Shown here: positions 1 through 51,608 of the stretch, piece after piece
Position numbering within the stretch: position 1 is the first letter of the stretch
How the letters are laid out: the number at the start of each line of letters is the position of its first letter
Virus record (IMG/VR): IMGVR_UViG_3300045973_000968
Location: 1-51,608 of that record
DNA: 51,608 nt
Source of the DNA: a virus
Direction: 5' to 3' (one strand)
Position numbers and translations under genes: made by a program
The notes under the pieces: model-generated
What the model was told of the DNA's origin: nothing
What the model saw: the letters and a program-made list of their open reading frames with translations, nothing else
Databases searched by the model: none

Positions 1-73
1 AGCGACTAGAGGTAATCGAAACCTCATCCGAACATTGGAAGTGTCCTATAATTAACCATTATACGATAGTCGC
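1..73 (-). tRNA. tRNA-Gly (anticodon TCC)
   Basis: The minus strand folds as a cloverleaf. The acceptor stem GCGACTA/TAGTCGC is perfect, the anticodon stem GGACA/TGTTC encloses the loop CTTCCAA, and the T stem GAGGT/ACCTC encloses TTCGATT. The anticodon TCC reads GGA glycine codons, which suit an AT-rich genome. No CCA end is encoded, so the host must add it. The gene touches the left edge but appears complete. Confidence 0.88.
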
Positions 74-88
74 ATTTATTTGATAATG

Positions 89-160
89 AGAGATATGGGA
101 ATTTCAAAATCCCGACCCCGACCTTGTCAAGGTCGTGCTCTGTCTCTGAGCTAATATCGC
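89..160 (-). tRNA. tRNA-Val (anticodon GAC)
   Basis: The D arm TAGCTCAG...AGAGCA is canonical. The anticodon stem CGACC/GGTCG holds the loop TTGACAA, giving anticodon GAC (Val). The acceptor GCGATAT/ATATCTC has one C-T mismatch. The T loop is TTTGAAA instead of TTCGAAT, so this is a somewhat degenerate but recognisable tRNA. Confidence 0.75.
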
Positions 161-172
161 ATTAATTTACTG

Positions 173-246
173 AGCAAAAAGGTGAGAATCGAACTCACGA
201 CCTCTTCATTACCAATGAAGTGTTCTGCCAACTGAACTACAATTGC
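173..246 (-). tRNA. tRNA-Thr-like (anticodon GGT), poor acceptor stem
   Basis: The D arm AGTTCAGTTGGCAGAAC, the anticodon arm CTTCA-TTGGTAA-TGAAG and the T arm GTGAG-TTCGATT-CTCAC are clear, giving anticodon GGT (Thr). The acceptor is weak: GCAATTG faces CTTTTTGC with several T-T oppositions and one extra base. It may be decayed, or need editing or an unusual fold. Confidence 0.65.
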
Positions 247-312
247 ATTTCGATTTTTCTTTCTCAACTATAAAAGTTTCAAGGAAATATAAAATCGTAA
301 AACCCTACATCG

Positions 313-387
313 TGGAGCCGATGGGAATTGAACCCACCACACGGACATTGCAAATGTCTGTCGCCAGCCAATGGAACATGCGGTCCC
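313..387 (-). tRNA. tRNA-Ala-like (anticodon TGC), divergent copy
   Basis: The acceptor GGGACCG/CGGCTCC has one A-C mismatch. The anticodon loop TTTGCAA gives TGC (Ala). The T arm is GTGGG-TTCAATT-CCCAT. The D arm is unusual, with TGTT/GACA around a long loop. The same anticodon occurs in the canonical copy next to it, so this one may be redundant or have changed identity. Confidence 0.68.
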
Positions 388-400
388 TTATTATGTTATG

Positions 401-474
401 TGGAGCTGAAGGGGATCGAACCCTCTACCTATTGGTTGCAAACCAATCGCTCTAGCCAACTGAGCTACAGCCCC
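401..474 (-). tRNA. tRNA-Ala (anticodon TGC)
   Basis: This is a canonical bacterial-type alanine tRNA: acceptor GGGGCTG/CAGCTCC, D arm GTAGCTCAGTTGGCTAGAGC, anticodon arm ATTGG-TTTGCAA-CCAAT, T arm GAGGG-TTCGATC-CCCTT, discriminator A. The G3-T70 pair that marks alanine tRNAs is present. CCA is not encoded. Confidence 0.93.
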
Positions 475-513
475 AAATTTCCCAACATGTCAAATAACTT
501 TTCAATCTTAATG

Positions 514-594
514 TGATCTAGAAGGGAATCGAACCCTCATTTTTCATTCCAATTATGCACATAGAGTTTAGAAGACTCCGCCATTACTAGACCA
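514..594 (-). tRNA. tRNA-Arg-like (anticodon TCT), atypical fold
   Basis: The acceptor TGGTCTA/TAGATCA pairs over 7 bp. The anticodon arm GGAGT-CTTCTAA-ACTCT gives TCT (Arg, AGA codons). The T arm is GAGGG-TTCGATT-CCCTT. Only about 8 nt lie between the acceptor and the anticodon stem, too few for a normal D arm. About 24 nt fill the variable region. It could be a D-armless or rearranged tRNA, or a decayed one. Confidence 0.62.
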
Positions 595-598
595 TATT

Positions 599-775
599 TT
601 AACTTTCTTCCCAAAAAATAACACCTTTTGTTAATAGATCAACTTCTTCAACTTCAAATCCATTCCAAGCGCCTTTTTCTTTTGCGATAAATTTAGCACT
701 TTCAATATCATCTGAATTTATAAGCATTACACTTAATCCATAATTTGTTCTATAAGTCACAATAAATGTTTTCAC
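599..775 (-). CDS. Small hypothetical protein between tRNA genes
   Basis: A 58-residue frame starting at a GTG lies between the Arg and Pro tRNA genes. A longer reading is possible but would run back through two tRNA genes, so I chose the first start clear of them; an internal ATG would give a shorter product. The product reads KTFIVTYRTNYGLSVMLINS followed by a charged helix with Ala and Lys and a hydrophobic end, like small phage proteins in which a beta hairpin precedes a helix. No function is recognised. The gene has neither a Shine-Dalgarno sequence nor an obvious promoter of its own. Confidence 0.45.
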   Translation of the reverse strand: MKTFIVTYRTNYGLSVMLINSDDIESAKFIAKEKGAWNGFEVEEVDLLTKGVIFWEES

Positions 776-797
776 TCTTTTTACTTTTTTTAGTTTG

Positions 798-872
798 TCG
801 AAATGGTGAGACTCGAACTCACAATTAACCCCGGTTCCAAGCCGGGTAACCACACCAATGGATCGCATCTCG
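798..872 (-). tRNA. tRNA-Pro (anticodon TGG), copy 1
   Basis: Acceptor CGAGATG/CATTTCG, D stem GATC/GGTT, anticodon arm CCCGG-CTTGGAA-CCGGG (TGG, Pro) and T arm GTGAG-TTCGAGT-CTCAC. It is nearly the same as the next tRNA to the right, including flanking sequence, so the two arose by tandem duplication. Confidence 0.88.
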
Positions 873-919
873 ATAATTTGAATTTCTATGCCTTTTCTAT
901 GAAATTCTAACAGTCTATG

Positions 920-994
920 TCGAAATGGTGGGAATCGAACCCACAATAACCCCGGTTCCAAGCCGGGTAACCTCTCGCATTGGATCGCATCTCG
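920..994 (-). tRNA. tRNA-Pro (anticodon TGG), copy 2
   Basis: It has the same acceptor CGAGATG/CATTTCG and anticodon arm as copy 1. The T arm is GTGGG-TTCGATT-CCCAC and the D-loop sequence differs. The flanks share the string ATGAAATTCTAACAGTCT with copy 1, marking the duplication unit. Confidence 0.88.
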
Positions 995-1055
995 TTATTT
1001 TTGAATTTCTATGCAAATTCTTTTACATCCTATGAAATTCTAACAGTCTCTTTCG

Positions 1056-1144
1056 TCTAGGTAGCAGGATTCGAACCTGCGATGCGTTATTTATTAGCTC
1101 CTGCTCCCAAAGCAGGCGGGGTGACCTGGCTCCCCAATACCTAG
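1056..1144 (-). tRNA. tRNA-Pro-like (anticodon TGG) with long variable arm
   Basis: Acceptor CTAGGTA/TACCTAG is perfect. The D stem is GGGG/CCCC. The anticodon arm CCTGC-TTTGGGA-GCAGG gives TGG (Pro). The T arm is GCAGG-TTCGAAT-CCTGC. The variable region has 19 nt (AGCTAATAAATAACGCATC), a length normally seen in Leu, Ser and Tyr tRNAs. It is unrelated to the two neighbouring Pro tRNAs. Confidence 0.8.
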
Positions 1145-1175
1145 TTATGTTAAACTCAAAATGTCAATAAACAAA

Positions 1176-1205
1176 AAACCCGAAAGTTTTTTTACTTTCG
1201 GGTTT
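1176..1205. terminator. Bidirectional terminator-like hairpin
   Basis: A 12-bp perfect stem (AAACCCGAAAGT/ACTTTCGGGTTT) has a six-T loop and T-rich flanks on both sides. It sits between the small peptide gene and the tRNA cluster on the minus strand, so it either ends the peptide transcript or attenuates read-through into the tRNAs. Confidence 0.85.
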
Positions 1206-1236
1206 CTTTTACTTAATATGATTGATACTTATATCA

Positions 1237-1344
1237 TCAAGTTAGGTACAATACACCCGAACGTAATCCGACTGGTCTGCCTCCTGTTACCGGGGCGGTT
1301 GTAGTCGCTGTTGCTGTCGTTGTATTTGTCCTAAGATTTTTCAT
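1237..1344 (-). CDS. 35-residue Thr-rich, GC-rich peptide
   Basis: ATG at 1344 opens a 35-codon frame. The product begins MKNLRTN, has a Thr/Ala run (TTTATATTTAP), then GGRPVGLRSG and a hydrophobic end VLYLT. GC content is far above its surroundings (codons such as GCC, CCG, GGC), which suggests selection on the peptide or recent acquisition. A TATCTTTG promoter box lies about 50 nt upstream and a strong hairpin lies downstream, so it forms its own transcription unit. The function is unknown; it could be a leader peptide, a small toxin-like or membrane-active peptide, or a secreted peptide. Confidence 0.6.
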   Translation of the reverse strand: MKNLRTNTTTATATTTAPVTGGRPVGLRSGVLYLT

Positions 1345-1394
1345 AATTCTATATATTAAATGTTTTTGTTTCTGTTTCAATTTTTAATCTTCTA

Positions 1395-1402
1395 CAAAGA
1401 TA
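1395..1402 (-). promoter_or_regulatory. Bacteroidota-type -7 box TATCTTTG
   Basis: On the minus strand TATCTTTG matches the Bacteroidota housekeeping -7 consensus TANNTTTG, about 50 nt before the start of the 35-residue peptide. No perfect -33 TTTG is seen at the right distance. The stretch 1403-1578 holds only poly-A/T-rich sequence and no gene that I can support. Confidence 0.55.
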
Positions 1403-1578
1403 CGGAATATCTTTTAAATAAAAAACTAAAAATGTATTTTTTTTTATTTTTTTTCTTGTTATTATATATTACAGAAAAAATGTCGTTTTTTTCTACTTTT
1501 GATTTTTATAGTTAAAATATATATAAAAGTTTTTAATCTACCAAATATTTTTTTAATTATTTTCAAAATTATCAATTT

Positions 1579-1827
1579 TTAAATAACATTAAAATGTTTT
1601 TCAAATGATAATTTTGAAATACTAACTAATGGTATATCTTCAAGTAACAATAGATATTCATTTTTATTATTATCTGGATTTCGCCATATTGAATAATCTA
1701 ACACTTCATCTATTGTTAATGTCATACCTTCAAGTTTACCATTTTTTACGCATATACATTTACCAGTTTTATTATTTATAGCATTCTGTAATGCTACTTG
1801 AGTATTATATGAATTTAAAGTTCTCAT
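1579..1827 (-). CDS. Hypothetical protein, 82 aa
   Basis: Not recognised. The product has a KTGKCICVKNGKLEGMTLT stretch followed by a helical or strand part rich in Leu and ending in FEKHFNVI, which suggests a small alpha/beta fold. Its ATG overlaps the stop of the upstream 60-residue gene by one base (TAATG), so it is likely translated by coupling as the last gene of a minus-strand operon that begins near 2606. Confidence 0.7.
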   Translation of the reverse strand: MRTLNSYNTQVALQNAINNKTGKCICVKNGKLEGMTLTIDEVLDYSIWRNPDNNKNEYLLLLEDIPLVSISKLSFEKHFNVI

Positions 1828-2009
1828 TAATTTTCATTTACTTCGTTATTTAAATTTCTTTTTTCTTCAAGTCTAGCTCTTCTGTGTGCAAATTTTGTAT
1901 CACGGCTATGAGCTTTTTGAGAGGTATTAGTATTATAAGTTTCTGCTGAAAACTTATCGTGTCCAGGACAGCATCCCCAATCTTTTCTTCTTATACCAAG
2001 TGCTTTCAT
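1827..2009 (-). CDS. Small basic protein with WGCCPGHDKF motif
   Basis: A 60-residue basic protein starts MKALGIRRKDWGCCPGHDKF and continues with many Ser, Thr and Arg residues and a charged Arg/Glu helix. From memory, the RRKDWGCCPGHDKF signature recurs in small conserved phage proteins of unknown role; I could not check this here. The paired Cys and nearby His could bind metal and the basic tail could bind nucleic acid (inference). It lies in a tight operon between two small genes. Confidence 0.75.
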   Translation of the reverse strand: MKALGIRRKDWGCCPGHDKFSAETYNTNTSQKAHSRDTKFAHRRARLEEKRNLNNEVNEN

Positions 2010-2014
2010 ATTTT

Positions 2015-2338
2015 TTATTTATTAAAATTATCTTTCACATCTTCATAATGTGGGTAGCCTGTATGGTCTCTTAACTTCAAATGAGAAATATCTTCAAATT
2101 CTTTAACAAACCAAATTGTTTTTGCTTTTGATGTAGAAAAACTCCCACCACAAAAAAAATATTTATCATTTATAGTTAAAAGATATTGTGTTGTTTCTAA
2201 ATAACCATAGCCATTATTATTTTCTATAAATTTTATGTCAGATATTTCACCTAATGATTTGCAATATAGTTTTGCTTTATTAAGTGTAGAAAATTCAATT
2301 TGAGAATTATTAATTTCATTCACCTTTTTAATCTTCAT
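2015..2338 (-). CDS. Leader-tagged hypothetical protein, 107 aa
   Basis: The first ten residues, MKIKKVNEIN, are identical to those of the gene at 4366-4782, although seven of ten codons differ synonymously and the rest of the proteins are unrelated. The segment fits a T4-type capsid-targeting leader with cleavage after Val-Asn-Glu (residue 8). The mature part has an aromatic strand region (YGYLETTQYLLTINDKYFFC) and an acidic C-terminal tail. The function is unknown. If the leader works, the protein would be packaged in the head. Confidence 0.75.
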   Translation of the reverse strand: MKIKKVNEINNSQIEFSTLNKAKLYCKSLGEISDIKFIENNNGYGYLETTQYLLTINDKYFFCGGSFSTSKAKTIWFVKEFEDISHLKLRDHTGYPHYEDVKDNFNK

Positions 2339-2339
2339 T

Positions 2340-2606
2340 TTATCTATTTATTTTTGCAACTAATTCTCCTTTATGATATAATTTTCTTGAATATTTGTTT
2401 GAAATTAAAATAAGACCATTATAATTATAATTATATCCTTTTGTAAAATTAAAATCAAACATATCAATAATATCAATTCCATTCTCAATTGGTGGACAGG
2501 CTATTATTTTTATTATTTTACCATCAGACTTAGACTCAAATGATATAAGTCTAATTATAAGTTTGTTGGTATTTTTTTTATCAAATTCAAAACTATATTT
2601 TTCCAT
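2340..2606 (-). CDS. Hypothetical protein, 88 aa
   Basis: Not recognised. It is a mostly beta-strand, Asn/Ile/Lys-rich protein that begins MEKYSFEFDKKNTNK, ends in GELVAKINR and has a central ACPPIENGIDIIDMF. It is the first gene after a full consensus promoter at 2625-2656 and heads a minus-strand operon with the genes at 2015, 1827 and 1579. It lacks the leader motif of its neighbour. Confidence 0.65.
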   Translation of the reverse strand: MEKYSFEFDKKNTNKLIIRLISFESKSDGKIIKIIACPPIENGIDIIDMFDFNFTKGYNYNYNGLILISNKYSRKLYHKGELVAKINR

Positions 2607-2624
2607 CTCATTTTATTTAGGTCA

Positions 2625-2656
2625 CAAAGATATGTATAATATTTTTAATACCCAAA
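2625..2656 (-). promoter_or_regulatory. Consensus Bacteroidota promoter (TTTG-N20-TATCTTTG)
   Basis: Reading the minus strand, TTTG at 2656-2653 is followed after 20 nt by TATCTTTG (2632-2625), about 19 nt before the ATG at 2606. This matches the host-type -33/-7 promoter, so the 1.6-2.6 kb operon can be transcribed by unmodified host polymerase. Confidence 0.75.
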
Positions 2657-2661
2657 CAAAT

Positions 2662-3321
2662 TTACATTAAATTAAATCCTGCGTCTTTTAATTTCTTTTT
2701 AATTTCAAGTAATGATAAATAGCTTGTAATTCCAACAAATCCATTATCATCCATTTGAATTTCACCAAGGTCAAGTTCTTCTAATTCAGGAAGTTCACAT
2801 AGTACATCTTGATCAGACATTATGCCATTTTCAAATACAGTTATTCCGATATTAATACCATCCTCTACAAACATATCTCTTTTCCAGTCTTTTGATGTAC
2901 GAGTAAATCTTTCGACTCTCAATACATATTTAGGAATGTTTGAAGGTTCTTTATATTCTGGTATAACAATTGTTTGATCAACTGGAGTCACCAAAGTTGC
3001 ATAACCTAAAAGGCTAATACCATATTTTAATTTTTGTTCTGGATGTTTTATTAGCCAATCGCAATTATTTGAGTTTACTACTGTCATTATTAAAAGACCT
3101 GAATATCCATCATTTTTTATTTTAATGATTTTAAGTTCTGCATCTTTCATATTACCAAAAGCTTCTACTTTAATTGTATCACCAACTAATAAACCACAAT
3201 CATCTTCGAATTCTTTTTCGTATAATTTATCTGGCATATTATATTTATTTGAAAAAACATATAAACATTCTGTAAACATGTCTCTACCAGTAAATCTTGT
3301 AAATTTTCTTGTATTTATCAT
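2662..3321 (-). CDS. Hypothetical protein, 219 aa
   Basis: Not recognised. An N-terminal MINTRKFTRFTGRDMFTECL is followed by a strand-rich region typical of a small beta-barrel (GDTIKVEAFGNMKDAEL, GYSGLLIMTVV), then Pro-rich linkers and an acidic ELPELEELDLGEI stretch. It ends with a helix, LEIKKKLKDAGFNLM. There is no signal peptide or membrane segment. The Met lies 2 nt after the stop of the secreted-protein gene at 3324, so the two are probably cotranscribed. Confidence 0.7.
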   Translation of the reverse strand: MINTRKFTRFTGRDMFTECLYVFSNKYNMPDKLYEKEFEDDCGLLVGDTIKVEAFGNMKDAELKIIKIKNDGYSGLLIMTVVNSNNCDWLIKHPEQKLKYGISLLGYATLVTPVDQTIVIPEYKEPSNIPKYVLRVERFTRTSKDWKRDMFVEDGINIGITVFENGIMSDQDVLCELPELEELDLGEIQMDDNGFVGITSYLSLLEIKKKLKDAGFNLM

Positions 3322-3323
3322 TT

Positions 3324-3737
3324 TTATTTGACTAAAAGGTTTGTTATTATTATACTATCGCAAGCTAAATTTATTAATTTAGTTGTATATTGTCCAGAGG
3401 TTGTCCAAGATTTATAAATTTCGCCTTGACTAATAGTGACATTTTCAGTTATAATTAATCCTGAATACACTATAATTGTTGCAGATCCTGTCATATTTGA
3501 TTTTGCTAAAGTTAAAGTGTCAGTAGCGATAACAGTATAATTTCCTGCTTTGAGTTGATTTCCAAAAGAGATTGGAAGTCCTGTACCAACAACAGGTTTT
3601 CCGAGATTTACGCCATTAAGTTGTAATTGATATTTTACACCTAGTTGAGATCCACTTAATCCAACTGGCAATCCAACTGGTTGAGATTTTACTAATATTG
3701 ATATTAATAAAAACGCAATTAAAAATAAGTTTTTCAT
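3324..3737 (-). CDS. Secreted flavobacterial-type Ig/SprB-like repeat protein
   Basis: A 137-residue protein with a clear N-terminal signal peptide (MKNLFLIAFLLISILVKS, then QPVG). The mature part holds one repeat of the pattern QLQLNGVNLGKPVVGTG...ISFGNQLKAGNYTVIATDT...MTGSATI. This pattern is familiar from large adhesin-like surface proteins of Flavobacteriia. No C-terminal sorting domain is visible. The product should be exported to the periplasm or cell surface of the infected host, or decorate the virion. It is probably host-derived; family membership is inference from the repeat pattern. Confidence 0.72.
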   Translation of the reverse strand: MKNLFLIAFLLISILVKSQPVGLPVGLSGSQLGVKYQLQLNGVNLGKPVVGTGLPISFGNQLKAGNYTVIATDTLTLAKSNMTGSATIIVYSGLIITENVTISQGEIYKSWTTSGQYTTKLINLACDSIIITNLLVK

Positions 3738-3755
3738 TACTTAAGAATTTAAAGA

Positions 3756-4379
3756 TTAATATGTTTTCTTTCCGTCTGTATAATCTAATGGTTGATATTT
3801 TGATAATTCGCCATAATGATCTTCACAGACATTTGATTGAAAAGGCCAATTTTTTGCTGGTCTTCTATATTCTGGATATAATTCTCTTTCAAGTCTATAC
3901 CCGCCTCTTCCATTAAGACCTTTCCAAGTTTCCCAAACAACAGCTATGCTTTCATCTGGTTCAGCAACTTTATCAAAAGGTACACTAGTAACATATTCTG
4001 GTCCAAAAAATTTAGTTTTTATTTTAACTTGCTTTGGACCTATTGATTCAATAGTACCGACCTGCAAATCATAACCAACTAAAATATAAGTTTTATCACC
4101 TTTTTTAAGATTTGGTGGTGTTGTTTTTATTGTTGGAGATTTTTCTTCTAGAAATTCCATTTGAGCAGAATCGTCAAATACAATTTTCTTGCAAGATGAT
4201 TTTAGATATGAAAAGTTTATGCGTTCTCTTTCAGGATTTGGAGGATAACTATCAACTTGAGTACATTTTCTAATATGACCGTCGTCATTAAATATAAAGT
4301 AGTCACCTTTTTTTATGACATCATCAACTATTCTGAAAGGTTTTTCGTTGAATTTTGCCCAATTTTTAATTTTTCTCAT
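3756..4379 (-). CDS. Leader-tagged hypothetical protein, 207 aa
   Basis: The N terminus MRKIKNWAKFNEKPFRI carries the leader pattern with possible cleavage after Phe-Asn-Glu (residue 12). Next come two SH3/KOW-like strand modules (KKGDYFIFNDDGHIRKC; KKGDKTYILVGYDLQVGTI), followed by a Gly/Arg/Pro-rich tail with several Tyr and Trp residues. Such small barrels often bind proteins or RNA. The start overlaps the previous gene by 14 nt. The function is unknown. If packaged, it would be an internal head protein. Confidence 0.72.
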   Translation of the reverse strand: MRKIKNWAKFNEKPFRIVDDVIKKGDYFIFNDDGHIRKCTQVDSYPPNPERERINFSYLKSSCKKIVFDDSAQMEFLEEKSPTIKTTPPNLKKGDKTYILVGYDLQVGTIESIGPKQVKIKTKFFGPEYVTSVPFDKVAEPDESIAVVWETWKGLNGRGGYRLERELYPEYRRPAKNWPFQSNVCEDHYGELSKYQPLDYTDGKKTY

Positions 4380-4782
4380 TATTTACTATTTTATGTAATT
4401 CTTCTAAAAATTCAATAATTTCTTTTTCATTTTTACCAATTCTAACATCATCGTGAGTCATATCACAAACTTCTATTGACGTGCCTTTACCTTTTGCTGT
4501 AAAAACATTAAATATCAAAAATTTATATTTTAAGACCCACAATTTAGTTAAAAATTCTAATCTTAATCCTTTGTTATATGGACCAAACAATTCAGTCAAT
4601 TCAGAAATTAAATTTTTTAATAAACCTATATGACCTTCTCTATAAGACTTCATAGAATCTTTAATAAACCAATCTGAAATATCTCTATTATTCTGCACAG
4701 GCACAGAATCTAAAATTTTTTTACTATCAACTTTAGTTATTTCGGTTGAATAGTTTATTTCGTTTACTTTTTTTATTTTCAT
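4366..4782 (-). CDS. Leader-tagged hypothetical protein, 138 aa
   Basis: It begins MKIKKVNEINYSTE, sharing its first ten residues with the gene at 2015-2338 while the bodies do not match. The body is helical: a long helix (SYREGHIGLLKNLISELTEL), then a strand-helix part with KYKFLIFNVFTAKGKG and a C-terminal helix EIIEFLEELHKIVNN. Cleavage after VNE would leave INYSTEI. No function is recognised. It lies in a run of overlapping minus-strand genes. Confidence 0.74.
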   Translation of the reverse strand: MKIKKVNEINYSTEITKVDSKKILDSVPVQNNRDISDWFIKDSMKSYREGHIGLLKNLISELTELFGPYNKGLRLEFLTKLWVLKYKFLIFNVFTAKGKGTSIEVCDMTHDDVRIGKNEKEIIEFLEELHKIVNNEKN

Positions 4783-4786
4783 AATT

Positions 4787-5422
4787 TTAGTATGTATATT
4801 CTTCTAATATTTCGTATCTTTTACCTAACACCATTAGTGCAATTTCTACTTCTTTAAGGCAAGCAGTGATACCGCCACCTGTTAGAACTATATTACGGAA
4901 TCTTTTTAAGAAATCCATTAATTCAGGAATATTTATCATATCACCAGCTTCTTCTAACAAATCTCTAACATCATCTGCTGTATGATCAGTTTCTTCCATA
5001 TAATCGTCCCACATATCAGTGTCAATATCTCTACTATCTGTTATATCATGTTCAATCATATATTTAACTAAATCAACAATAGCTTGTTCATCAATACCTG
5101 CATCCATACAAGTTCTAAAAAAAGCATATCCTTTATCATAAAAAATTGCACTCTCAATAACACTTTCTTTTATGCCACATCCAATTAACCAATCTTTATA
5201 TTCATCCTCTGATATATCAATAGTACCAGAATATTCACCATTATATAAGAAGATTATATTATTTAATTCTGAATTTTTATTAATAAATTTTACCCATTTA
5301 TTTAAAAAATGTCCAAATCCATCTTCATATTCTGGTTGGATATCTACATTAATAATATTTTTATCTTCAACTTTACTTTCTGTTATTAAATATCCTCTAT
5401 GATAGGATCTTACATGCTTCAT
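4787..5422 (-). CDS. Leader-tagged acidic hypothetical protein, 211 aa
   Basis: It starts MKHVRSYHRGYLITESKVED; Ile-Thr-Glu at residues 13-15 matches the T4-type prohead cleavage rule (Ile/Leu-x-Glu). The rest is acidic and helical, with Asp/Glu-rich stretches such as SRDIDTDMWDDYMEETDHT. A Gly-rich turn (VLTGGGITACL) precedes the last helix. There is no membrane segment. The function is unknown. Confidence 0.72.
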   Translation of the reverse strand: MKHVRSYHRGYLITESKVEDKNIINVDIQPEYEDGFGHFLNKWVKFINKNSELNNIIFLYNGEYSGTIDISEDEYKDWLIGCGIKESVIESAIFYDKGYAFFRTCMDAGIDEQAIVDLVKYMIEHDITDSRDIDTDMWDDYMEETDHTADDVRDLLEEAGDMINIPELMDFLKRFRNIVLTGGGITACLKEVEIALMVLGKRYEILEEYTY

Positions 5423-5432
5423 TTAAGTTAAA

Positions 5433-5954
5433 TTATTTTTTATAGCAAATGTAAATAAACTTTTTCAAAGCTTCGATTAAGTTTAAAACAGTTGTTCCTT
5501 TTTTTGCTTCAATAGCCATTCCTGTTTGATCATAATTAACATGCAAATCAACGCCTTCAATAGTGATAAAATAAGAAGCACAAGATTCTTTTATTTCAGG
5601 TTCTTCATCATTTTCGCTAGGAAAGCCTTCACCAAATTCATCATGATAAATTGGCTCACCATATAACTCTTTTAATTTATCAATTACAAAATCTTGATGT
5701 GTTAATAGTGAAATTGCTAAAGAATTATATTCCATATTATCCACGTTATGTTTTGAATCTAAATATTCGTAAAAAAAGTTTAATTCTTTTGGTAAAATAA
5801 TATTTTTATATGCATATCTACCTAATATTTCATAAAAATCCATTTTTTCATGTGTGAAATTTTGTATATGTCTATAAACAACTTCATCGTTTACATACTT
5901 ATCAAGTTCATTTTTCATATCTGAATTAAGCTCGTTTACTTTTTGCATTTTCAT
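5433..5954 (-). CDS. Leader-tagged hypothetical protein, 173 aa
   Basis: MKMQKVNELNSD resembles the MKIKKVNEIN leaders of two nearby genes, with VNE at residues 6-8. The body is helical at first (FLYEYLDSKHNVDNMEYNSL-like pattern) and ends with a strand-helix unit, YFITIEGVDLHVNYDQTGMA then an Ala/Lys helix. It overlaps the upstream membrane-protein gene by 29 nt, so translation is probably coupled. No family is recognised. Confidence 0.72.
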   Translation of the reverse strand: MKMQKVNELNSDMKNELDKYVNDEVVYRHIQNFTHEKMDFYEILGRYAYKNIILPKELNFFYEYLDSKHNVDNMEYNSLAISLLTHQDFVIDKLKELYGEPIYHDEFGEGFPSENDEEPEIKESCASYFITIEGVDLHVNYDQTGMAIEAKKGTTVLNLIEALKKFIYICYKK

Positions 5955-6435
5955 TTCTTGTTTGTTTCTTTTTTAGTTCGACAACTTCTTTCATCAATTT
6001 TTCAAGCATATCTTGCATAACTTTCATTGTAGCGTTTATTTCTTTAATGTCTTCATCATCTTCTTCATCATCTTCAGTTTCCTCTTCGTCATTGATTTCT
6101 TCCACATCTTCTTGAATTTCTTCTACGTCACCTTGAATTTCTTCAACGTTTTCTTGAATGTCTTCAACGTTTTCTTGAATATCTTCAACGTTTTCTTGAA
6201 TAGATTGTAATTTCTTTGATTGAAAATTTACACTCATTTGAATAAGAATCGACAAATATATTGCTTCTAATGATACTACAGTTGTTAAAAATAAAAAATC
6301 AGTGAATAGCCAAGCTAACACAAACAATACAGTGTGTACTATGAGTGATGCAATCGAACCCATCGAATTTATTATTTGTATTGCCATTCTTTCGGCAAAA
6401 TCTTTTATTTTTTCGGTTATTTTGCTTATCATCAT
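5926..6435 (-). CDS. Two-TM protein with heptad-repeat coiled coil
   Basis: Two hydrophobic segments near residues 25-65 (SIASLIVHTVLFVLAWLF; FLFLTTVVSLEAIYLSILIQ) are followed by tandem 7-residue repeats (QENVEDI, QGDVEEI, QEDVEEI), an Asp/Glu-rich run and a second coiled coil ending in Lys/Arg. The layout weakly recalls DUF1003-type small membrane proteins, which is inference. The protein should sit in the inner membrane and oligomerise in the cytoplasm. The repeats are 21-bp DNA units and so may change in number. It is driven by the consensus promoter at 6526-6557. Confidence 0.72.
   Translation of the reverse strand: MMISKITEKIKDFAERMAIQIINSMGSIASLIVHTVLFVLAWLFTDFLFLTTVVSLEAIYLSILIQMSVNFQSKKLQSIQENVEDIQENVEDIQENVEEIQGDVEEIQEDVEEINDEEETEDDEEDDEDIKEINATMKVMQDMLEKLMKEVVELKKKQTRNENAKSKRA
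6116..6205. repeat. 21-bp tandem repeats coding for heptads
   Basis: About four imperfect 21-bp units (type TCTTCAACGTTTTCTTGAAT) encode seven-residue coiled-coil heptads in the gene at 5926-6435. The units stay in frame, so expansion or contraction would only change the coil length. Confidence 0.8.
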
Positions 6436-6525
6436 CCATAATTTTTATATTTATTTAGTATTCCCATTAAGATGTTATATTTATTCCATTAAAAGAGACA
6501 TTGTTCAATTATTTTAAATTATTTA

Positions 6526-6557
6526 CAAATGTAGTAATAAAAAAATATAATAACAAA
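6526..6557 (-). promoter_or_regulatory. Consensus Bacteroidota promoter (TTTG-N20-TACATTTG)
   Basis: On the minus strand TTTG (6557-6554), a 20-nt spacer and TACATTTG (6533-6526) fit the TTTG/TANNTTTG consensus exactly. The first ATG follows about 90 nt later, leaving a long AT-rich leader before the two-TM protein gene. Confidence 0.7.
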
Positions 6558-6561
6558 TTAT

Positions 6562-6939
6562 TTATACATTAAATTTATGAATATCTTGTTTATATTTTTT
6601 TATCTGTTTAGTTATATCTGTGTCCAAATTAAGTTCTGGTATAAATTCGTCGTATTCTTCTGTATCATCATTCCATTCTGCGTTACCTATTTCTATTCCT
6701 AAATCAGACAAATCTAATTTTATTATTTTAGAATCCGAATAACTACCATCATCTTCATCTTTATCTATATGTAGCCATAATATTTCATCTCTATTAAAAT
6801 ATGTAGATCCATTAACAGTATAGCCAAACAGTTTACTATCTGTAAAAGCATCGTTTAATTCTTCAATAAATTTTTCTCTGTGTAATTTATTCAATTCTGG
6901 TCCTCTATATTTATACGCTTCAAATGTTTTAATATTCAT
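6562..6939 (-). CDS. Leader-tagged acidic hypothetical protein, 125 aa
   Basis: I chose the ATG at 6939, giving MNIKTFEAYKYRGPEL, because the upstream extension is only a Gln/His/Pro-rich shadow of the preceding gene's end and the stop of that gene sits 1 nt away. Thr-Phe-Glu at residues 5-7 is a leader-type cleavage site. The body is acidic (DKDEDDGSYSDS; EWNDDTEEYDEFIPELNLD). No family is recognised. Confidence 0.72.
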   Translation of the reverse strand: MNIKTFEAYKYRGPELNKLHREKFIEELNDAFTDSKLFGYTVNGSTYFNRDEILWLHIDKDEDDGSYSDSKIIKLDLSDLGIEIGNAEWNDDTEEYDEFIPELNLDTDITKQIKKYKQDIHKFNV

Positions 6940-6940
6940 A

Positions 6941-7798
6941 TTATGCGGTTGGTTTTGGTGCTGGTGTTGGGGTTGTTGGTTTTGCTGCAATTGGGGTCAA
7001 TTTATCAAAGCCTACTGCAACTTTAGCGTTAGGATATTTCATACCATCCCAAGTAATTTGAGCAGCGTTTTCACCAGTAATAGCATTAACTGTCGCTTCA
7101 ACTGTTTGACCTTTCTTTTCACCTTTTGCTATAACATAATTATATTTTTGTCCAACAACTGGAGTAGCAGGTTTTGCTGCAACTTCTGTCTTAAATGCGG
7201 TTGGAGGAATCCAAAATGTTCCACCAGCAGCAGTTTTTATTTTCCACATAGTATTATGTTCAGGTTTTGCTGTATCTTGTTGACCTTTTTCATCTTGTCC
7301 TAAAGCTTTACCAATTACATCAACTTCAATATCTTTATTATCAGCTTTACTAAAATATGTATATTTTTTACCTTTAGTAACTTGAATTTGTTGTTGTTTT
7401 TCACCTATTGCGGTATTTAATTCATCCAAAGATTTTTTAAATGCAGCTTCTGCTTCTTTTTTAGATTTAGTCAATTCTACAAGTTTTTCTTGATCGCCAG
7501 CTTTTTGATAAAAATTATACCATTGATCATATACATATGAGTTAAATTGATTTTTCATAACAATAGAAAATTTTGACAATTTATCTGATGAATATTCAGG
7601 ATTTTTAGATAATCTTGCAACAATTCCATTAACTTCTGTTTCAAATTGTTTTTTTATCTCATCTAATCTCTCTTGAGTTTTTTTAGAAATCTCTGCTAAT
7701 TTTTCAGGTGTTAAATTTGTAAGATTTTTTTGTTCTTGCGTATTTTGTTCTGTAGTTCCTGATGTTTTAATAGCGTCTGCTTCATATATTTTTTCCAT
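6941..7798 (-). CDS. Leader-tagged protein: coiled coil, two barrel-like repeats, Pro/Thr tail
   Basis: A 285-residue protein starts MEKIYEADAIKTSG (Ile-Tyr-Glu, residues 4-6). Residues about 20-140 form a charged coiled coil. Two related strand-rich modules follow (KGKKYTYFSKADNKDIEV; GQKYNYVIAKGEKKGQTVEA), joined by a Pro/Ala linker and ending in a Pro/Thr/Ala tail (KPTTPTPAPKPTA). The architecture suits a virion-internal or scaffold-like structural protein (inference). It is next to another leader-tagged gene with a similar tail, and its stop abuts the gene at 6562. Confidence 0.72.
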   Translation of the reverse strand: MEKIYEADAIKTSGTTEQNTQEQKNLTNLTPEKLAEISKKTQERLDEIKKQFETEVNGIVARLSKNPEYSSDKLSKFSIVMKNQFNSYVYDQWYNFYQKAGDQEKLVELTKSKKEAEAAFKKSLDELNTAIGEKQQQIQVTKGKKYTYFSKADNKDIEVDVIGKALGQDEKGQQDTAKPEHNTMWKIKTAAGGTFWIPPTAFKTEVAAKPATPVVGQKYNYVIAKGEKKGQTVEATVNAITGENAAQITWDGMKYPNAKVAVGFDKLTPIAAKPTTPTPAPKPTA

Positions 7799-7815
7799 GA
7801 CTTATATCTTTTTTT

Positions 7816-8154
7816 TTATTTTACTCCTGGTGCTGCTGCTGTGCCTGTTGGTGCTGTGCCTGTTGGTGTTGTTGTTGCTGGTGCTGGACCTGCTGGTGTA
7901 GTTGGTTTTGCTGGTGCTGTTACTGCTGCGGTAGTTTCTGCTGCACCAATATTTGCCATTTTTGCAAATGCTGAATCAATTTCACCTTTATATTTATCAT
8001 AAACTTTATTTATTTCGTCTGATCCTTTGATGTTTTTTGCTATTTTAACAACACCTTTCCACAGTCCTCTAAATATATTACCTAAAAAACCTTCATTTAA
8101 CTTTTCGTCTTTTTGAAGATTTAAAAACTCATTTTTTGTATATAAATTTTTCAT
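7816..8154 (-). CDS. Leader-tagged protein with amphipathic helix and Ala/Thr/Pro tail
   Basis: A 112-residue protein with the N terminus MKNLYTKNEFLNLQKDEKLNE; Leu-Asn-Glu at residues 19-21 exactly fits the T4 prohead protease rule. Cleavage would expose GFLGNIFRGLWKGVVKIAK, an amphipathic, cationic helix like membrane-active peptides. The C-terminal half is low-complexity (TAPAKPTTPAGPAPATTTPT). It is probably a small internal head protein or prohead core component. It is transcribed divergently from the structural gene at 8246. Confidence 0.74.
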   Translation of the reverse strand: MKNLYTKNEFLNLQKDEKLNEGFLGNIFRGLWKGVVKIAKNIKGSDEINKVYDKYKGEIDSAFAKMANIGAAETTAAVTAPAKPTTPAGPAPATTTPTGTAPTGTAAAPGVK

Positions 8155-8214
8155 ACCAACATTTATTTTTTTTTATATATTAAAATAAAAAAATCATTTT
8201 TAAGGGTTAATATA

Positions 8215-8230
8215 TTTTTATATATATTAA
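8215..8230 (+). promoter_or_regulatory. Candidate late promoter AT box
   Basis: TTTTTATATATATTAA ends 15 nt before the ATG at 8246. The identical 16-mer on the other strand precedes the tail tube gene, so this is probably a phage late promoter element comparable in place to the T4 late box TATAAATA. Confidence 0.6.
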
Positions 8231-8245
8231 AAATATAAAATCTAA

Positions 8246-9601
8246 ATGTACACATATAAAGGATATACTCAGGGTGACACGATTTATGTTGATATAACAT
8301 ATAATGACACTTTAATAAAAACTCAAGAATTTGCAAGTTATTTTAAATCAAATATAGATGGAAAAGATTATTCTGGAACTGAAGGTGCAATAGCATCATT
8401 GAAATACCAAGGTGAAATTTTTGGATTTTCCTTTAATGGTAATAGTTATCCTGCTGAGCCACCTATTGATACTACAACTCAACCTACAACTAATACTACA
8501 ACACTAGCACCAATTAAAGCTCTTACTGGTGCAACAGTTTTTAATAGCCCAGATGTTACAGATATTACTGCAAAAAGGGATGAACTTCAAGGTAAAATTA
8601 CATCATTGCAAGGAATTGGATTACCAGGTGTAAAAGATATACCAAAAACATTATTGGATAAAGTAATTGTTCCAAAATTATTAACACAAAGACAAGTAGC
8701 TAAAAAAATGCTAATGATACAAGGTTCAAAATTTAGTCCACCATTAGCAGAAGAAGACGCACAATTAATGATATATGGAAAAGTTTATTATAAAGGTGGT
8801 AAATTATATGATAATGATGTAAAAGATCCAGCTTGTGTCGCACAACCAAATGATGAAGACTATCAGCCACCTATTGATGAAAATAATCCAATGTGGCAAA
8901 AAATAAATCAAATGATCAAAGACCTAAAAAATGGACTATTACAATTAGGTATAAAATTAGGAGAATTTGTTTTAGCATTACCAACAGCTATTATAACTAT
9001 TGCGGTTTCTTTAGTTGCATTAGTATCATCTATTACAATTCTACCATTTGGCGCTGGAATTCCAACAGCATTAAGTGCAGTACAAACAATGTTAGCAACC
9101 ATAAAACAATTACAAGCAAAAACATCTGAATTATTACCATTATTAGCAATAATTGACACCATAGCATTATTATTACCGGCTAGTGCTCAAATTGTTATAG
9201 CACAAATAAATGTCATTTTTGTTTTATTGACTACAATTATAGCAGGCTTAACAGCACTATTAGGATTATTAGGTAAAGTAACAAGTAAGCTTTCAAAAAC
9301 AAAAAGTAAATCAGATAGTCAAGGATTAAAACTTGATCTAAAAGCAGAACCTCAATTAATAAAGTTAGGTGATAGTACAAAATTAACAGCAAGTGCTACT
9401 GGTGGTGATTGGAATTTTAATTTTGAATGGTCAGATTCTTTAGGAAAAATTATATCTACTGATTCAGAAGTAACAATAAAACCTGATATTTCAGCTATAA
9501 ATACTAATAGCAACTTTAAAAAATCATTTACATATAATTGCAAAGTTTCAGATAGTAAAGGTAGCATTAAACAGGCAGCAACAACTATCACACTAATTTA
9601 A
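8246..9601 (+). CDS. Probable virion protein with hydrophobic helices and C-terminal Ig/PKD-like domain
   Basis: A 451-residue protein. The N-terminal 75 residues are strand-rich, followed by a Thr-rich linker (TTTQPTTNTTTLAPIKA). A central part has two long hydrophobic blocks (about 240-280 and 295-345) able to span a membrane. The last 90 residues look like an Ig/PKD domain (LIKLGDSTKLTASATGGDWN; FTYNCKVSDSKGSI). A late-type AT box precedes it. A membrane-inserting ejection or tail protein is one reading. The exact role is unknown. Its end overlaps the convergent HAD gene by 4 nt. Confidence 0.7.
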   Translation: MYTYKGYTQGDTIYVDITYNDTLIKTQEFASYFKSNIDGKDYSGTEGAIASLKYQGEIFGFSFNGNSYPAEPPIDTTTQPTTNTTTLAPIKALTGATVFNSPDVTDITAKRDELQGKITSLQGIGLPGVKDIPKTLLDKVIVPKLLTQRQVAKKMLMIQGSKFSPPLAEEDAQLMIYGKVYYKGGKLYDNDVKDPACVAQPNDEDYQPPIDENNPMWQKINQMIKDLKNGLLQLGIKLGEFVLALPTAIITIAVSLVALVSSITILPFGAGIPTALSAVQTMLATIKQLQAKTSELLPLLAIIDTIALLLPASAQIVIAQINVIFVLLTTIIAGLTALLGLLGKVTSKLSKTKSKSDSQGLKLDLKAEPQLIKLGDSTKLTASATGGDWNFNFEWSDSLGKIISTDSEVTIKPDISAINTNSNFKKSFTYNCKVSDSKGSIKQAATTITLI

Positions 9602-10479
9602 TATTTACTAAAATGTTCAAATTTTACGGTGAGTTTATTATCTACAACTTTGATAGGATATTTAATTGGAGGTACTAATTTTATAGTTTTTGTTTCAAAC
9701 GGATTTAATTCATTATTTGTCACTAAATTATTAACCAATGTTAAAGTCGCATTTTCAAATCTATTATTTATAAATTCAATACATTCACTATCACTATTTC
9801 TAACTAAAACATCAAAATAATCTTGTAAATTATTAACATTTAATATATTAGCTTTAACATCATCATAAAAATATACAGTATCATACATTTCTTTTTTAAT
9901 TGGTAGAAAATGTGTATCTTCAATTGATAATCCTACTAAATGACTTAATAAAATTTTATTTTTATCATAAATAATTTTATCTTGATATCCAATTGTTCTT
10001 ATGGATTCAGCAACAAAATATATTTTATCTATTTCCAATCCATATTCTTTTAATTTTATTTGTAATTTATTGAGTAGATTTGCGTGTTTTTTTCTATCTG
10101 ACCTAGCAGTTAAAACTCCAAGTTCTATATTTTTACCAATTAAGTGCTTAACATTATTGAGTAATAATTGAACATCTTTTTTATTTAAAATATCATCATC
10201 AAAAAATTCACTATAAGATATTCCAATATTTCCAAATCTTATATTTTTGTTTTTTCTTTGAATTCTTTCCATCATATCTCTGGAAATAAAAAATCTCTCA
10301 TTATTATACTCTATTAAAATATCATCTTTAACATAGATTCCACTTTTAATTAAAGCAAATTCTATTGGAGATATTTTTAAAATAGGTATATTTGGCTTAT
10401 TTTTATCAATAATCCATATATCACTCTTTATATACCATAGAGTATTATCCAAATCAAAAAACGCTATTTCTTTACCCAT
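9598..10479 (-). CDS. HAD-superfamily phosphatase-like protein
   Basis: A 293-residue protein with the HAD motifs: FFDLDNTLW (nucleophile Asp9, general acid Asp11), GVLTARSDR (motif II, near residue 120) and YFYDDVKAN (motif IV, near 205). The substrate is unknown. A long insert between motifs I and II resembles cap insertions that set specificity. Phages use HAD enzymes for nucleotide or nucleic-acid-end dephosphorylation; that role is inference. It is cotranscribed with the Nudix gene 2 nt upstream, forming a phosphate-chemistry pair. Confidence 0.82.
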   Translation of the reverse strand: MGKEIAFFDLDNTLWYIKSDIWIIDKNKPNIPILKISPIEFALIKSGIYVKDDILIEYNNERFFISRDMMERIQRKNKNIRFGNIGISYSEFFDDDILNKKDVQLLLNNVKHLIGKNIELGVLTARSDRKKHANLLNKLQIKLKEYGLEIDKIYFVAESIRTIGYQDKIIYDKNKILLSHLVGLSIEDTHFLPIKKEMYDTVYFYDDVKANILNVNNLQDYFDVLVRNSDSECIEFINNRFENATLTLVNNLVTNNELNPFETKTIKLVPPIKYPIKVVDNKLTVKFEHFSKY

Positions 10480-10481
10480 AT

Positions 10482-10988
10482 TTAATCTAAGAATTCTAAT
10501 AAATCTAGTTGTTGTTTTTCAATAAGTGTTTTTGCATCTTCTTTTGAAAAAAAGCCAGCCTCAACTGTTTCACCTCTTAAAAAATTTCCTAAAATCATAT
10601 CATTAAACAATTTAACATTAATTTCATCTTTTTCTATATAAACTATATAACAGGTTAATTTTTTATTAAAACCAGCCTTAATATAATCAACAACAATTTT
10701 ATCTCCATCTCTTAAATGTTTCTTCTTCAACTTTATAGCAGACTCTTCTTTCAACTCACGCAAAGCAGTCTTCATTTTACTCATTTTCTCTTCGATATGA
10801 CCCTTTGGTATAGACCATTTTTTCATTTTACGCCTAAACTTTTTTGGTCTAACTAATAATATCTTATTATTATATATTAAAACAACCCCAGATAAATTGT
10901 GTAAATCACCAACATCAGGTTTAACTGACTTAACTTTAATAGGTTTAGCCATTTCATTTAAAAATTCATTAAATCTTAAATTATGCAT
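10482..10988 (-). CDS. Leader-tagged Nudix hydrolase with altered Nudix box
   Basis: A 168-residue protein that begins MHNLRFNEFLNEMAK; Leu-Asn-Glu at residues 10-12 fits a prohead cleavage site, so this enzyme may be packaged and injected. The Nudix box is GHIEEKMSKMKTALRELKEE (residues 63-82). The REUxEE core that binds metal is intact, but the first conserved Glu (GX5E) is Met69 and the final Gly is Ala. Nudix enzymes cleave nucleoside diphosphates linked to another moiety (ADP-ribose, NAD, capped RNA). The substrate cannot be told here. It overlaps the next gene by 8 nt. Confidence 0.85.
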   Translation of the reverse strand: MHNLRFNEFLNEMAKPIKVKSVKPDVGDLHNLSGVVLIYNNKILLVRPKKFRRKMKKWSIPKGHIEEKMSKMKTALRELKEESAIKLKKKHLRDGDKIVVDYIKAGFNKKLTCYIVYIEKDEINVKLFNDMILGNFLRGETVEAGFFSKEDAKTLIEKQQLDLLEFLD

Positions 10989-11199
10989 TTGTTGGTGTAT
11001 TATCTATTTCTGATATATCTGTTTCTAAACTATTTGCAATATTTACAGGTATATTTTTAATACCCTTAAAATCAATAAAGGCAATCTTTTGACCTTCTTT
11101 CCAATCAATACGATCAACAATATCACCAATACTAGGTAATTGATCTATTGTTATAATAAAGGATTCATTAAATTGTTTATAATTTTTAATTCTTCCCAT
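10981..11199 (-). CDS. Leader-tagged small protein, 72 aa
   Basis: MGRIKNYKQFNESFIITIDQ matches the leader pattern (Phe-Asn-Glu at residues 10-12). The remainder is strand-rich (GDIVDRIDWKEGQKIAFIDF) with an acidic end (DISEIDNTPTNA). It overlaps the Nudix gene start by 8 nt. AT-rich sequence with a TTATATATATAA box lies about 20-30 nt upstream. No family is recognised. Confidence 0.7.
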   Translation of the reverse strand: MGRIKNYKQFNESFIITIDQLPSIGDIVDRIDWKEGQKIAFIDFKGIKNIPVNIANSLETDISEIDNTPTNA

Positions 11200-11285
11200 A
11201 ATTGCGTTTCTTGTTATATATATAATTTTAAAATCAAAAAAAGTTTCTTATTTGACAAGTAAAGATATATATAAATTTTTAAAAT

Positions 11286-11313
11286 AAAAAATCCTATCTG
11301 CATAGGATTTTTT
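11286..11313. terminator. Bidirectional terminator hairpin
   Basis: A 12-bp stem AAAAAATCCTAT/ATAGGATTTTTT with a CTGC loop and T runs in both directions. It lies just after the stop of the small baseplate-region gene at 11317 on the minus strand. Confidence 0.85.
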
Positions 11314-11316
11314 ATT

Positions 11317-11565
11317 TTAAGGTTTATATTTATTCATATTACTCATCATTGAATTCATATTTGGTAAATTCTTTGAATAATCCGGTGTATTCGACTGACT
11401 CTTTTGAGATTCTTTTTGTTGTTTATTTTCTCTTTCTATTCTATCATTCAATCTTTTAACATACTCTTCATACTCCCACCATTGTAACATATTTATGTAA
11501 TATGGCGCAATATGATCCATATCCATAAATCCAAATTTATTATCCAAAATATTCGTCAAAGGCAT
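11317..11565 (-). CDS. Small baseplate/tail-assembly protein, 82 aa
   Basis: The product reads HIAPYYINMLQWWEYEEYV and then a charged helix and a Gln/Ser/Asn-rich tail. An aromatic helix of this sort, encoded directly after a gp26-like gene, is familiar in tail-assembly chaperone-like proteins. Its ATG lies 26 nt inside the end of the upstream gene in another frame, so it is translated by coupling. No convincing slippery site is seen in the overlap. The assignment rests on position and aromatic pattern and is inference. Confidence 0.65.
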   Translation of the reverse strand: MPLTNILDNKFGFMDMDHIAPYYINMLQWWEYEEYVKRLNDRIERENKQQKESQKSQSNTPDYSKNLPNMNSMMSNMNKYKP

Positions 11566-12484
11566 CTGGAATAACGAAAATATTTGAGGCTCCTGTGGGA
11601 AAGCTCATAGTAGTGTGGACCTCCAAACCACACGAAGGACAGTCATTTTTCATTTCTTTAATGCCGAACAACATAAGTCCAACAGCTTGATTTAAAACTT
11701 GAAAAGTCTTCATGTCTAATCTTTTAAATTCTTGTTCCTTAGCTTTTATACCTTCTTCAGTAATTTTAGTTCTATCATGTAATAAAAATGATGCAAGTTT
11801 TAAGAAAGCAACATTTGGATTTCTTTCACCTTGAATCTTATTTTTAATATCACCAAAGAAAATTTCTTGAATACCAATAGTAGGAGGTGCTAATTTATAA
11901 TCTACACCATTAATATTAAATACAAATACTCTTTCTTGTCTATCAAAATATTTAGCAAGTTTTTCAGGCATCTCATAATTAACAAAAGATTTCTTTACAG
12001 TTGGAGAACTAGTAGCTCTTAATTCCATCTTAAACTCATGACCACAATTTTCACAAGTCACATCCTTAGATAAATTTTTACCACCAGGAAACGTTAACTC
12101 TCTAATCATAAAAATCAAATATAACCTATCACCATCACGAACATCTTTATAAGACCCTTGAGATCCATTAGGATAAAAATATTTTACACTTGAACTTAAA
12201 ATTTGATTCATTTTTTCTGTTATATCTAAATAATTATTATCATCAACAACAGAATAAGCTTGAACCTCTTGTACTTTTGCTGATCGTATACTAATCTTAG
12301 TACCAGGTTTATAAAATAACCCACAAGGCAAATTTTCTAAAGGTATTACCATATATTCATTCGATGGAGCAGAATCCAAATACGATAAATCAACCTTTTG
12401 TACAGATTCTAAATTATCATCATCATTACTTATAAAATTTTGCTCCAAATACTTTAAAGCATCTTGTTCTTTCTTATCAGCCAT
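11540..12484 (-). CDS. 26: Baseplate hub-type protein, T4 gp26-like
   Basis: A 314-residue protein. The middle holds KDVRDGDRLYLIFMIRELTF, typical of the T4 gp26-like baseplate family. It is followed by a zinc-binding CENCGHEF and, 120 residues later, CPSCGLEVH, which together could bind one metal. The N-terminal 50 residues are acidic and flexible. It is longer than T4 gp26 (about 208 aa). An AT box precedes it, and it lies between the tube gene and the small partner gene. The family assignment is from motif memory. Confidence 0.7.
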   Translation of the reverse strand: MADKKEQDALKYLEQNFISNDDDNLESVQKVDLSYLDSAPSNEYMVIPLENLPCGLFYKPGTKISIRSAKVQEVQAYSVVDDNNYLDITEKMNQILSSSVKYFYPNGSQGSYKDVRDGDRLYLIFMIRELTFPGGKNLSKDVTCENCGHEFKMELRATSSPTVKKSFVNYEMPEKLAKYFDRQERVFVFNINGVDYKLAPPTIGIQEIFFGDIKNKIQGERNPNVAFLKLASFLLHDRTKITEEGIKAKEQEFKRLDMKTFQVLNQAVGLMLFGIKEMKNDCPSCGLEVHTTMSFPTGASNIFVIPDAFDEYFG

Positions 12485-12500
12485 AATACTATTATTATTT

Positions 12501-12516
12501 TTAAGTTATATATTAA
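12501..12516 (-). promoter_or_regulatory. Candidate late promoter AT box
   Basis: Minus-strand TTAATATATAACTTAA lies 16 nt before the gp26-like start and is followed by AAAATAAT. The sheath gene has the nearly identical TTAATATATACTTAAAAAATAAT, which supports a shared phage promoter. Confidence 0.58.
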
Positions 12517-12593
12517 AACAATTCTGTCCCATGAAAAATTAATTAAACATTAACTGTTTTTTGTTATATAATTCTAAAAAATATATAAATTTT

Positions 12594-12845
12594 ATGCTTA
12601 TTATCGAAATCATCTTGACAATCGTAGCATGGAGAAAAGGTTGGAATTGGTTAGCAATTATTCCTGTTGGAATAGCTTTTTGTATCGGACTTATTATCGG
12701 GGCATCTGGTACACCAATTGATAATCCAATGTCAGTTATTATCTGGGATATTTTAGCAATCATAGCACTTATTGTTATGGTAGCAGTAAATCCACCAGGT
12801 AAAAAAATTGAACCTACTAAACCTGTTGATCCTCCTACAACTTAA
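12594..12845 (+). CDS. Small membrane protein, 83 aa
   Basis: I chose the ATG at 12594 over an upstream TTG. The product has two or three hydrophobic segments (MLIIEIILTIVAW; WLAIIPVGIAFCIGLIIGAS; VIIWDILAIIALIVMVAV) and a Pro/Thr-rich tail (PVDPPTT). It is transcribed alone between two minus-strand tail genes and ends at a strong hairpin. A holin-like or superinfection role is possible but not shown; a two-TM protein near tail genes is the only evidence. Confidence 0.68.
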   Translation: MLIIEIILTIVAWRKGWNWLAIIPVGIAFCIGLIIGASGTPIDNPMSVIIWDILAIIALIVMVAVNPPGKKIEPTKPVDPPTT

Positions 12846-12847
12846 AA

Positions 12848-12876
12848 AAAATGCCAAAGTAAAACTTTGGCATTTT
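12848..12876. terminator. Bidirectional terminator hairpin
   Basis: A 13-bp stem AAAATGCCAAAGT/ACTTTGGCATTTT with a 3-nt loop lies between the convergent small membrane protein and tail tube genes and can end transcription from both sides. Confidence 0.88.
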
Positions 12877-12898
12877 AATTAAACTAGATTAAAAAATT

Positions 12899-13462
12899 TT
12901 AATAATAGAAATCTTCGAAGTAGTCGCAAACAAATGAAGCGTCTAATTTCATAATTTCTGTTACAGCACTCCAATCTAAATCCTCCATTCCTGTGAATGC
13001 TGTCATCATAGTATTATGATATGTCACTCTACGTATAACTTTACCTTCTTTATCATGTTGATGAACAATAATATCACCTACTAAATTTTTCTTGTAATGT
13101 AAAGTTCCAGTTTCGTTATTCCAAGCTAGGTCATACCAATCTTTTAAGATTTTGAAGCAAAAAATTTGATAATCATCGTTTTGATTAAGGTTAAAGGTAA
13201 ATTTCAAATCTTTTTGTGAAGTTGTATCTGGCATCATAACGAATAAACGAGTTGAATATTTAAATCTTTGATCTACAACACCAAGAGTTGGATATGTTGG
13301 CATTTTCGCTGTTACCGAATTTTCCAAAAGAAGGTGAGTTGCATTTGGATGTATTGTTTGAAGTACGGTTGGTAAAATCACAGTAACTTCGTATAAATTT
13401 TTGTGTATTGGTTCCCATTTTTCGTGATGAGAATCAATTGCTGTAAAGTGTGCTAATGGCAT
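12899..13462 (-). CDS. 19: Tail tube protein, T4 gp19-like
   Basis: A 187-residue protein starts MPLAHFTAIDSHHEKWEPIH, with YEVTVILP early and LKFTFNLNQNDDYQIFCFKI, WYDLAWNNETG and GDIIVHQHDKEGKVIRRVTY in the core. This is the strand order of gp19-like phage tube proteins, which stack as hexamers to form the inner tail tube. It is close to the usual length (T4: 163 aa). The sheath gene lies 5 kb upstream, separated by endonuclease and metabolism genes. A TTTTTATATATATTAA box stands 18 nt before the start. Confidence 0.82.
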   Translation of the reverse strand: MPLAHFTAIDSHHEKWEPIHKNLYEVTVILPTVLQTIHPNATHLLLENSVTAKMPTYPTLGVVDQRFKYSTRLFVMMPDTTSQKDLKFTFNLNQNDDYQIFCFKILKDWYDLAWNNETGTLHYKKNLVGDIIVHQHDKEGKVIRRVTYHNTMMTAFTGMEDLDWSAVTEIMKLDASFVCDYFEDFYY

Positions 13463-13480
13463 ATATTTTTAGATTATTTT

Positions 13481-13496
13481 TTAATATATATAAAAA
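13481..13496 (-). promoter_or_regulatory. Candidate late promoter AT box
   Basis: The minus strand reads TTTTTATATATATTAA, identical over 16 nt to the box before the gene at 8246. Both stand 15-18 nt from the ATG and are followed by A-rich sequence containing ATCTAA. Confidence 0.62.
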
Positions 13497-13644
13497 AATA
13501 ATCTGTTCCTCAGATAAATAACAAAGTTTCATTTTTTTTATTTGAAGTATATGCAATGGTTGTCGTTTTTATTGTAAAATAATAAAAACTAATAAAAAAT
13601 ATTTATATATAATGTAGTATAGCAAAAATAATTGTAACCTCACT

Positions 13645-15195
13645 ATGAACATAGAAAATTTATTAAAATTGAATGATAAATCAGGTAAAATATTTAAAGA
13701 AAGATATATAAAAAAATATTATATAACTATTTATAATGAAATTATAGATTATTGTATAGATAATAATTTAATAGAATTAAAATTTAAAGAAAAAATATAT
13801 CATTATTATTATAATATCCCATTTATGAAAATATGTACTTGTGGGCAATCATTAACATTTATAAGTTTTACGAATGGTTATAGTGCTCATTGTAGCTCAA
13901 AATGCTCAAAAAATGATGAAAAAGTTATACAAAAAATTAAAAACACATTATTAGAAAAATATGGAGTTGACAATTTACAAAAATCAAAAATCATAAGAGA
14001 AAAAACACACAAAACAAACTTATTAAAATTTGGAGTTGAACATCCTGCACAATCTTTGGATATTCAGAAAAAAATGAAAATGACTAATTTTATAAAATTA
14101 GGTGTTGAATATCCTGCACAAGATGTCTCAGTTCGTGAAAAATTTTACAAATCCGTCATAAATAAAAATTTATCAAAATATAATAATTTGATAAATTTAG
14201 ATTATAATAAAAAAATAATGATTTTTAAATGTGATTTTGGTGAAGATCATAATTTTGAAATTTCAATGGATCTTTTTAAAAACAGAAAAAGAACAAATAT
14301 AAAATTATGTACAATTTGCAACACTAAATATACATCTATGGCAGAAAAGAATTTTTTAGAATTATTCAATAACATAAAATCTGAAAATAATACAAGATCC
14401 ATAATAACTCCATTAGAATTAGATATTTATATTCCTGAATTAAAAATAGCTTTTGAATTTAATGGTTTATATTGGCATAATGAAACAAACAAAGAAAACA
14501 ATTATCATTTAAATAAAACTGAAGAATGTGAAAAACAAGGAATACAATTAATTCATATTTGGGAAGATGATTGGGTATATAAACAGAATATTATTAAATC
14601 TATGATATTGAATAAACTAAATCAAACACCTAATAAAATATTTGCACGTAAAACTATAATTAAAGAAATAACTGATAATAAATTAATTAGAGAATTTTTA
14701 GATAAAAATCATATTCAAGGTTTTGTTGGAAGTAAAATTAAAATAGGATTATTTTATGAAAGCGAATTAGTAAGTTTGATGACTTTTGGTAATCGACGTG
14801 TTGCTATGGGTAAAAAAACAACTAATAAAGATGAATATGAATTACTTAGGTTTTGCAATAAATTAAATACTAATGTTATAGGTGGAGCTAGTAAACTATT
14901 CAAATATTTCATTAATAATTATAAGCCTGAAGAGATAACTACTTATGCTGACAGATCAATAAGCAAAGGTAAATTATATGAAACGTTAGGATTTAAATTT
15001 GTTAGTAAGACAGAGCCAAATTATTATTATATTATAAATAATATAAGGCATCATAGATTTAATTTTAGAAAAGATAAATTAATTAAAGAAGGTTTTGATT
15101 CAAATAAAACAGAACATCAAATTATGATAGATCGTAAAATTTTTAGAATTTATGATTCTGGAAATCTAAAATATATTTATAAAATAGAAATTTAA
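13645..15195 (+). CDS. Vsr-like homing endonuclease
   Basis: A 516-residue protein. N-terminal Cys pairs (CTCGQS, CSSKC) suggest a zinc site. Three tandem repeats follow (KYGVDNLQKS, KFGVEHPAQS, KLGVEYPAQD), a DNA-binding repeat common in phage homing endonucleases. The nuclease core around 254-315 has LELDIYIPELKIAFEFNGLY and HIWEDDW, the Vsr/PD-(D/E)XK pattern. The C-terminal third has an acetyltransferase-like look. It is free-standing, on the opposite strand to its neighbours, and inserted between tail genes, as expected of a mobile gene. The end overlaps the peptidase gene by 4 nt. Confidence 0.82.
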   Translation: MNIENLLKLNDKSGKIFKERYIKKYYITIYNEIIDYCIDNNLIELKFKEKIYHYYYNIPFMKICTCGQSLTFISFTNGYSAHCSSKCSKNDEKVIQKIKNTLLEKYGVDNLQKSKIIREKTHKTNLLKFGVEHPAQSLDIQKKMKMTNFIKLGVEYPAQDVSVREKFYKSVINKNLSKYNNLINLDYNKKIMIFKCDFGEDHNFEISMDLFKNRKRTNIKLCTICNTKYTSMAEKNFLELFNNIKSENNTRSIITPLELDIYIPELKIAFEFNGLYWHNETNKENNYHLNKTEECEKQGIQLIHIWEDDWVYKQNIIKSMILNKLNQTPNKIFARKTIIKEITDNKLIREFLDKNHIQGFVGSKIKIGLFYESELVSLMTFGNRRVAMGKKTTNKDEYELLRFCNKLNTNVIGGASKLFKYFINNYKPEEITTYADRSISKGKLYETLGFKFVSKTEPNYYYIINNIRHHRFNFRKDKLIKEGFDSNKTEHQIMIDRKIFRIYDSGNLKYIYKIEI

Positions 15196-15929
15196 ACTTT
15201 TTTATATTTATTTTTCACGTCACTTTTTTTACCTAAAACACAATTTAAATAATTAATAAATATCTGTTCATTTTTTATTAAGTCATTTTTTCGTTCACCA
15301 ACATATGCAGTTTCATAATCTTTCATAATCAATCTAATTATATTTTCTGGAGTATTAGATTTTAATAAATATTTGATTTGATTTGTAAATGGAATATATT
15401 CAAGCCATACATTTGGATATTCATCACCATTAAAACAATCCTTTGGATTAAAAACATTTGAATTCGCATCAAAATTAGAACCAGTAATAAATTCATTTTT
15501 AATTTTAGGTGAATCTTTATAATCTCTCCAAGAAATAACGTGTCCAACTTCATGTATTATCCAACCTTCAACATCATTTTGCCATTGTGATTTTTCAAAT
15601 ACAATCATATTAGTTTTTCTCATAGACACACTTTGCCCAGTTTTACCAATCTTTTTTAATGTGCCATCTGGTATTATACCAACTATAATATTTTCTGGTT
15701 CGTAAAAATTTAACTCTATATCTTGTTCTTTCACTCCATAATTCAATGAAATAATATAATTTTTACATTTTAAAACTATTGCGGAATCATCTAATATTTT
15801 TTTACCTAATGTTTTACAATCAAAAAATAATTGTTTATCTTCTTTTTGATTATCAACAAATATTTCTGCTTGATTTTTGAAAAAATCACCAATTGTTGCT
15901 TCATTTATAAACTGATAGTAAGTTTTCAT
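15192..15929 (-). CDS. Zinc metallopeptidase with T4 IPIII-like packaging leader
   Basis: A 245-residue protein beginning MKTYYQFINEATIG. T4 internal protein IPIII begins MKTYQEFIAEA, so 8 of the first 11 positions match and Ile-Asn-Glu would be the cleavage site, leaving ATIGDFFKNQ. The HExxH motif (WIIHEVGHVISW, near residue 130) marks a zincin-type peptidase; a downstream acidic or His residue would be the third ligand. The target is unknown. A head-packaged, injected peptidase acting on host proteins is the natural inference. Confidence 0.82.
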   Translation of the reverse strand: MKTYYQFINEATIGDFFKNQAEIFVDNQKEDKQLFFDCKTLGKKILDDSAIVLKCKNYIISLNYGVKEQDIELNFYEPENIIVGIIPDGTLKKIGKTGQSVSMRKTNMIVFEKSQWQNDVEGWIIHEVGHVISWRDYKDSPKIKNEFITGSNFDANSNVFNPKDCFNGDEYPNVWLEYIPFTNQIKYLLKSNTPENIIRLIMKDYETAYVGERKNDLIKNEQIFINYLNCVLGKKSDVKNKYKKV

Positions 15930-16013
15930 ATATAATATTTATTTTAAACTTGTCTCATAATTTATTATATATAAAAATAAAAATACTAAACATAGTAAGT
16001 TTTCATATATAAT
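15915..16013. repeat. 22-bp direct repeat at the peptidase start
   Basis: ATAGTAAGTTTTCATATATAAT (22 bp) occurs at 15915-15936 and again at 15992-16013. On the minus strand both copies hold ATG AAA ACT TAC TAT, the first five codons of the peptidase gene. The outer copy stops after Met-Lys-Thr-Tyr-Tyr-Val. It looks like the remnant of a duplicated or recombined leader. Confidence 0.85.
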
Positions 16014-16071
16014 AGCATTGGTTTTTATTCTGAAAAAGCATACTACATACTAAAAATAATTAAATAAAAAT

Positions 16072-16401
16072 ATGAAAACTATAAAAATTACACAAGCCAA
16101 TAACGAAAATGCATTTAATTATTTAACAACAGAATTAAATATGATTATCGATGAAAATAAAAATGCAATAAACAACATAACAACAAATGCTAATGTATGT
16201 TACACTTTATTGCAAGGTCCTAACACAAAAAGTTATACTCTAAATAATAATCAAAAAATATATCCTTTTGGTAATTATGAAGGTTATGATTTAAATTTTG
16301 ATGCATATCAAAAATGGGATGATAATAAAATTTATCTTAAAAAAGACGAAGAAATTATAGCAACATTAGAATTTGAAGATGAAAATATGGTTTTAATTTA
16401 A
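16072..16401 (+). CDS. Hypothetical protein, 109 aa
   Basis: Not recognised. An Asn-rich helical first half (ELNMIIDENKNAINNITTNA) is followed by strands with several Tyr/Asn residues (YPFGNYEGYDLNFDAYQKWD) and an acidic end, LEFEDENMVLI. The start is ATG after an A-rich leader without a Shine-Dalgarno sequence. It ends directly against the convergent deoxynucleoside kinase gene. Confidence 0.65.
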   Translation: MKTIKITQANNENAFNYLTTELNMIIDENKNAINNITTNANVCYTLLQGPNTKSYTLNNNQKIYPFGNYEGYDLNFDAYQKWDDNKIYLKKDEEIIATLEFEDENMVLI

Positions 16402-17010
16402 TTAAAATTTCTTCAATTTATCAACAATAACATTTAGAAATTCTTCTCTTTGTTTCTCATCAAAAATATTAAAATTATCAACATTCAAGCATATTTTTTC
16501 TGATAGATTATAATTGTTATACCAAGAATCGTATTTTTCGTTTAATCTAAGCCAGTAATTTATAGGTACTTCAGTTTCTATTCCTCTATTTCTTTTAGCT
16601 ATTCTTTGAATTGCAGTATCTGTTGAGCATTCTAAATAAATCAATAATTGTGGTGGCGTTATATGTTCTAACATATTAGTTAGCAATGATTTATAAGTAT
16701 TATATTCTTCTTTCGACATTTTACCATCTTCGTGTAGTAGTTCAGCAAAAATGCTATCGCCATAAATGCTTCTATCGAGTATTCCACTTTCTAATTTATT
16801 TATTTCTTTGATCATTTTAAATCTATCGTTTAGAAAATGTATTTGCAAGGCAAATGACCATCTTTTTTGTTTAGCATAAAATTTATCCAATAAAACATTG
16901 GTGTCGTTATTCACTAATTCTTCGTATAATTTTATGCCTGTTTTTTCTGATAAAAATTGTCCAAACGTTGTTTTTCCAGCTCCCACTGTTGATTCTATAG
17001 CTAACATCAT
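16402..17010 (-). CDS. Deoxynucleoside kinase
   Basis: A 202-residue enzyme of the dNK/dGK family that phosphorylates deoxynucleosides using ATP. The P-loop is ESTVGAGKTT (residues 6-15), the DRS motif LDRSIYGDS (78-86) and the LID region RIAKRNRGIE (136-145). Substrate range (dA/dG versus dC/dT) cannot be set from sequence alone. It supports dNTP supply with the RNR encoded at 42-45 kb. It is 1 nt from the GIY-YIG gene, which is probably an intruder in the unit. Confidence 0.9.
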   Translation of the reverse strand: MMLAIESTVGAGKTTFGQFLSEKTGIKLYEELVNNDTNVLLDKFYAKQKRWSFALQIHFLNDRFKMIKEINKLESGILDRSIYGDSIFAELLHEDGKMSKEEYNTYKSLLTNMLEHITPPQLLIYLECSTDTAIQRIAKRNRGIETEVPINYWLRLNEKYDSWYNNYNLSEKICLNVDNFNIFDEKQREEFLNVIVDKLKKF

Positions 17011-17011
17011 A

Positions 17012-17827
17012 TTAAATTATTTTATTTTTGTATTTCCATTTAAATCCACCAGCAGTTTCTACCTTATTATTTGCACAATTATTTATATTTCCACGCTGAA
17101 TACATAATTCTCTACCAGCAACTGCCGCATTTTTCCAAATTTTAATTAATTCATTATTTAATGAATATTGTTCAATTTCTTTACCTTCACTTGGTCTAAG
17201 ATTTAATATAGCGCCACTCCAAGTCTTACTACCTTTCTTAAATCCTGTCAGTATACCAATTTCTCTCTTATCAGCGTAATTATTTAGCCAATCAAGATGT
17301 TTTTTCATATCTTCTTCACTCATATTTATATATTCATCATAATACAAATAATTATAACCAACGAAAAATCTTCTATTCTTTTTTAAAACTTGATAAAATC
17401 CACCATTACCAACTTTATCAAAATATTCTGACAACATTTTTCCACTATCAAATTCTTTGAATAATTCACCATCTTTTGTTATTACAACAATTTTTCTACC
17501 ACTATGTCCTTTTTTAAAGGATGTTTGATTGCCATATGTCAAACCTTCACCACCATCTCCCCAGTTTACTAATTTACAACCAATTGATAAATAATATTCT
17601 ATATAGAATTTTTCATATTTTTGCCATTCATCTATTGACACTTCTTTAATGATCTCTAATATAGGCTTAGAACTAAGTGAATTTAGCCAATTTCTTTTAT
17701 GAGTGCCTAAACCTCTTTTTTTATCCAAATGATATGTCAATCTTCTCTTTGGATTATTAGATTTACCAACATAACGAACTTCATTCGTTATCGGGTCTTT
17801 TAAAATATAAATATAAGTTGTTTCCAT
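17012..17827 (-). CDS. GIY-YIG homing endonuclease
   Basis: A 271-residue protein. The GIY-YIG core is TYIYILKDPITNEVRYVGKS followed by NNPKRRLTYH and later EKFYIEYY (catalytic Glu region). Next comes a NUMOD3-like GNQTSFKKGHSGRK, and the C terminus is a NUMOD1/IENR1-like DNA-binding repeat (QYSLNNELIKIWKNAAVAGR ... GGFKWKYK). It probably cleaves a nearby allele of a gene lacking it. It sits directly against the deoxynucleoside kinase gene. Confidence 0.92.
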   Translation of the reverse strand: METTYIYILKDPITNEVRYVGKSNNPKRRLTYHLDKKRGLGTHKRNWLNSLSSKPILEIIKEVSIDEWQKYEKFYIEYYLSIGCKLVNWGDGGEGLTYGNQTSFKKGHSGRKIVVITKDGELFKEFDSGKMLSEYFDKVGNGGFYQVLKKNRRFFVGYNYLYYDEYINMSEEDMKKHLDWLNNYADKREIGILTGFKKGSKTWSGAILNLRPSEGKEIEQYSLNNELIKIWKNAAVAGRELCIQRGNINNCANNKVETAGGFKWKYKNKII

Positions 17828-17916
17828 ATTCTATATATAAATTCCAACGAGTCCATCGAAGATAATTATTATATTAAATATAAAAATTTAGTTTAATTAT
17901 TTTAATATATATCTGT

Positions 17917-18435
17917 ATGAAAATACTTAAAATTTATGAAAATTCGCACGAAGATTTAGTTGAAGTTCTAGAAAATATTATTATAAAAGACAATAAAACA
18001 ATCAATGGATTTGAATTTTATCAAGATAATATGACTGGTGCTTTTGAATGGAGTAAAGATCCATATTATATGTTCTATGCAACACCATATTGGGAGCATG
18101 AAAATATTATACCTTTTGATGTATCAAATTTTGATGGTGATAATCTTGAAAGTTTATTTGAAAATGATATTAAATTACCTATTTTAAAAAATATGAATGA
18201 TGTTAATAAAGTTATTAAAATTTATTATTCGTTTATAAATAAAAAAACAAAATTATTAAATAAAAGGATTGAATTAAAACAGATTATAAAATTAACTGAA
18301 GATTTCACAACAAAGAACTATAATGTCGATCTTGATAATATTGATACAATTTCTGATCTATCAGTAAATAGAATATTAAAAGAAATAAACCTTAAATATT
18401 CGCAGATTTTACAAGCTCACAAATATAATTTTTAA
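17917..18435 (+). CDS. Leader-like hypothetical protein, 172 aa
   Basis: It begins MKILKIYENSHEDLVEVLEN; Ile-Tyr-Glu at residues 6-8 fits the leader pattern, making this one of the plus-strand candidates. The body has an aromatic region (YYMFYATPYWEHENIIPFDV) and Lys/Leu-rich helices. No family is recognised. An AT box TTTTAATATATATC stands just before the start. It ends at a hairpin shared with the sheath gene. Confidence 0.65.
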   Translation: MKILKIYENSHEDLVEVLENIIIKDNKTINGFEFYQDNMTGAFEWSKDPYYMFYATPYWEHENIIPFDVSNFDGDNLESLFENDIKLPILKNMNDVNKVIKIYYSFINKKTKLLNKRIELKQIIKLTEDFTTKNYNVDLDNIDTISDLSVNRILKEINLKYSQILQAHKYNF

Positions 18436-18439
18436 CATA

Positions 18440-18469
18440 AAAAAAGGGAGAATAAATTCTCCCTTTTTT
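18440..18469. terminator. Bidirectional terminator hairpin
   Basis: A stem AAAAAAGGGAGAA/TTCTCCCTTTTTT with a 4-nt loop lies between the convergent 172-residue protein and sheath genes. Confidence 0.9.
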
Positions 18470-18488
18470 ATTTATCTAAGTCAATCTA

Positions 18489-21400
18489 TTATTTGAATCC
18501 CATAGATTGAATATCGCCTTTCTTCATAATTGTAATGTTATTTACAATAATACCCATACCTTTGATGATTTCAACATAAGTATCAAGAACACCCATTTGA
18601 AGGTCAATAACGTAATCTGTGTTATTAGTTGCGTCACAAACATTCCAGAAATCGTAGAAAGCGTTGTTATCTAACATATCTTTACAGATTTTGTCAGCAC
18701 GATATTTGATTTCTGCTCTGATTTCAGGTGTATTGAAACTCCATTGGTATTTAAGAAGCATATCGTATAGTCTATTTTCAAGTTCAATAAGTACTTCTCT
18801 TGAATGTAATAAACTAAGTGAACTATATGGATAAACTTGTGCAGATGCATCATCGTTGATACAATATCCATTGTTTATTTTGTAAACAATTGGGTTTGCG
18901 TTCATACTATGTAAGTATTCAAGATCGGTATTAGTGAAGTCCATTTCAGTTTTAGTGATATTTTGAACTCTACCATTAGTAATACCTGCGCAAATTGTCC
19001 AAGGCAACATACCAGCAACATTAGATGTAAATTTTTGCATATAAGTTGTTGCAGCATAAGATGAAGGTGGAACCCATTTAGGAATACCGTTATCGTATAT
19101 TCTAATATATGGGAAGAAATAACCTACACAACTTCTACCATCAATGTCACCATGTTGTTGAGCAAATTGGTAATAAAAATCTGGGTTTTTAGAATCATCA
19201 GCACCGGCAGCAACATATTGAATATCAAGAACACCGTTAGCATCAACGAATGATGGGTTGGTTGATTCTCTGAAAATTTTAGCAGATGGCATATTAATAA
19301 ATCCAAGTGCATTAAGTTTCATACCGCAAAGGTCCGCAAGTTGTTGTTTTGAACCAAATCCATCAACTGGTGTAAGTCCAAGTCCGAATGAATCAACAAG
19401 GTATCTCCAAGATATTTTATTTTTATCTGCTAATGCTTTTGCAAGATTAGTATCTTTATTAATAATATCAAGTATTGCATTTTGTCTTGTATCTGTGCCA
19501 TCAGGTATAGAATCGTTATGTACAACAAATGGAGATATTTTCAAAGCTTTATATTCGTCTACATATACTTCAATTGAAGGATAAGTAAATGTTTGATAAT
19601 CGGTTGAACCTGTTGAATCAAAATTAGCTATGCTAATAGGAGCGTCAGTATAAAGAAGTTTAGCATTAACGTCTGTTGGGTCGTTTTTAACATTAATAAT
19701 TCTAGTTAATTTTCTAGGAACAGAACCTTCTAAATATCCAGGCCCACTAGGTGCTTCGTAATAAGCTGCATCGTAATAAGCTGCTAAGAAACTACCTTTA
19801 GTTATTTCTGAATATCTATTTTTATCAACTTTAATTTGTTGGCAAGTAGTAAGGTCGGCACCAATCCAATCTAACATTTCAACAGATTGTTCCCAATTTG
19901 ATCTATTTGAATGAACGATTAATTCTTGATTATATAATGTTTGGTCAGTCCAATCACCAAATGGTACTGAATATAATACATCAGGATTTAAAGATTGTAA
20001 GAATCTAACATTAATTAAATTATTAGAATCTAAGAACATTTTCAAATAAATTTTATTAGAAGTTCCACTAACATTGTTAACATAGAAATAGTCATAATTA
20101 TTTATAACACCATTATAATAATCTTGGTATAATTGTGAATATGTTGCAGCGATACCAACTGAAGGTGTATCAAGTAAATAATTATATCTAGTTTTAAGTG
20201 CGTTAGTGTCGCCACCAGAAACATGAAGTAAAAATTCATTATCTACAAAATACATTACAAATTTATCATAAGTTGCGCCAGTTAAATAGCATTTTTTTGG
20301 ATCAGGTACATAAAGTTTAATACTTGCGTTAGCTGTAGTTGTAGCATCAATTAAAAGTACTGATAAAACAGGTACTTTATCACCTTGAGTAAAATCACCA
20401 GTTGAACCAGATTGAACTAATAAACTAGCACTTGAAAGACCATCAAACATATCATTAAATACTTGTTGAATTCTAAGATATTCGTAATCATTAAATTTAT
20501 TAGTTGTACTACCTGATGTTCCTTGGAATTCAATTTTCATAAATGTTCCCAAAGTATCAATATCATCAGTTATTTTAGTTCCATAGCCTAATTTTGAACC
20601 AATAGGAAGATAATCTACGTCATCAACTGTAACAGAGGTATAAACTAATGAATAAGTTGCACCAGTTTTTTGATGATAAACATAACCTAATATAATTGTA
20701 CTAGCTAAACTAAAATCATAAATTGGTTTTTCAGCGCCTGTAAATGTAGTTGATGTTGTACCATATAAAACATTAACAGTATTATCATTTGTAAGATATA
20801 ATACATCATATCTTGATCCTACTGCATATGTAATACTACTTAATGACACGGTTGTATTTGTAAATCCAGTTACGAGTGTGCCACCTATAACATAATAAGG
20901 ATTTGCTCCGGTTACAAAATTCACAAAAGTATTTCCAGTTGTATCATAAGTTATTCCACGAACATGACCATTTGTATATACACCAGTTCTATCTTCTACA
21001 CTGAAAAAATCTGTATCGTAGCTATCTAAATTATTAGTGATAACATTATTGCTTGAGTCAAGATATTTTTGTGAATATACAAGTTCTTCTTTAAGAGTAA
21101 CATCGTATGACATAAATTTTATGTTAGAAATATCTTGTCCAACTATAACATCACCAATAATATCAAGGTTACCAAGTTTGAAATCTGCTTCTAACAATTG
21201 ATTTTCGTCATAAGTACAGAATAAACCAGTTTTATCAGTATTATTATTGATAACATTTTTAATATACATATCTCTGTTATTTAAGTCTTTGAAATATGGT
21301 ATTAAAGAACAATCATATTTACCAAGAATGGTAACAGTTCTTTCATTAAGGAAGTTATTAACTTGACCTTTCATTAAACCACTCTTATTGAAGTATTTAG

Positions 21401-22100
21401 AGAATGTAGTATCATTACTTAATGTTTTGTAATCTGACCAATTACCAGCAACAACTATTACAGAAACTAGATAATCTGACATCCATTCTCTATAATCAAT
21501 ATATGCAGGAACTTTGGTTCTATCACCATACCATTCTTCTGCGGTTACGTCAAATCCTGTAATACTTGATTTAAACATAAATACAGAGATATCTTTATCT
21601 GACATATTTGTAATATGAAATAATCTTTTGGTATCTTGCACACCAAAGTTATTTGATTTAACGACATTCAAAAATGCGTCAGAATCTCTTTCCCAGAATG
21701 CTTGACGATTGTAAAATGATTCATATGCGGATCTCTTAACATCAGCATTTAAGTATTGTGATGATACAGAGATTGATTGCCAGTCTACCTTGTCTCTGTT
21801 TGGATTTGTTGCTAAAAGATTCAATGCCCAAACTGGTCCACTTTTCAACATTTGTTTAACTGTTTTGTGGAAGAATGAACCTTTATTTTCTAATCTTCTA
21901 TCATCATCACCAAAAATTGAAGTAAAGTCATTAGGATTTGTAACATAAATTGGAGCATTAAATGGTCCTTTTTTAGAGAAACCTGGAACCAAATTTATAA
22001 GAACTTCTTGAATTGGAAGTGTAATGATACTAGAATCAATTTCTTCGATGAAGATACCTGGTCTTTTGTATTTTCCGAAATCTGCGTCTTTGATTGGCAT
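18489..22100 (-). CDS. 18: Tail sheath protein (T4 gp18-like), very large
   Basis: A 1203-residue protein. The N terminus RPGIFIEEIDSS, with LVPGFSKKGPFNAPIYVTNP and FTSIFGD, is the classic contractile-sheath opening. The C terminus carries the conserved sheath core (VAGMLPWTICAGITNGRV; SLSLLHSREVLIELENRLYD; TPEIRAEIKYRADKICKDML). Sheath subunits surround the tube and contract at infection. T4 gp18 is 659 aa, so about 500 extra residues, mostly Ser/Thr/Gly/Asp-rich strands in the middle, form outward insertions. An AT box precedes it. Confidence 0.92.
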   Translation of the reverse strand: MPIKDADFGKYKRPGIFIEEIDSSIITLPIQEVLINLVPGFSKKGPFNAPIYVTNPNDFTSIFGDDDRRLENKGSFFHKTVKQMLKSGPVWALNLLATNPNRDKVDWQSISVSSQYLNADVKRSAYESFYNRQAFWERDSDAFLNVVKSNNFGVQDTKRLFHITNMSDKDISVFMFKSSITGFDVTAEEWYGDRTKVPAYIDYREWMSDYLVSVIVVAGNWSDYKTLSNDTTFSKYFNKSGLMKGQVNNFLNERTVTILGKYDCSLIPYFKDLNNRDMYIKNVINNNTDKTGLFCTYDENQLLEADFKLGNLDIIGDVIVGQDISNIKFMSYDVTLKEELVYSQKYLDSSNNVITNNLDSYDTDFFSVEDRTGVYTNGHVRGITYDTTGNTFVNFVTGANPYYVIGGTLVTGFTNTTVSLSSITYAVGSRYDVLYLTNDNTVNVLYGTTSTTFTGAEKPIYDFSLASTIILGYVYHQKTGATYSLVYTSVTVDDVDYLPIGSKLGYGTKITDDIDTLGTFMKIEFQGTSGSTTNKFNDYEYLRIQQVFNDMFDGLSSASLLVQSGSTGDFTQGDKVPVLSVLLIDATTTANASIKLYVPDPKKCYLTGATYDKFVMYFVDNEFLLHVSGGDTNALKTRYNYLLDTPSVGIAATYSQLYQDYYNGVINNYDYFYVNNVSGTSNKIYLKMFLDSNNLINVRFLQSLNPDVLYSVPFGDWTDQTLYNQELIVHSNRSNWEQSVEMLDWIGADLTTCQQIKVDKNRYSEITKGSFLAAYYDAAYYEAPSGPGYLEGSVPRKLTRIINVKNDPTDVNAKLLYTDAPISIANFDSTGSTDYQTFTYPSIEVYVDEYKALKISPFVVHNDSIPDGTDTRQNAILDIINKDTNLAKALADKNKISWRYLVDSFGLGLTPVDGFGSKQQLADLCGMKLNALGFINMPSAKIFRESTNPSFVDANGVLDIQYVAAGADDSKNPDFYYQFAQQHGDIDGRSCVGYFFPYIRIYDNGIPKWVPPSSYAATTYMQKFTSNVAGMLPWTICAGITNGRVQNITKTEMDFTNTDLEYLHSMNANPIVYKINNGYCINDDASAQVYPYSSLSLLHSREVLIELENRLYDMLLKYQWSFNTPEIRAEIKYRADKICKDMLDNNAFYDFWNVCDATNNTDYVIDLQMGVLDTYVEIIKGMGIIVNNITIMKKGDIQSMGFK

Positions 22101-22120
22101 AATTTAAAATTATTTTTTAA

Positions 22121-22136
22121 GTATATATTAATATAT
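22121..22136 (-). promoter_or_regulatory. Candidate late promoter AT box (sheath)
   Basis: Minus-strand ATATATTAATATATAC then TTAAAAAATAAT, 20-36 nt before the sheath ATG, resembles the box of the gp26-like gene nearly base for base. Confidence 0.58.
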
Positions 22137-22235
22137 TTTTGTAAAATTTTTCACTTTCGTGATTTTTACTTTGATTTATATATTAATATGTTTTTTTAAA
22201 AAAATGCTAAAAATCATGCAAAATAGGAGGTCGTT

Positions 22236-22595
22236 TTAATTTTTAATCCATTTCCCGTTATAATTAAATTGAAATTCTGCAATAAATGTACCTTGAGTGC
22301 CAATTCTGCCATGTCCCCATTCTGATGGTGAAATCATTGATAAACAATATTTTTGATCATTATTATATAAATAATATGTATTTCCAATTACTGGTTTGAA
22401 TTTAATATCAAGATTATAAATAATGTTATTCCAATATATTTCATCAGTAAGTTCTTCATATTTTTTTATAATATCGTTATATCTATCGTTAAATTCGGCA
22501 TTAAAATTTTTAGTGAATATGCTAGCCCAATTCATACTTGGTTTTTCATATCCATTTAATTGTACATCAGATTTCTTTTTTGGTGTTAAGTCCAT
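22236..22595 (-). CDS. DUF2452-like protein, 119 aa
   Basis: The second half has KFKPVIGNTYYLYNNDQKYC, LSMISPSEWG and FIAEFQFNYNGKWI. This is the pattern of DUF2452 proteins, small proteins of unknown function common in Bacteroidota (family name from memory). The first half is a charged linker and helix. It is probably a host-derived gene. It is divergent from the 22673 gene and just upstream of the sheath gene on the same strand. Confidence 0.62.
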   Translation of the reverse strand: MDLTPKKKSDVQLNGYEKPSMNWASIFTKNFNAEFNDRYNDIIKKYEELTDEIYWNNIIYNLDIKFKPVIGNTYYLYNNDQKYCLSMISPSEWGHGRIGTQGTFIAEFQFNYNGKWIKN

Positions 22596-22647
22596 TTTAT
22601 TTTTATTTATAAATGAAAAAAAAGTTTATTTATTAAAAAATAATTTG

Positions 22648-22655
22648 TATCTTTG
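22648..22655 (+). promoter_or_regulatory. Bacteroidota-type -7 box TATCTTTG
   Basis: TATCTTTG stands 17 nt before the ATG at 22673, with a weak TTTA about 19 nt further upstream. It heads the plus-strand run 22673-23709. Confidence 0.65.
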
Positions 22656-22672
22656 TACAAAATAAAATTCAT

Positions 22673-23053
22673 ATGAAAACAATAAACTTTGAAGATATAA
22701 AACCTGTTGGTAATTTTGAGCAAGTTTTAATTAAGCTAAGAGAAAAAGTTGATTCGATCACAGAAAGATGTTATCGAGAAAAAACATATAATAAATCATT
22801 AGCTGATTGCATTAAATTAATAGTTGGTGAATTAGGTGTAATTGATGTATTAGAAGAAGGTATCTTAAAAAAAGAAGGTTGGAATATTGATGAAATGATA
22901 ATATGCTTACTATACACACATATATTGATTATTGATTTGAATGATGCAGCACAAACATTTTTAAATAAAATAGAAATGCCATCAAGAATATCACAATTAC
23001 AAGATATGATTGATAATAAACCAGAAATATATGGTAAACTTAAACTAATATAA
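22673..23053 (+). CDS. Hypothetical helical protein, 126 aa
   Basis: Not recognised. An all-helical profile contains SITERCYREKTYNKSLADCI, a hydrophobic IICLLYTHILIIDLNDAAQT and a C-terminal ISQLQDMIDNKPEIYGKL. There is no signal peptide. It is the first gene after a host-type promoter and is followed after 1 nt by the next gene, so it is probably expressed early by host polymerase. Confidence 0.7.
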   Translation: MKTINFEDIKPVGNFEQVLIKLREKVDSITERCYREKTYNKSLADCIKLIVGELGVIDVLEEGILKKEGWNIDEMIICLLYTHILIIDLNDAAQTFLNKIEMPSRISQLQDMIDNKPEIYGKLKLI

Positions 23054-23054
23054 A

Positions 23055-23531
23055 ATGAATAGAGATATTAAGCCTCTGTATAGAAAAATAAACACGACCG
23101 CTCATGGCGCTTGTCATAGTCCTGGTAGCGCCAAGCGTGATAGAGGTAAAAAAAATGGTATTAGTAAAAGTATGAAAAAAGATGATCAAAGAGGATTAGA
23201 TTACACACCTCTTTATATGTTTCTTCTTTCTAAAGTTGGTGAAGATTGGGATTCAATTCATTCAGAAGCAATAAAAAGATTAGATAAAGAAGAACCAATT
23301 TTTTGGATGGTAGCTAGAAATGAATCTGAAAAGAGAGACATCATAAGGGGTGGTGAATCTTCATATTATAGTGGATTATATATTGATGAAAATAACATTT
23401 TACAAAAAGTTGATCCAAATGTTAAAAATGAAGATTTTATTCCATCATGTTGGTGTTGCACAAAAACATTTAATGGTAAGGTTCTGATAAAAAAACACAA
23501 TTTCGATGACGATAAAAGTAGGAGAATTTGA
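23055..23531 (+). CDS. Conserved hypothetical protein with CWCC motif, 158 aa
   Basis: A basic N terminus (AHGACHSPGSAKRDRGKK) is followed by DYTPLYMFLLSKVGEDWDSI and the end CWCCTKTFNGKVLIKKH. The pair 'DYxPLxxFLxxxVGxxWD ... TFNGK' recalls a family of unknown function found in bacteria and phages (from memory). The Cys cluster could bind metal. It starts 1 nt after the preceding gene and is followed 1 nt later by the 58-residue gene. Confidence 0.72.
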   Translation: MNRDIKPLYRKINTTAHGACHSPGSAKRDRGKKNGISKSMKKDDQRGLDYTPLYMFLLSKVGEDWDSIHSEAIKRLDKEEPIFWMVARNESEKRDIIRGGESSYYSGLYIDENNILQKVDPNVKNEDFIPSCWCCTKTFNGKVLIKKHNFDDDKSRRI

Positions 23532-23532
23532 T

Positions 23533-23709
23533 ATGGAAAATTATAATATAGGTGACAACGTAAAAGATAAAGACGGTAAAATTTGTAAGATCGTTGATAA
23601 AACCGCAAACAGTATTAATGTTTGGATTGGGAAAAAAGGTAAAGAAGGTATAAATTGTACCAATTGGTTTACTTTTGAGAATTTTGAAAGAAGATTTAAA
23701 TCACTATGA
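23533..23709 (+). CDS. Small KOW/SH3-like protein, 58 aa
   Basis: The chosen start is the ATG at 23533, one base after the stop of the preceding gene; a start further up would overlap it. The product MENYNIGDNVKDKDGKICKI then VDKTANSINVWI is a short beta-barrel pattern (a GDxVxDxDGxxxxI unit seen in KOW/SH3-like domains). It could bind nucleic acid or protein. The function is unknown. Confidence 0.65.
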   Translation: MENYNIGDNVKDKDGKICKIVDKTANSINVWIGKKGKEGINCTNWFTFENFERRFKSL

Positions 23710-23769
23710 AAATTTGGGAAAAAATTGAACATTTTGAGTAAATAATTTTTTTATTCGAATTATTATATC

Positions 23770-23777
23770 TATCTTTG
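23770..23777 (+). promoter_or_regulatory. Bacteroidota-type -7 box TATCTTTG
   Basis: TATCTTTG lies 31 nt before the ATG at 23809. A perfect -33 element is not visible at 19-20 nt. Confidence 0.6.
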
Positions 23778-23808
23778 TTGAAGAAAATAACTCAAAAAAA
23801 TAAAAACT

Positions 23809-24657
23809 ATGAACAAGTATTATTACAGGTCAGTTGCCATTACTAGAGAGTTTAATTTAGATCAAGTGAATGATACACTTGATAAGTTTGAAAACATTTC
23901 AGAAAATGGTTGTTTAACTACAACATTTGATGGTCGTGAAATTTGTAAAGTTGATGTTTCAAAAGTTTATTACAACTTTGATTTCAGTAATTTTTCAAAA
24001 ATAATTGTATCTGAAGTTCAAAAATATTTCGTTCCTGAAAAATATGCTCTTAAAGCTGAAAGTGGAATTCAGGAAATTAAGTTGATTGGTGATGAATTGT
24101 GGATTGACAATGAACGCTACAAAAAAATGATCAGTATTGTCAATTCAACTGACAAATCAAGGGCATTATCTATGAATGTTGGTTTGGTTAAAGTTAATGA
24201 TAGAGATAAAGAACTATCGACTACAATTTTAACAAGTTTTAGTAATAAGCACTACAAATCTTCTCTTCCTGATAAGATTAAATCATTCTCCGACAATTTG
24301 ATTAATTTCAATATGGATATTGATTTCCACATAAAAACAATTGCTGATCTTAAAAATAAAGAAGTTACTATTATAAACTTCGCAAAAGCTGTTCTGTTTA
24401 ATGAAGAAGGTAAACTTATCAAAACAGTTGAATTGAAACTCCGTGGATTAGGTAAAAACCTGATGTATAACTATGGTTTCAGAAAACAGTACAACACATT
24501 AATGAATTTGACTGCGGACAATCTTGAAAAAGTTACAGACTTTGGAATTAATGCAAATGTTTTGTACAATGCATATATTGAAATTTTCAAAGATCAGGAC
24601 ACTTCGATTATCGCAAGAGAATCAAGAAGAGTTATTGAAGCTCTGGAAACTTTGTAA
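23809..24657 (+). CDS. Hypothetical protein, 282 aa
   Basis: Not recognised. Its codon use is less AT-extreme than its neighbours (CTT, CGT, TTC are common), as in other genes behind TANNTTTG promoters. The N-terminal third is strand/helix mixed (NKYYYRSVAITREFNLDQVN), the middle has LWIDNERYKKMISIVNSTDK and KVNDRDKELSTTILTSF, and the C terminus is helical with LRGLGKNLMYNYGFRKQYN and ESRRVIEALETL. The profile weakly recalls phage/plasmid DUF932-type proteins. It has its own promoter and terminator, suggesting an abundant early product. Confidence 0.68.
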   Translation: MNKYYYRSVAITREFNLDQVNDTLDKFENISENGCLTTTFDGREICKVDVSKVYYNFDFSNFSKIIVSEVQKYFVPEKYALKAESGIQEIKLIGDELWIDNERYKKMISIVNSTDKSRALSMNVGLVKVNDRDKELSTTILTSFSNKHYKSSLPDKIKSFSDNLINFNMDIDFHIKTIADLKNKEVTIINFAKAVLFNEEGKLIKTVELKLRGLGKNLMYNYGFRKQYNTLMNLTADNLEKVTDFGINANVLYNAYIEIFKDQDTSIIARESRRVIEALETL

Positions 24658-24681
24658 GATATAAAAATAAAATTACTAACT

Positions 24682-24712
24682 GAGTGGTGGGGTAAAATAA
24701 ACCTCACCACTC
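24682..24712 (+). terminator. Terminator hairpin
   Basis: GAGTGGTGGGGT and ACCTCACCACTC pair around an AT loop just after the stop of the 282-residue gene and are followed by TTT. Confidence 0.75.
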
Positions 24713-24765
24713 TTTACTCGTCATAAAACTTGAATGTATGGGATTTAAATTATGAAAACTATCGT

Positions 24766-25137
24766 ATGTCAGAAGAAACAAGATTTTGGGTTATTTTAAG
24801 TGTTATTTTTTTGTTACCACCGTTATTAAATTTAATAATTGCGCCATATTTGGACAATTATACTAAACCTAAAAATGAAGTAAATGGTATTTTTGCATTT
24901 CCATTTCTATTTTTTGGTATATTTTTACTACCTTTCAGAAAAAAAATAAGAAAAGATAGAATGATATGGTATTTAGAAGAGCGACTTAATACTAAAAAAA
25001 ATGATCTTGATAAATTACTAAATGTAGTATGTTCAGCATCATGTTATATTGATGAAATTGGAATTGAAAAAGTAAAAAAAGAAATATTTCTTTTAGAACG
25101 AAAATTAAAATTAACAAAATTAAATAAATATGGCTAA
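24766..25137 (+). CDS. Two-TM membrane protein, 123 aa
   Basis: The ATG at 24766 is preferred over an in-frame TTG 36 nt upstream. Two hydrophobic segments (FWVILSVIFLLPPLLNLIIA; GIFAFPFLFFGIFLLPF) flank a short polar loop, then a basic/charged cytoplasmic coil follows. The function is unknown. The last codons overlap the start of the next small gene by 8 nt. Confidence 0.7.
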   Translation: MSEETRFWVILSVIFLLPPLLNLIIAPYLDNYTKPKNEVNGIFAFPFLFFGIFLLPFRKKIRKDRMIWYLEERLNTKKNDLDKLLNVVCSASCYIDEIGIEKVKKEIFLLERKLKLTKLNKYG

Positions 25138-25279
25138 ATACACAGAATTAGATTTGGAAATGGCATTTAATGCCGGGCGAATAGTAGAAGGTGGTATACC
25201 TGAACTTAACAATGATGGTAAAAATGAGTTATTTGAAGATTGGTTAGAAACATACACTGAAGAGGGCGATGATAAGTAA
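25130..25279 (+). CDS. Small acidic protein, 49 aa
   Basis: ATG at 25130 overlaps the preceding stop by 8 nt and opens a 49-codon frame. The product starts MAKYTELDLEMAFNAGR and ends in an acidic DWLETYTEEGDDK. Its length and overlap with an upstream gene indicate real translation. Such small acidic proteins in phages often bind host enzymes, but nothing here shows the partner. Confidence 0.65.
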   Translation: MAKYTELDLEMAFNAGRIVEGGIPELNNDGKNELFEDWLETYTEEGDDK

Positions 25280-25367
25280 ATTAATAGTTAAATTTTGATT
25301 TTTTATTAAAAAAAGTCAAAACTAAACTACTATAGTTTACTATATAGAAGTTCAATAAATTAAAACT

Positions 25368-25994
25368 ATGGAGAAAGATAAAATTAATGAACTTGAAATA
25401 CAGTTCGAAGAGCGTACTGGGGTTAATTTTAAAATCTTCTATAAGAACTACAAAACTAAACTAATGTGGTATATTGCAAAATATACTAAGGATCAAGAAG
25501 TTGCAGAAGATCATGTAGAAGATGCGTTTATTCAAGCTTTACTTAATATAAGTACTTATAAGCGACCTGATGAAGGTGGAGCACAAGTAAATACTTGGGT
25601 ATACAAAATTGCTGAAAACATTGTTAAAAAGGCACATAAAGATGGTTGTCGTATTCCAACAAATTCTTTGGATAAAGAAATGGCGGAAAACTTTAATCTA
25701 TCTAATTTAATACCGTATGACGATGGAAAAAGAAACAGTGAGGAATACAATGTTTTTGTAAAAAAGGCAAATTTGATTAAGGAAACTATTTATAACTTAC
25801 CTGAAAAGGATTCTAAGTATAAAAAAGTTTTAATTATGAGAGAACTTGAAGGAATGGCTTATAAAGAAATTTCAGAAGAGTTGAACATTAATCTTTCTAC
25901 TATTAAATCACAGATTAAAAAAGGTAGAAATATTATTAAGAAAAAAGTCTTGAAAAAATTTCAAGACATAGATCACAATGGAGTAGACGAATGA
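25368..25994 (+). CDS. ECF-type RNA polymerase sigma factor
   Basis: A 208-residue protein. Region 2 (about residues 20-95) has TKDQEVAEDHVEDAFIQALL and VNTWVYKIAENIVKKAHKDG, matching the -10-recognition part of ECF sigma factors. Region 4 (about 140-195) is LPEKDSKYKKVLIMRELEGM then YKEISEELNINLSTIKSQIK, a helix-turn-helix for the -35 element. It should bind host core polymerase and direct it to phage promoters, possibly the AT boxes before tail genes (inference). Its stop overlaps the next gene by 4 nt (ATGA). Confidence 0.88.
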   Translation: MEKDKINELEIQFEERTGVNFKIFYKNYKTKLMWYIAKYTKDQEVAEDHVEDAFIQALLNISTYKRPDEGGAQVNTWVYKIAENIVKKAHKDGCRIPTNSLDKEMAENFNLSNLIPYDDGKRNSEEYNVFVKKANLIKETIYNLPEKDSKYKKVLIMRELEGMAYKEISEELNINLSTIKSQIKKGRNIIKKKVLKKFQDIDHNGVDE

Positions 25995-26233
25995 TTTCTT
26001 ATGAATCAGCAAAATGGTATGTTAAATTATGGAGACACCGATGGTATTTATATGCCATCGGACTTCATATAAATCAATACAATAATGTTGATATCTGGCT
26101 AGAATTTTTATTACATCAAAAATTAGAAGAAAAAGATGAAAAAAAAATGAAATCAGAATGGAAAGAAATAAAACGTCACGTCGAATTAAGTAAAATGTAT
26201 AAATTTTCATCAAAGTATGAAAGAGAAGATTAA
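25991..26233 (+). CDS. Small hypothetical protein coupled to sigma factor
   Basis: An 80-residue basic/aromatic protein (SYESAKWYVKLWRHRWYLYA, later KKMKSEWKEIKRHVE). Its ATG overlaps the sigma-factor stop (ATGA), a strong sign of translational coupling. It could be a sigma cofactor or anti-sigma, but no known fold is recognised. A rhomboid protease gene follows 18 nt later. Confidence 0.7.
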   Translation: MISYESAKWYVKLWRHRWYLYAIGLHINQYNNVDIWLEFLLHQKLEEKDEKKMKSEWKEIKRHVELSKMYKFSSKYERED

Positions 26234-26251
26234 TATTTTTAAAAAAATGAT

Positions 26252-26983
26252 ATGAAAGAAACACCAATAAGTGGTTATGATTTTTCTTTAAGTAAAGATA
26301 AGATCAAAGAACTTTTTAATACTCCAGATCATCAAGAATATAAAGCAAAAAAGAAAAAAATACAAAAAAGAAAAGAGCAACTTTACAAATTCACATCTAT
26401 TGGAAATTCTACCAATGCAGTAAGAAATTTAATTCTTGCTAATGTAATATTTTTTGCTCTAAGTTATTTTATACCATTAATTACATATTTTGCAAGTTAT
26501 AATATATCAAGTCCTAATTTTGGAGTTTGGCAACCTTTAACATCTATGTTTTTACATGGTGGATTTCTTCATATCGCATTCAATATGTTTGTGTTATGGC
26601 AATTTGGAAATCAAATTGAGCAAGTTATTGACACCAAGAAATTTTTATCATTATATTTCATAAGTGGTATATTATCTGGTATATTTTGGGTGTTTTTTGG
26701 TACAGGTCCAGCAGTTGGAGCATCTGGTGCAATTTGCGGATTATTAGCTTCTTATATATTTATAGCACCCGATGCTAGGGTATTATTATTTTTCTTTATA
26801 CCAATGTCAATAAAAAATGCGATATATTGCTTTACTGCTTTCTCACTTGTGTTTGGTGTATTATCATTAATAAATCCATCATATGGATTTGGTGTTGCAC
26901 ATTTTGCACATTTAGGAGGTTTAATTGCTGGCTATTTACTTACATACTATTGGAAGTCAAGAAATTTAATCCAAACATTTTAG
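26252..26983 (+). CDS. Rhomboid intramembrane serine protease
   Basis: A 243-residue protein with about six hydrophobic helices. Catalytic features are present: the GASGAICG motif (Ser158), the TM-borne HxxxN (His107/Asn111 in LHIAFNM) and the catalytic His in HFAHLGGLIAG (His220). The GxSG/His dyad and the oxyanion-type His/Asn are intact, so it should cleave single-pass membrane proteins within the bilayer. The N-terminal 45 residues are Lys-rich and cytoplasmic. It follows the sigma factor and small gene in one run. Rhomboids are rarely seen in phages. Confidence 0.93.
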   Translation: MKETPISGYDFSLSKDKIKELFNTPDHQEYKAKKKKIQKRKEQLYKFTSIGNSTNAVRNLILANVIFFALSYFIPLITYFASYNISSPNFGVWQPLTSMFLHGGFLHIAFNMFVLWQFGNQIEQVIDTKKFLSLYFISGILSGIFWVFFGTGPAVGASGAICGLLASYIFIAPDARVLLFFFIPMSIKNAIYCFTAFSLVFGVLSLINPSYGFGVAHFAHLGGLIAGYLLTYYWKSRNLIQTF

Positions 26984-27014
26984 TGAATTAATTTTTTTAT
27001 TCAAAAAAATGTAT

Positions 27015-27022
27015 TAACTTTG
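27015..27022 (+). promoter_or_regulatory. Bacteroidota-type -7 box TAACTTTG
   Basis: TAACTTTG, 21 nt before the ATG at 27044, can drive the small membrane protein and the VWA/metallopeptidase gene. Confidence 0.6.
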
Positions 27023-27043
27023 TGATGTAAATAAATATGCATC

Positions 27044-27412
27044 ATGAAAAAGATAATTTTATTAGTAATGTTTGTGTCATTATCGTTAACAAGTTATTCT
27101 GAGATAGATTATACATCAAAAGAATATAGAGATTCTGTTATTAAAGCTCGTAATGAATTTTTCGATAAAGAAGCTCAGAAAAGAAAAGATGCAGACGCAG
27201 TAATTAACGACAGAATTATCAAAAATGCTGATACAACTAAATGTCATATTGACACTTGTGTTCAAACAGGGAAAGAAATAGTTGTTTTATTAAAAAAAGA
27301 AGTAAAAACAATTGGGTTAAAAAAAACTATTCAGATTAACAAGAATATATTCTTACCATTTATTGTTTTTCTGATATTATATTTAGTTTGGTTAAAAAAT
27401 AGAAAAAAATAA
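27044..27412 (+). CDS. Secreted/membrane protein with signal peptide and C-terminal TM
   Basis: A 122-residue protein. MKKIILLVMFVSLSLTSYSE is a signal peptide, the middle is a charged helical region with two Cys (CHIDTC) that could form a disulfide, and NIFLPFIVFLILYLVWLKN then RKK is a C-terminal membrane anchor with a positive tail. The topology (periplasmic domain, one TM, short cytoplasmic tail) is that of a rhomboid substrate or of an envelope anchor for the VWA protein encoded 5 nt downstream. Both are inference. Confidence 0.72.
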   Translation: MKKIILLVMFVSLSLTSYSEIDYTSKEYRDSVIKARNEFFDKEAQKRKDADAVINDRIIKNADTTKCHIDTCVQTGKEIVVLLKKEVKTIGLKKTIQINKNIFLPFIVFLILYLVWLKNRKK

Positions 27413-27417
27413 AAAAT

Positions 27418-29172
27418 ATGTTAGATTTTTATAAAAATGTAATAAGTGATAAAATTCACGAAAAGCTAACTGAAGCTATCGTAGCTATGATGGCGACTGG
27501 TAATTTACCATATTATGGTGAATTTGCATTGTTTATCAATTTTTTTGAAGCAAAAAACAATCCATATATCAAAACAGCAGGTGTTAATGTTACATCCTCT
27601 GGTATGAATTTTTATTGGTCTCGTAAATTTATTGATAGTTTAGCTCAGCCACAAGTTAATTTTCTTTTAATTCACGAAGAATTTCACATTCTTTTTGATC
27701 ACATCAAACGAAGTGTTGGTTATAATCAAAGTTCTGCAAATATTGTGCAAGATATGATTATTAATCAAGTAATTCTTGATGAAATAATGAAAAAACAAGG
27801 TTTAGGTGGAGGCCCAGATCCTTTTATTGAAATACCTAAGGATATGTTCAAGAAAAATAGTGCGCTTTTTATTCCTAAAGAATATAAAGGTGAAGCAATA
27901 TTTGAAGATTTATACGAATGGTATGTCGCAAAGAAACGTGAATGGCAAGAAAAGAACAAAGAAGCTGTCTCAAAAATGAGAAAAGAATCTAATAAATGTG
28001 AAAAGTGTGGCGCACCTATGGAACGTAAAGATACTGATCAAGATGATCAAGATGATGGTGAAAATGAAGGCGACAAGAACGAAAGTAACAAAAAAGGTCA
28101 AGCAAAAAAGCCAGGTGACAAAGGTCAAGAAAAAGGTGATCAAGGTAAAGGTAAAGGCAAAGAAGATTCTGATGAAGATGGTGAAGGAGATGGCGACGAA
28201 AATGAAGGTAAAGGTAAGCAACCAGGCGACAAAGGAAATAAAGGTGGAAACCAACCAGGTGATGGCGGAGATCAAAGTGATGGTCAAGGCGGTCAAGGTT
28301 CTGATAGTGATGGTGACGAAGATGACGATGGTGAAGGTCAAGGTCAAAAATGTCCAAACTGTGGACATGAGCACAATAACAATAAATCCCGCCAAGGTAA
28401 AAAGGACACATCTGGAAATGACAGATATGGTAAATATGGTAAAAATGATGCAGAAATGTATTCACTTGAAACCATCTTTGAAGGTGAAGAAAGAGAAGAA
28501 CAAAACACTCTTGATACTCATTTAAGTGATGATATTCCTCAAGAACTTAAAAGGGAAATTGTTGAAAGTGTTATGACCAGACTTAAAAATCGTGGATTAA
28601 CTTCTGGTGATGTTGAAGCAATTATTAATAAACTTCGTAAAACTAAAAAAGATTACTTAAGAGAAATTAAAAGAGCTATGAGTAATCACGTTTTTGGTAG
28701 CAAGAAAGAAAAAACAATTGTTAGACCAAATCGTAGAGGTATTTCTGGCTTAAAAGGTCATAAGAAATATAAAAATGAAATAAATGTTCTTCTTGACACA
28801 TCTGGATCTATGGGTGGAGAATTTGAAAAAGTTCTTTCATATATTTTCCAAAATGATATTCAAATGAACCTTATTCAATGTGATGCCAGAGTTCAGAAAG
28901 TTCTTAAAGTTAAAGATAAAAAGCAACTTGAAAAAATGAAAATTCATGGTCTTGGTGGTACATCATTAATGCCAGGTATCGATTTTATGACCGACAAAAA
29001 GAACAAAATCTATATGTATAATACTGTTATTCTTACTGACGGTTGGACAGATTCTTTGGACTTTAAGAATGTCAAAACAAAAACTTTGATATTATCAACT
29101 GCCTGTAAATGTCCTGTATCATATGATAATGGTCGAGTTAAACAAATTGAAAACATAGGTAAGCAGGATTAA
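27418..29172 (+). CDS. VWA-like protein with putative metallopeptidase domain (DUF2201 type)
   Basis: A 584-residue protein. The N-terminal domain has LLIHEEFHILFDH (HEEFH, residues 86-90) and DMIINQ, the DUF2201 N-terminal peptidase-like pattern. Residues about 190-340 are an extremely low-complexity Gly/Asp/Lys/Gln linker flanked by CEKCGAP and CPNCGHEH, which together may form one zinc site. The C-terminal VWA-like domain has LLDTSGSMGG (MIDAS) and GLGGTSLMPG. In bacteria such proteins work with MoxR AAA+ ATPases; one is encoded at 38464. Confidence 0.85.
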   Translation: MLDFYKNVISDKIHEKLTEAIVAMMATGNLPYYGEFALFINFFEAKNNPYIKTAGVNVTSSGMNFYWSRKFIDSLAQPQVNFLLIHEEFHILFDHIKRSVGYNQSSANIVQDMIINQVILDEIMKKQGLGGGPDPFIEIPKDMFKKNSALFIPKEYKGEAIFEDLYEWYVAKKREWQEKNKEAVSKMRKESNKCEKCGAPMERKDTDQDDQDDGENEGDKNESNKKGQAKKPGDKGQEKGDQGKGKGKEDSDEDGEGDGDENEGKGKQPGDKGNKGGNQPGDGGDQSDGQGGQGSDSDGDEDDDGEGQGQKCPNCGHEHNNNKSRQGKKDTSGNDRYGKYGKNDAEMYSLETIFEGEEREEQNTLDTHLSDDIPQELKREIVESVMTRLKNRGLTSGDVEAIINKLRKTKKDYLREIKRAMSNHVFGSKKEKTIVRPNRRGISGLKGHKKYKNEINVLLDTSGSMGGEFEKVLSYIFQNDIQMNLIQCDARVQKVLKVKDKKQLEKMKIHGLGGTSLMPGIDFMTDKKNKIYMYNTVILTDGWTDSLDFKNVKTKTLILSTACKCPVSYDNGRVKQIENIGKQD

Positions 29173-29182
29173 CCTGCTTACC
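29158..29182 (+). terminator. Hairpin over the VWA stop codon
   Basis: GGTAAGCAGG and CCTGCTTACC pair around a 5-nt loop that contains the stop codon, followed by TTT. It could limit read-through into the FkbM gene 13 nt later or act in mRNA end stability. Confidence 0.6.
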
Positions 29183-29194
29183 TTTAAAACTATA

Positions 29195-29971
29195 ATGATA
29201 AAATTTTTAATAGGTAAGAAAAAATTTCAAAAAATATTTGAATACTTTAATGATATCACTGTAAAATGTATGAACTTTGGCGGTAGTTCAGATTTTAATA
29301 TAAGTGGTGAATTAAATGTATTCAAATTTATTAAAAACAAATTTTCTGAAGAACCAATTTTAATATTTGATGTAGGTGCTCATACTGGAAATTATTCGAC
29401 TGCATTATATAATTTTTTTAAAGAAAAAGCAACTATACACGCATTTGAACCAGCAAAAAAAACTTATATTCAATTATTAATACATTTAAATGATAATAAG
29501 CAAATCATTGCAAATAACTTTGGTTTTAGTGATTCTGAAAAATCTCAAATACTTTATAGTAATGAAGATTGTTCTGGTCTAGCTTCAGTATATAAAAGAA
29601 AATTAGATCATCTTGGTTGTTATTTAAATAAACTTGAAAAAGTAAAATTATCAACTATTGATATTTATTGTAAAACAAATAATATTAATAGAATACATTT
29701 CTTGAAATTAGATATTGAAGGTCACGAATTAAATGCTTTAAATGGTGCAACTCAAATGCTTAATGAGAAAAAAATTGATGTAATTCAATTTGAATTTGGT
29801 GGTTGTAATATTGACTCAAGAACATTTTTCAGAGATTTTTTTTACTTATTAAAAAAGAACTACAAGATATATAGAATTTTAAAGGATGGACTACTTGAAA
29901 TTTCAATTTATAAAGAACAATATGAAATATTTGACACTATTAATTATTTAGCAGTAAAAACATTTGGGTAA
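29195..29971 (+). CDS. FkbM-family methyltransferase
   Basis: A 258-residue protein with the SAM-binding motif IFDVGAHTGNYS (near residue 52), HAFEPAKKTY, the inserted loop LSTIDIYCKTNN and FLKLDIEGHELNALNGA, which is the FkbM signature. FkbM enzymes O-methylate hydroxyls, often on glycans. Acting with the TibC-like glycosyltransferase encoded at 40 kb, it may modify surface glycans of host or virion (inference). Confidence 0.87.
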   Translation: MIKFLIGKKKFQKIFEYFNDITVKCMNFGGSSDFNISGELNVFKFIKNKFSEEPILIFDVGAHTGNYSTALYNFFKEKATIHAFEPAKKTYIQLLIHLNDNKQIIANNFGFSDSEKSQILYSNEDCSGLASVYKRKLDHLGCYLNKLEKVKLSTIDIYCKTNNINRIHFLKLDIEGHELNALNGATQMLNEKKIDVIQFEFGGCNIDSRTFFRDFFYLLKKNYKIYRILKDGLLEISIYKEQYEIFDTINYLAVKTFG

Positions 29972-29994
29972 TTCAAAAAATTTAGTTATATTTG
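29963..29994 (+). promoter_or_regulatory. Consensus Bacteroidota promoter (TTTG-N20-TATATTTG)
   Basis: TTTG at 29963-29966 and TATATTTG at 29987-29994 with a 20-nt spacer. It overlaps the end of the FkbM gene and leaves a very short leader before the ATG at 30013. Confidence 0.78.
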
Positions 29995-30012
29995 CAACAT
30001 AAAAATGAAAAA

Positions 30013-30264
30013 ATGAATATAGATATTGAAAAGTTGATGGAAATAATTCTAAATGATGCCGATAAACGAGCAGAAAATGCTGGATATGGTGGAAGTCATT
30101 CGGATGGTGGGGCATCAAGATTAAGAGATCAAGTTAAATTTTATAAAGCTGGAATAAATGGAACAATTCCAACAGAATGGAATGATTATTTAACTGAATA
30201 TGTACGGAACACAGATCCTGAATTTTCAGAATATGTTAGACTAAAAGAAAAATTTGAAAAATGA
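30013..30264 (+). CDS. Small hypothetical protein, 83 aa
   Basis: The start at 30013 (MNIDIEKLMEIILND) follows from the promoter at 29987-29994, which would exclude the TTG further up. The body has NAGYGGSHSDGGASRLRDQV and an acidic/charged C terminus (FSEYVRLKEKFEK). The stop overlaps the next gene start by 4 nt (ATGA). No family is recognised. Confidence 0.68.
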   Translation: MNIDIEKLMEIILNDADKRAENAGYGGSHSDGGASRLRDQVKFYKAGINGTIPTEWNDYLTEYVRNTDPEFSEYVRLKEKFEK

Positions 30265-31751
30265 GCAAAAAACAAAGCCTACTTAAATTATTTTCCCAAG
30301 ATAGGGATTATAACTATCACGTTATAAAGTTAGATGATCAAACAGGTCACCTAATATATTTAATGAGAAATGGATCTGAATTAATTTCAGATTCTTTAGA
30401 ATTTGCACCAACATTAATTGTTGAAGAACTTATTATTGAATGCGGTATAATTATGGAAAAAATTGCTCCAGCAATTTTCTTCACAGAAGAAGATAACACA
30501 GGAAAATTAAAATATGAACTTGGCGAAAAAATTTCAGAAAATTCCGATTTTTCAGCATTTATAGAATCTATTAAAGATGAATATCGTGCTCTGGAAATTA
30601 GAGACACATTATTATATAAGAAAGATCCTGAAGCTTATAAAGAAGCTAAGAAAAAAGAAAAGGAAGAACATCAGAAAGAGCTTTGGGACGAAATGATGAA
30701 CCAACATTCAGAAAAAATAAATCAAAGAGAAAAATATTTACTCGAATATAATAATGATTTTGTGAAATTACTTGCTGATCAATTTGAAGGTGAGATTGAA
30801 TTTGAAAAAAGAAATTTTAATCTAAATTCAGAATTTGAACATCTTGTCAGCAACCTAATTGATGCTGAAACTTGGATTAAAATTGAAGAAAAACCATTTA
30901 TTTGCAAAATTGAAATTGTATCTCTAGAAAAAGATAGAGTTAATGTATATTTAACAGACAATAATGAATATTCATATACTGCAACTTTAAGATTTGATAA
31001 AATATATCTAATTACAGAAAATGTAGAAAGACTAGATAATGAAAAACCTGAGAAATTACCAGATTACAAAGTATTATCAATCATATATAGCGAAGAGTTA
31101 TCATTATTTAATAAAATAGCATCTGAAGATAAAGAATGGGAATTTAAGAATGATGCAGATAGATTTGAAGCTACTATTGATTATTTAGTTCCTATTTTCA
31201 AAATTAAAAAAGATGAAAAAGAAAAGGAATATGTTGATAAATATAATAAAGAGCATCCTGATGAAGAAGATTCTGAAGAACTTGTGGATTATATGAAAGA
31301 GCATCTTAAAGATAATGATAGCGATTGTAAATGTGGTGGTAGTTGTGATGATGGTGACTGTGAATGTGATGGAAACTGTGGTTGTGGTAGCTCAGATAAT
31401 AAATCGAAAAAGAAAAAGAAAAAGAAAAACAAGAAAAAAAATAAGAAACTTGCAAATCCAAGCGATTGGTACTTTGATGTATGGGTTTCTAAAGATAAAT
31501 ATGATCCTTCTTGTATCGCATTATCAAAAGAGTGTAATGGTTATTTAGATGATCAACTTGGTTCTCATAATTTATCACAAAATGTTATTGATGCTTTGAA
31601 TAAAGCAGGTATATTTGGTGACAGTGAAATGATGGAAGCAGTTTGGGAAGTTAATGATTATGAATCAAAAACAAAAGAAGACATCATAAAAAGTATGGAG
31701 AATGAAGGATTTATTTATAGTAAAGGAATGCTTGGTGATTTTGGAATGTAA
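30261..31751 (+). CDS. Large hypothetical protein with metallothionein-like Cys cluster
   Basis: A 496-residue protein. The first 350 residues are acidic and helical without a recognised fold. Near residue 355-372 lies CKCGGSCDDGDCECDGNCGC, with eight Cys in 20 residues, followed directly by a Lys run (KKKKKKKNKKKNKK). The last 100 residues are globular (SDWYFDVWVSKDKYDPSCIA; NVIDALNKAGIFGDSEMMEA). The cluster could bind several metal ions; the poly-Lys could bind nucleic acid or membrane. It is coupled to the upstream gene by ATGA overlap. Confidence 0.72.
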   Translation: MSKKQSLLKLFSQDRDYNYHVIKLDDQTGHLIYLMRNGSELISDSLEFAPTLIVEELIIECGIIMEKIAPAIFFTEEDNTGKLKYELGEKISENSDFSAFIESIKDEYRALEIRDTLLYKKDPEAYKEAKKKEKEEHQKELWDEMMNQHSEKINQREKYLLEYNNDFVKLLADQFEGEIEFEKRNFNLNSEFEHLVSNLIDAETWIKIEEKPFICKIEIVSLEKDRVNVYLTDNNEYSYTATLRFDKIYLITENVERLDNEKPEKLPDYKVLSIIYSEELSLFNKIASEDKEWEFKNDADRFEATIDYLVPIFKIKKDEKEKEYVDKYNKEHPDEEDSEELVDYMKEHLKDNDSDCKCGGSCDDGDCECDGNCGCGSSDNKSKKKKKKKNKKKNKKLANPSDWYFDVWVSKDKYDPSCIALSKECNGYLDDQLGSHNLSQNVIDALNKAGIFGDSEMMEAVWEVNDYESKTKEDIIKSMENEGFIYSKGMLGDFGM

Positions 31752-31778
31752 AAAAATTAAAAAAAAAATTAAAAAACC

Positions 31779-31809
31779 TTGCGGGGTAAAAAAATTATTA
31801 TTATATTTG
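31779..31809 (+). promoter_or_regulatory. Consensus Bacteroidota promoter (TTG-N20-TATATTTG)
   Basis: TTG at 31779-31781, a 20-nt spacer and TATATTTG at 31802-31809, 35 nt before the ATG at 31845. It drives the coiled-coil genes of the envelope block. Confidence 0.78.
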
Positions 31810-31844
31810 TCGGCATAAAAAATAACAATTAAAAAATTATAAAA

Positions 31845-32591
31845 ATGAGTTTTAGAGATTTATTCGTAGTACCAGAAGGAGGTGCAAATAGCGGGGTAAA
31901 ACCTGTTCAATCAAACACACCTGAAAAAAAGACACAAGAAACTAGTTTTCCAAAAACAACGTTTCCATCCTCTTCAGAAACAAAGTTTCCGTCAACGTCT
32001 GAAACAAAGTTTCCGTCAACTTCTACTGATAAGTTTCCACCTATAAAATTCAACGATCCTAAATCTGATCCAAATAATCCATTTTTGGAACAAATTCTTG
32101 ATGTGTATGATAAAGGTTTCACGAAATTGAATCAACCTGGATATGACTTCTTCGAATTTTACAAATCTGTAAGTAAAGCTGGAATTAATAATTCTCAGGC
32201 TTATGAAATGGCATTTGAAATGGGTCAAGCTATGGATGCTAATGTATCAAAGCAATCATTAATTAGTCAAGCAGATTATTACATTTCAGAACTTATTAAA
32301 GTTTATACTGGATTCAATGCTGACGGTCAAGCTAAAATTAATGATTTGTCAAACAAAAAAAGTTCAGAGTCACAAACTTTATCATCGGATATAAGTTCTT
32401 TGAAATTGCAGTTGGAAGCCATTCAAAATCAAATTCACAGTAAAGAAAATGCTCTCGCTGAAATTGATGGAAAATATCAGCCTAACATAAATGAAATATC
32501 TTACAAATTAGCCGCAAATGATATGGCTAAGGAAAGATTTGTATCAAATATCACACAAGTAAAAAACAATATTACAAACAATTTAAAATAA
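31845..32591 (+). CDS. Coiled-coil protein with KFPSTS repeats, 248 aa
   Basis: The N terminus has a short MSFRDLFVVPEGG, then Ser/Thr/Pro-rich repeats (KFPSTSET-like, encoded by 24-bp DNA repeats around 31980-32035). A helical domain with YDFFEFYKSVSKAGINNSQA and a long C-terminal coiled coil (SSDISSLKLQLEAIQNQIHS) follow. No signal peptide or TM, so it is cytoplasmic. It is cotranscribed with the membrane coiled-coil protein 9 nt downstream. The function is unknown. Confidence 0.72.
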   Translation: MSFRDLFVVPEGGANSGVKPVQSNTPEKKTQETSFPKTTFPSSSETKFPSTSETKFPSTSTDKFPPIKFNDPKSDPNNPFLEQILDVYDKGFTKLNQPGYDFFEFYKSVSKAGINNSQAYEMAFEMGQAMDANVSKQSLISQADYYISELIKVYTGFNADGQAKINDLSNKKSSESQTLSSDISSLKLQLEAIQNQIHSKENALAEIDGKYQPNINEISYKLAANDMAKERFVSNITQVKNNITNNLK

Positions 32592-32600
32592 ACAAAAATT

Positions 32601-33707
32601 ATGACAGACGTAGACAGTAATGTAAGAAACTTGCCGATTTTTAAACACTTCTCAGAAAGTGAAATTTCAGCAAATGTTGAATCGTTCCGAAAAGGTGAAA
32701 AAGGACTATTCTGGTTCTTTAAGCTAGGAGTTTTAATCGCAATTGCATGGGCAACTTGGGTATATGTCCTTCCACCTGTGTTTCAAGCTGCTGGACAGTT
32801 TATTGCAGCAGCATTAGTAGTAATTGGACTTATTTTCGCAGTAATTGCTGCTCCAGTTATCATCAAAGGTATCAGGATATTCACCAGGTTTCTTCACAAA
32901 AATCTAATAAAATATGATCCTTTTGCCGAATTGTACAGACAAAAAGCAATGATGCTTGAAAATCAAAAAACATTCCGTGTTGCGAAAGGTACAATAAATG
33001 GATTGCGAAGTGATTGTGAAATTGAGGCTGACAAAAATGAAAAGGATGCAAAAACGTTACAGTCCAGAATTTTAAGTCTTGACACCAAAGCAAAAAACCT
33101 TAAATCTTCAATGGATGAAATGGTAAAAAATGGTGGAATGGCTGCCAAAGGTTCAGATGATTATGTAAACGCAAATGCTGAATTATTTAAAGCAGTTTCA
33201 GAAAGTCAGCGAATCGCATCACAACTAGCTCAGGCTAAAGATTTTGTTCAAAAATATGGAGCACGGGCTGCTATTATGAAGAAATTCGGTCAAAAATTGG
33301 TTATGGTTGAAACATCTATGGACATTAAAATATTGGACTTTGATGCTACAATTGGAATCTTGAAGAAAGATTATGATTTTGCTGAAAAAGCTAAATCAGC
33401 TACCGATGCTGCTAAATCTGCAATGTTATTCTCAAAAGGATGGGAATTAGAATACGCTCTTGAAGTTGTAACAAATACAATCTCTTCTGATATTGCAATT
33501 ACATCCGGTAATCTTAAAGATATTGATTCTTTAACAAAGAATTACGCACTTGATAGTGATGAACTATACTCTAACTTGGACACTTTAGCAAATAACATCA
33601 GAATTGGTAATGATGTTGTTCCTGAAGCTAAAATGTATAACAATCCAGAATATGCATTAACACAGTCTGATCAAACAAAAGCTGGTGGATTTGAATCAAT
33701 TTTTTAA
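32601..33707 (+). CDS. Membrane coiled-coil protein, 368 aa
   Basis: Two hydrophobic segments (FFKLGVLIAIAWATWVYVLP; FIAAALVVIGLIFAVIAAPV) near residues 35-95 are followed by about 200 residues of charged coiled coil (ILSLDTKAKNLKSSMDEMVK). A C-terminal helical part ends in GGFESIF. The layout recalls PspA-like or scaffold proteins attached to the inner membrane, which is inference. With the upstream coiled-coil gene and the SBP/OmpA gene downstream it forms the core of the envelope block. Confidence 0.75.
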   Translation: MTDVDSNVRNLPIFKHFSESEISANVESFRKGEKGLFWFFKLGVLIAIAWATWVYVLPPVFQAAGQFIAAALVVIGLIFAVIAAPVIIKGIRIFTRFLHKNLIKYDPFAELYRQKAMMLENQKTFRVAKGTINGLRSDCEIEADKNEKDAKTLQSRILSLDTKAKNLKSSMDEMVKNGGMAAKGSDDYVNANAELFKAVSESQRIASQLAQAKDFVQKYGARAAIMKKFGQKLVMVETSMDIKILDFDATIGILKKDYDFAEKAKSATDAAKSAMLFSKGWELEYALEVVTNTISSDIAITSGNLKDIDSLTKNYALDSDELYSNLDTLANNIRIGNDVVPEAKMYNNPEYALTQSDQTKAGGFESIF

Positions 33708-33758
33708 CAAAAACAAAAAATAAATTATAAAAACCTTTCATTTGTAGAAAATAATGTT

Positions 33759-33766
33759 TATCTTTG
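33759..33766 (+). promoter_or_regulatory. Bacteroidota-type -7 box TATCTTTG
   Basis: TATCTTTG, followed by a leader of about 60 nt before the ATG at 33829. A TTTC 19 nt upstream, or TTTG at 14 nt, is the nearest -33 element. Confidence 0.6.
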
Positions 33767-33828
33767 TCGGATAAATATTATTTCTACAAATAAACAAAAA
33801 AATTAGTAATCATTAAAAATTAAAAAAA

Positions 33829-35706
33829 ATGGGAAAAATTTTGAAAATTAGCAGGGCAACGACTCTTGCAGAAGCAGTTATGGTATTAGTAGCAATTGTT
33901 TTAATTGCTGGGGGTGTATATTGGTTTGCACCTGGACTTCGAGTTGATAAGTCTAAACAGTTGTCAGGATTGACACTTAGTAAAGATCATCTCGATAATG
34001 TTACCAAAGGAGCTATGATTTCTCTTCCTTCGAACGAAAGTTCAAAAGTTAAACAAATTAAGAGTGTTTATGGTAATGCTGTACCAACAGATTGGAATGA
34101 AGATTTTTCAACAAAAGTTTCATCTCAGCCATTAAACCGTATTGCAGAATATGCTTGGAACTGTAATAGCGGTATGATTTCTGCTCTTGGAGGTCCACGA
34201 ACCACAAAGGGATCGCTAATGGAAGCATCTGGTATTAACTTAGAACTTGTAAGACTTGATGGTGTATCTGATTTGCGTAATATGTTAGTTAAATTCGTAG
34301 AAGAATTCGCATCAGGTACAGAATATCCTAAATCTGATAAATCCGCATTTGGTGTATCTATTATGGGTGATGGTGTTCCATTCTTCATAGCAACTGCACA
34401 GCAAATTTTGGATGATAAATTCGGGAAAGGGAAATATCATGTTGTAGCTGTTGGCGCTATCGGTATGTCAGATGGTGAAGATAAAGTTATTGGTCCACTC
34501 GCTTGGAAAACTAATCCTCAGCTTATGAGAGGTGCGTTACTATCTTCTGTTGTTGGTGATGGTGACTGGGTGGTTGCCGTGAACTTTGCGTTCGCAAACG
34601 GTATACCTGTGAACCCAGATGTTAAAACATATGATGCAGATGCATTAAACTTTACTCCATCTGAAAATGATGATTATATTAACTCTGTAAAAGAACTTAT
34701 TAAATCTCAATTAACTGGATTTACTATTCCTCTTAAAGAAGTTAAAAACGGCAAACTTACAAATAAGACAATTAATAAAAAAATTGATGGCGCAACGACC
34801 TGGACACCAGGTGACAAATTAGCATTTGATGCATTAACAGGATTTGTAGATGTTATATCAACAAAAGAATTCAATAATCAGATGGCTACTACATTAGTTG
34901 TTGTTAAAGAATGGGCGTTACAACACGAAAAGATTGTTACAACTATTTTGAAAAACTCTTATATAGCTTGTAATCAGATTAAACAGTATAATGACTGGTC
35001 CGTTTTTGCTTCAAAAGCTGTTGCTAAAACATATAATCTTGAATCGCCATCTTATTGGTATGATCTATTCAAAGGTGTCAAAGGAAATAAAGCTGGAGTA
35101 GATTATAATATTGGTGGATCAAGAGTATTGAACTATGCTGACGCTTTACAATACTATGGTATTACAGATGGTGTAAACCGTTATAAAGCTGTATATGAAC
35201 AAGTTTCTAAATATTTGACTGAATTGAATCCTTGTGGCTTCAACGAATCTGTAAAAAGTGGAGTTGTTCCTTATGATGAAGCTGTTAATTTATACTTCTT
35301 AAAAAGTATTAATGATATTGATGCTGGTGTTGCTAAGAAAGTTGACTATACTCAGACAAAAACAACTATACTTGCAAGTGGTGAATGGCATATTAACTTT
35401 GCTACCGGATCAACAGCTATTAATTCTACTAATGAATTAGAAACTATTTATGGTCTATTGATTCAAGCTGAAGATGCAAGAGTTAAGATTGTTGGATATA
35501 CTGATAATGTTGGAAATCCACAATCAAATGTAACTTTATCTAATGGAAGAGCAAATGCTGTTAAAACCTGGTTGGTTAACAAAGGTATTCCTGAAAAGAA
35601 ATTCCAAGGTGTTGATGGTTTAGGTGATGCAAATCCAGTTGCTGATAATAATACATCAGAAGGAAAAGCTAAGAACCGTAGATGTGAAATAACAATCTTA
35701 AAATAA
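33829..35706 (+). CDS. Membrane-anchored substrate-binding protein fused to OmpA domain
   Basis: A 625-residue protein. An N-terminal TM anchor (AEAVMVLVAIVLIAGGVYWF) leads into a periplasmic region resembling type-2 solute-binding proteins of the nitrate/taurine/phosphate type, with GVSIMGDGVPFFIATAQQIL. The last 110 residues are an OmpA-type peptidoglycan-binding domain (INFATGSTAINSTNELETIY; GYTDNVGNP; LSNGRANAVKTWLV; KAKNRRCEI). It would bridge inner membrane and cell wall and hand a ligand to the ABC permease encoded downstream (inference). Bacterial proteins of this fused architecture are known. Confidence 0.87.
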   Translation: MGKILKISRATTLAEAVMVLVAIVLIAGGVYWFAPGLRVDKSKQLSGLTLSKDHLDNVTKGAMISLPSNESSKVKQIKSVYGNAVPTDWNEDFSTKVSSQPLNRIAEYAWNCNSGMISALGGPRTTKGSLMEASGINLELVRLDGVSDLRNMLVKFVEEFASGTEYPKSDKSAFGVSIMGDGVPFFIATAQQILDDKFGKGKYHVVAVGAIGMSDGEDKVIGPLAWKTNPQLMRGALLSSVVGDGDWVVAVNFAFANGIPVNPDVKTYDADALNFTPSENDDYINSVKELIKSQLTGFTIPLKEVKNGKLTNKTINKKIDGATTWTPGDKLAFDALTGFVDVISTKEFNNQMATTLVVVKEWALQHEKIVTTILKNSYIACNQIKQYNDWSVFASKAVAKTYNLESPSYWYDLFKGVKGNKAGVDYNIGGSRVLNYADALQYYGITDGVNRYKAVYEQVSKYLTELNPCGFNESVKSGVVPYDEAVNLYFLKSINDIDAGVAKKVDYTQTKTTILASGEWHINFATGSTAINSTNELETIYGLLIQAEDARVKIVGYTDNVGNPQSNVTLSNGRANAVKTWLVNKGIPEKKFQGVDGLGDANPVADNNTSEGKAKNRRCEITILK

Positions 35707-35730
35707 AAATAGTTGTATTAGATAAGTAAA

Positions 35731-35763
35731 AAAAAGGAGCAATCTTAAAGGTTGCTCCTTTTT
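35731..35763. terminator. Bidirectional terminator hairpin
   Basis: AAAAAGGAGCAA/TTGCTCCTTTTT with a 9-nt loop, just after the SBP/OmpA gene. The last intact codons of the shifted HNH frame run into it. Confidence 0.88.
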
Positions 35764-36366
35764 ATGTTTCTATTTATATAACTACAAAGCGGTTGAAGAT
35801 TAGTGTAATGGATTCAATTTTAATAATTCATCTTCTGTGTTTCCATATGATTGCGGTATGATATGATCAATATCCCATCCATAATTTAACTCTCCATTAT
35901 ATAAACCTCTATTTTCCCAATTCATCCAAGATTCAAATTTAGACTCAAGATATAATCTAAATTCATCAAAAGAGCATCCTAAAATTTCAGAAGTTTTTGA
36001 ATTTTTTTGTAATCCATTATGTTTAATTGAATTTCTAATTCTATTTCTAACAGATTCTTTAAATTTACACATTGGATCTTTTCTTTTTATTTTTTGTTTT
36101 TCTAAAGCTTTAATTCGTATTAATTTAATATTTTTTTCTCTGTGTGCTTTGTGATATTTGCTATGCTTAATTTTTGTTTCTATTTTAGCATTATCTATTC
36201 GATATTTTTCTAATATAAATTCTTTATTATTTTGATAAAATAATCTACTCTTTTCATTTTTACACTCTTTACAAAAATCATTAAAACCATCTTTATTTTT
36301 TCTAGCAATGCCAAAATTATTAATTGGTTTTTCAATATCACAAACTCTACATATTTTACTTTCCAT
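35745..36366 (-). pseudogene. HNH homing endonuclease broken by a 1-base insertion
   Basis: The intact frame (188 aa, 35800-36366) has zinc-type Cys pairs (CRVCDIEKP; CKECKNEKSR) and the HNH core WDIDHIIPQSYGNTEDELLK, but ends in LNPLH and a stop. Removing one C (position 35810/35811) gives LNHYTNLQPLCSYINRNIKR, the exact continuation expected for this family, ending at 35745. So the gene carries a frameshift, real or a read error. It sits on the opposite strand within the ABC block. Confidence 0.85.
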
Positions 36367-36410
36367 AATAATATGTATATATAAATATAATAAAAGATTA
36401 ATAAAAAATA

Positions 36411-36442
36411 TTTGGTATATTAAAAAAAAATCATTATATTTG
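36411..36442 (+). promoter_or_regulatory. Consensus Bacteroidota promoter (TTTG-N20-TATATTTG)
   Basis: TTTG at 36411-36414, a 20-nt spacer and TATATTTG at 36435-36442, 33 nt before the permease ATG. The sequence after it (TATTGTT-AAATAAAT) is shared with the promoter at 38114. Confidence 0.8.
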
Positions 36443-36475
36443 TATTGTTAAAATAAATAATTAAAAATAAATAAA

Positions 36476-37246
36476 ATGTTAGGAATATTAAAACCTTTTG
36501 AAAAAGTAAAAAGTTCTACAGAATTAACCATCCGTTTAGGATGGTTAATTTCTTTGATTTTATTCTGGATTGGATTCAGTTTTACAGAAACACATCTATT
36601 TCCGACCCCTGTGCAAGTTTTAACTGGGTTTAGCACCTTGTGGTCTGAAGGATTAGTGGTACATATTGGTAGTTCATTAATTTTATGTAGTCAAGCTGTA
36701 CTTTGGTCAGTTTTCATATCATTAATATTTTGCTATCTATCACCTTTACCATTATTAAAACCTATTGCTCTGGTATTATCTAAATTCAGATATTTACCAC
36801 TAGCAGGTATTACATTCTATCTATCAATACTAATAAATGATGCTCGTACATTACAAGTCTGGGTGCTTGTGGTATTTATGAGTACATTCTTTATTACATC
36901 AATTTTAATGGTTATAAACGAAATTCCAGAAGAGGAATTTGATCACGCAAGAACACTTGGTTGCACAAGATGGGAGATGCTTTTAGAAGTGGTAATAAAA
37001 GGACGAGCAGATTATGTAATTGAAAGTGTTAGACAAAATCTAGCAATTGTATGGATGTTACTTATATCAGTAGAAAGCATACTAGCAGCAGCCGGTGGAT
37101 TAGGATTTTTAATAAAAAACTCTGATAAACTTGGAAATCAAGGTAGAGTTATCGCATTACAAATTATAATATTATCAATTGGTATATTATTAGATTTCTC
37201 GTTAACAAGAATAAGACAATTAATTTTCAGATTCTCTAAAATATAA
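36476..37246 (+). CDS. ABC transporter permease (SsuC/TauC-like)
   Basis: A 256-residue membrane protein with about six TM helices. It carries the EAA loop of binding-protein-dependent importers: EEEFDHARTLGCTRWEMLLE, then IESVRQNLAIVWMLLISVES. This loop docks on the ABC ATPase encoded 3 nt downstream. The overall pattern is closest to nitrate/sulfonate/taurine permeases. No substrate can be named. A phage-encoded importer permease is very unusual. Confidence 0.88.
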   Translation: MLGILKPFEKVKSSTELTIRLGWLISLILFWIGFSFTETHLFPTPVQVLTGFSTLWSEGLVVHIGSSLILCSQAVLWSVFISLIFCYLSPLPLLKPIALVLSKFRYLPLAGITFYLSILINDARTLQVWVLVVFMSTFFITSILMVINEIPEEEFDHARTLGCTRWEMLLEVVIKGRADYVIESVRQNLAIVWMLLISVESILAAAGGLGFLIKNSDKLGNQGRVIALQIIILSIGILLDFSLTRIRQLIFRFSKI

Positions 37247-37249
37247 AAT

Positions 37250-38071
37250 ATGCAATACGAATTAAAACAAACAATTTTGTGCCTTGATCAAGTTTCTGCT
37301 GGATATGAAGGTAAAGCAATTCTTAAAGATGTTAGTTTAGTTGAAAAGGATGTTGTCAGAGAAGGTATTGCTGCAACTGGTCAAATCGCTGCTTTTCTTG
37401 GTCGTTCTGGTAGAGGAAAATCCACATTATTCAAAGTATTAACAGGATTATCTAAGCCTATTAGTGGTAGAGTTTTAATAACCTGCTCTAAGCCAAATGA
37501 ACCTGAAGCAGCAAAAGAAGTAGGAGAAGGTGATGTTGGTTTTGTTGACCAAAAATACACATTATTTAGGCATAAAACAGTATATCAAATTATGCAATAT
37601 GCCTTGAAAAAGAGTAAAACAACGGCTGAAGAAAAAAAGAAGAATATTGATGAACAACTCACTAAATGGGGTATGATTGATCATAAAGATAAATATCCTT
37701 GTGAATTATCTGGAGGTCAACGTCAAAGAACTGCAATTATCGAGCAATTATTAACTTCCAAACATTTTATGGTTTTTGATGAACCATTTTCAGGATTAGA
37801 CGTTGGAAATATTGAAAGTGTAAAACAAGCATTTGAATTGATTTTAAGTAGTGATGAATTAAACACTATCATTTTCTCAACACATGACATCAAATTAGCT
37901 GTTGAATTAGCTGATGTTATTTATATCATTGGATATCCAGAAGGAATAACAGATCATAGCACCATTGTCAATAAATATGACTTAAAAGAGCTTGGATTTG
38001 CTTGGACTAAATTTGGTCCTGATCATTTAGAATTAATTGAATCAATTAAAGCAGATTTATTAAAATCATAA
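37250..38071 (+). CDS. ABC transporter ATP-binding protein
   Basis: A 273-residue ATPase with Walker A GRSGRGKST (51-59), Q-loop VDQKYTLF, signature ELSGGQRQR (152-160), Walker B MVFDEP (174-179) and H-loop FSTHD. All motifs needed for hydrolysis are intact, so the transporter should be active. It begins 3 nt after the permease gene and probably forms a two-gene unit with it, supplied by the SBP/OmpA protein. Confidence 0.93.
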   Translation: MQYELKQTILCLDQVSAGYEGKAILKDVSLVEKDVVREGIAATGQIAAFLGRSGRGKSTLFKVLTGLSKPISGRVLITCSKPNEPEAAKEVGEGDVGFVDQKYTLFRHKTVYQIMQYALKKSKTTAEEKKKNIDEQLTKWGMIDHKDKYPCELSGGQRQRTAIIEQLLTSKHFMVFDEPFSGLDVGNIESVKQAFELILSSDELNTIIFSTHDIKLAVELADVIYIIGYPEGITDHSTIVNKYDLKELGFAWTKFGPDHLELIESIKADLLKS

Positions 38072-38090
38072 AAAATATATACAATATTAT

Positions 38091-38121
38091 TTTGATAATA
38101 AAAAAATAATTTGTATATTTG
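38091..38121 (+). promoter_or_regulatory. Consensus Bacteroidota promoter (TTTG-N19-TATATTTG)
   Basis: TTTG at 38091-38094, a 19-nt spacer and TATATTTG at 38114-38121. A long hairpin follows about 17 nt later, so the transcript would start with or consist of that structure. Confidence 0.8.
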
Positions 38122-38138
38122 TATTGTTGAAATAAATG

Positions 38139-38198
38139 ACTAACAAGATTTTATTTTTGAGAATGTTAAAATACATTCATAAAATCTTGTTAGTTTTT
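38139..38198 (+). promoter_or_regulatory. Long hairpin after promoter (attenuator or small RNA)
   Basis: ACTAACAAGATTTTAT and ATAAAATCTTGTTAGT pair over 16 bp; an inner GAATG/CATTC stem extends it, and a T run (TTTTT) follows. Placed right after a consensus promoter and before a 62-residue gene, it can act as an attenuator, a leader element or the body of a short RNA. Confidence 0.7.
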
Positions 38199-38213
38199 AA
38201 ATTAAAATAAGCT

Positions 38214-38402
38214 ATGACAAATCAACAGAGAAAAAATATAATAAAAAAATGTAAAGAACAATCTGATTGGTCTAATTATGAATCAGGTGAGCGTGAAGTT
38301 AATCAAGATAAAATTATTGAAAAAGAATGTATATCACGTGGTTTCACATATTCTAATTTTTGCAATTGTGAAGGTAAAATATTAGAAAAATTGTTCTCAT
38401 AA
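38214..38402 (+). CDS. Small hypothetical protein, 62 aa
   Basis: A basic N terminus (MTNQQRKNIIKKCKEQSDWS) and a C-terminal region with three Cys (CISRGFTYSNFCNCEGK), a possible metal site. It lies between the hairpin leader and the MoxR promoter. No family is recognised. Expression may depend on read-through of the hairpin. Confidence 0.6.
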   Translation: MTNQQRKNIIKKCKEQSDWSNYESGEREVNQDKIIEKECISRGFTYSNFCNCEGKILEKLFS

Positions 38403-38405
38403 ATG

Positions 38406-38436
38406 TTGCTAATTATAAAAATAAATAGTATATTTG
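38406..38436 (+). promoter_or_regulatory. Bacteroidota-type promoter (TTG-N20-TATATTTG)
   Basis: TTG at 38406-38408 and TATATTTG at 38429-38436 with a 20-nt spacer, 27 nt before the MoxR-type ATG. Confidence 0.72.
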
Positions 38437-38463
38437 TATAAATAAATAAATAAAAATAAAATT

Positions 38464-39726
38464 ATGGCGTTAAAAAAAGATGTTCAGCCAAAAGGTATTA
38501 AATTTCAAGAAGCAAGTAAATTTCCTACTGGGTATGATTCTCTCTCAGATCGAGAAAAGAAATACTACAAAATGATGAATGCCAAATCTGGTGTATTGTA
38601 TATTCAATCGCCTCCAGGTTTCGCAAAATCTGCAAGTATGAGATCCATTGCTAATAAAATGGGATTTCAATATTTTGATATTAGGCTTTCTATGGTTGAT
38701 GAAACCGATGTAGGTTTATTTCCTACCATTGGTGAAGAAGAAATAGATGGTGTAAATCAAAAAATGTTGTCCCATGTTGCACCAAAATGGGCATATATGG
38801 CAAATACCAGACCTACTATTATTCACTTTGAAGAACTTAACCGTTCAACTTTAGCAGTTCGTAACGCTGCTCTTCAAATGTTACTTGAACGTGAAATTGG
38901 TGCATTCTTCAAATTCAATCGTAATGTAATGATGTGTTCTTCAGGTAACCTTGGAGAAGAAGATGGAACTGACGTTGAGGAATTCGACCAGGCTCTTAAT
39001 AACAGGTTGATTCATATTGAACACGTTATGCCATTTCCAGAATGGGTTGAACAATATGCAAATGATAATGTTTGTCCAGTAATTGTTCAATTCTTGAAAG
39101 TTCATACTGAATATTATCACAAGAAACCAGATGAAAAAGGTAACAGTAAAAATAAGGCATATGCTACGCCTCGTTCTTGGACTTTCTTGAGTGATTATAT
39201 TTTTGAAAATTTTGGTGAGTTTGAAACCAGACGGGATAATGATTTTAACACAATTCTTAATCCAGATGGTACACCAAAACAGTATAAAAAGTTTCCTAAT
39301 GTTCGAATTTACATCAAAGATATTGAAGAAATTGGTCACGGTTATGTTGGACCAGCAAATGTCCGTTTCATTAGATATTGTCAAGATACTTTGAAATTGA
39401 CTCTTGACGACATTCTTGATCGTTATGATGAAATTGAATTTGAAGTTAAAAACTTCAACAGAGACAAGAAATCTGAACTTCTTGCTAATATGAAAGAAAG
39501 AAAAATCTATCAACTTAAACTTAAACAAGTTGAAAACCTTACCAAATTCCTTCAGAATATTTCTGATGATGAAATTGTAGGTTATTTGTTACACGTTCTT
39601 GATACTGAATATAATTTATCAGAAACCTCTAAAGATAATACAATGGCTGAAAAGTTCCTTGCAAGCAAGAGATTTGATAAATTCCGTGATGCAATCTTAA
39701 AACACGTTGATGATGAGGATAAGTAA
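38464..39726 (+). CDS. MoxR-type AAA+ ATPase
   Basis: A 420-residue AAA+ ATPase. The P-loop is the variant SPPGFAKSAS (residues 49-58), Walker B is IIHFEELNR (119-127) and sensor 1 is MMCSSGN. The region VDETDVGLFPTIG and the arginine-containing FDQALNNRLIHIE match MoxR-like ATPases, which remodel or activate partner proteins carrying VWA domains. The phage encodes such a partner at 27418. A helical C-terminal third ends in FRDAILKHVDDEDK. A hairpin terminator closes the unit. Confidence 0.88.
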   Translation: MALKKDVQPKGIKFQEASKFPTGYDSLSDREKKYYKMMNAKSGVLYIQSPPGFAKSASMRSIANKMGFQYFDIRLSMVDETDVGLFPTIGEEEIDGVNQKMLSHVAPKWAYMANTRPTIIHFEELNRSTLAVRNAALQMLLEREIGAFFKFNRNVMMCSSGNLGEEDGTDVEEFDQALNNRLIHIEHVMPFPEWVEQYANDNVCPVIVQFLKVHTEYYHKKPDEKGNSKNKAYATPRSWTFLSDYIFENFGEFETRRDNDFNTILNPDGTPKQYKKFPNVRIYIKDIEEIGHGYVGPANVRFIRYCQDTLKLTLDDILDRYDEIEFEVKNFNRDKKSELLANMKERKIYQLKLKQVENLTKFLQNISDDEIVGYLLHVLDTEYNLSETSKDNTMAEKFLASKRFDKFRDAILKHVDDEDK

Positions 39727-39744
39727 ATTTTGAAATTGTTTGTA

Positions 39745-39778
39745 AAAAAAGTCGCAATTTTTATTGCGACTTTTTTTA
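39745..39778. terminator. Bidirectional terminator hairpin
   Basis: AAAAAAAGTCGCAAT/ATTGCGACTTTTTTT, 15 bp, between the convergent MoxR and glycosyltransferase genes. Confidence 0.92.
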
Positions 39779-40948
39779 TTTCATAAATTTTTTAACTGCG
39801 TCTATAACATCTCTTGGTTGTATTGCTTTAGAACATATATAATCTTGTTTCTTTGGACAAAATAACCAATCATTATAATCAAATGTTATTTTTGGATCAT
39901 TCCAACAGCCATTACATACCGTATTATTATGAACTCTAATGATATTAGATTGAAATTCTAACCAAGGCTTTGTAAAGCCACTTATCATTACAACAGGTGT
40001 ACCTATAGCCCATGCAACCCATGCTAATCCAGAGCTTATAGTAATCATCATATCAGCATATTTAATATCTGTTATTCTTTCTGATAATGGATGATTTCCA
40101 GTTTTATCTATTACATTTTTTGCTTTTGGGGCTTGATTATAATGACCAGGAAGTCCATAGCTTTTATGCTTATCTATTATAACAACTTTATAACCATTAC
40201 GACCTAAAAAATCAAATAATCTTTCCCAACCAAAAGGATTATTCCAATATTTAAGTTGCGCAGTTGATTGTATTGCAACAACAACATATTTACCTTTAAT
40301 TTTAGGACCATCATCTGGTATATTTATTTTTGGTAATATTTCTTTATCTTCTAATCCTAATATTAAATTTGCAATTGACTGTAGAGGTATTTTTCTATAA
40401 TCAAAAACTTTTACAGAATTATCATATCTTTCATTTTCAACATACCAATGAGCAGAATTTGGCTTATCATCTACATAATAAAGATCAGGTCCATAATCAA
40501 TTCTAAACTTTTTATCAACATCATTAATCCAATTAGGATTTGCAATATCAGTAAAAGTAATATCAGTATATACCTTATCAAATAAATTTTTAAGCGGAGA
40601 ATGTAGTATAACATCAACATTATGTATTTTTTTATACTCATTCACACAAGCTACCCAAGCTACATTATCACCTATTGATTTTGAACCTATTAAAACATAA
40701 ATTTTATTAAATATATGATCTTGTCTTCTTTCAAATAATATTTCATCATTTGATGAAACTCTAATTAAAATATTTTTACCTTGTATATTATTTAACTTAG
40801 ACCAATAATTATTTTTTATTGTATTTGAATATTCTGTATTATTTGTATTTAAATCTATAAATTCAACTTTATAATCTACATTATCATCACCGTCAAAAAT
40901 TTCTAAATAAGCACTTTCATCCTTAAATCTAGTAACAAATTTTATCAT
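39776..40948 (-). CDS. TibC-like (BAHT) glycosyltransferase
   Basis: A 390-residue protein. It has SIGDNVAWVACVNEYKKIHN near the middle, a Rossmann half with YVVVAIQSTAQLKYWNNPFG, RITDIKYADMMITISSGLAW, GTPVVMISGF, and a C-terminal metal-binding Cys set VCNGCWND...FCPKK...YICSKAI. This fits the bacterial autotransporter heptosyltransferase (TibC) family, which O-glycosylates surface proteins and carries an iron-finger. A target such as a surface adhesin or a phage protein is possible. Confidence 0.82.
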   Translation of the reverse strand: MIKFVTRFKDESAYLEIFDGDDNVDYKVEFIDLNTNNTEYSNTIKNNYWSKLNNIQGKNILIRVSSNDEILFERRQDHIFNKIYVLIGSKSIGDNVAWVACVNEYKKIHNVDVILHSPLKNLFDKVYTDITFTDIANPNWINDVDKKFRIDYGPDLYYVDDKPNSAHWYVENERYDNSVKVFDYRKIPLQSIANLILGLEDKEILPKINIPDDGPKIKGKYVVVAIQSTAQLKYWNNPFGWERLFDFLGRNGYKVVIIDKHKSYGLPGHYNQAPKAKNVIDKTGNHPLSERITDIKYADMMITISSGLAWVAWAIGTPVVMISGFTKPWLEFQSNIIRVHNNTVCNGCWNDPKITFDYNDWLFCPKKQDYICSKAIQPRDVIDAVKKFMK

Positions 40949-40963
40949 TCACTATTATTATTT

Positions 40964-42010
40964 TTATCTTCTGTGACCTGAACCGCCTGAGCCAGACTCT
41001 GATCTACCACCACCGCCAGAAGGCGAACTATAACTAGGTGATGAACTAGGTGCGCTATAACTTCTTGATTGACTAGGTGCGCTATAACTTCTTGATTGAC
41101 TAGGTGCGCTATAACTTTGTGATGGACTAGAATAATCAGTACTTCTTGGTGCAGAATATGAATTACTTCTTGGTGCAGAATATGAATTAGAGTTATAACT
41201 TCTAGAATTTGTTCCAGTTGAATTAGAATTTGATCTATAAGTTTGTCTCATACTTGATGAACTTCTAGGTGCGCTATAACTTTTAAGATCATTAGAATTT
41301 CTTAATGAACTATTTGGTATAATGGAATTTGAACTTCTAACATTATAACTAGGTTGATTAATTATTCTAGGTCTATTATACACATTTCCAGTATTAATTT
41401 GATTATTAGTAACTCTTGGTCTAGTGTATCTATTTTCTATATTTGACTTTGTATAAACTGATTTATTTACATTATTTTTGTGCTCACCATTATTTTTGTG
41501 ATCACCATTATTTTTGTGACCATAATCATTATTGTGATTTTTGTAATTATTTTTATGACCAAAATTATTAAAATTATGATTTTTATGATTAAAATCATAA
41601 TTAAAACCATAATTAAAACCATAGTTATAACCATAACCATAATTATAATTAAAACCATAATTAAAGCCTAAACCATAATTAAAACCATAATCATAATATG
41701 GATAATTCCAATAATCGTCAAAATAAAAATTATCATAATAGAATGGAGAATAAAATCTATTTATTCTATATGCATAATCTAAATCAGTATTATCATTTTC
41801 ATCATAATAATTATTTATAACATATTTGACACTATCATCATTATAATATGTTGTGGTATCAGGTTTTGTTATTGTTGATTTATGATATTTAACAACAGAT
41901 ATGTCTGAAGGTCTAAAATAAATATCATCTTCATATACATATTTTCCAGTTTTACAAGAACTTAATAAGAAAAATAAAACACCTATAAATATTGCAATTT
42001 TCGTTTTCAT
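40964..42010 (-). CDS. Bacteroidota-type lipoprotein with Tyr/Asn/Gly and SYSAPS repeats
   Basis: The start MKTKIAIFIGVLFFLLSSCK gives a lipoprotein signal with lipobox SSC; an in-frame ATG 30 nt upstream is less likely. DDIYFRPSD follows, then a long low-complexity Tyr/Asn/Gly region (NYGFNYNYGYGYNYGFNYG), His/Lys/Asn repeats, and SYSAPSQSR repeats ending in a Gly-rich basic tail. Such proteins occur in Bacteroidota genomes as outer-membrane lipoproteins. The phage copy may change the host surface or block superinfection (inference). Confidence 0.78.
   Translation of the reverse strand: MKTKIAIFIGVLFFLLSSCKTGKYVYEDDIYFRPSDISVVKYHKSTITKPDTTTYYNDDSVKYVINNYYDENDNTDLDYAYRINRFYSPFYYDNFYFDDYWNYPYYDYGFNYGLGFNYGFNYNYGYGYNYGFNYGFNYDFNHKNHNFNNFGHKNNYKNHNNDYGHKNNGDHKNNGEHKNNVNKSVYTKSNIENRYTRPRVTNNQINTGNVYNRPRIINQPSYNVRSSNSIIPNSSLRNSNDLKSYSAPRSSSSMRQTYRSNSNSTGTNSRSYNSNSYSAPRSNSYSAPRSTDYSSPSQSYSAPSQSRSYSAPSQSRSYSAPSSSPSYSSPSGGGGRSESGSGGSGHRR
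41030..41130. repeat. 27-bp tandem repeats coding for SYSAPSQSR
   Basis: AGGTGCGCTATAACTTCTTG-type units of 27 bp occur in tandem within the lipoprotein gene and code for SYSAPSQSR. They stay in frame, so copy number can vary without breaking the gene. Confidence 0.75.
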
Positions 42011-42118
42011 AATATAATTTTTTTTGTTGGTATAGAACAAATATCAAGCCAATTATCAAATTCTGAATATTTCTTATTAATTATTTTTTATTATTTTTGT
42101 AACTACCTTATTATAAGA

Positions 42119-44668
42119 CTATTCGCATTTTGACCACGAACAATTTAAACAAGTTTTGCAGCCATTTTCATATTTTAAATCGTGTGAACCACATTCAGGA
42201 CAAGATTCTCCTGTAGCTACATTAGAATTAATATATTTCTTTATAATTCTTTTAACACCGCTTTTCCAAGTGCCAAATGCTGCTTCTCTGTCACCGTCAA
42301 GCTGTAATCCATCAATAACGGCAATTACACTAGGTAAGTGCATACGATGTCTTAAAAGAGCTGATACTAGTTTACTATAGTTCCAGAATTCTCTATCAAA
42401 TGCTCTATTTAAGCCTTCCATTGTCACATTATATCCATCTTTATCTTTACAAACAAAGTCGTATCTACTTTTTTCACCATTGTTCTTAAATTTAACAATT
42501 TCACCTTTTTCCACACTCACAGGAATATAAAATTCATCAGACAATCCGGTAAATAATTCATATGGATATTTTTGACCTTTTTCGTCAATCATTAATCCTA
42601 AAAATCCAACCCATTTTTCTTTATTGTTAGTAAATCTAACTACTTCACACTCAAGTCTTTTAAGTCTTGGTTTTGCGTTATTTTCCTGTACTTCTGGTAC
42701 AACATTTTGTGTAGTACCTTCAGTTGACATAATAACGCCTTGTCTAGATTTATCACGATATACAGTTATACCTTTACAACCGCTTTTCCAACCCATTTCA
42801 TATACTTTAGATACAATATCTTCAGTTGCACTTTCTGGTAAATTAACAGTAACAGAAATAGAATGATCTATCCATTTTTGAATATTGCCTTGCATTCTAA
42901 CTTTTTCCACCCAATCAACATCATTAGATGTTGCTTTATAGTATGGAGATTTTTCAATGATAGGTTTTAAATCAACATCTTTCATAAGTTTAACTTCATC
43001 AACATTATAACCATTTACTTCTAACCAAGTTTCAAATTTATGATGAAATACAAAATATTCTTCCCATTTTACGCCTTCAGCATCAATAAAATCAACTCTA
43101 CCGCTCTTATCTGTTGGATTAATCTTTCTTCTTCTCTTATATGAAACTAAGTATGCTGGTTCAATACCTGATGTGGTTTGTGACATAATTGAAACAGATC
43201 CTGTTGGAGCAATAGTAAGAAGTGCAATATTTCGTCTTCCATATTTTTTTAACATTTCATCCAATTCTGGATCAGCGTCTTTTAATCTTTGAATAAAAGG
43301 ATTATTTACTTCACTTTCATAATTATAAATTGGGAAAGCGCCTCTTTCTTTTGCCATAATTGAAGAAGATTTATATGCATTAATAGCTAAGACCTTATGA
43401 ACTTCTGTTGAGAAATCTGTAGCTTCTTTCGTACCATATATTAAGCCAAGAGCAGCCAACATATCACCTTCTGCGGTAACACCAACACCAGTTCTACGAC
43501 CATTAATTGTCATATTTTTAATTTTAACCCAAGTTTCTCTTTCAACTCTTTTAGTTTCTTCATTTTCTGGATCAGAAATAATTTTTTCCATTATCATTTC
43601 AATTTTTTCAAGTTCAAGATCAATAATATCATCCATAAATCTTTCAGCATAAATTACATATTCCTTAAATTTAACCCAATCAAATTTTGATTCTTTTGTA
43701 AAAGGATTGATAACGAAACTATATAAATTTACAGCTAAAAGTCTACAACTATCATAAGGACAGAGAGTTATCTCACCACACGGGTTGGTCGAAACTGTTG
43801 TGAAGCCATATTCTTGATAACAATCAGGAACAGATTCTCTCATTACAGTGTCCCAAAATAAAATTCCTGGTTCTGCGGATTTCCAAGCATTATGTATAAT
43901 TTTTTTCCATAATTTCTGTGCATCAATTTCTTTTGTAAAAATTGGTTCATCAGAATCAATAGGAAACAATTGTGTAAACATTTTTGCATTCAAAGCAGCT
44001 TTCATGAATTCATCAGTAACTTTAACAGAAATATTTGCACCTGTTACTTTTCCTTGTTCTAATTTTGCATCAATAAATTTTTCTGAATCTGGATGAGCAA
44101 TAGAACAAGTCAGCATTAAAGCACCTCTACGACCACCCTGAGCAACTTCATTTGTAGAATTAGAATATCTACTCATAAATGGAACAAGTCCGGTTGAAGT
44201 CAACGCTGAATTTTTAACTGGCATTCCTGCTGGTCTAATATGAGATAAGTCGTGTCCTACACCACCTCTTCTTTTCATAAGTTGTATTTGTTCTTCATCA
44301 ACTTGCATAATTGAACCGTAAGAATCCGATGGATTTCCTATCACAAAGCAATTTGATAATGATACAACTTGTTTATTGTTACCAATGCCTGACATTGGTG
44401 ATCCCTGAGGAATTATATATTCAAAATTTTTGATCAAATTAAATATAAAATCTTCAGATAAAGCATTTTCATATTTAGATTCTATTCTATATATTTCTCT
44501 AGATAATCTTCTGTGCATATCATCTGGTGTTAGTTCATAATAAACTGTTTCACCATTTTTTGTATCTTTTAATGCGTATTTATTAGTAAAAACGTCTCCT
44601 GCTAACGTATCACCATTAAAATATTTTAATGTCGCATCATAGACTTCGTCCCTTTTGTATTCCATCAC
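42119..44668 (-). CDS. nrdJ: Class II (B12-dependent) ribonucleotide reductase
   Basis: An 849-residue enzyme that reduces ribonucleotides to deoxyribonucleotides with adenosylcobalamin. Cys107 (SLSNCFVIG) is a redox-type Cys. STNPCGEITL holds the thiyl Cys297 and Glu299. IAPTGSVSIMSQTTSGIEPA is the conserved phosphate-binding loop. The C-terminal part has a TSCPD-type domain with the GCKGITVYRD loop and a zinc ribbon (CPECGSHDLKY...CKTCLNC). It makes dNTPs for replication whether or not oxygen is present, but needs host cobalamin. Confidence 0.95.
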   Translation of the reverse strand: MMEYKRDEVYDATLKYFNGDTLAGDVFTNKYALKDTKNGETVYYELTPDDMHRRLSREIYRIESKYENALSEDFIFNLIKNFEYIIPQGSPMSGIGNNKQVVSLSNCFVIGNPSDSYGSIMQVDEEQIQLMKRRGGVGHDLSHIRPAGMPVKNSALTSTGLVPFMSRYSNSTNEVAQGGRRGALMLTCSIAHPDSEKFIDAKLEQGKVTGANISVKVTDEFMKAALNAKMFTQLFPIDSDEPIFTKEIDAQKLWKKIIHNAWKSAEPGILFWDTVMRESVPDCYQEYGFTTVSTNPCGEITLCPYDSCRLLAVNLYSFVINPFTKESKFDWVKFKEYVIYAERFMDDIIDLELEKIEMIMEKIISDPENEETKRVERETWVKIKNMTINGRRTGVGVTAEGDMLAALGLIYGTKEATDFSTEVHKVLAINAYKSSSIMAKERGAFPIYNYESEVNNPFIQRLKDADPELDEMLKKYGRRNIALLTIAPTGSVSIMSQTTSGIEPAYLVSYKRRRKINPTDKSGRVDFIDAEGVKWEEYFVFHHKFETWLEVNGYNVDEVKLMKDVDLKPIIEKSPYYKATSNDVDWVEKVRMQGNIQKWIDHSISVTVNLPESATEDIVSKVYEMGWKSGCKGITVYRDKSRQGVIMSTEGTTQNVVPEVQENNAKPRLKRLECEVVRFTNNKEKWVGFLGLMIDEKGQKYPYELFTGLSDEFYIPVSVEKGEIVKFKNNGEKSRYDFVCKDKDGYNVTMEGLNRAFDREFWNYSKLVSALLRHRMHLPSVIAVIDGLQLDGDREAAFGTWKSGVKRIIKKYINSNVATGESCPECGSHDLKYENGCKTCLNCSWSKCE

Positions 44669-44679
44669 TATTATTTTTT

Positions 44680-45327
44680 TTATATAAAGTTGATATTATT
44701 GAGATTACTCAAATATCCACTTTGCTTCAATTCTACTATTATTTGTGTTGCATATTCTTTATCCAACAATTTAAACATATTAAAAATATTATCTGTAAAA
44801 TAATATGATAATTCTACAAATATTTCAGATTTTGTATATTCTTTACCTATATTATTCAATAGCATTTTATAATAATCATTAAACGCTTGTCGATTAGGTT
44901 TTCTTCTATTTGAAGAAAAATCTAATTCTGTTTTTTCACTCAATAAATCATATACATCTCTTTGTAAATTTAATCTACCAATATATTCTTCATTAAATTT
45001 ACTTTCAAATTCATAATTTGTTCCTGATTCTATTGGTAATCCGTCTATTGAAAAATATTCATCTTGAGCACTTAAATATTCAGATTGCTCAGATATATCT
45101 TCAATTTTTCCTTTAAATATTGTATCTCTAGCTAATGAATGTTTACCTTCTACTTTATGATTATTAGTATTAAATTTAAACATAATATCAACATCATCAG
45201 TTTCTTCTTCGTCTTCTTCATCATCCTCTAATATGGATTCATCTATATCATCACCTACAATATCATCAATAAATTCATCTAACTCTTCATCTAATTCTTC
45301 ATCGTTATAGACTTCTTTCTTTTTCAT
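44680..45327 (-). CDS. Acidic hypothetical protein downstream of helicase
   Basis: A 215-residue protein. The first 50 residues are almost all Asp/Glu (EDDEEDEEETDDVD). The C-terminal half is helical (NRRKPNRQAFNDYYKMLLNN; FNMFKLLDKEYATQIIVELK). It lies between helicase and RNR in the same direction with short gaps. It might be a replication accessory protein, but no family is recognised. Confidence 0.7.
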   Translation of the reverse strand: MKKKEVYNDEELDEELDEFIDDIVGDDIDESILEDDEEDEEETDDVDIMFKFNTNNHKVEGKHSLARDTIFKGKIEDISEQSEYLSAQDEYFSIDGLPIESGTNYEFESKFNEEYIGRLNLQRDVYDLLSEKTELDFSSNRRKPNRQAFNDYYKMLLNNIGKEYTKSEIFVELSYYFTDNIFNMFKLLDKEYATQIIVELKQSGYLSNLNNINFI

Positions 45328-45346
45328 TAAAATAATTATTTTTAGA

Positions 45347-46687
45347 TTATTTTGCTCCTACCAAAACATCATTTTCCATAGTTAAAAATTTCGTATTAAA
45401 ATCAAACCGAACTTGTTCTTCGTGATGTTCGCCATCTCTTAATTTTAAGATTTTTAATCTATACAAATTGTTCTTTTTCATTTCTGGATTACGAATAATA
45501 CCCCAAACTGAGTCAGCGGTATCAGCAATTGCTTTACTTTCAGGTATAGCACCAAGTGTTATATCTGATGCACCCCAAACTGATTTATCCGTTTGTGTTG
45601 CAGTAATAACTGCGCATTCGTATTTGTCTGCAATTCGTCTTAAGCCTTCTGCCAAATGTTTTCCTTTCAAATATAACATATTAGTAATATCAAATCCTTT
45701 TTCAATTGACATAATATTTATATAATCAACAATGACCATTCCTACTTTAAGCCTTTTAACTTCTTCAAATTTTTTAATGTAATTATCAATATCTGTAACA
45801 GTACAATCACTAGTATTATATTTTTTAACAAATATTTTTCCAGGTTGCGAATCAAATAAATTTCCACCACTAGTTTGTGATCTTAAATTATTTAGTCTTT
45901 GTTTCATAAAAACAGTATCTTTCGATTTTTCATCATATTCATCTGAATTGATTTTTAATCGCATAGATCCTAATCTTTTCATAACTTTTCTTGTTGCCAT
46001 TTCTAATGTTATTATCAATACGTTAGATCCATTATTTGCTGCATTTGTAGCAACATTATGAAGCCACATTGATTTACCAACATTAGTTTCACCCATTATA
46101 ACATTTAATGTAGATTTGCTCCATCCACCACCTAAAATTGAATCTATACAAGGCCAACCTGAGCCAATACAATTTTTTGTAACTAATTGTTTATGTGATT
46201 CTGGGTCATCAAAATCTTCGCCTAAATCGTGATCATCATCATCAATTAAAAGTGAATTTCCGAACATACCTCTAAGTTTTTGTGCAAGTTCTACAACATT
46301 ATCATAATCTATTTCTTCAATACCCCGAATCAAATCAATACCTTTCATCATATCACTATGTACTTGGTTTTGTATTTTCCAAGCTTTAAATCTAGGTAAT
46401 AACCATTCTGAACTCATATCACTATTATCTGACTGAAGAAGTAATTTCAATACATTCATACTTATTTTACTATCTTTATCAACCAATTTAACCATCGCAA
46501 CAATTTGCTGTGTGCTTGGTACAATATGACTTTCACTTATTATATATTCATCTCTAATTACAGAATATACAAATTGTATATCTGAATTTTTAAAAAAATA
46601 TGGTTCAACCTTAGAAAATTGTTCAGGATTTTCCATTATATGGATGAAGTAATGCTTCTCCATGTTCGTATTTGTTAATTCGCCCAT
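45347..46687 (-). CDS. 41: Replicative DNA helicase (DnaB/gp41-type)
   Basis: A 446-residue helicase. It has GSGWPCIDSILGGGWSKSTL, Walker A GETNVGKS (199-206), then NVLIITLEMATRKVMKRLGS, Walker B VGMVIVDYINIM and LAEGLRRIADKYECAVITAT (motif 3). The N-terminal 150 residues are helical, as in T4 gp41-type helicases. It would unwind DNA ahead of the phage fork. The gene order UvsX, small gene, helicase is that of T4 uvsX-40-41. Confidence 0.9.
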   Translation of the reverse strand: MGELTNTNMEKHYFIHIMENPEQFSKVEPYFFKNSDIQFVYSVIRDEYIISESHIVPSTQQIVAMVKLVDKDSKISMNVLKLLLQSDNSDMSSEWLLPRFKAWKIQNQVHSDMMKGIDLIRGIEEIDYDNVVELAQKLRGMFGNSLLIDDDDHDLGEDFDDPESHKQLVTKNCIGSGWPCIDSILGGGWSKSTLNVIMGETNVGKSMWLHNVATNAANNGSNVLIITLEMATRKVMKRLGSMRLKINSDEYDEKSKDTVFMKQRLNNLRSQTSGGNLFDSQPGKIFVKKYNTSDCTVTDIDNYIKKFEEVKRLKVGMVIVDYINIMSIEKGFDITNMLYLKGKHLAEGLRRIADKYECAVITATQTDKSVWGASDITLGAIPESKAIADTADSVWGIIRNPEMKKNNLYRLKILKLRDGEHHEEQVRFDFNTKFLTMENDVLVGAK

Positions 46688-47133
46688 TAATTACTTTTTT
46701 TTATTCTTGAAGACATTACTAACTTATTAATACCATCATATTTCATAATAAATACACTATCAACTAATGAATATATTAATATATCTTTATCTTTCAAATC
46801 TTCTATAATAGTATGTATAAGAACACTTTCTAATTTAGATAATGAATCTATTGAATTTATATCGAAATTTGAATCTATAATTATACTATATGAAAATACC
46901 TCTATTTTTGATGTATCTGTTGTTATTTCAAAATTATCAAGGTCCTTCATTATTCTTAAATTTATAGGTAATAAATTTCCAAGCACTCCACTAGTATTAA
47001 GACCAGAAGTATATTTTGAAGTTTCCATTTTTGCGAAATTATCAGCATACTCTGACATCTTAACAATCTTAACTTTATCTGTTACACCTAAAGCCTCCAT
47101 AATTGATGACCATTTTTCTATATTCTTATTCAT
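46687..47133 (-). CDS. Hypothetical protein between UvsX and helicase, 148 aa
   Basis: An N-terminal helix (MNKNIEKWSSIMEALG) and a strand-rich remainder (FEITTDTSKIEVFSYSIIID; DILIYSLVDSVFIMKYDGIN). Its stop overlaps the helicase start by one base (TAATG). It occupies the position of T4 gene 40, but the sequence does not let me assign it to that family. Confidence 0.7.
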   Translation of the reverse strand: MNKNIEKWSSIMEALGVTDKVKIVKMSEYADNFAKMETSKYTSGLNTSGVLGNLLPINLRIMKDLDNFEITTDTSKIEVFSYSIIIDSNFDINSIDSLSKLESVLIHTIIEDLKDKDILIYSLVDSVFIMKYDGINKLVMSSRIKKSN

Positions 47134-47154
47134 AATATTTATTATTATTACTTT

Positions 47155-48399
47155 TTATTCGAAAAGTTTAGAATCATCATCAAGATCGAATTCGTCTGAT
47201 GATAACATATCTTTATCTTCTATTTCATTTAATCTTTCATCAATATCTTCCAATTCTTTAAGACATTCATCATAAGATGGATATTTAAAGTAATCATAAA
47301 TAATTGGTTCCATCGCTTTCAATACATCAGCATTGAAAACTTTTCTATTAAATAATTGTTTTACGGAAATTGTAGCATCTAAATGCTTAACATACCAACG
47401 ATTAGATGGTGTATAAGTAACTTCACCTGTATCTTTATCAATATTTTTCTTCACTTGTGCAATACCGATTTTATCAAAATTTTCAAATGTGCAAAATAAA
47501 TCTAATCCTTTAAAAGGATTTATACCTTTGCTATAATCAATTTCAAATTTTACTTTCTTTGGTTTTGCTAATCTATTTTTTGCTGATTTTGCAGTAATAA
47601 CAGAACCTGATCTACCAAGATCCATTTCATCTTCTTCACCAGTTTTTAATTTTGCATCACTTAAGAATAAAATAACACTAGCTGCATAATATAAACCTTC
47701 GCCTCCACTCATAATAGTTTGTGGAAACATATCTTGGGTTAAATAAACATGATTAGTTGCAACCAATGGTATATTCAAATATCCAAGATCATTTGTTATA
47801 AGTCTAACAAGAGATTTTATTTGTTTTGCACGTGTCATATCTTGTTTAACATTCAATTTAAGTGTATCTTCTTTTTCTTTTTCGCTTGATAACATACCAA
47901 TTGAATCTAAGAAGAAAATAGTTTTAGAAACATCAACACCTGTATCTTTTAATTTTTGTAAAGCGTCTAAGAAAGACATCATAAACATTTTTATTTTTTC
48001 TACGATATTAGTTCTAATTAACATAAAATTATCAGAATTTGATGTATCAATACCATACATATCAAAATCTGCTTTTTCAATAGAATATTCTGTATCAATC
48101 CATACAATATTATATCCCATTTTTTGAGCATTTCTTGCAATATTTAAAGAAATAAAGGATTTACCTGTTTGTTTAGGTCCAGCGATAATTGTAATTTTAT
48201 TATTTGGAATACCACCTTTTAATATACTTTTAGATAGAAGCGCATCCACGACGTGAATACCTGTTGAGATAAAAGTTTTTTCTTTTTCAAAATCTTCAAT
48301 TGAAATAATATCCTTTTTTGATATACTTTCAATTAAATTTGATATTTTTGAAAAATCAAAACCAGGTTTTTTTTGTACAACTTTTGTTGATTTAGCCAT
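47155..48399 (-). CDS. uvsX: UvsX/RecA-like recombinase
   Basis: A 414-residue protein. Walker A is GPKQTGKS (74-81), Walker B TIFFLDSIG, and the RecA core shows FISLNIARNAQKMGYNIVWI, LVATNHVYLTQDMFPQ and GGEGLYYAASVILFLSD. The C-terminal tail is acidic (DEFDLDDDSKLFE) as in phage recombinases. It would load on ssDNA for recombination-dependent replication and repair. Confidence 0.92.
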   Translation of the reverse strand: MAKSTKVVQKKPGFDFSKISNLIESISKKDIISIEDFEKEKTFISTGIHVVDALLSKSILKGGIPNNKITIIAGPKQTGKSFISLNIARNAQKMGYNIVWIDTEYSIEKADFDMYGIDTSNSDNFMLIRTNIVEKIKMFMMSFLDALQKLKDTGVDVSKTIFFLDSIGMLSSEKEKEDTLKLNVKQDMTRAKQIKSLVRLITNDLGYLNIPLVATNHVYLTQDMFPQTIMSGGEGLYYAASVILFLSDAKLKTGEEDEMDLGRSGSVITAKSAKNRLAKPKKVKFEIDYSKGINPFKGLDLFCTFENFDKIGIAQVKKNIDKDTGEVTYTPSNRWYVKHLDATISVKQLFNRKVFNADVLKAMEPIIYDYFKYPSYDECLKELEDIDERLNEIEDKDMLSSDEFDLDDDSKLFE

Positions 48400-48531
48400 T
48401 TTTTATTAAATTATTTTTTTATCATTTGTATATATTATACATAAATATAATTTAAAAGTTTTAATAAAAAAAATTATGATTAATTAGAACCCAACACAAA
48501 ATATATATAATCAAAAATACATCTAACACAT

Positions 48532-48933
48532 ATGGAATTTTACATAGTTTTTGTTAAAAACAGAAAAAAATTAGACAAATACATAAAAATCAACAAGGTT
48601 CGGAATAAGACAATAATAGACATAAAACAACAATTAGAAGATAATGGATTAGACGACGTTACGGAATGGAGAGAATATTTCAATCTTATAATTTATACTA
48701 AGATAACTCAAACTATTAGAAAAAATAAAGATGTATATTATATACCAAATCTAAATAAAATTAGCACTATAGAAATAGATGACATTTTTCAAATTAAAGA
48801 AAATTTAATAGGTAAAATAAACTTCAATTTACTTTTCTTTTTTGAAGATTTTAAAGACAACCAAAAATTATATGATAATCTTCTAGGAAACATATCATTA
48901 TTTGATGCTATTCAAATAATTAGGGATTATTAA
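48532..48933 (+). CDS. Hypothetical protein, 133 aa
   Basis: Not recognised with confidence. It has a basic N-terminal part (FVKNRKKLDKYIKINKVRNK), IYTKITQTIRKNKDVYYIPN and IGKINFNLLFFFEDFKD, and ends FDAIQIIRDY. It is divergent from the UvsX operon; the 130 nt between them hold TATATA-type AT boxes on both strands. It might be a replication or transcription accessory protein. Confidence 0.65.
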   Translation: MEFYIVFVKNRKKLDKYIKINKVRNKTIIDIKQQLEDNGLDDVTEWREYFNLIIYTKITQTIRKNKDVYYIPNLNKISTIEIDDIFQIKENLIGKINFNLLFFFEDFKDNQKLYDNLLGNISLFDAIQIIRDY

Positions 48934-48950
48934 ATTCAGAGAAATATTTA

Positions 48951-48966
48951 TTTTATATATAAGTAA
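48951..48966 (+). promoter_or_regulatory. Candidate late promoter AT box
   Basis: TTTTATATATAAGTAA, 17-32 nt before the ATG at 48983, resembles the boxes before the sheath, tube and gp26-like genes. Confidence 0.55.
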
Positions 48967-48982
48967 AAAATATATTAAATAA

Positions 48983-50629
48983 ATGGCACATTATTCTGAA
49001 ATGGACTTTCTTTTTAGTAATCCAGATAACAATAAATCTTTAATAGCTCAATTACAAAATCAAGGTAATACATTTAATATTTTTAAAAACCCTACTGATT
49101 TCACTAGACCTGGATATATTGTACATAAAGGTGCGTTTGGCACAAATCAAATAAAAGATAATTTAGAAAAGCAAATTTATAATCATGGTAACAAAAATCC
49201 ATATATTAAATTATTAGATGATTTTAATGGAATAAATACTTCAAAGGCATTAAAATTGAAAGCTTCAGATTTAGTATATTTAAAAGATTTAGGTGTATAT
49301 CCAATAAACAGAATGGCAATACTTAGAAGATTTCCAGAAGGCGCTTTTGTTTATGAAAAATTAGATGGAATGAAAATTGAACCAATATCAACAATAGTAG
49401 GTTGGATTGAACCAGATAAAAACTTTGGAAAAATTGGATTTAATGAAACATGGGAAAAAACAACTGATAGATTTGATACTGTAATGGCGAAAATTATTAA
49501 AGATACTTTAGGTCTTGGTAAAGCACTATTTCCTATACCTGATTTTGCACAAGGTATTTTATTTGAATTTTATAAAAAATTAAATTTGAATAAAACTAGT
49601 GGAGTTAATGATAGTGTAGATGAAGCATATTCAGGTGTAATAACAAATGATACTAAAAATATAGATGATACCACAGCATGGGGTCTTAATAACATACCAG
49701 CAGGAGATCCTAATCTTTTACTTGAAGGTCCATTTAGAAATCCAGAAACTCAAAATATTCAATCATCATTTAGTTTTGAACTTATAACAACATATGAACA
49801 AAAATTGATAGGTGATGTTGATCCAGGTATTGCCATGCTAGACATATTAGATAATATATATGCTATGGGCACTTCTAATATGAAATTTTTCTTTGGTGAT
49901 AATTCACCAGGTATTCAAGCAGCAAAAAAAGCTGCTCAAGGTAATGCTAATGATTTAAAAAATTGGGAAATATTTTTAAGTGAAATATTAAAAAGTTTTT
50001 GGGCGGTCATTCAAGATTTTTTCACAACAATTAAAACGACAATTCAAAATAATTATAATAACGCTACTGCTAATAAAAATACTAATGCTGCATCAATACA
50101 AGAAGCAGCAGCAGCATCAAAGAAAAAAATATTGGATGAATCTTTAACAATAATTGATCAGATATTAACAACATTATTAGCTAGTACAGTATCAATACAT
50201 AGATTCAAACTTAGAGGATCAATTGAATTGATGGTTGGTGGTAGTATAAGTTCAACACCTTGGTATTTAACTTTAGGAAATCCATATTCACCATGGTTAG
50301 CAACAAATCATATTGTTGTAAAATCAGCATCAGTAGAAACAAGTAATGAAATGGGATTTAACGATCAACCTCAAAGGTTAACCGCAACATTTACTTGCGA
50401 ATTTTCAAGAGCTTTAGGTAAACAAGAATTAATGAGAATGTTTAACAATACGTATAGAAGAACTTATTCTGTACCACCGGCAGTAGGTGACACATCACAA
50501 AAAACAACAATAGAATCTTTACAACCAAAACAAGCAAACATAAAAACTCAAAATGGTGTTCAAAAAACACAATTAATGACAATGACAAATTCAAAATCAA
50601 ACGTAACAAATACTAATGATCCTAGATAA
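48983..50629 (+). CDS. Probable baseplate tube-cap protein (gp48/gp54-like)
   Basis: A 548-residue virion protein. The middle holds LGVYPINRMAILRRFPEGAF and a helical insertion rich in Ala/Asn/Lys (NNATANKNTNAASIQEAAAA). The C-terminal region GGSISSTPWYLTLGNPYSPW...VKSASVETSNEMGFNDQPQR...FTCEFSRALGKQELMRMFN has the strand pattern of tube-initiating baseplate proteins at the base of the tail tube. It precedes a gp53-like gene. The exact T4 counterpart is inference. Confidence 0.65.
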   Translation: MAHYSEMDFLFSNPDNNKSLIAQLQNQGNTFNIFKNPTDFTRPGYIVHKGAFGTNQIKDNLEKQIYNHGNKNPYIKLLDDFNGINTSKALKLKASDLVYLKDLGVYPINRMAILRRFPEGAFVYEKLDGMKIEPISTIVGWIEPDKNFGKIGFNETWEKTTDRFDTVMAKIIKDTLGLGKALFPIPDFAQGILFEFYKKLNLNKTSGVNDSVDEAYSGVITNDTKNIDDTTAWGLNNIPAGDPNLLLEGPFRNPETQNIQSSFSFELITTYEQKLIGDVDPGIAMLDILDNIYAMGTSNMKFFFGDNSPGIQAAKKAAQGNANDLKNWEIFLSEILKSFWAVIQDFFTTIKTTIQNNYNNATANKNTNAASIQEAAAASKKKILDESLTIIDQILTTLLASTVSIHRFKLRGSIELMVGGSISSTPWYLTLGNPYSPWLATNHIVVKSASVETSNEMGFNDQPQRLTATFTCEFSRALGKQELMRMFNNTYRRTYSVPPAVGDTSQKTTIESLQPKQANIKTQNGVQKTQLMTMTNSKSNVTNTNDPR

Positions 50630-50643
50630 AAATAATTAATGAA

Positions 50644-51132
50644 ATGAATATATTATCCTTTGATAACGATATAAACAATAGAAGAATACTGAGAGATCCT
50701 AATCAAGATAATCTTTATAATTTATTTCAAAAAAATATAATGGTTACTAAAAATTTATTAGTTTATCCATATATAATTCCTAGAGAATTTGAAATGAGAT
50801 TAGACAGGATTTCAAACGACATTTATGGATCACCAGATTTTGTAGAAGAATTAATGATATTAAATGATATTATTAGTCCATATTCAGTACAAGAAGGCCA
50901 AATAATATATTTCTGTAATTCAGATATGTTAGATACTTTATATACAACAGATGATACAGAACAAAACACAGAAACTAATAGACAAATTTTAATAAATTCT
51001 TCTCAAACAAATAGAAATAAACAAAATTTGACTAATGATGCAAGTTTACCACCTACAGTAAAGCCACAAAATTTGCAACAGGTTAAAATTAGTAAAGATA
51101 ATAATATACAAATTATAAATTCATTTGAATAA
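50644..51132 (+). CDS. 53: Baseplate wedge protein, T4 gp53-like
   Basis: A 162-residue protein. It contains YIIPREFEMRLDRISNDIYG, ELMILNDIISPYSVQEGQII and YFCNSDMLDTLY, which together form a LysM-like fold found in gp53 wedge proteins. The C terminus is Asn/Gln/Thr-rich and flexible. gp53 joins wedge units around the hub. It lies 14 nt after the tube-cap candidate. Confidence 0.75.
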   Translation: MNILSFDNDINNRRILRDPNQDNLYNLFQKNIMVTKNLLVYPYIIPREFEMRLDRISNDIYGSPDFVEELMILNDIISPYSVQEGQIIYFCNSDMLDTLYTTDDTEQNTETNRQILINSSQTNRNKQNLTNDASLPPTVKPQNLQQVKISKDNNIQIINSFE

Positions 51133-51146
51133 AAAACGACATAATA

Positions 51147-51608
51147 ATGATAAGAGTTATAGAAAAATCTAAAATAAAAACAATTCCGTTATCTTTTAAA
51201 TTAAATGATCCAGTGTCAGCAGATATTTTTTCACAATCGCTTAATTATGTGCCTCTTATATTTATAACAAAAGTAAATGATCCAAATATAAACGGTACAA
51301 CAATAGATGCTAGAGATATTATATATGTTAAACTTTATAATAGTAAAGTTTTACCTGAAATTGAATTGTGTTGTGAAGATTCAAAAGGAATATTATTTAA
51401 TGATTTATATCCTTTCGATCACGATACAATAATTAGTATTTTTGTCAAATCGAGTTCAGAAAATACAATGCCAATTAGAATGGATTTTAGAGTAATAGAA
51501 TATGAAACTACAAAAGCTAGTGAAACAAAAAATGAATTAAAATATATTATAAACGGAATTTTAGATGTTGATAATTTACATTATTCAAATTATGAAACAA
51601 GAAAAGGC
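51147..51608 (+). CDS. Baseplate structural protein (hub-like), 5' part only
   Basis: The frame opens with ATG at 51147 and runs off the window (154 codons). The product begins MIRVIEKSKIKTIPLSFKLN and contains PEIELCCEDSKGILFNDLYP and HDTIISIFVKSSSENTMPIR. A strand-rich opening of the 'P-x-IEL-x-x-DS-KG' type resembles gpD/gp27-like hub proteins that form the central baseplate ring. The evidence is weak without the rest. Confidence 0.55.
   Translation, partial: MIRVIEKSKIKTIPLSFKLNDPVSADIFSQSLNYVPLIFITKVNDPNINGTTIDARDIIYVKLYNSKVLPEIELCCEDSKGILFNDLYPFDHDTIISIFVKSSSENTMPIRMDFRVIEYETTKASETKNELKYIINGILDVDNLHYSNYETRKG

Follow-up and report, generated by a model that had tools for sequence, protein, structure and literature searches.

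Alt of phage T4 is a head-packaged, leader-cleaved ADP-ribosyltransferase. For the T4 internal protein IPIII, the first 10 residues are what packaging requires, and mutational mapping assigned targeting mainly to residues 4 and 7 and processing to residues 8 and 10, with the protease gp21 cutting after L/I-x-E (PMC9026906). A review of the T4 head has already proposed the capsid-targeting sequence (CTS) as a general route for T4-like phages, with varied cargo (PMC9026906). Packaged zincin domains have likewise been proposed for polyvalent proteins of P1 and N4 (PMC5512222), and in SPN3US and phiKZ, which eject head proteins, many head proteins have N-terminal propeptides cut after Glu, with paralogues sharing identical N-termini (PMC5694885).

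The gene described here resembles those for T4 IPII and IPIII in encoding a 10-residue leader with Y4, F7, I8 and E10, a predicted gp21-type cut after Glu10 and a small P1' residue. Unlike them, its cargo is a zincin-type enzyme, a candidate packaged protein, rather than a small basic or anti-restriction protein, and its phage is one of a group of huge phages in which such leaders number in the tens. As proposed below, it would resemble Alt in being an enzyme loaded into the head beforehand and acting on host proteins without delay, although its enzyme class and sequence are unrelated. With the metallopeptidase domains of the polyvalent proteins (P1 DdrB, N4 virion RNA polymerase) it shares an HExxH zincin motif with a downstream Glu and a proposed association with packaging or ejection (PMC5512222), but it stands alone as a protein of 245 aa, begins with a T4-type leader, matches no sequence family and shows weak structural similarity. 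Several SPN3US/phiKZ propeptides exceed 100 residues and phiKZ cuts at S/A-x-E (PMC5694885), whereas the present leaders span about 10-20 residues and end in [ILVM]xE. A sequence-only reading of this DNA had remarked that T4 internal proteins are not proteases, which holds for T4; head-packaged zincin domains, however, have already been proposed elsewhere (PMC5512222).

The leader-bearing gene and its product

The window, which is the whole 51,608-base IMG/VR record, is probably a genome fragment. Judged by its tail sheath (45.7% identity over 100% to that of LR756501, a 735-kb uncultured huge phage), the source is a T4-related huge phage close to LR756501, with more distant sheath kin in 460-640-kb huge phages, Lak, Tenacibaculum PTm1, Sphingomonas PAU and Flavobacterium MaF61. 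The window also carries unusual phage cargo, an OmpA-domain protein (33829-35706) beside genes for an ABC-transporter permease and ATPase (36476-38071; SaoP/NtrB-like permease). The features of the locus are as follows.

15192..15929, minus strand: gene for a leader-bearing, probable zincin-type metallopeptidase, 245 aa (ORF, sister gene, family alignment, AlphaFold2 model)
15900..15929, minus strand: leader MKTYYQFINE, residues 1-10 (IPIII targeting and processing residues, enrichment, codon conservation)
15540..15554, minus strand: HEVGH zinc-binding/catalytic motif, residues 126-130, inside GWxxHExGH (H, E, G and H invariant in 7 family members)
15399..15401, minus strand: Glu177 of YP(N)xxxE, predicted third zinc ligand (invariant in the family alignment; in model helix 174-189, after HExxH)
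15915..15937, minus strand: 23-bp sequence TATTATATATGAAAACTTACTAT across the start codon, copy 1 (exact repeat)
15992..16014, minus strand: upstream exact copy 2 of the 23-bp start-region sequence (exact repeat)
18489..22100, minus strand: tail sheath (identity to LR756501)

The ORF starts with ATG at 15929, runs down to 15192 and encodes a protein beginning MKTYYQFINEATIGDFF. The frame stays open for only 3 codons upstream of the ATG, and a sister gene at 73% identity in the 111-kb record IMGVR_UViG_3300028859_000013 (G001) begins MKTYIQFINEAS, so the start codon is secure. Within the first 11 codons the two genes differ by four synonymous changes and one non-synonymous change, which indicates that the peptide rather than the DNA is conserved. 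The ORF, leader and HExxH motif described in the sequence-only reading are all present, on the minus strand. The 23-bp duplicate is possibly a scar of leader-cassette duplication or recombination; over the matching stretch, no such repeat of at least 13 bp was reported for the sister gene.

Comparison of MKTYYQFINEA with the IPIII leader MKTYQEFIAEA confirmed the earlier claim of an 8/11 match that includes the Ile-x-Glu site (identities at M1, K2, T3, Y4, F7, I8, E10 and A11). None of the other N-termini in the window reaches 5/11, and when residues 2-25 of each window protein were shuffled (300 rounds), matches of at least 6/11 were expected 0.010 times and at least 7/11 never occurred. This control, together with the secure start and the conserved sister leader, indicates that the match exceeds chance. 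Y4 and F7 supply aromatics at the IPIII targeting positions, I8-N9-E10 forms the gp21 processing motif L/I-x-E at residues 8-10, and the differences from IPIII (positions 5, 6 and 9) spare every residue named as functional. We therefore regard a T4-type capsid-targeting and processing signature as strongly supported by sequence, given the four retained IPIII residues, the genome-wide excess of the leader core and the recurrence of the same [ILMV]NE site on capsid and protease precursors (both below). Cleavage is predicted after Glu10, leaving a mature N terminus of ATIGDFF.

The body of the protein is a single ORF with no other recognised domain, and it is not a multidomain polyvalent protein. 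It had no match in Pfam, PHROG, NCBIfam or PDB sequences, its family had none in PADLOC, tblastn in phage records gave only chance matches and a genome-contig scan revealed no relatives. Pattern scans of 2.9 million viral contigs recovered three near-identical loci, followed by L142 (E=1e-22 to a two-sequence profile), L124, L127 and L143 (E=2e-6 to 9e-4), and L129, which was placed in the family by motif only and not by E-value; three further pattern matches, L152, L153 and L154, were attributed to chance and set aside. Among 15 relatives besides G001, the family profile found nothing convincing (one match, E=0.013, in LR745206), and the genomes lacking a convincing copy include LR756501, LR756502, LR756504, Lak-B2, PAU and T4. 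L129 keeps the leader core (LYKSFILE), while the leader of the distant members L124, L127 and L143 is a different one, MKHLKLYENF, and that of L142 differs again.

The family alignment contains 16 invariant columns, including G122, W123, H126, E127, G129, H130, R135, Y171, P172, E177 and Q184, and the H, E, G and H of HExGH are invariant in seven sequences. An AlphaFold2 model built on this alignment (pTM 0.61; pLDDT 58.9 on average and 70-90 over much of the core past residue 80) placed HExxH in helix 123-139 and Glu177 in helix 174-189. Its best VIA-align rows were zincins (BepA, Z 5.6; the Zn-dependent peptidase 3c37, Z 5.0; lethal factor; IrrE/PprI; BlaR1), with all scores, at Z 5.6 or below, in the range where chance arrangements occur; the best matches in the viral structure library (BFVD) were polyvalent proteins. 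Conserved ligands, with weak structural support, thus make a zincin-type zinc peptidase of no named family probable. The sequence-only reading, which had called the protein a zinc peptidase with a T4-type packaging leader, stands as to the leader (IPIII residues, core excess), and the enzyme is probable (HExxH, Glu177). The zincin-family HMM search it had suggested led to no named family, and the suggested structure prediction gave the low-confidence model with HExxH and Glu177 each in a helix.

Leaders across huge phages and T4

We counted the core [FYW]xx[FYW][ILVM]xE by position in called ORFs, taking the expectation from the rest of the proteins. The complete genome of LR756501 had 52 cores at N-termini versus 3.05 expected (p=2.9e-38), with further excesses in G001 (10 versus 0.38), G005 (8 versus 1.06), the first 400 kb of LR756502 (19 versus 1.95) and the first 200 kb of LR756500 (9 versus 0.92). 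T4 itself had 4 versus 0.73 expected (p=0.011). The excess was absent in PTm1, MaF61, PAU, G004 and G006, and the Lak-B2 part-genome had no core (0 versus 0.49 expected). As a control for circularity, N-terminal hydrophobic-Asn-Glu sites were taken without requiring aromatics: in LR756501, aromatics occupied both P7 and P4 at 28/79 N-terminal versus 5/400 internal sites. Nine hydrophobic-N-E sites lie near N-termini in the window (12.8-fold enriched, p=6e-7), where the reversed motif showed no significant enrichment.

A looser pattern gave 14 matches in T4, including ipII, ipIII, gp24, gp2 (the DNA-end protector) and a protein that we take from its sequence to be Alt. About 5 of the 14, roughly one in three, are known head or packaged proteins, which is a fair guide to the trust owed to a single loose match; a DNA-ligase-like N terminus, MILKILNEIAS, also fits. 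Such leaders occur on about 5% of LR756501 genes by the core and on 15% by the loose pattern, and from these sequence comparisons the window leader is one of many related leaders in its phage group. Others in the window are listed here.

3756..4379, minus strand: protein with leader MRKIKNWAKFNEK (window N-terminal hydrophobic-N-E excess)
4366..4782, minus strand: protein with leader MKIKKVNEI, orthologue MKVDKFNET (hydrophobic-N-E excess, orthologue comparison)
10482..10988, minus strand: NUDIX protein with leader-like N terminus MHNLRFNEFLNEMA (PF00293, E=2.6e-10, residues 34-156)
10981..11199, minus strand: 72-aa protein with leader MGRIKNYKQFNES, orthologue MSRINTYRQFLNEL (leaders differ by an indel and keep [FL]NE)
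17917..18435, plus strand: protein with second leader type MKILKIYEN, orthologue MKLKRFNES (orthologue comparison)

In a set of 52 leader proteins, some matched PPK2, an aldolase or methyltransferases, and a radical-SAM protein of LR756501 is also leader-bearing. Since leaders occur on radical-SAM and NUDIX proteins, a leader alone is no proof of packaging; either the head, a very large one, takes up these proteins as well, or the leader signals something broader. Other leader-bearing HExxH proteins were found in LR756501 (264308, 268430 and 733394) and G005 (29723). HExxH-type motifs were over-represented among leader genes (6/17, p=0.027; stricter motif, 6/11, p=0.002), with small numbers and one doubtful motif among the six. 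The G005 protein is a DUF2201 metallopeptidase/VWA protein (29723-31117) with leader MIKKYNNFINES, and the window copy (27418-29172) is without a leader, a contrast that suggests a tagged paralogue.

In L142 (5369-6610), two adjacent genes encode the same 25 N-terminal residues, MRAKFVYENLIQALDEAEKIDPEKL, followed by different bodies (HEIGH versus HEAIH), the HEIGH protein being a relative of the window metallopeptidase; one leader cassette seems to have been attached to two metallopeptidase-like proteins. Short, diverse proteins in tandem arrays (L002, 6210-8881 and 11175-11426; G001, 10253-12868 and 53850-55822) have a common N-terminal leader, MKYLKxFE or MKYIKTFE, a C-terminal KFN[IL]-stop tail and unrelated middles. 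The tail is kept where no gene follows closely and so is not simply the next gene's start signal; we know of no such leader-and-tail pattern from T4. A further G001 gene (55826-56521) encodes a protein with leader MKYLKKFEG and a LYHVTDKKNIKNILKNGLIP stretch that matches Tpt1/KptA below threshold (E=0.027) and is possibly ADP-ribosyltransferase-like, comparable to T4 Alt. Within the window, protein MKNLYTKNEFLNLQKDEKLNEGF (7816-8154) weakly matches a phiKZ internal head protein (PF12699, E=0.048).

Head genes, processing sites and a promoter motif in relatives

In relatives, a gp21-like protease (PF03420) adjoins a gp23-like capsid protein (PF07068); the PF03420 match is over the cut-off in PTm1 and below it, although beside the capsid gene, in LR756501 and LR756502. 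No gp21-like protease was found in the window, a fragment that may not include the head region. Across 45 related loci, the capsid propeptide seems to end in H-x-[LMIV][NS]E, followed by N (nine distinct site sequences), and protease precursors have 25 distinct N-termini with [LIV][NSKQ]E and then a hypervariable stretch, the invariance of Glu being partly by construction as the search pattern demanded it. From these cut sites, which we infer from sequence, the INE-A boundary of the window leader and the [ILMV]NE at the capsid and protease propeptide boundary would be the same processing site. Both kinds of precursor are without the aromatic pair of the leaders, a division that is expected if the aromatics serve targeting and xNE serves cutting. 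Small proteins (MNKNIEKWSSIMEALGVTDKVKIVKMSEYADNF...) in the window (46687-47133) and G001 (98176-98427) resemble the relatives' capsid propeptide (MKKWAPILDALRVVDDEKRAWMSEYAEMHQMNE).

A 33-bp motif, TAGAAAAAA-N17-ATATATA, is highly conserved upstream of capsid and protease genes (L073-L117) and may be a late promoter. A sigma-70-like factor is encoded in the window (25368-25994). Leader genes of LR756501 under the loose definition had higher scores for this motif (p about 1e-3, with 0/200 shuffled matrices as good), but this was not clear under the strict definition and no such motif was found upstream of the 15192-15929 gene (rank 37 of 67); promoter support for leader genes was therefore dropped.

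Proposed head delivery and competing explanations

We consider it rather probable that the zincin-type metallopeptidase is packaged in the head, ejected and active in the host. Leader residues 1-10 would dock the enzyme on the prohead core by way of the aromatics at positions 4 and 7, and a gp21-like prohead protease of the phage would cut after Glu10, two steps that are strongly suggested by sequence. The mature enzyme (ATIGDFF...) would then stay in the head among the DNA, enter the host at infection and cleave one or more host or, less likely, phage proteins; virion residence, ejection, proteolytic activity and target are extrapolations. The main ground for caution is the occurrence of leaders on radical-SAM and NUDIX proteins; the T4 yield of about 5 in 14 loose matches, the different leaders of distant family members, the lack of a promoter-like motif before the gene, the low pLDDT and the weak structural matches also count against the proposal, and virion proteomics for this phage or a close relative was looked for and not found.

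The leader could instead be a general N-terminal tag of the phage group with another role, for instance in starting translation or in docking to a structure that the phage builds, on an enzyme that works in the cytoplasm during infection. The fraction of tagged LR756501 genes, which include the radical-SAM gene, the tagged NUDIX protein of the window and the frequent pairing of the second leader type, MKYLKxFE, with a C-terminal KFN[IL] tail all fit such a tag. The conserved positions, however, are exactly those of T4 targeting and processing, the hydrophobic-N-E site is common to capsid and protease precursors that are without aromatics, and synonymous codon variation indicates selection on the peptide, so we hold this explanation to be unlikely, if a serious competitor. 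The protease might also be packaged or core-associated but work in head maturation, as a second prohead protease or trimming enzyme, rather than on the host. For the zincin domains of packaged polyvalent proteins, a role in protein processing, either ahead of packaging or after it, has been proposed (PMC5512222), but the relatives already have a gp21-like protease and the window gene is rare and accessory, with no convincing copy in the 15 relatives searched besides G001, and is therefore not a core assembly factor; we rank this role low. Chance similarity on an ordinary cytoplasmic phage protein ranks low as well and is highly improbable, for although the motif is short and loose patterns give many false positives (as with the T4 ligase-like N terminus), no shuffled window N-terminus reached 7/11, the sister leader is conserved through synonymous change and LR756501 has its 52 versus 3 excess.

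If head delivery is correct, it may extend well beyond one enzyme. About 50 further proteins of the closest huge phage bear this tag, and phages of this kind may thus send a full complement of finished proteins into the host along with their DNA. We give roughly even weight to the broader proposal that in a T4-related huge-phage subgroup some 20-50 or more proteins per genome, several unrelated types of zinc metallopeptidase among them, have the T4-type leader, and that the virions of this subgroup deliver a large pre-made enzyme set, proteases included, with the DNA. The literature searched contained no description of CTS leaders used genome-wide by huge phages, which does not prove that none exists; as far as that literature shows, both a stand-alone zincin with a T4-type leader and genome-scale leader use in huge phages are new. 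If true, a four-position signature would pick out, from metagenomic sequence alone, the head-loaded proteins that reach the host first, so that early effectors, candidate proteases included, could be ranked among hundreds of huge-phage proteins of unknown function. It would then also become directly testable whether the capsid-targeting sequence of T4 serves widely as a delivery code or is a T-even special case.
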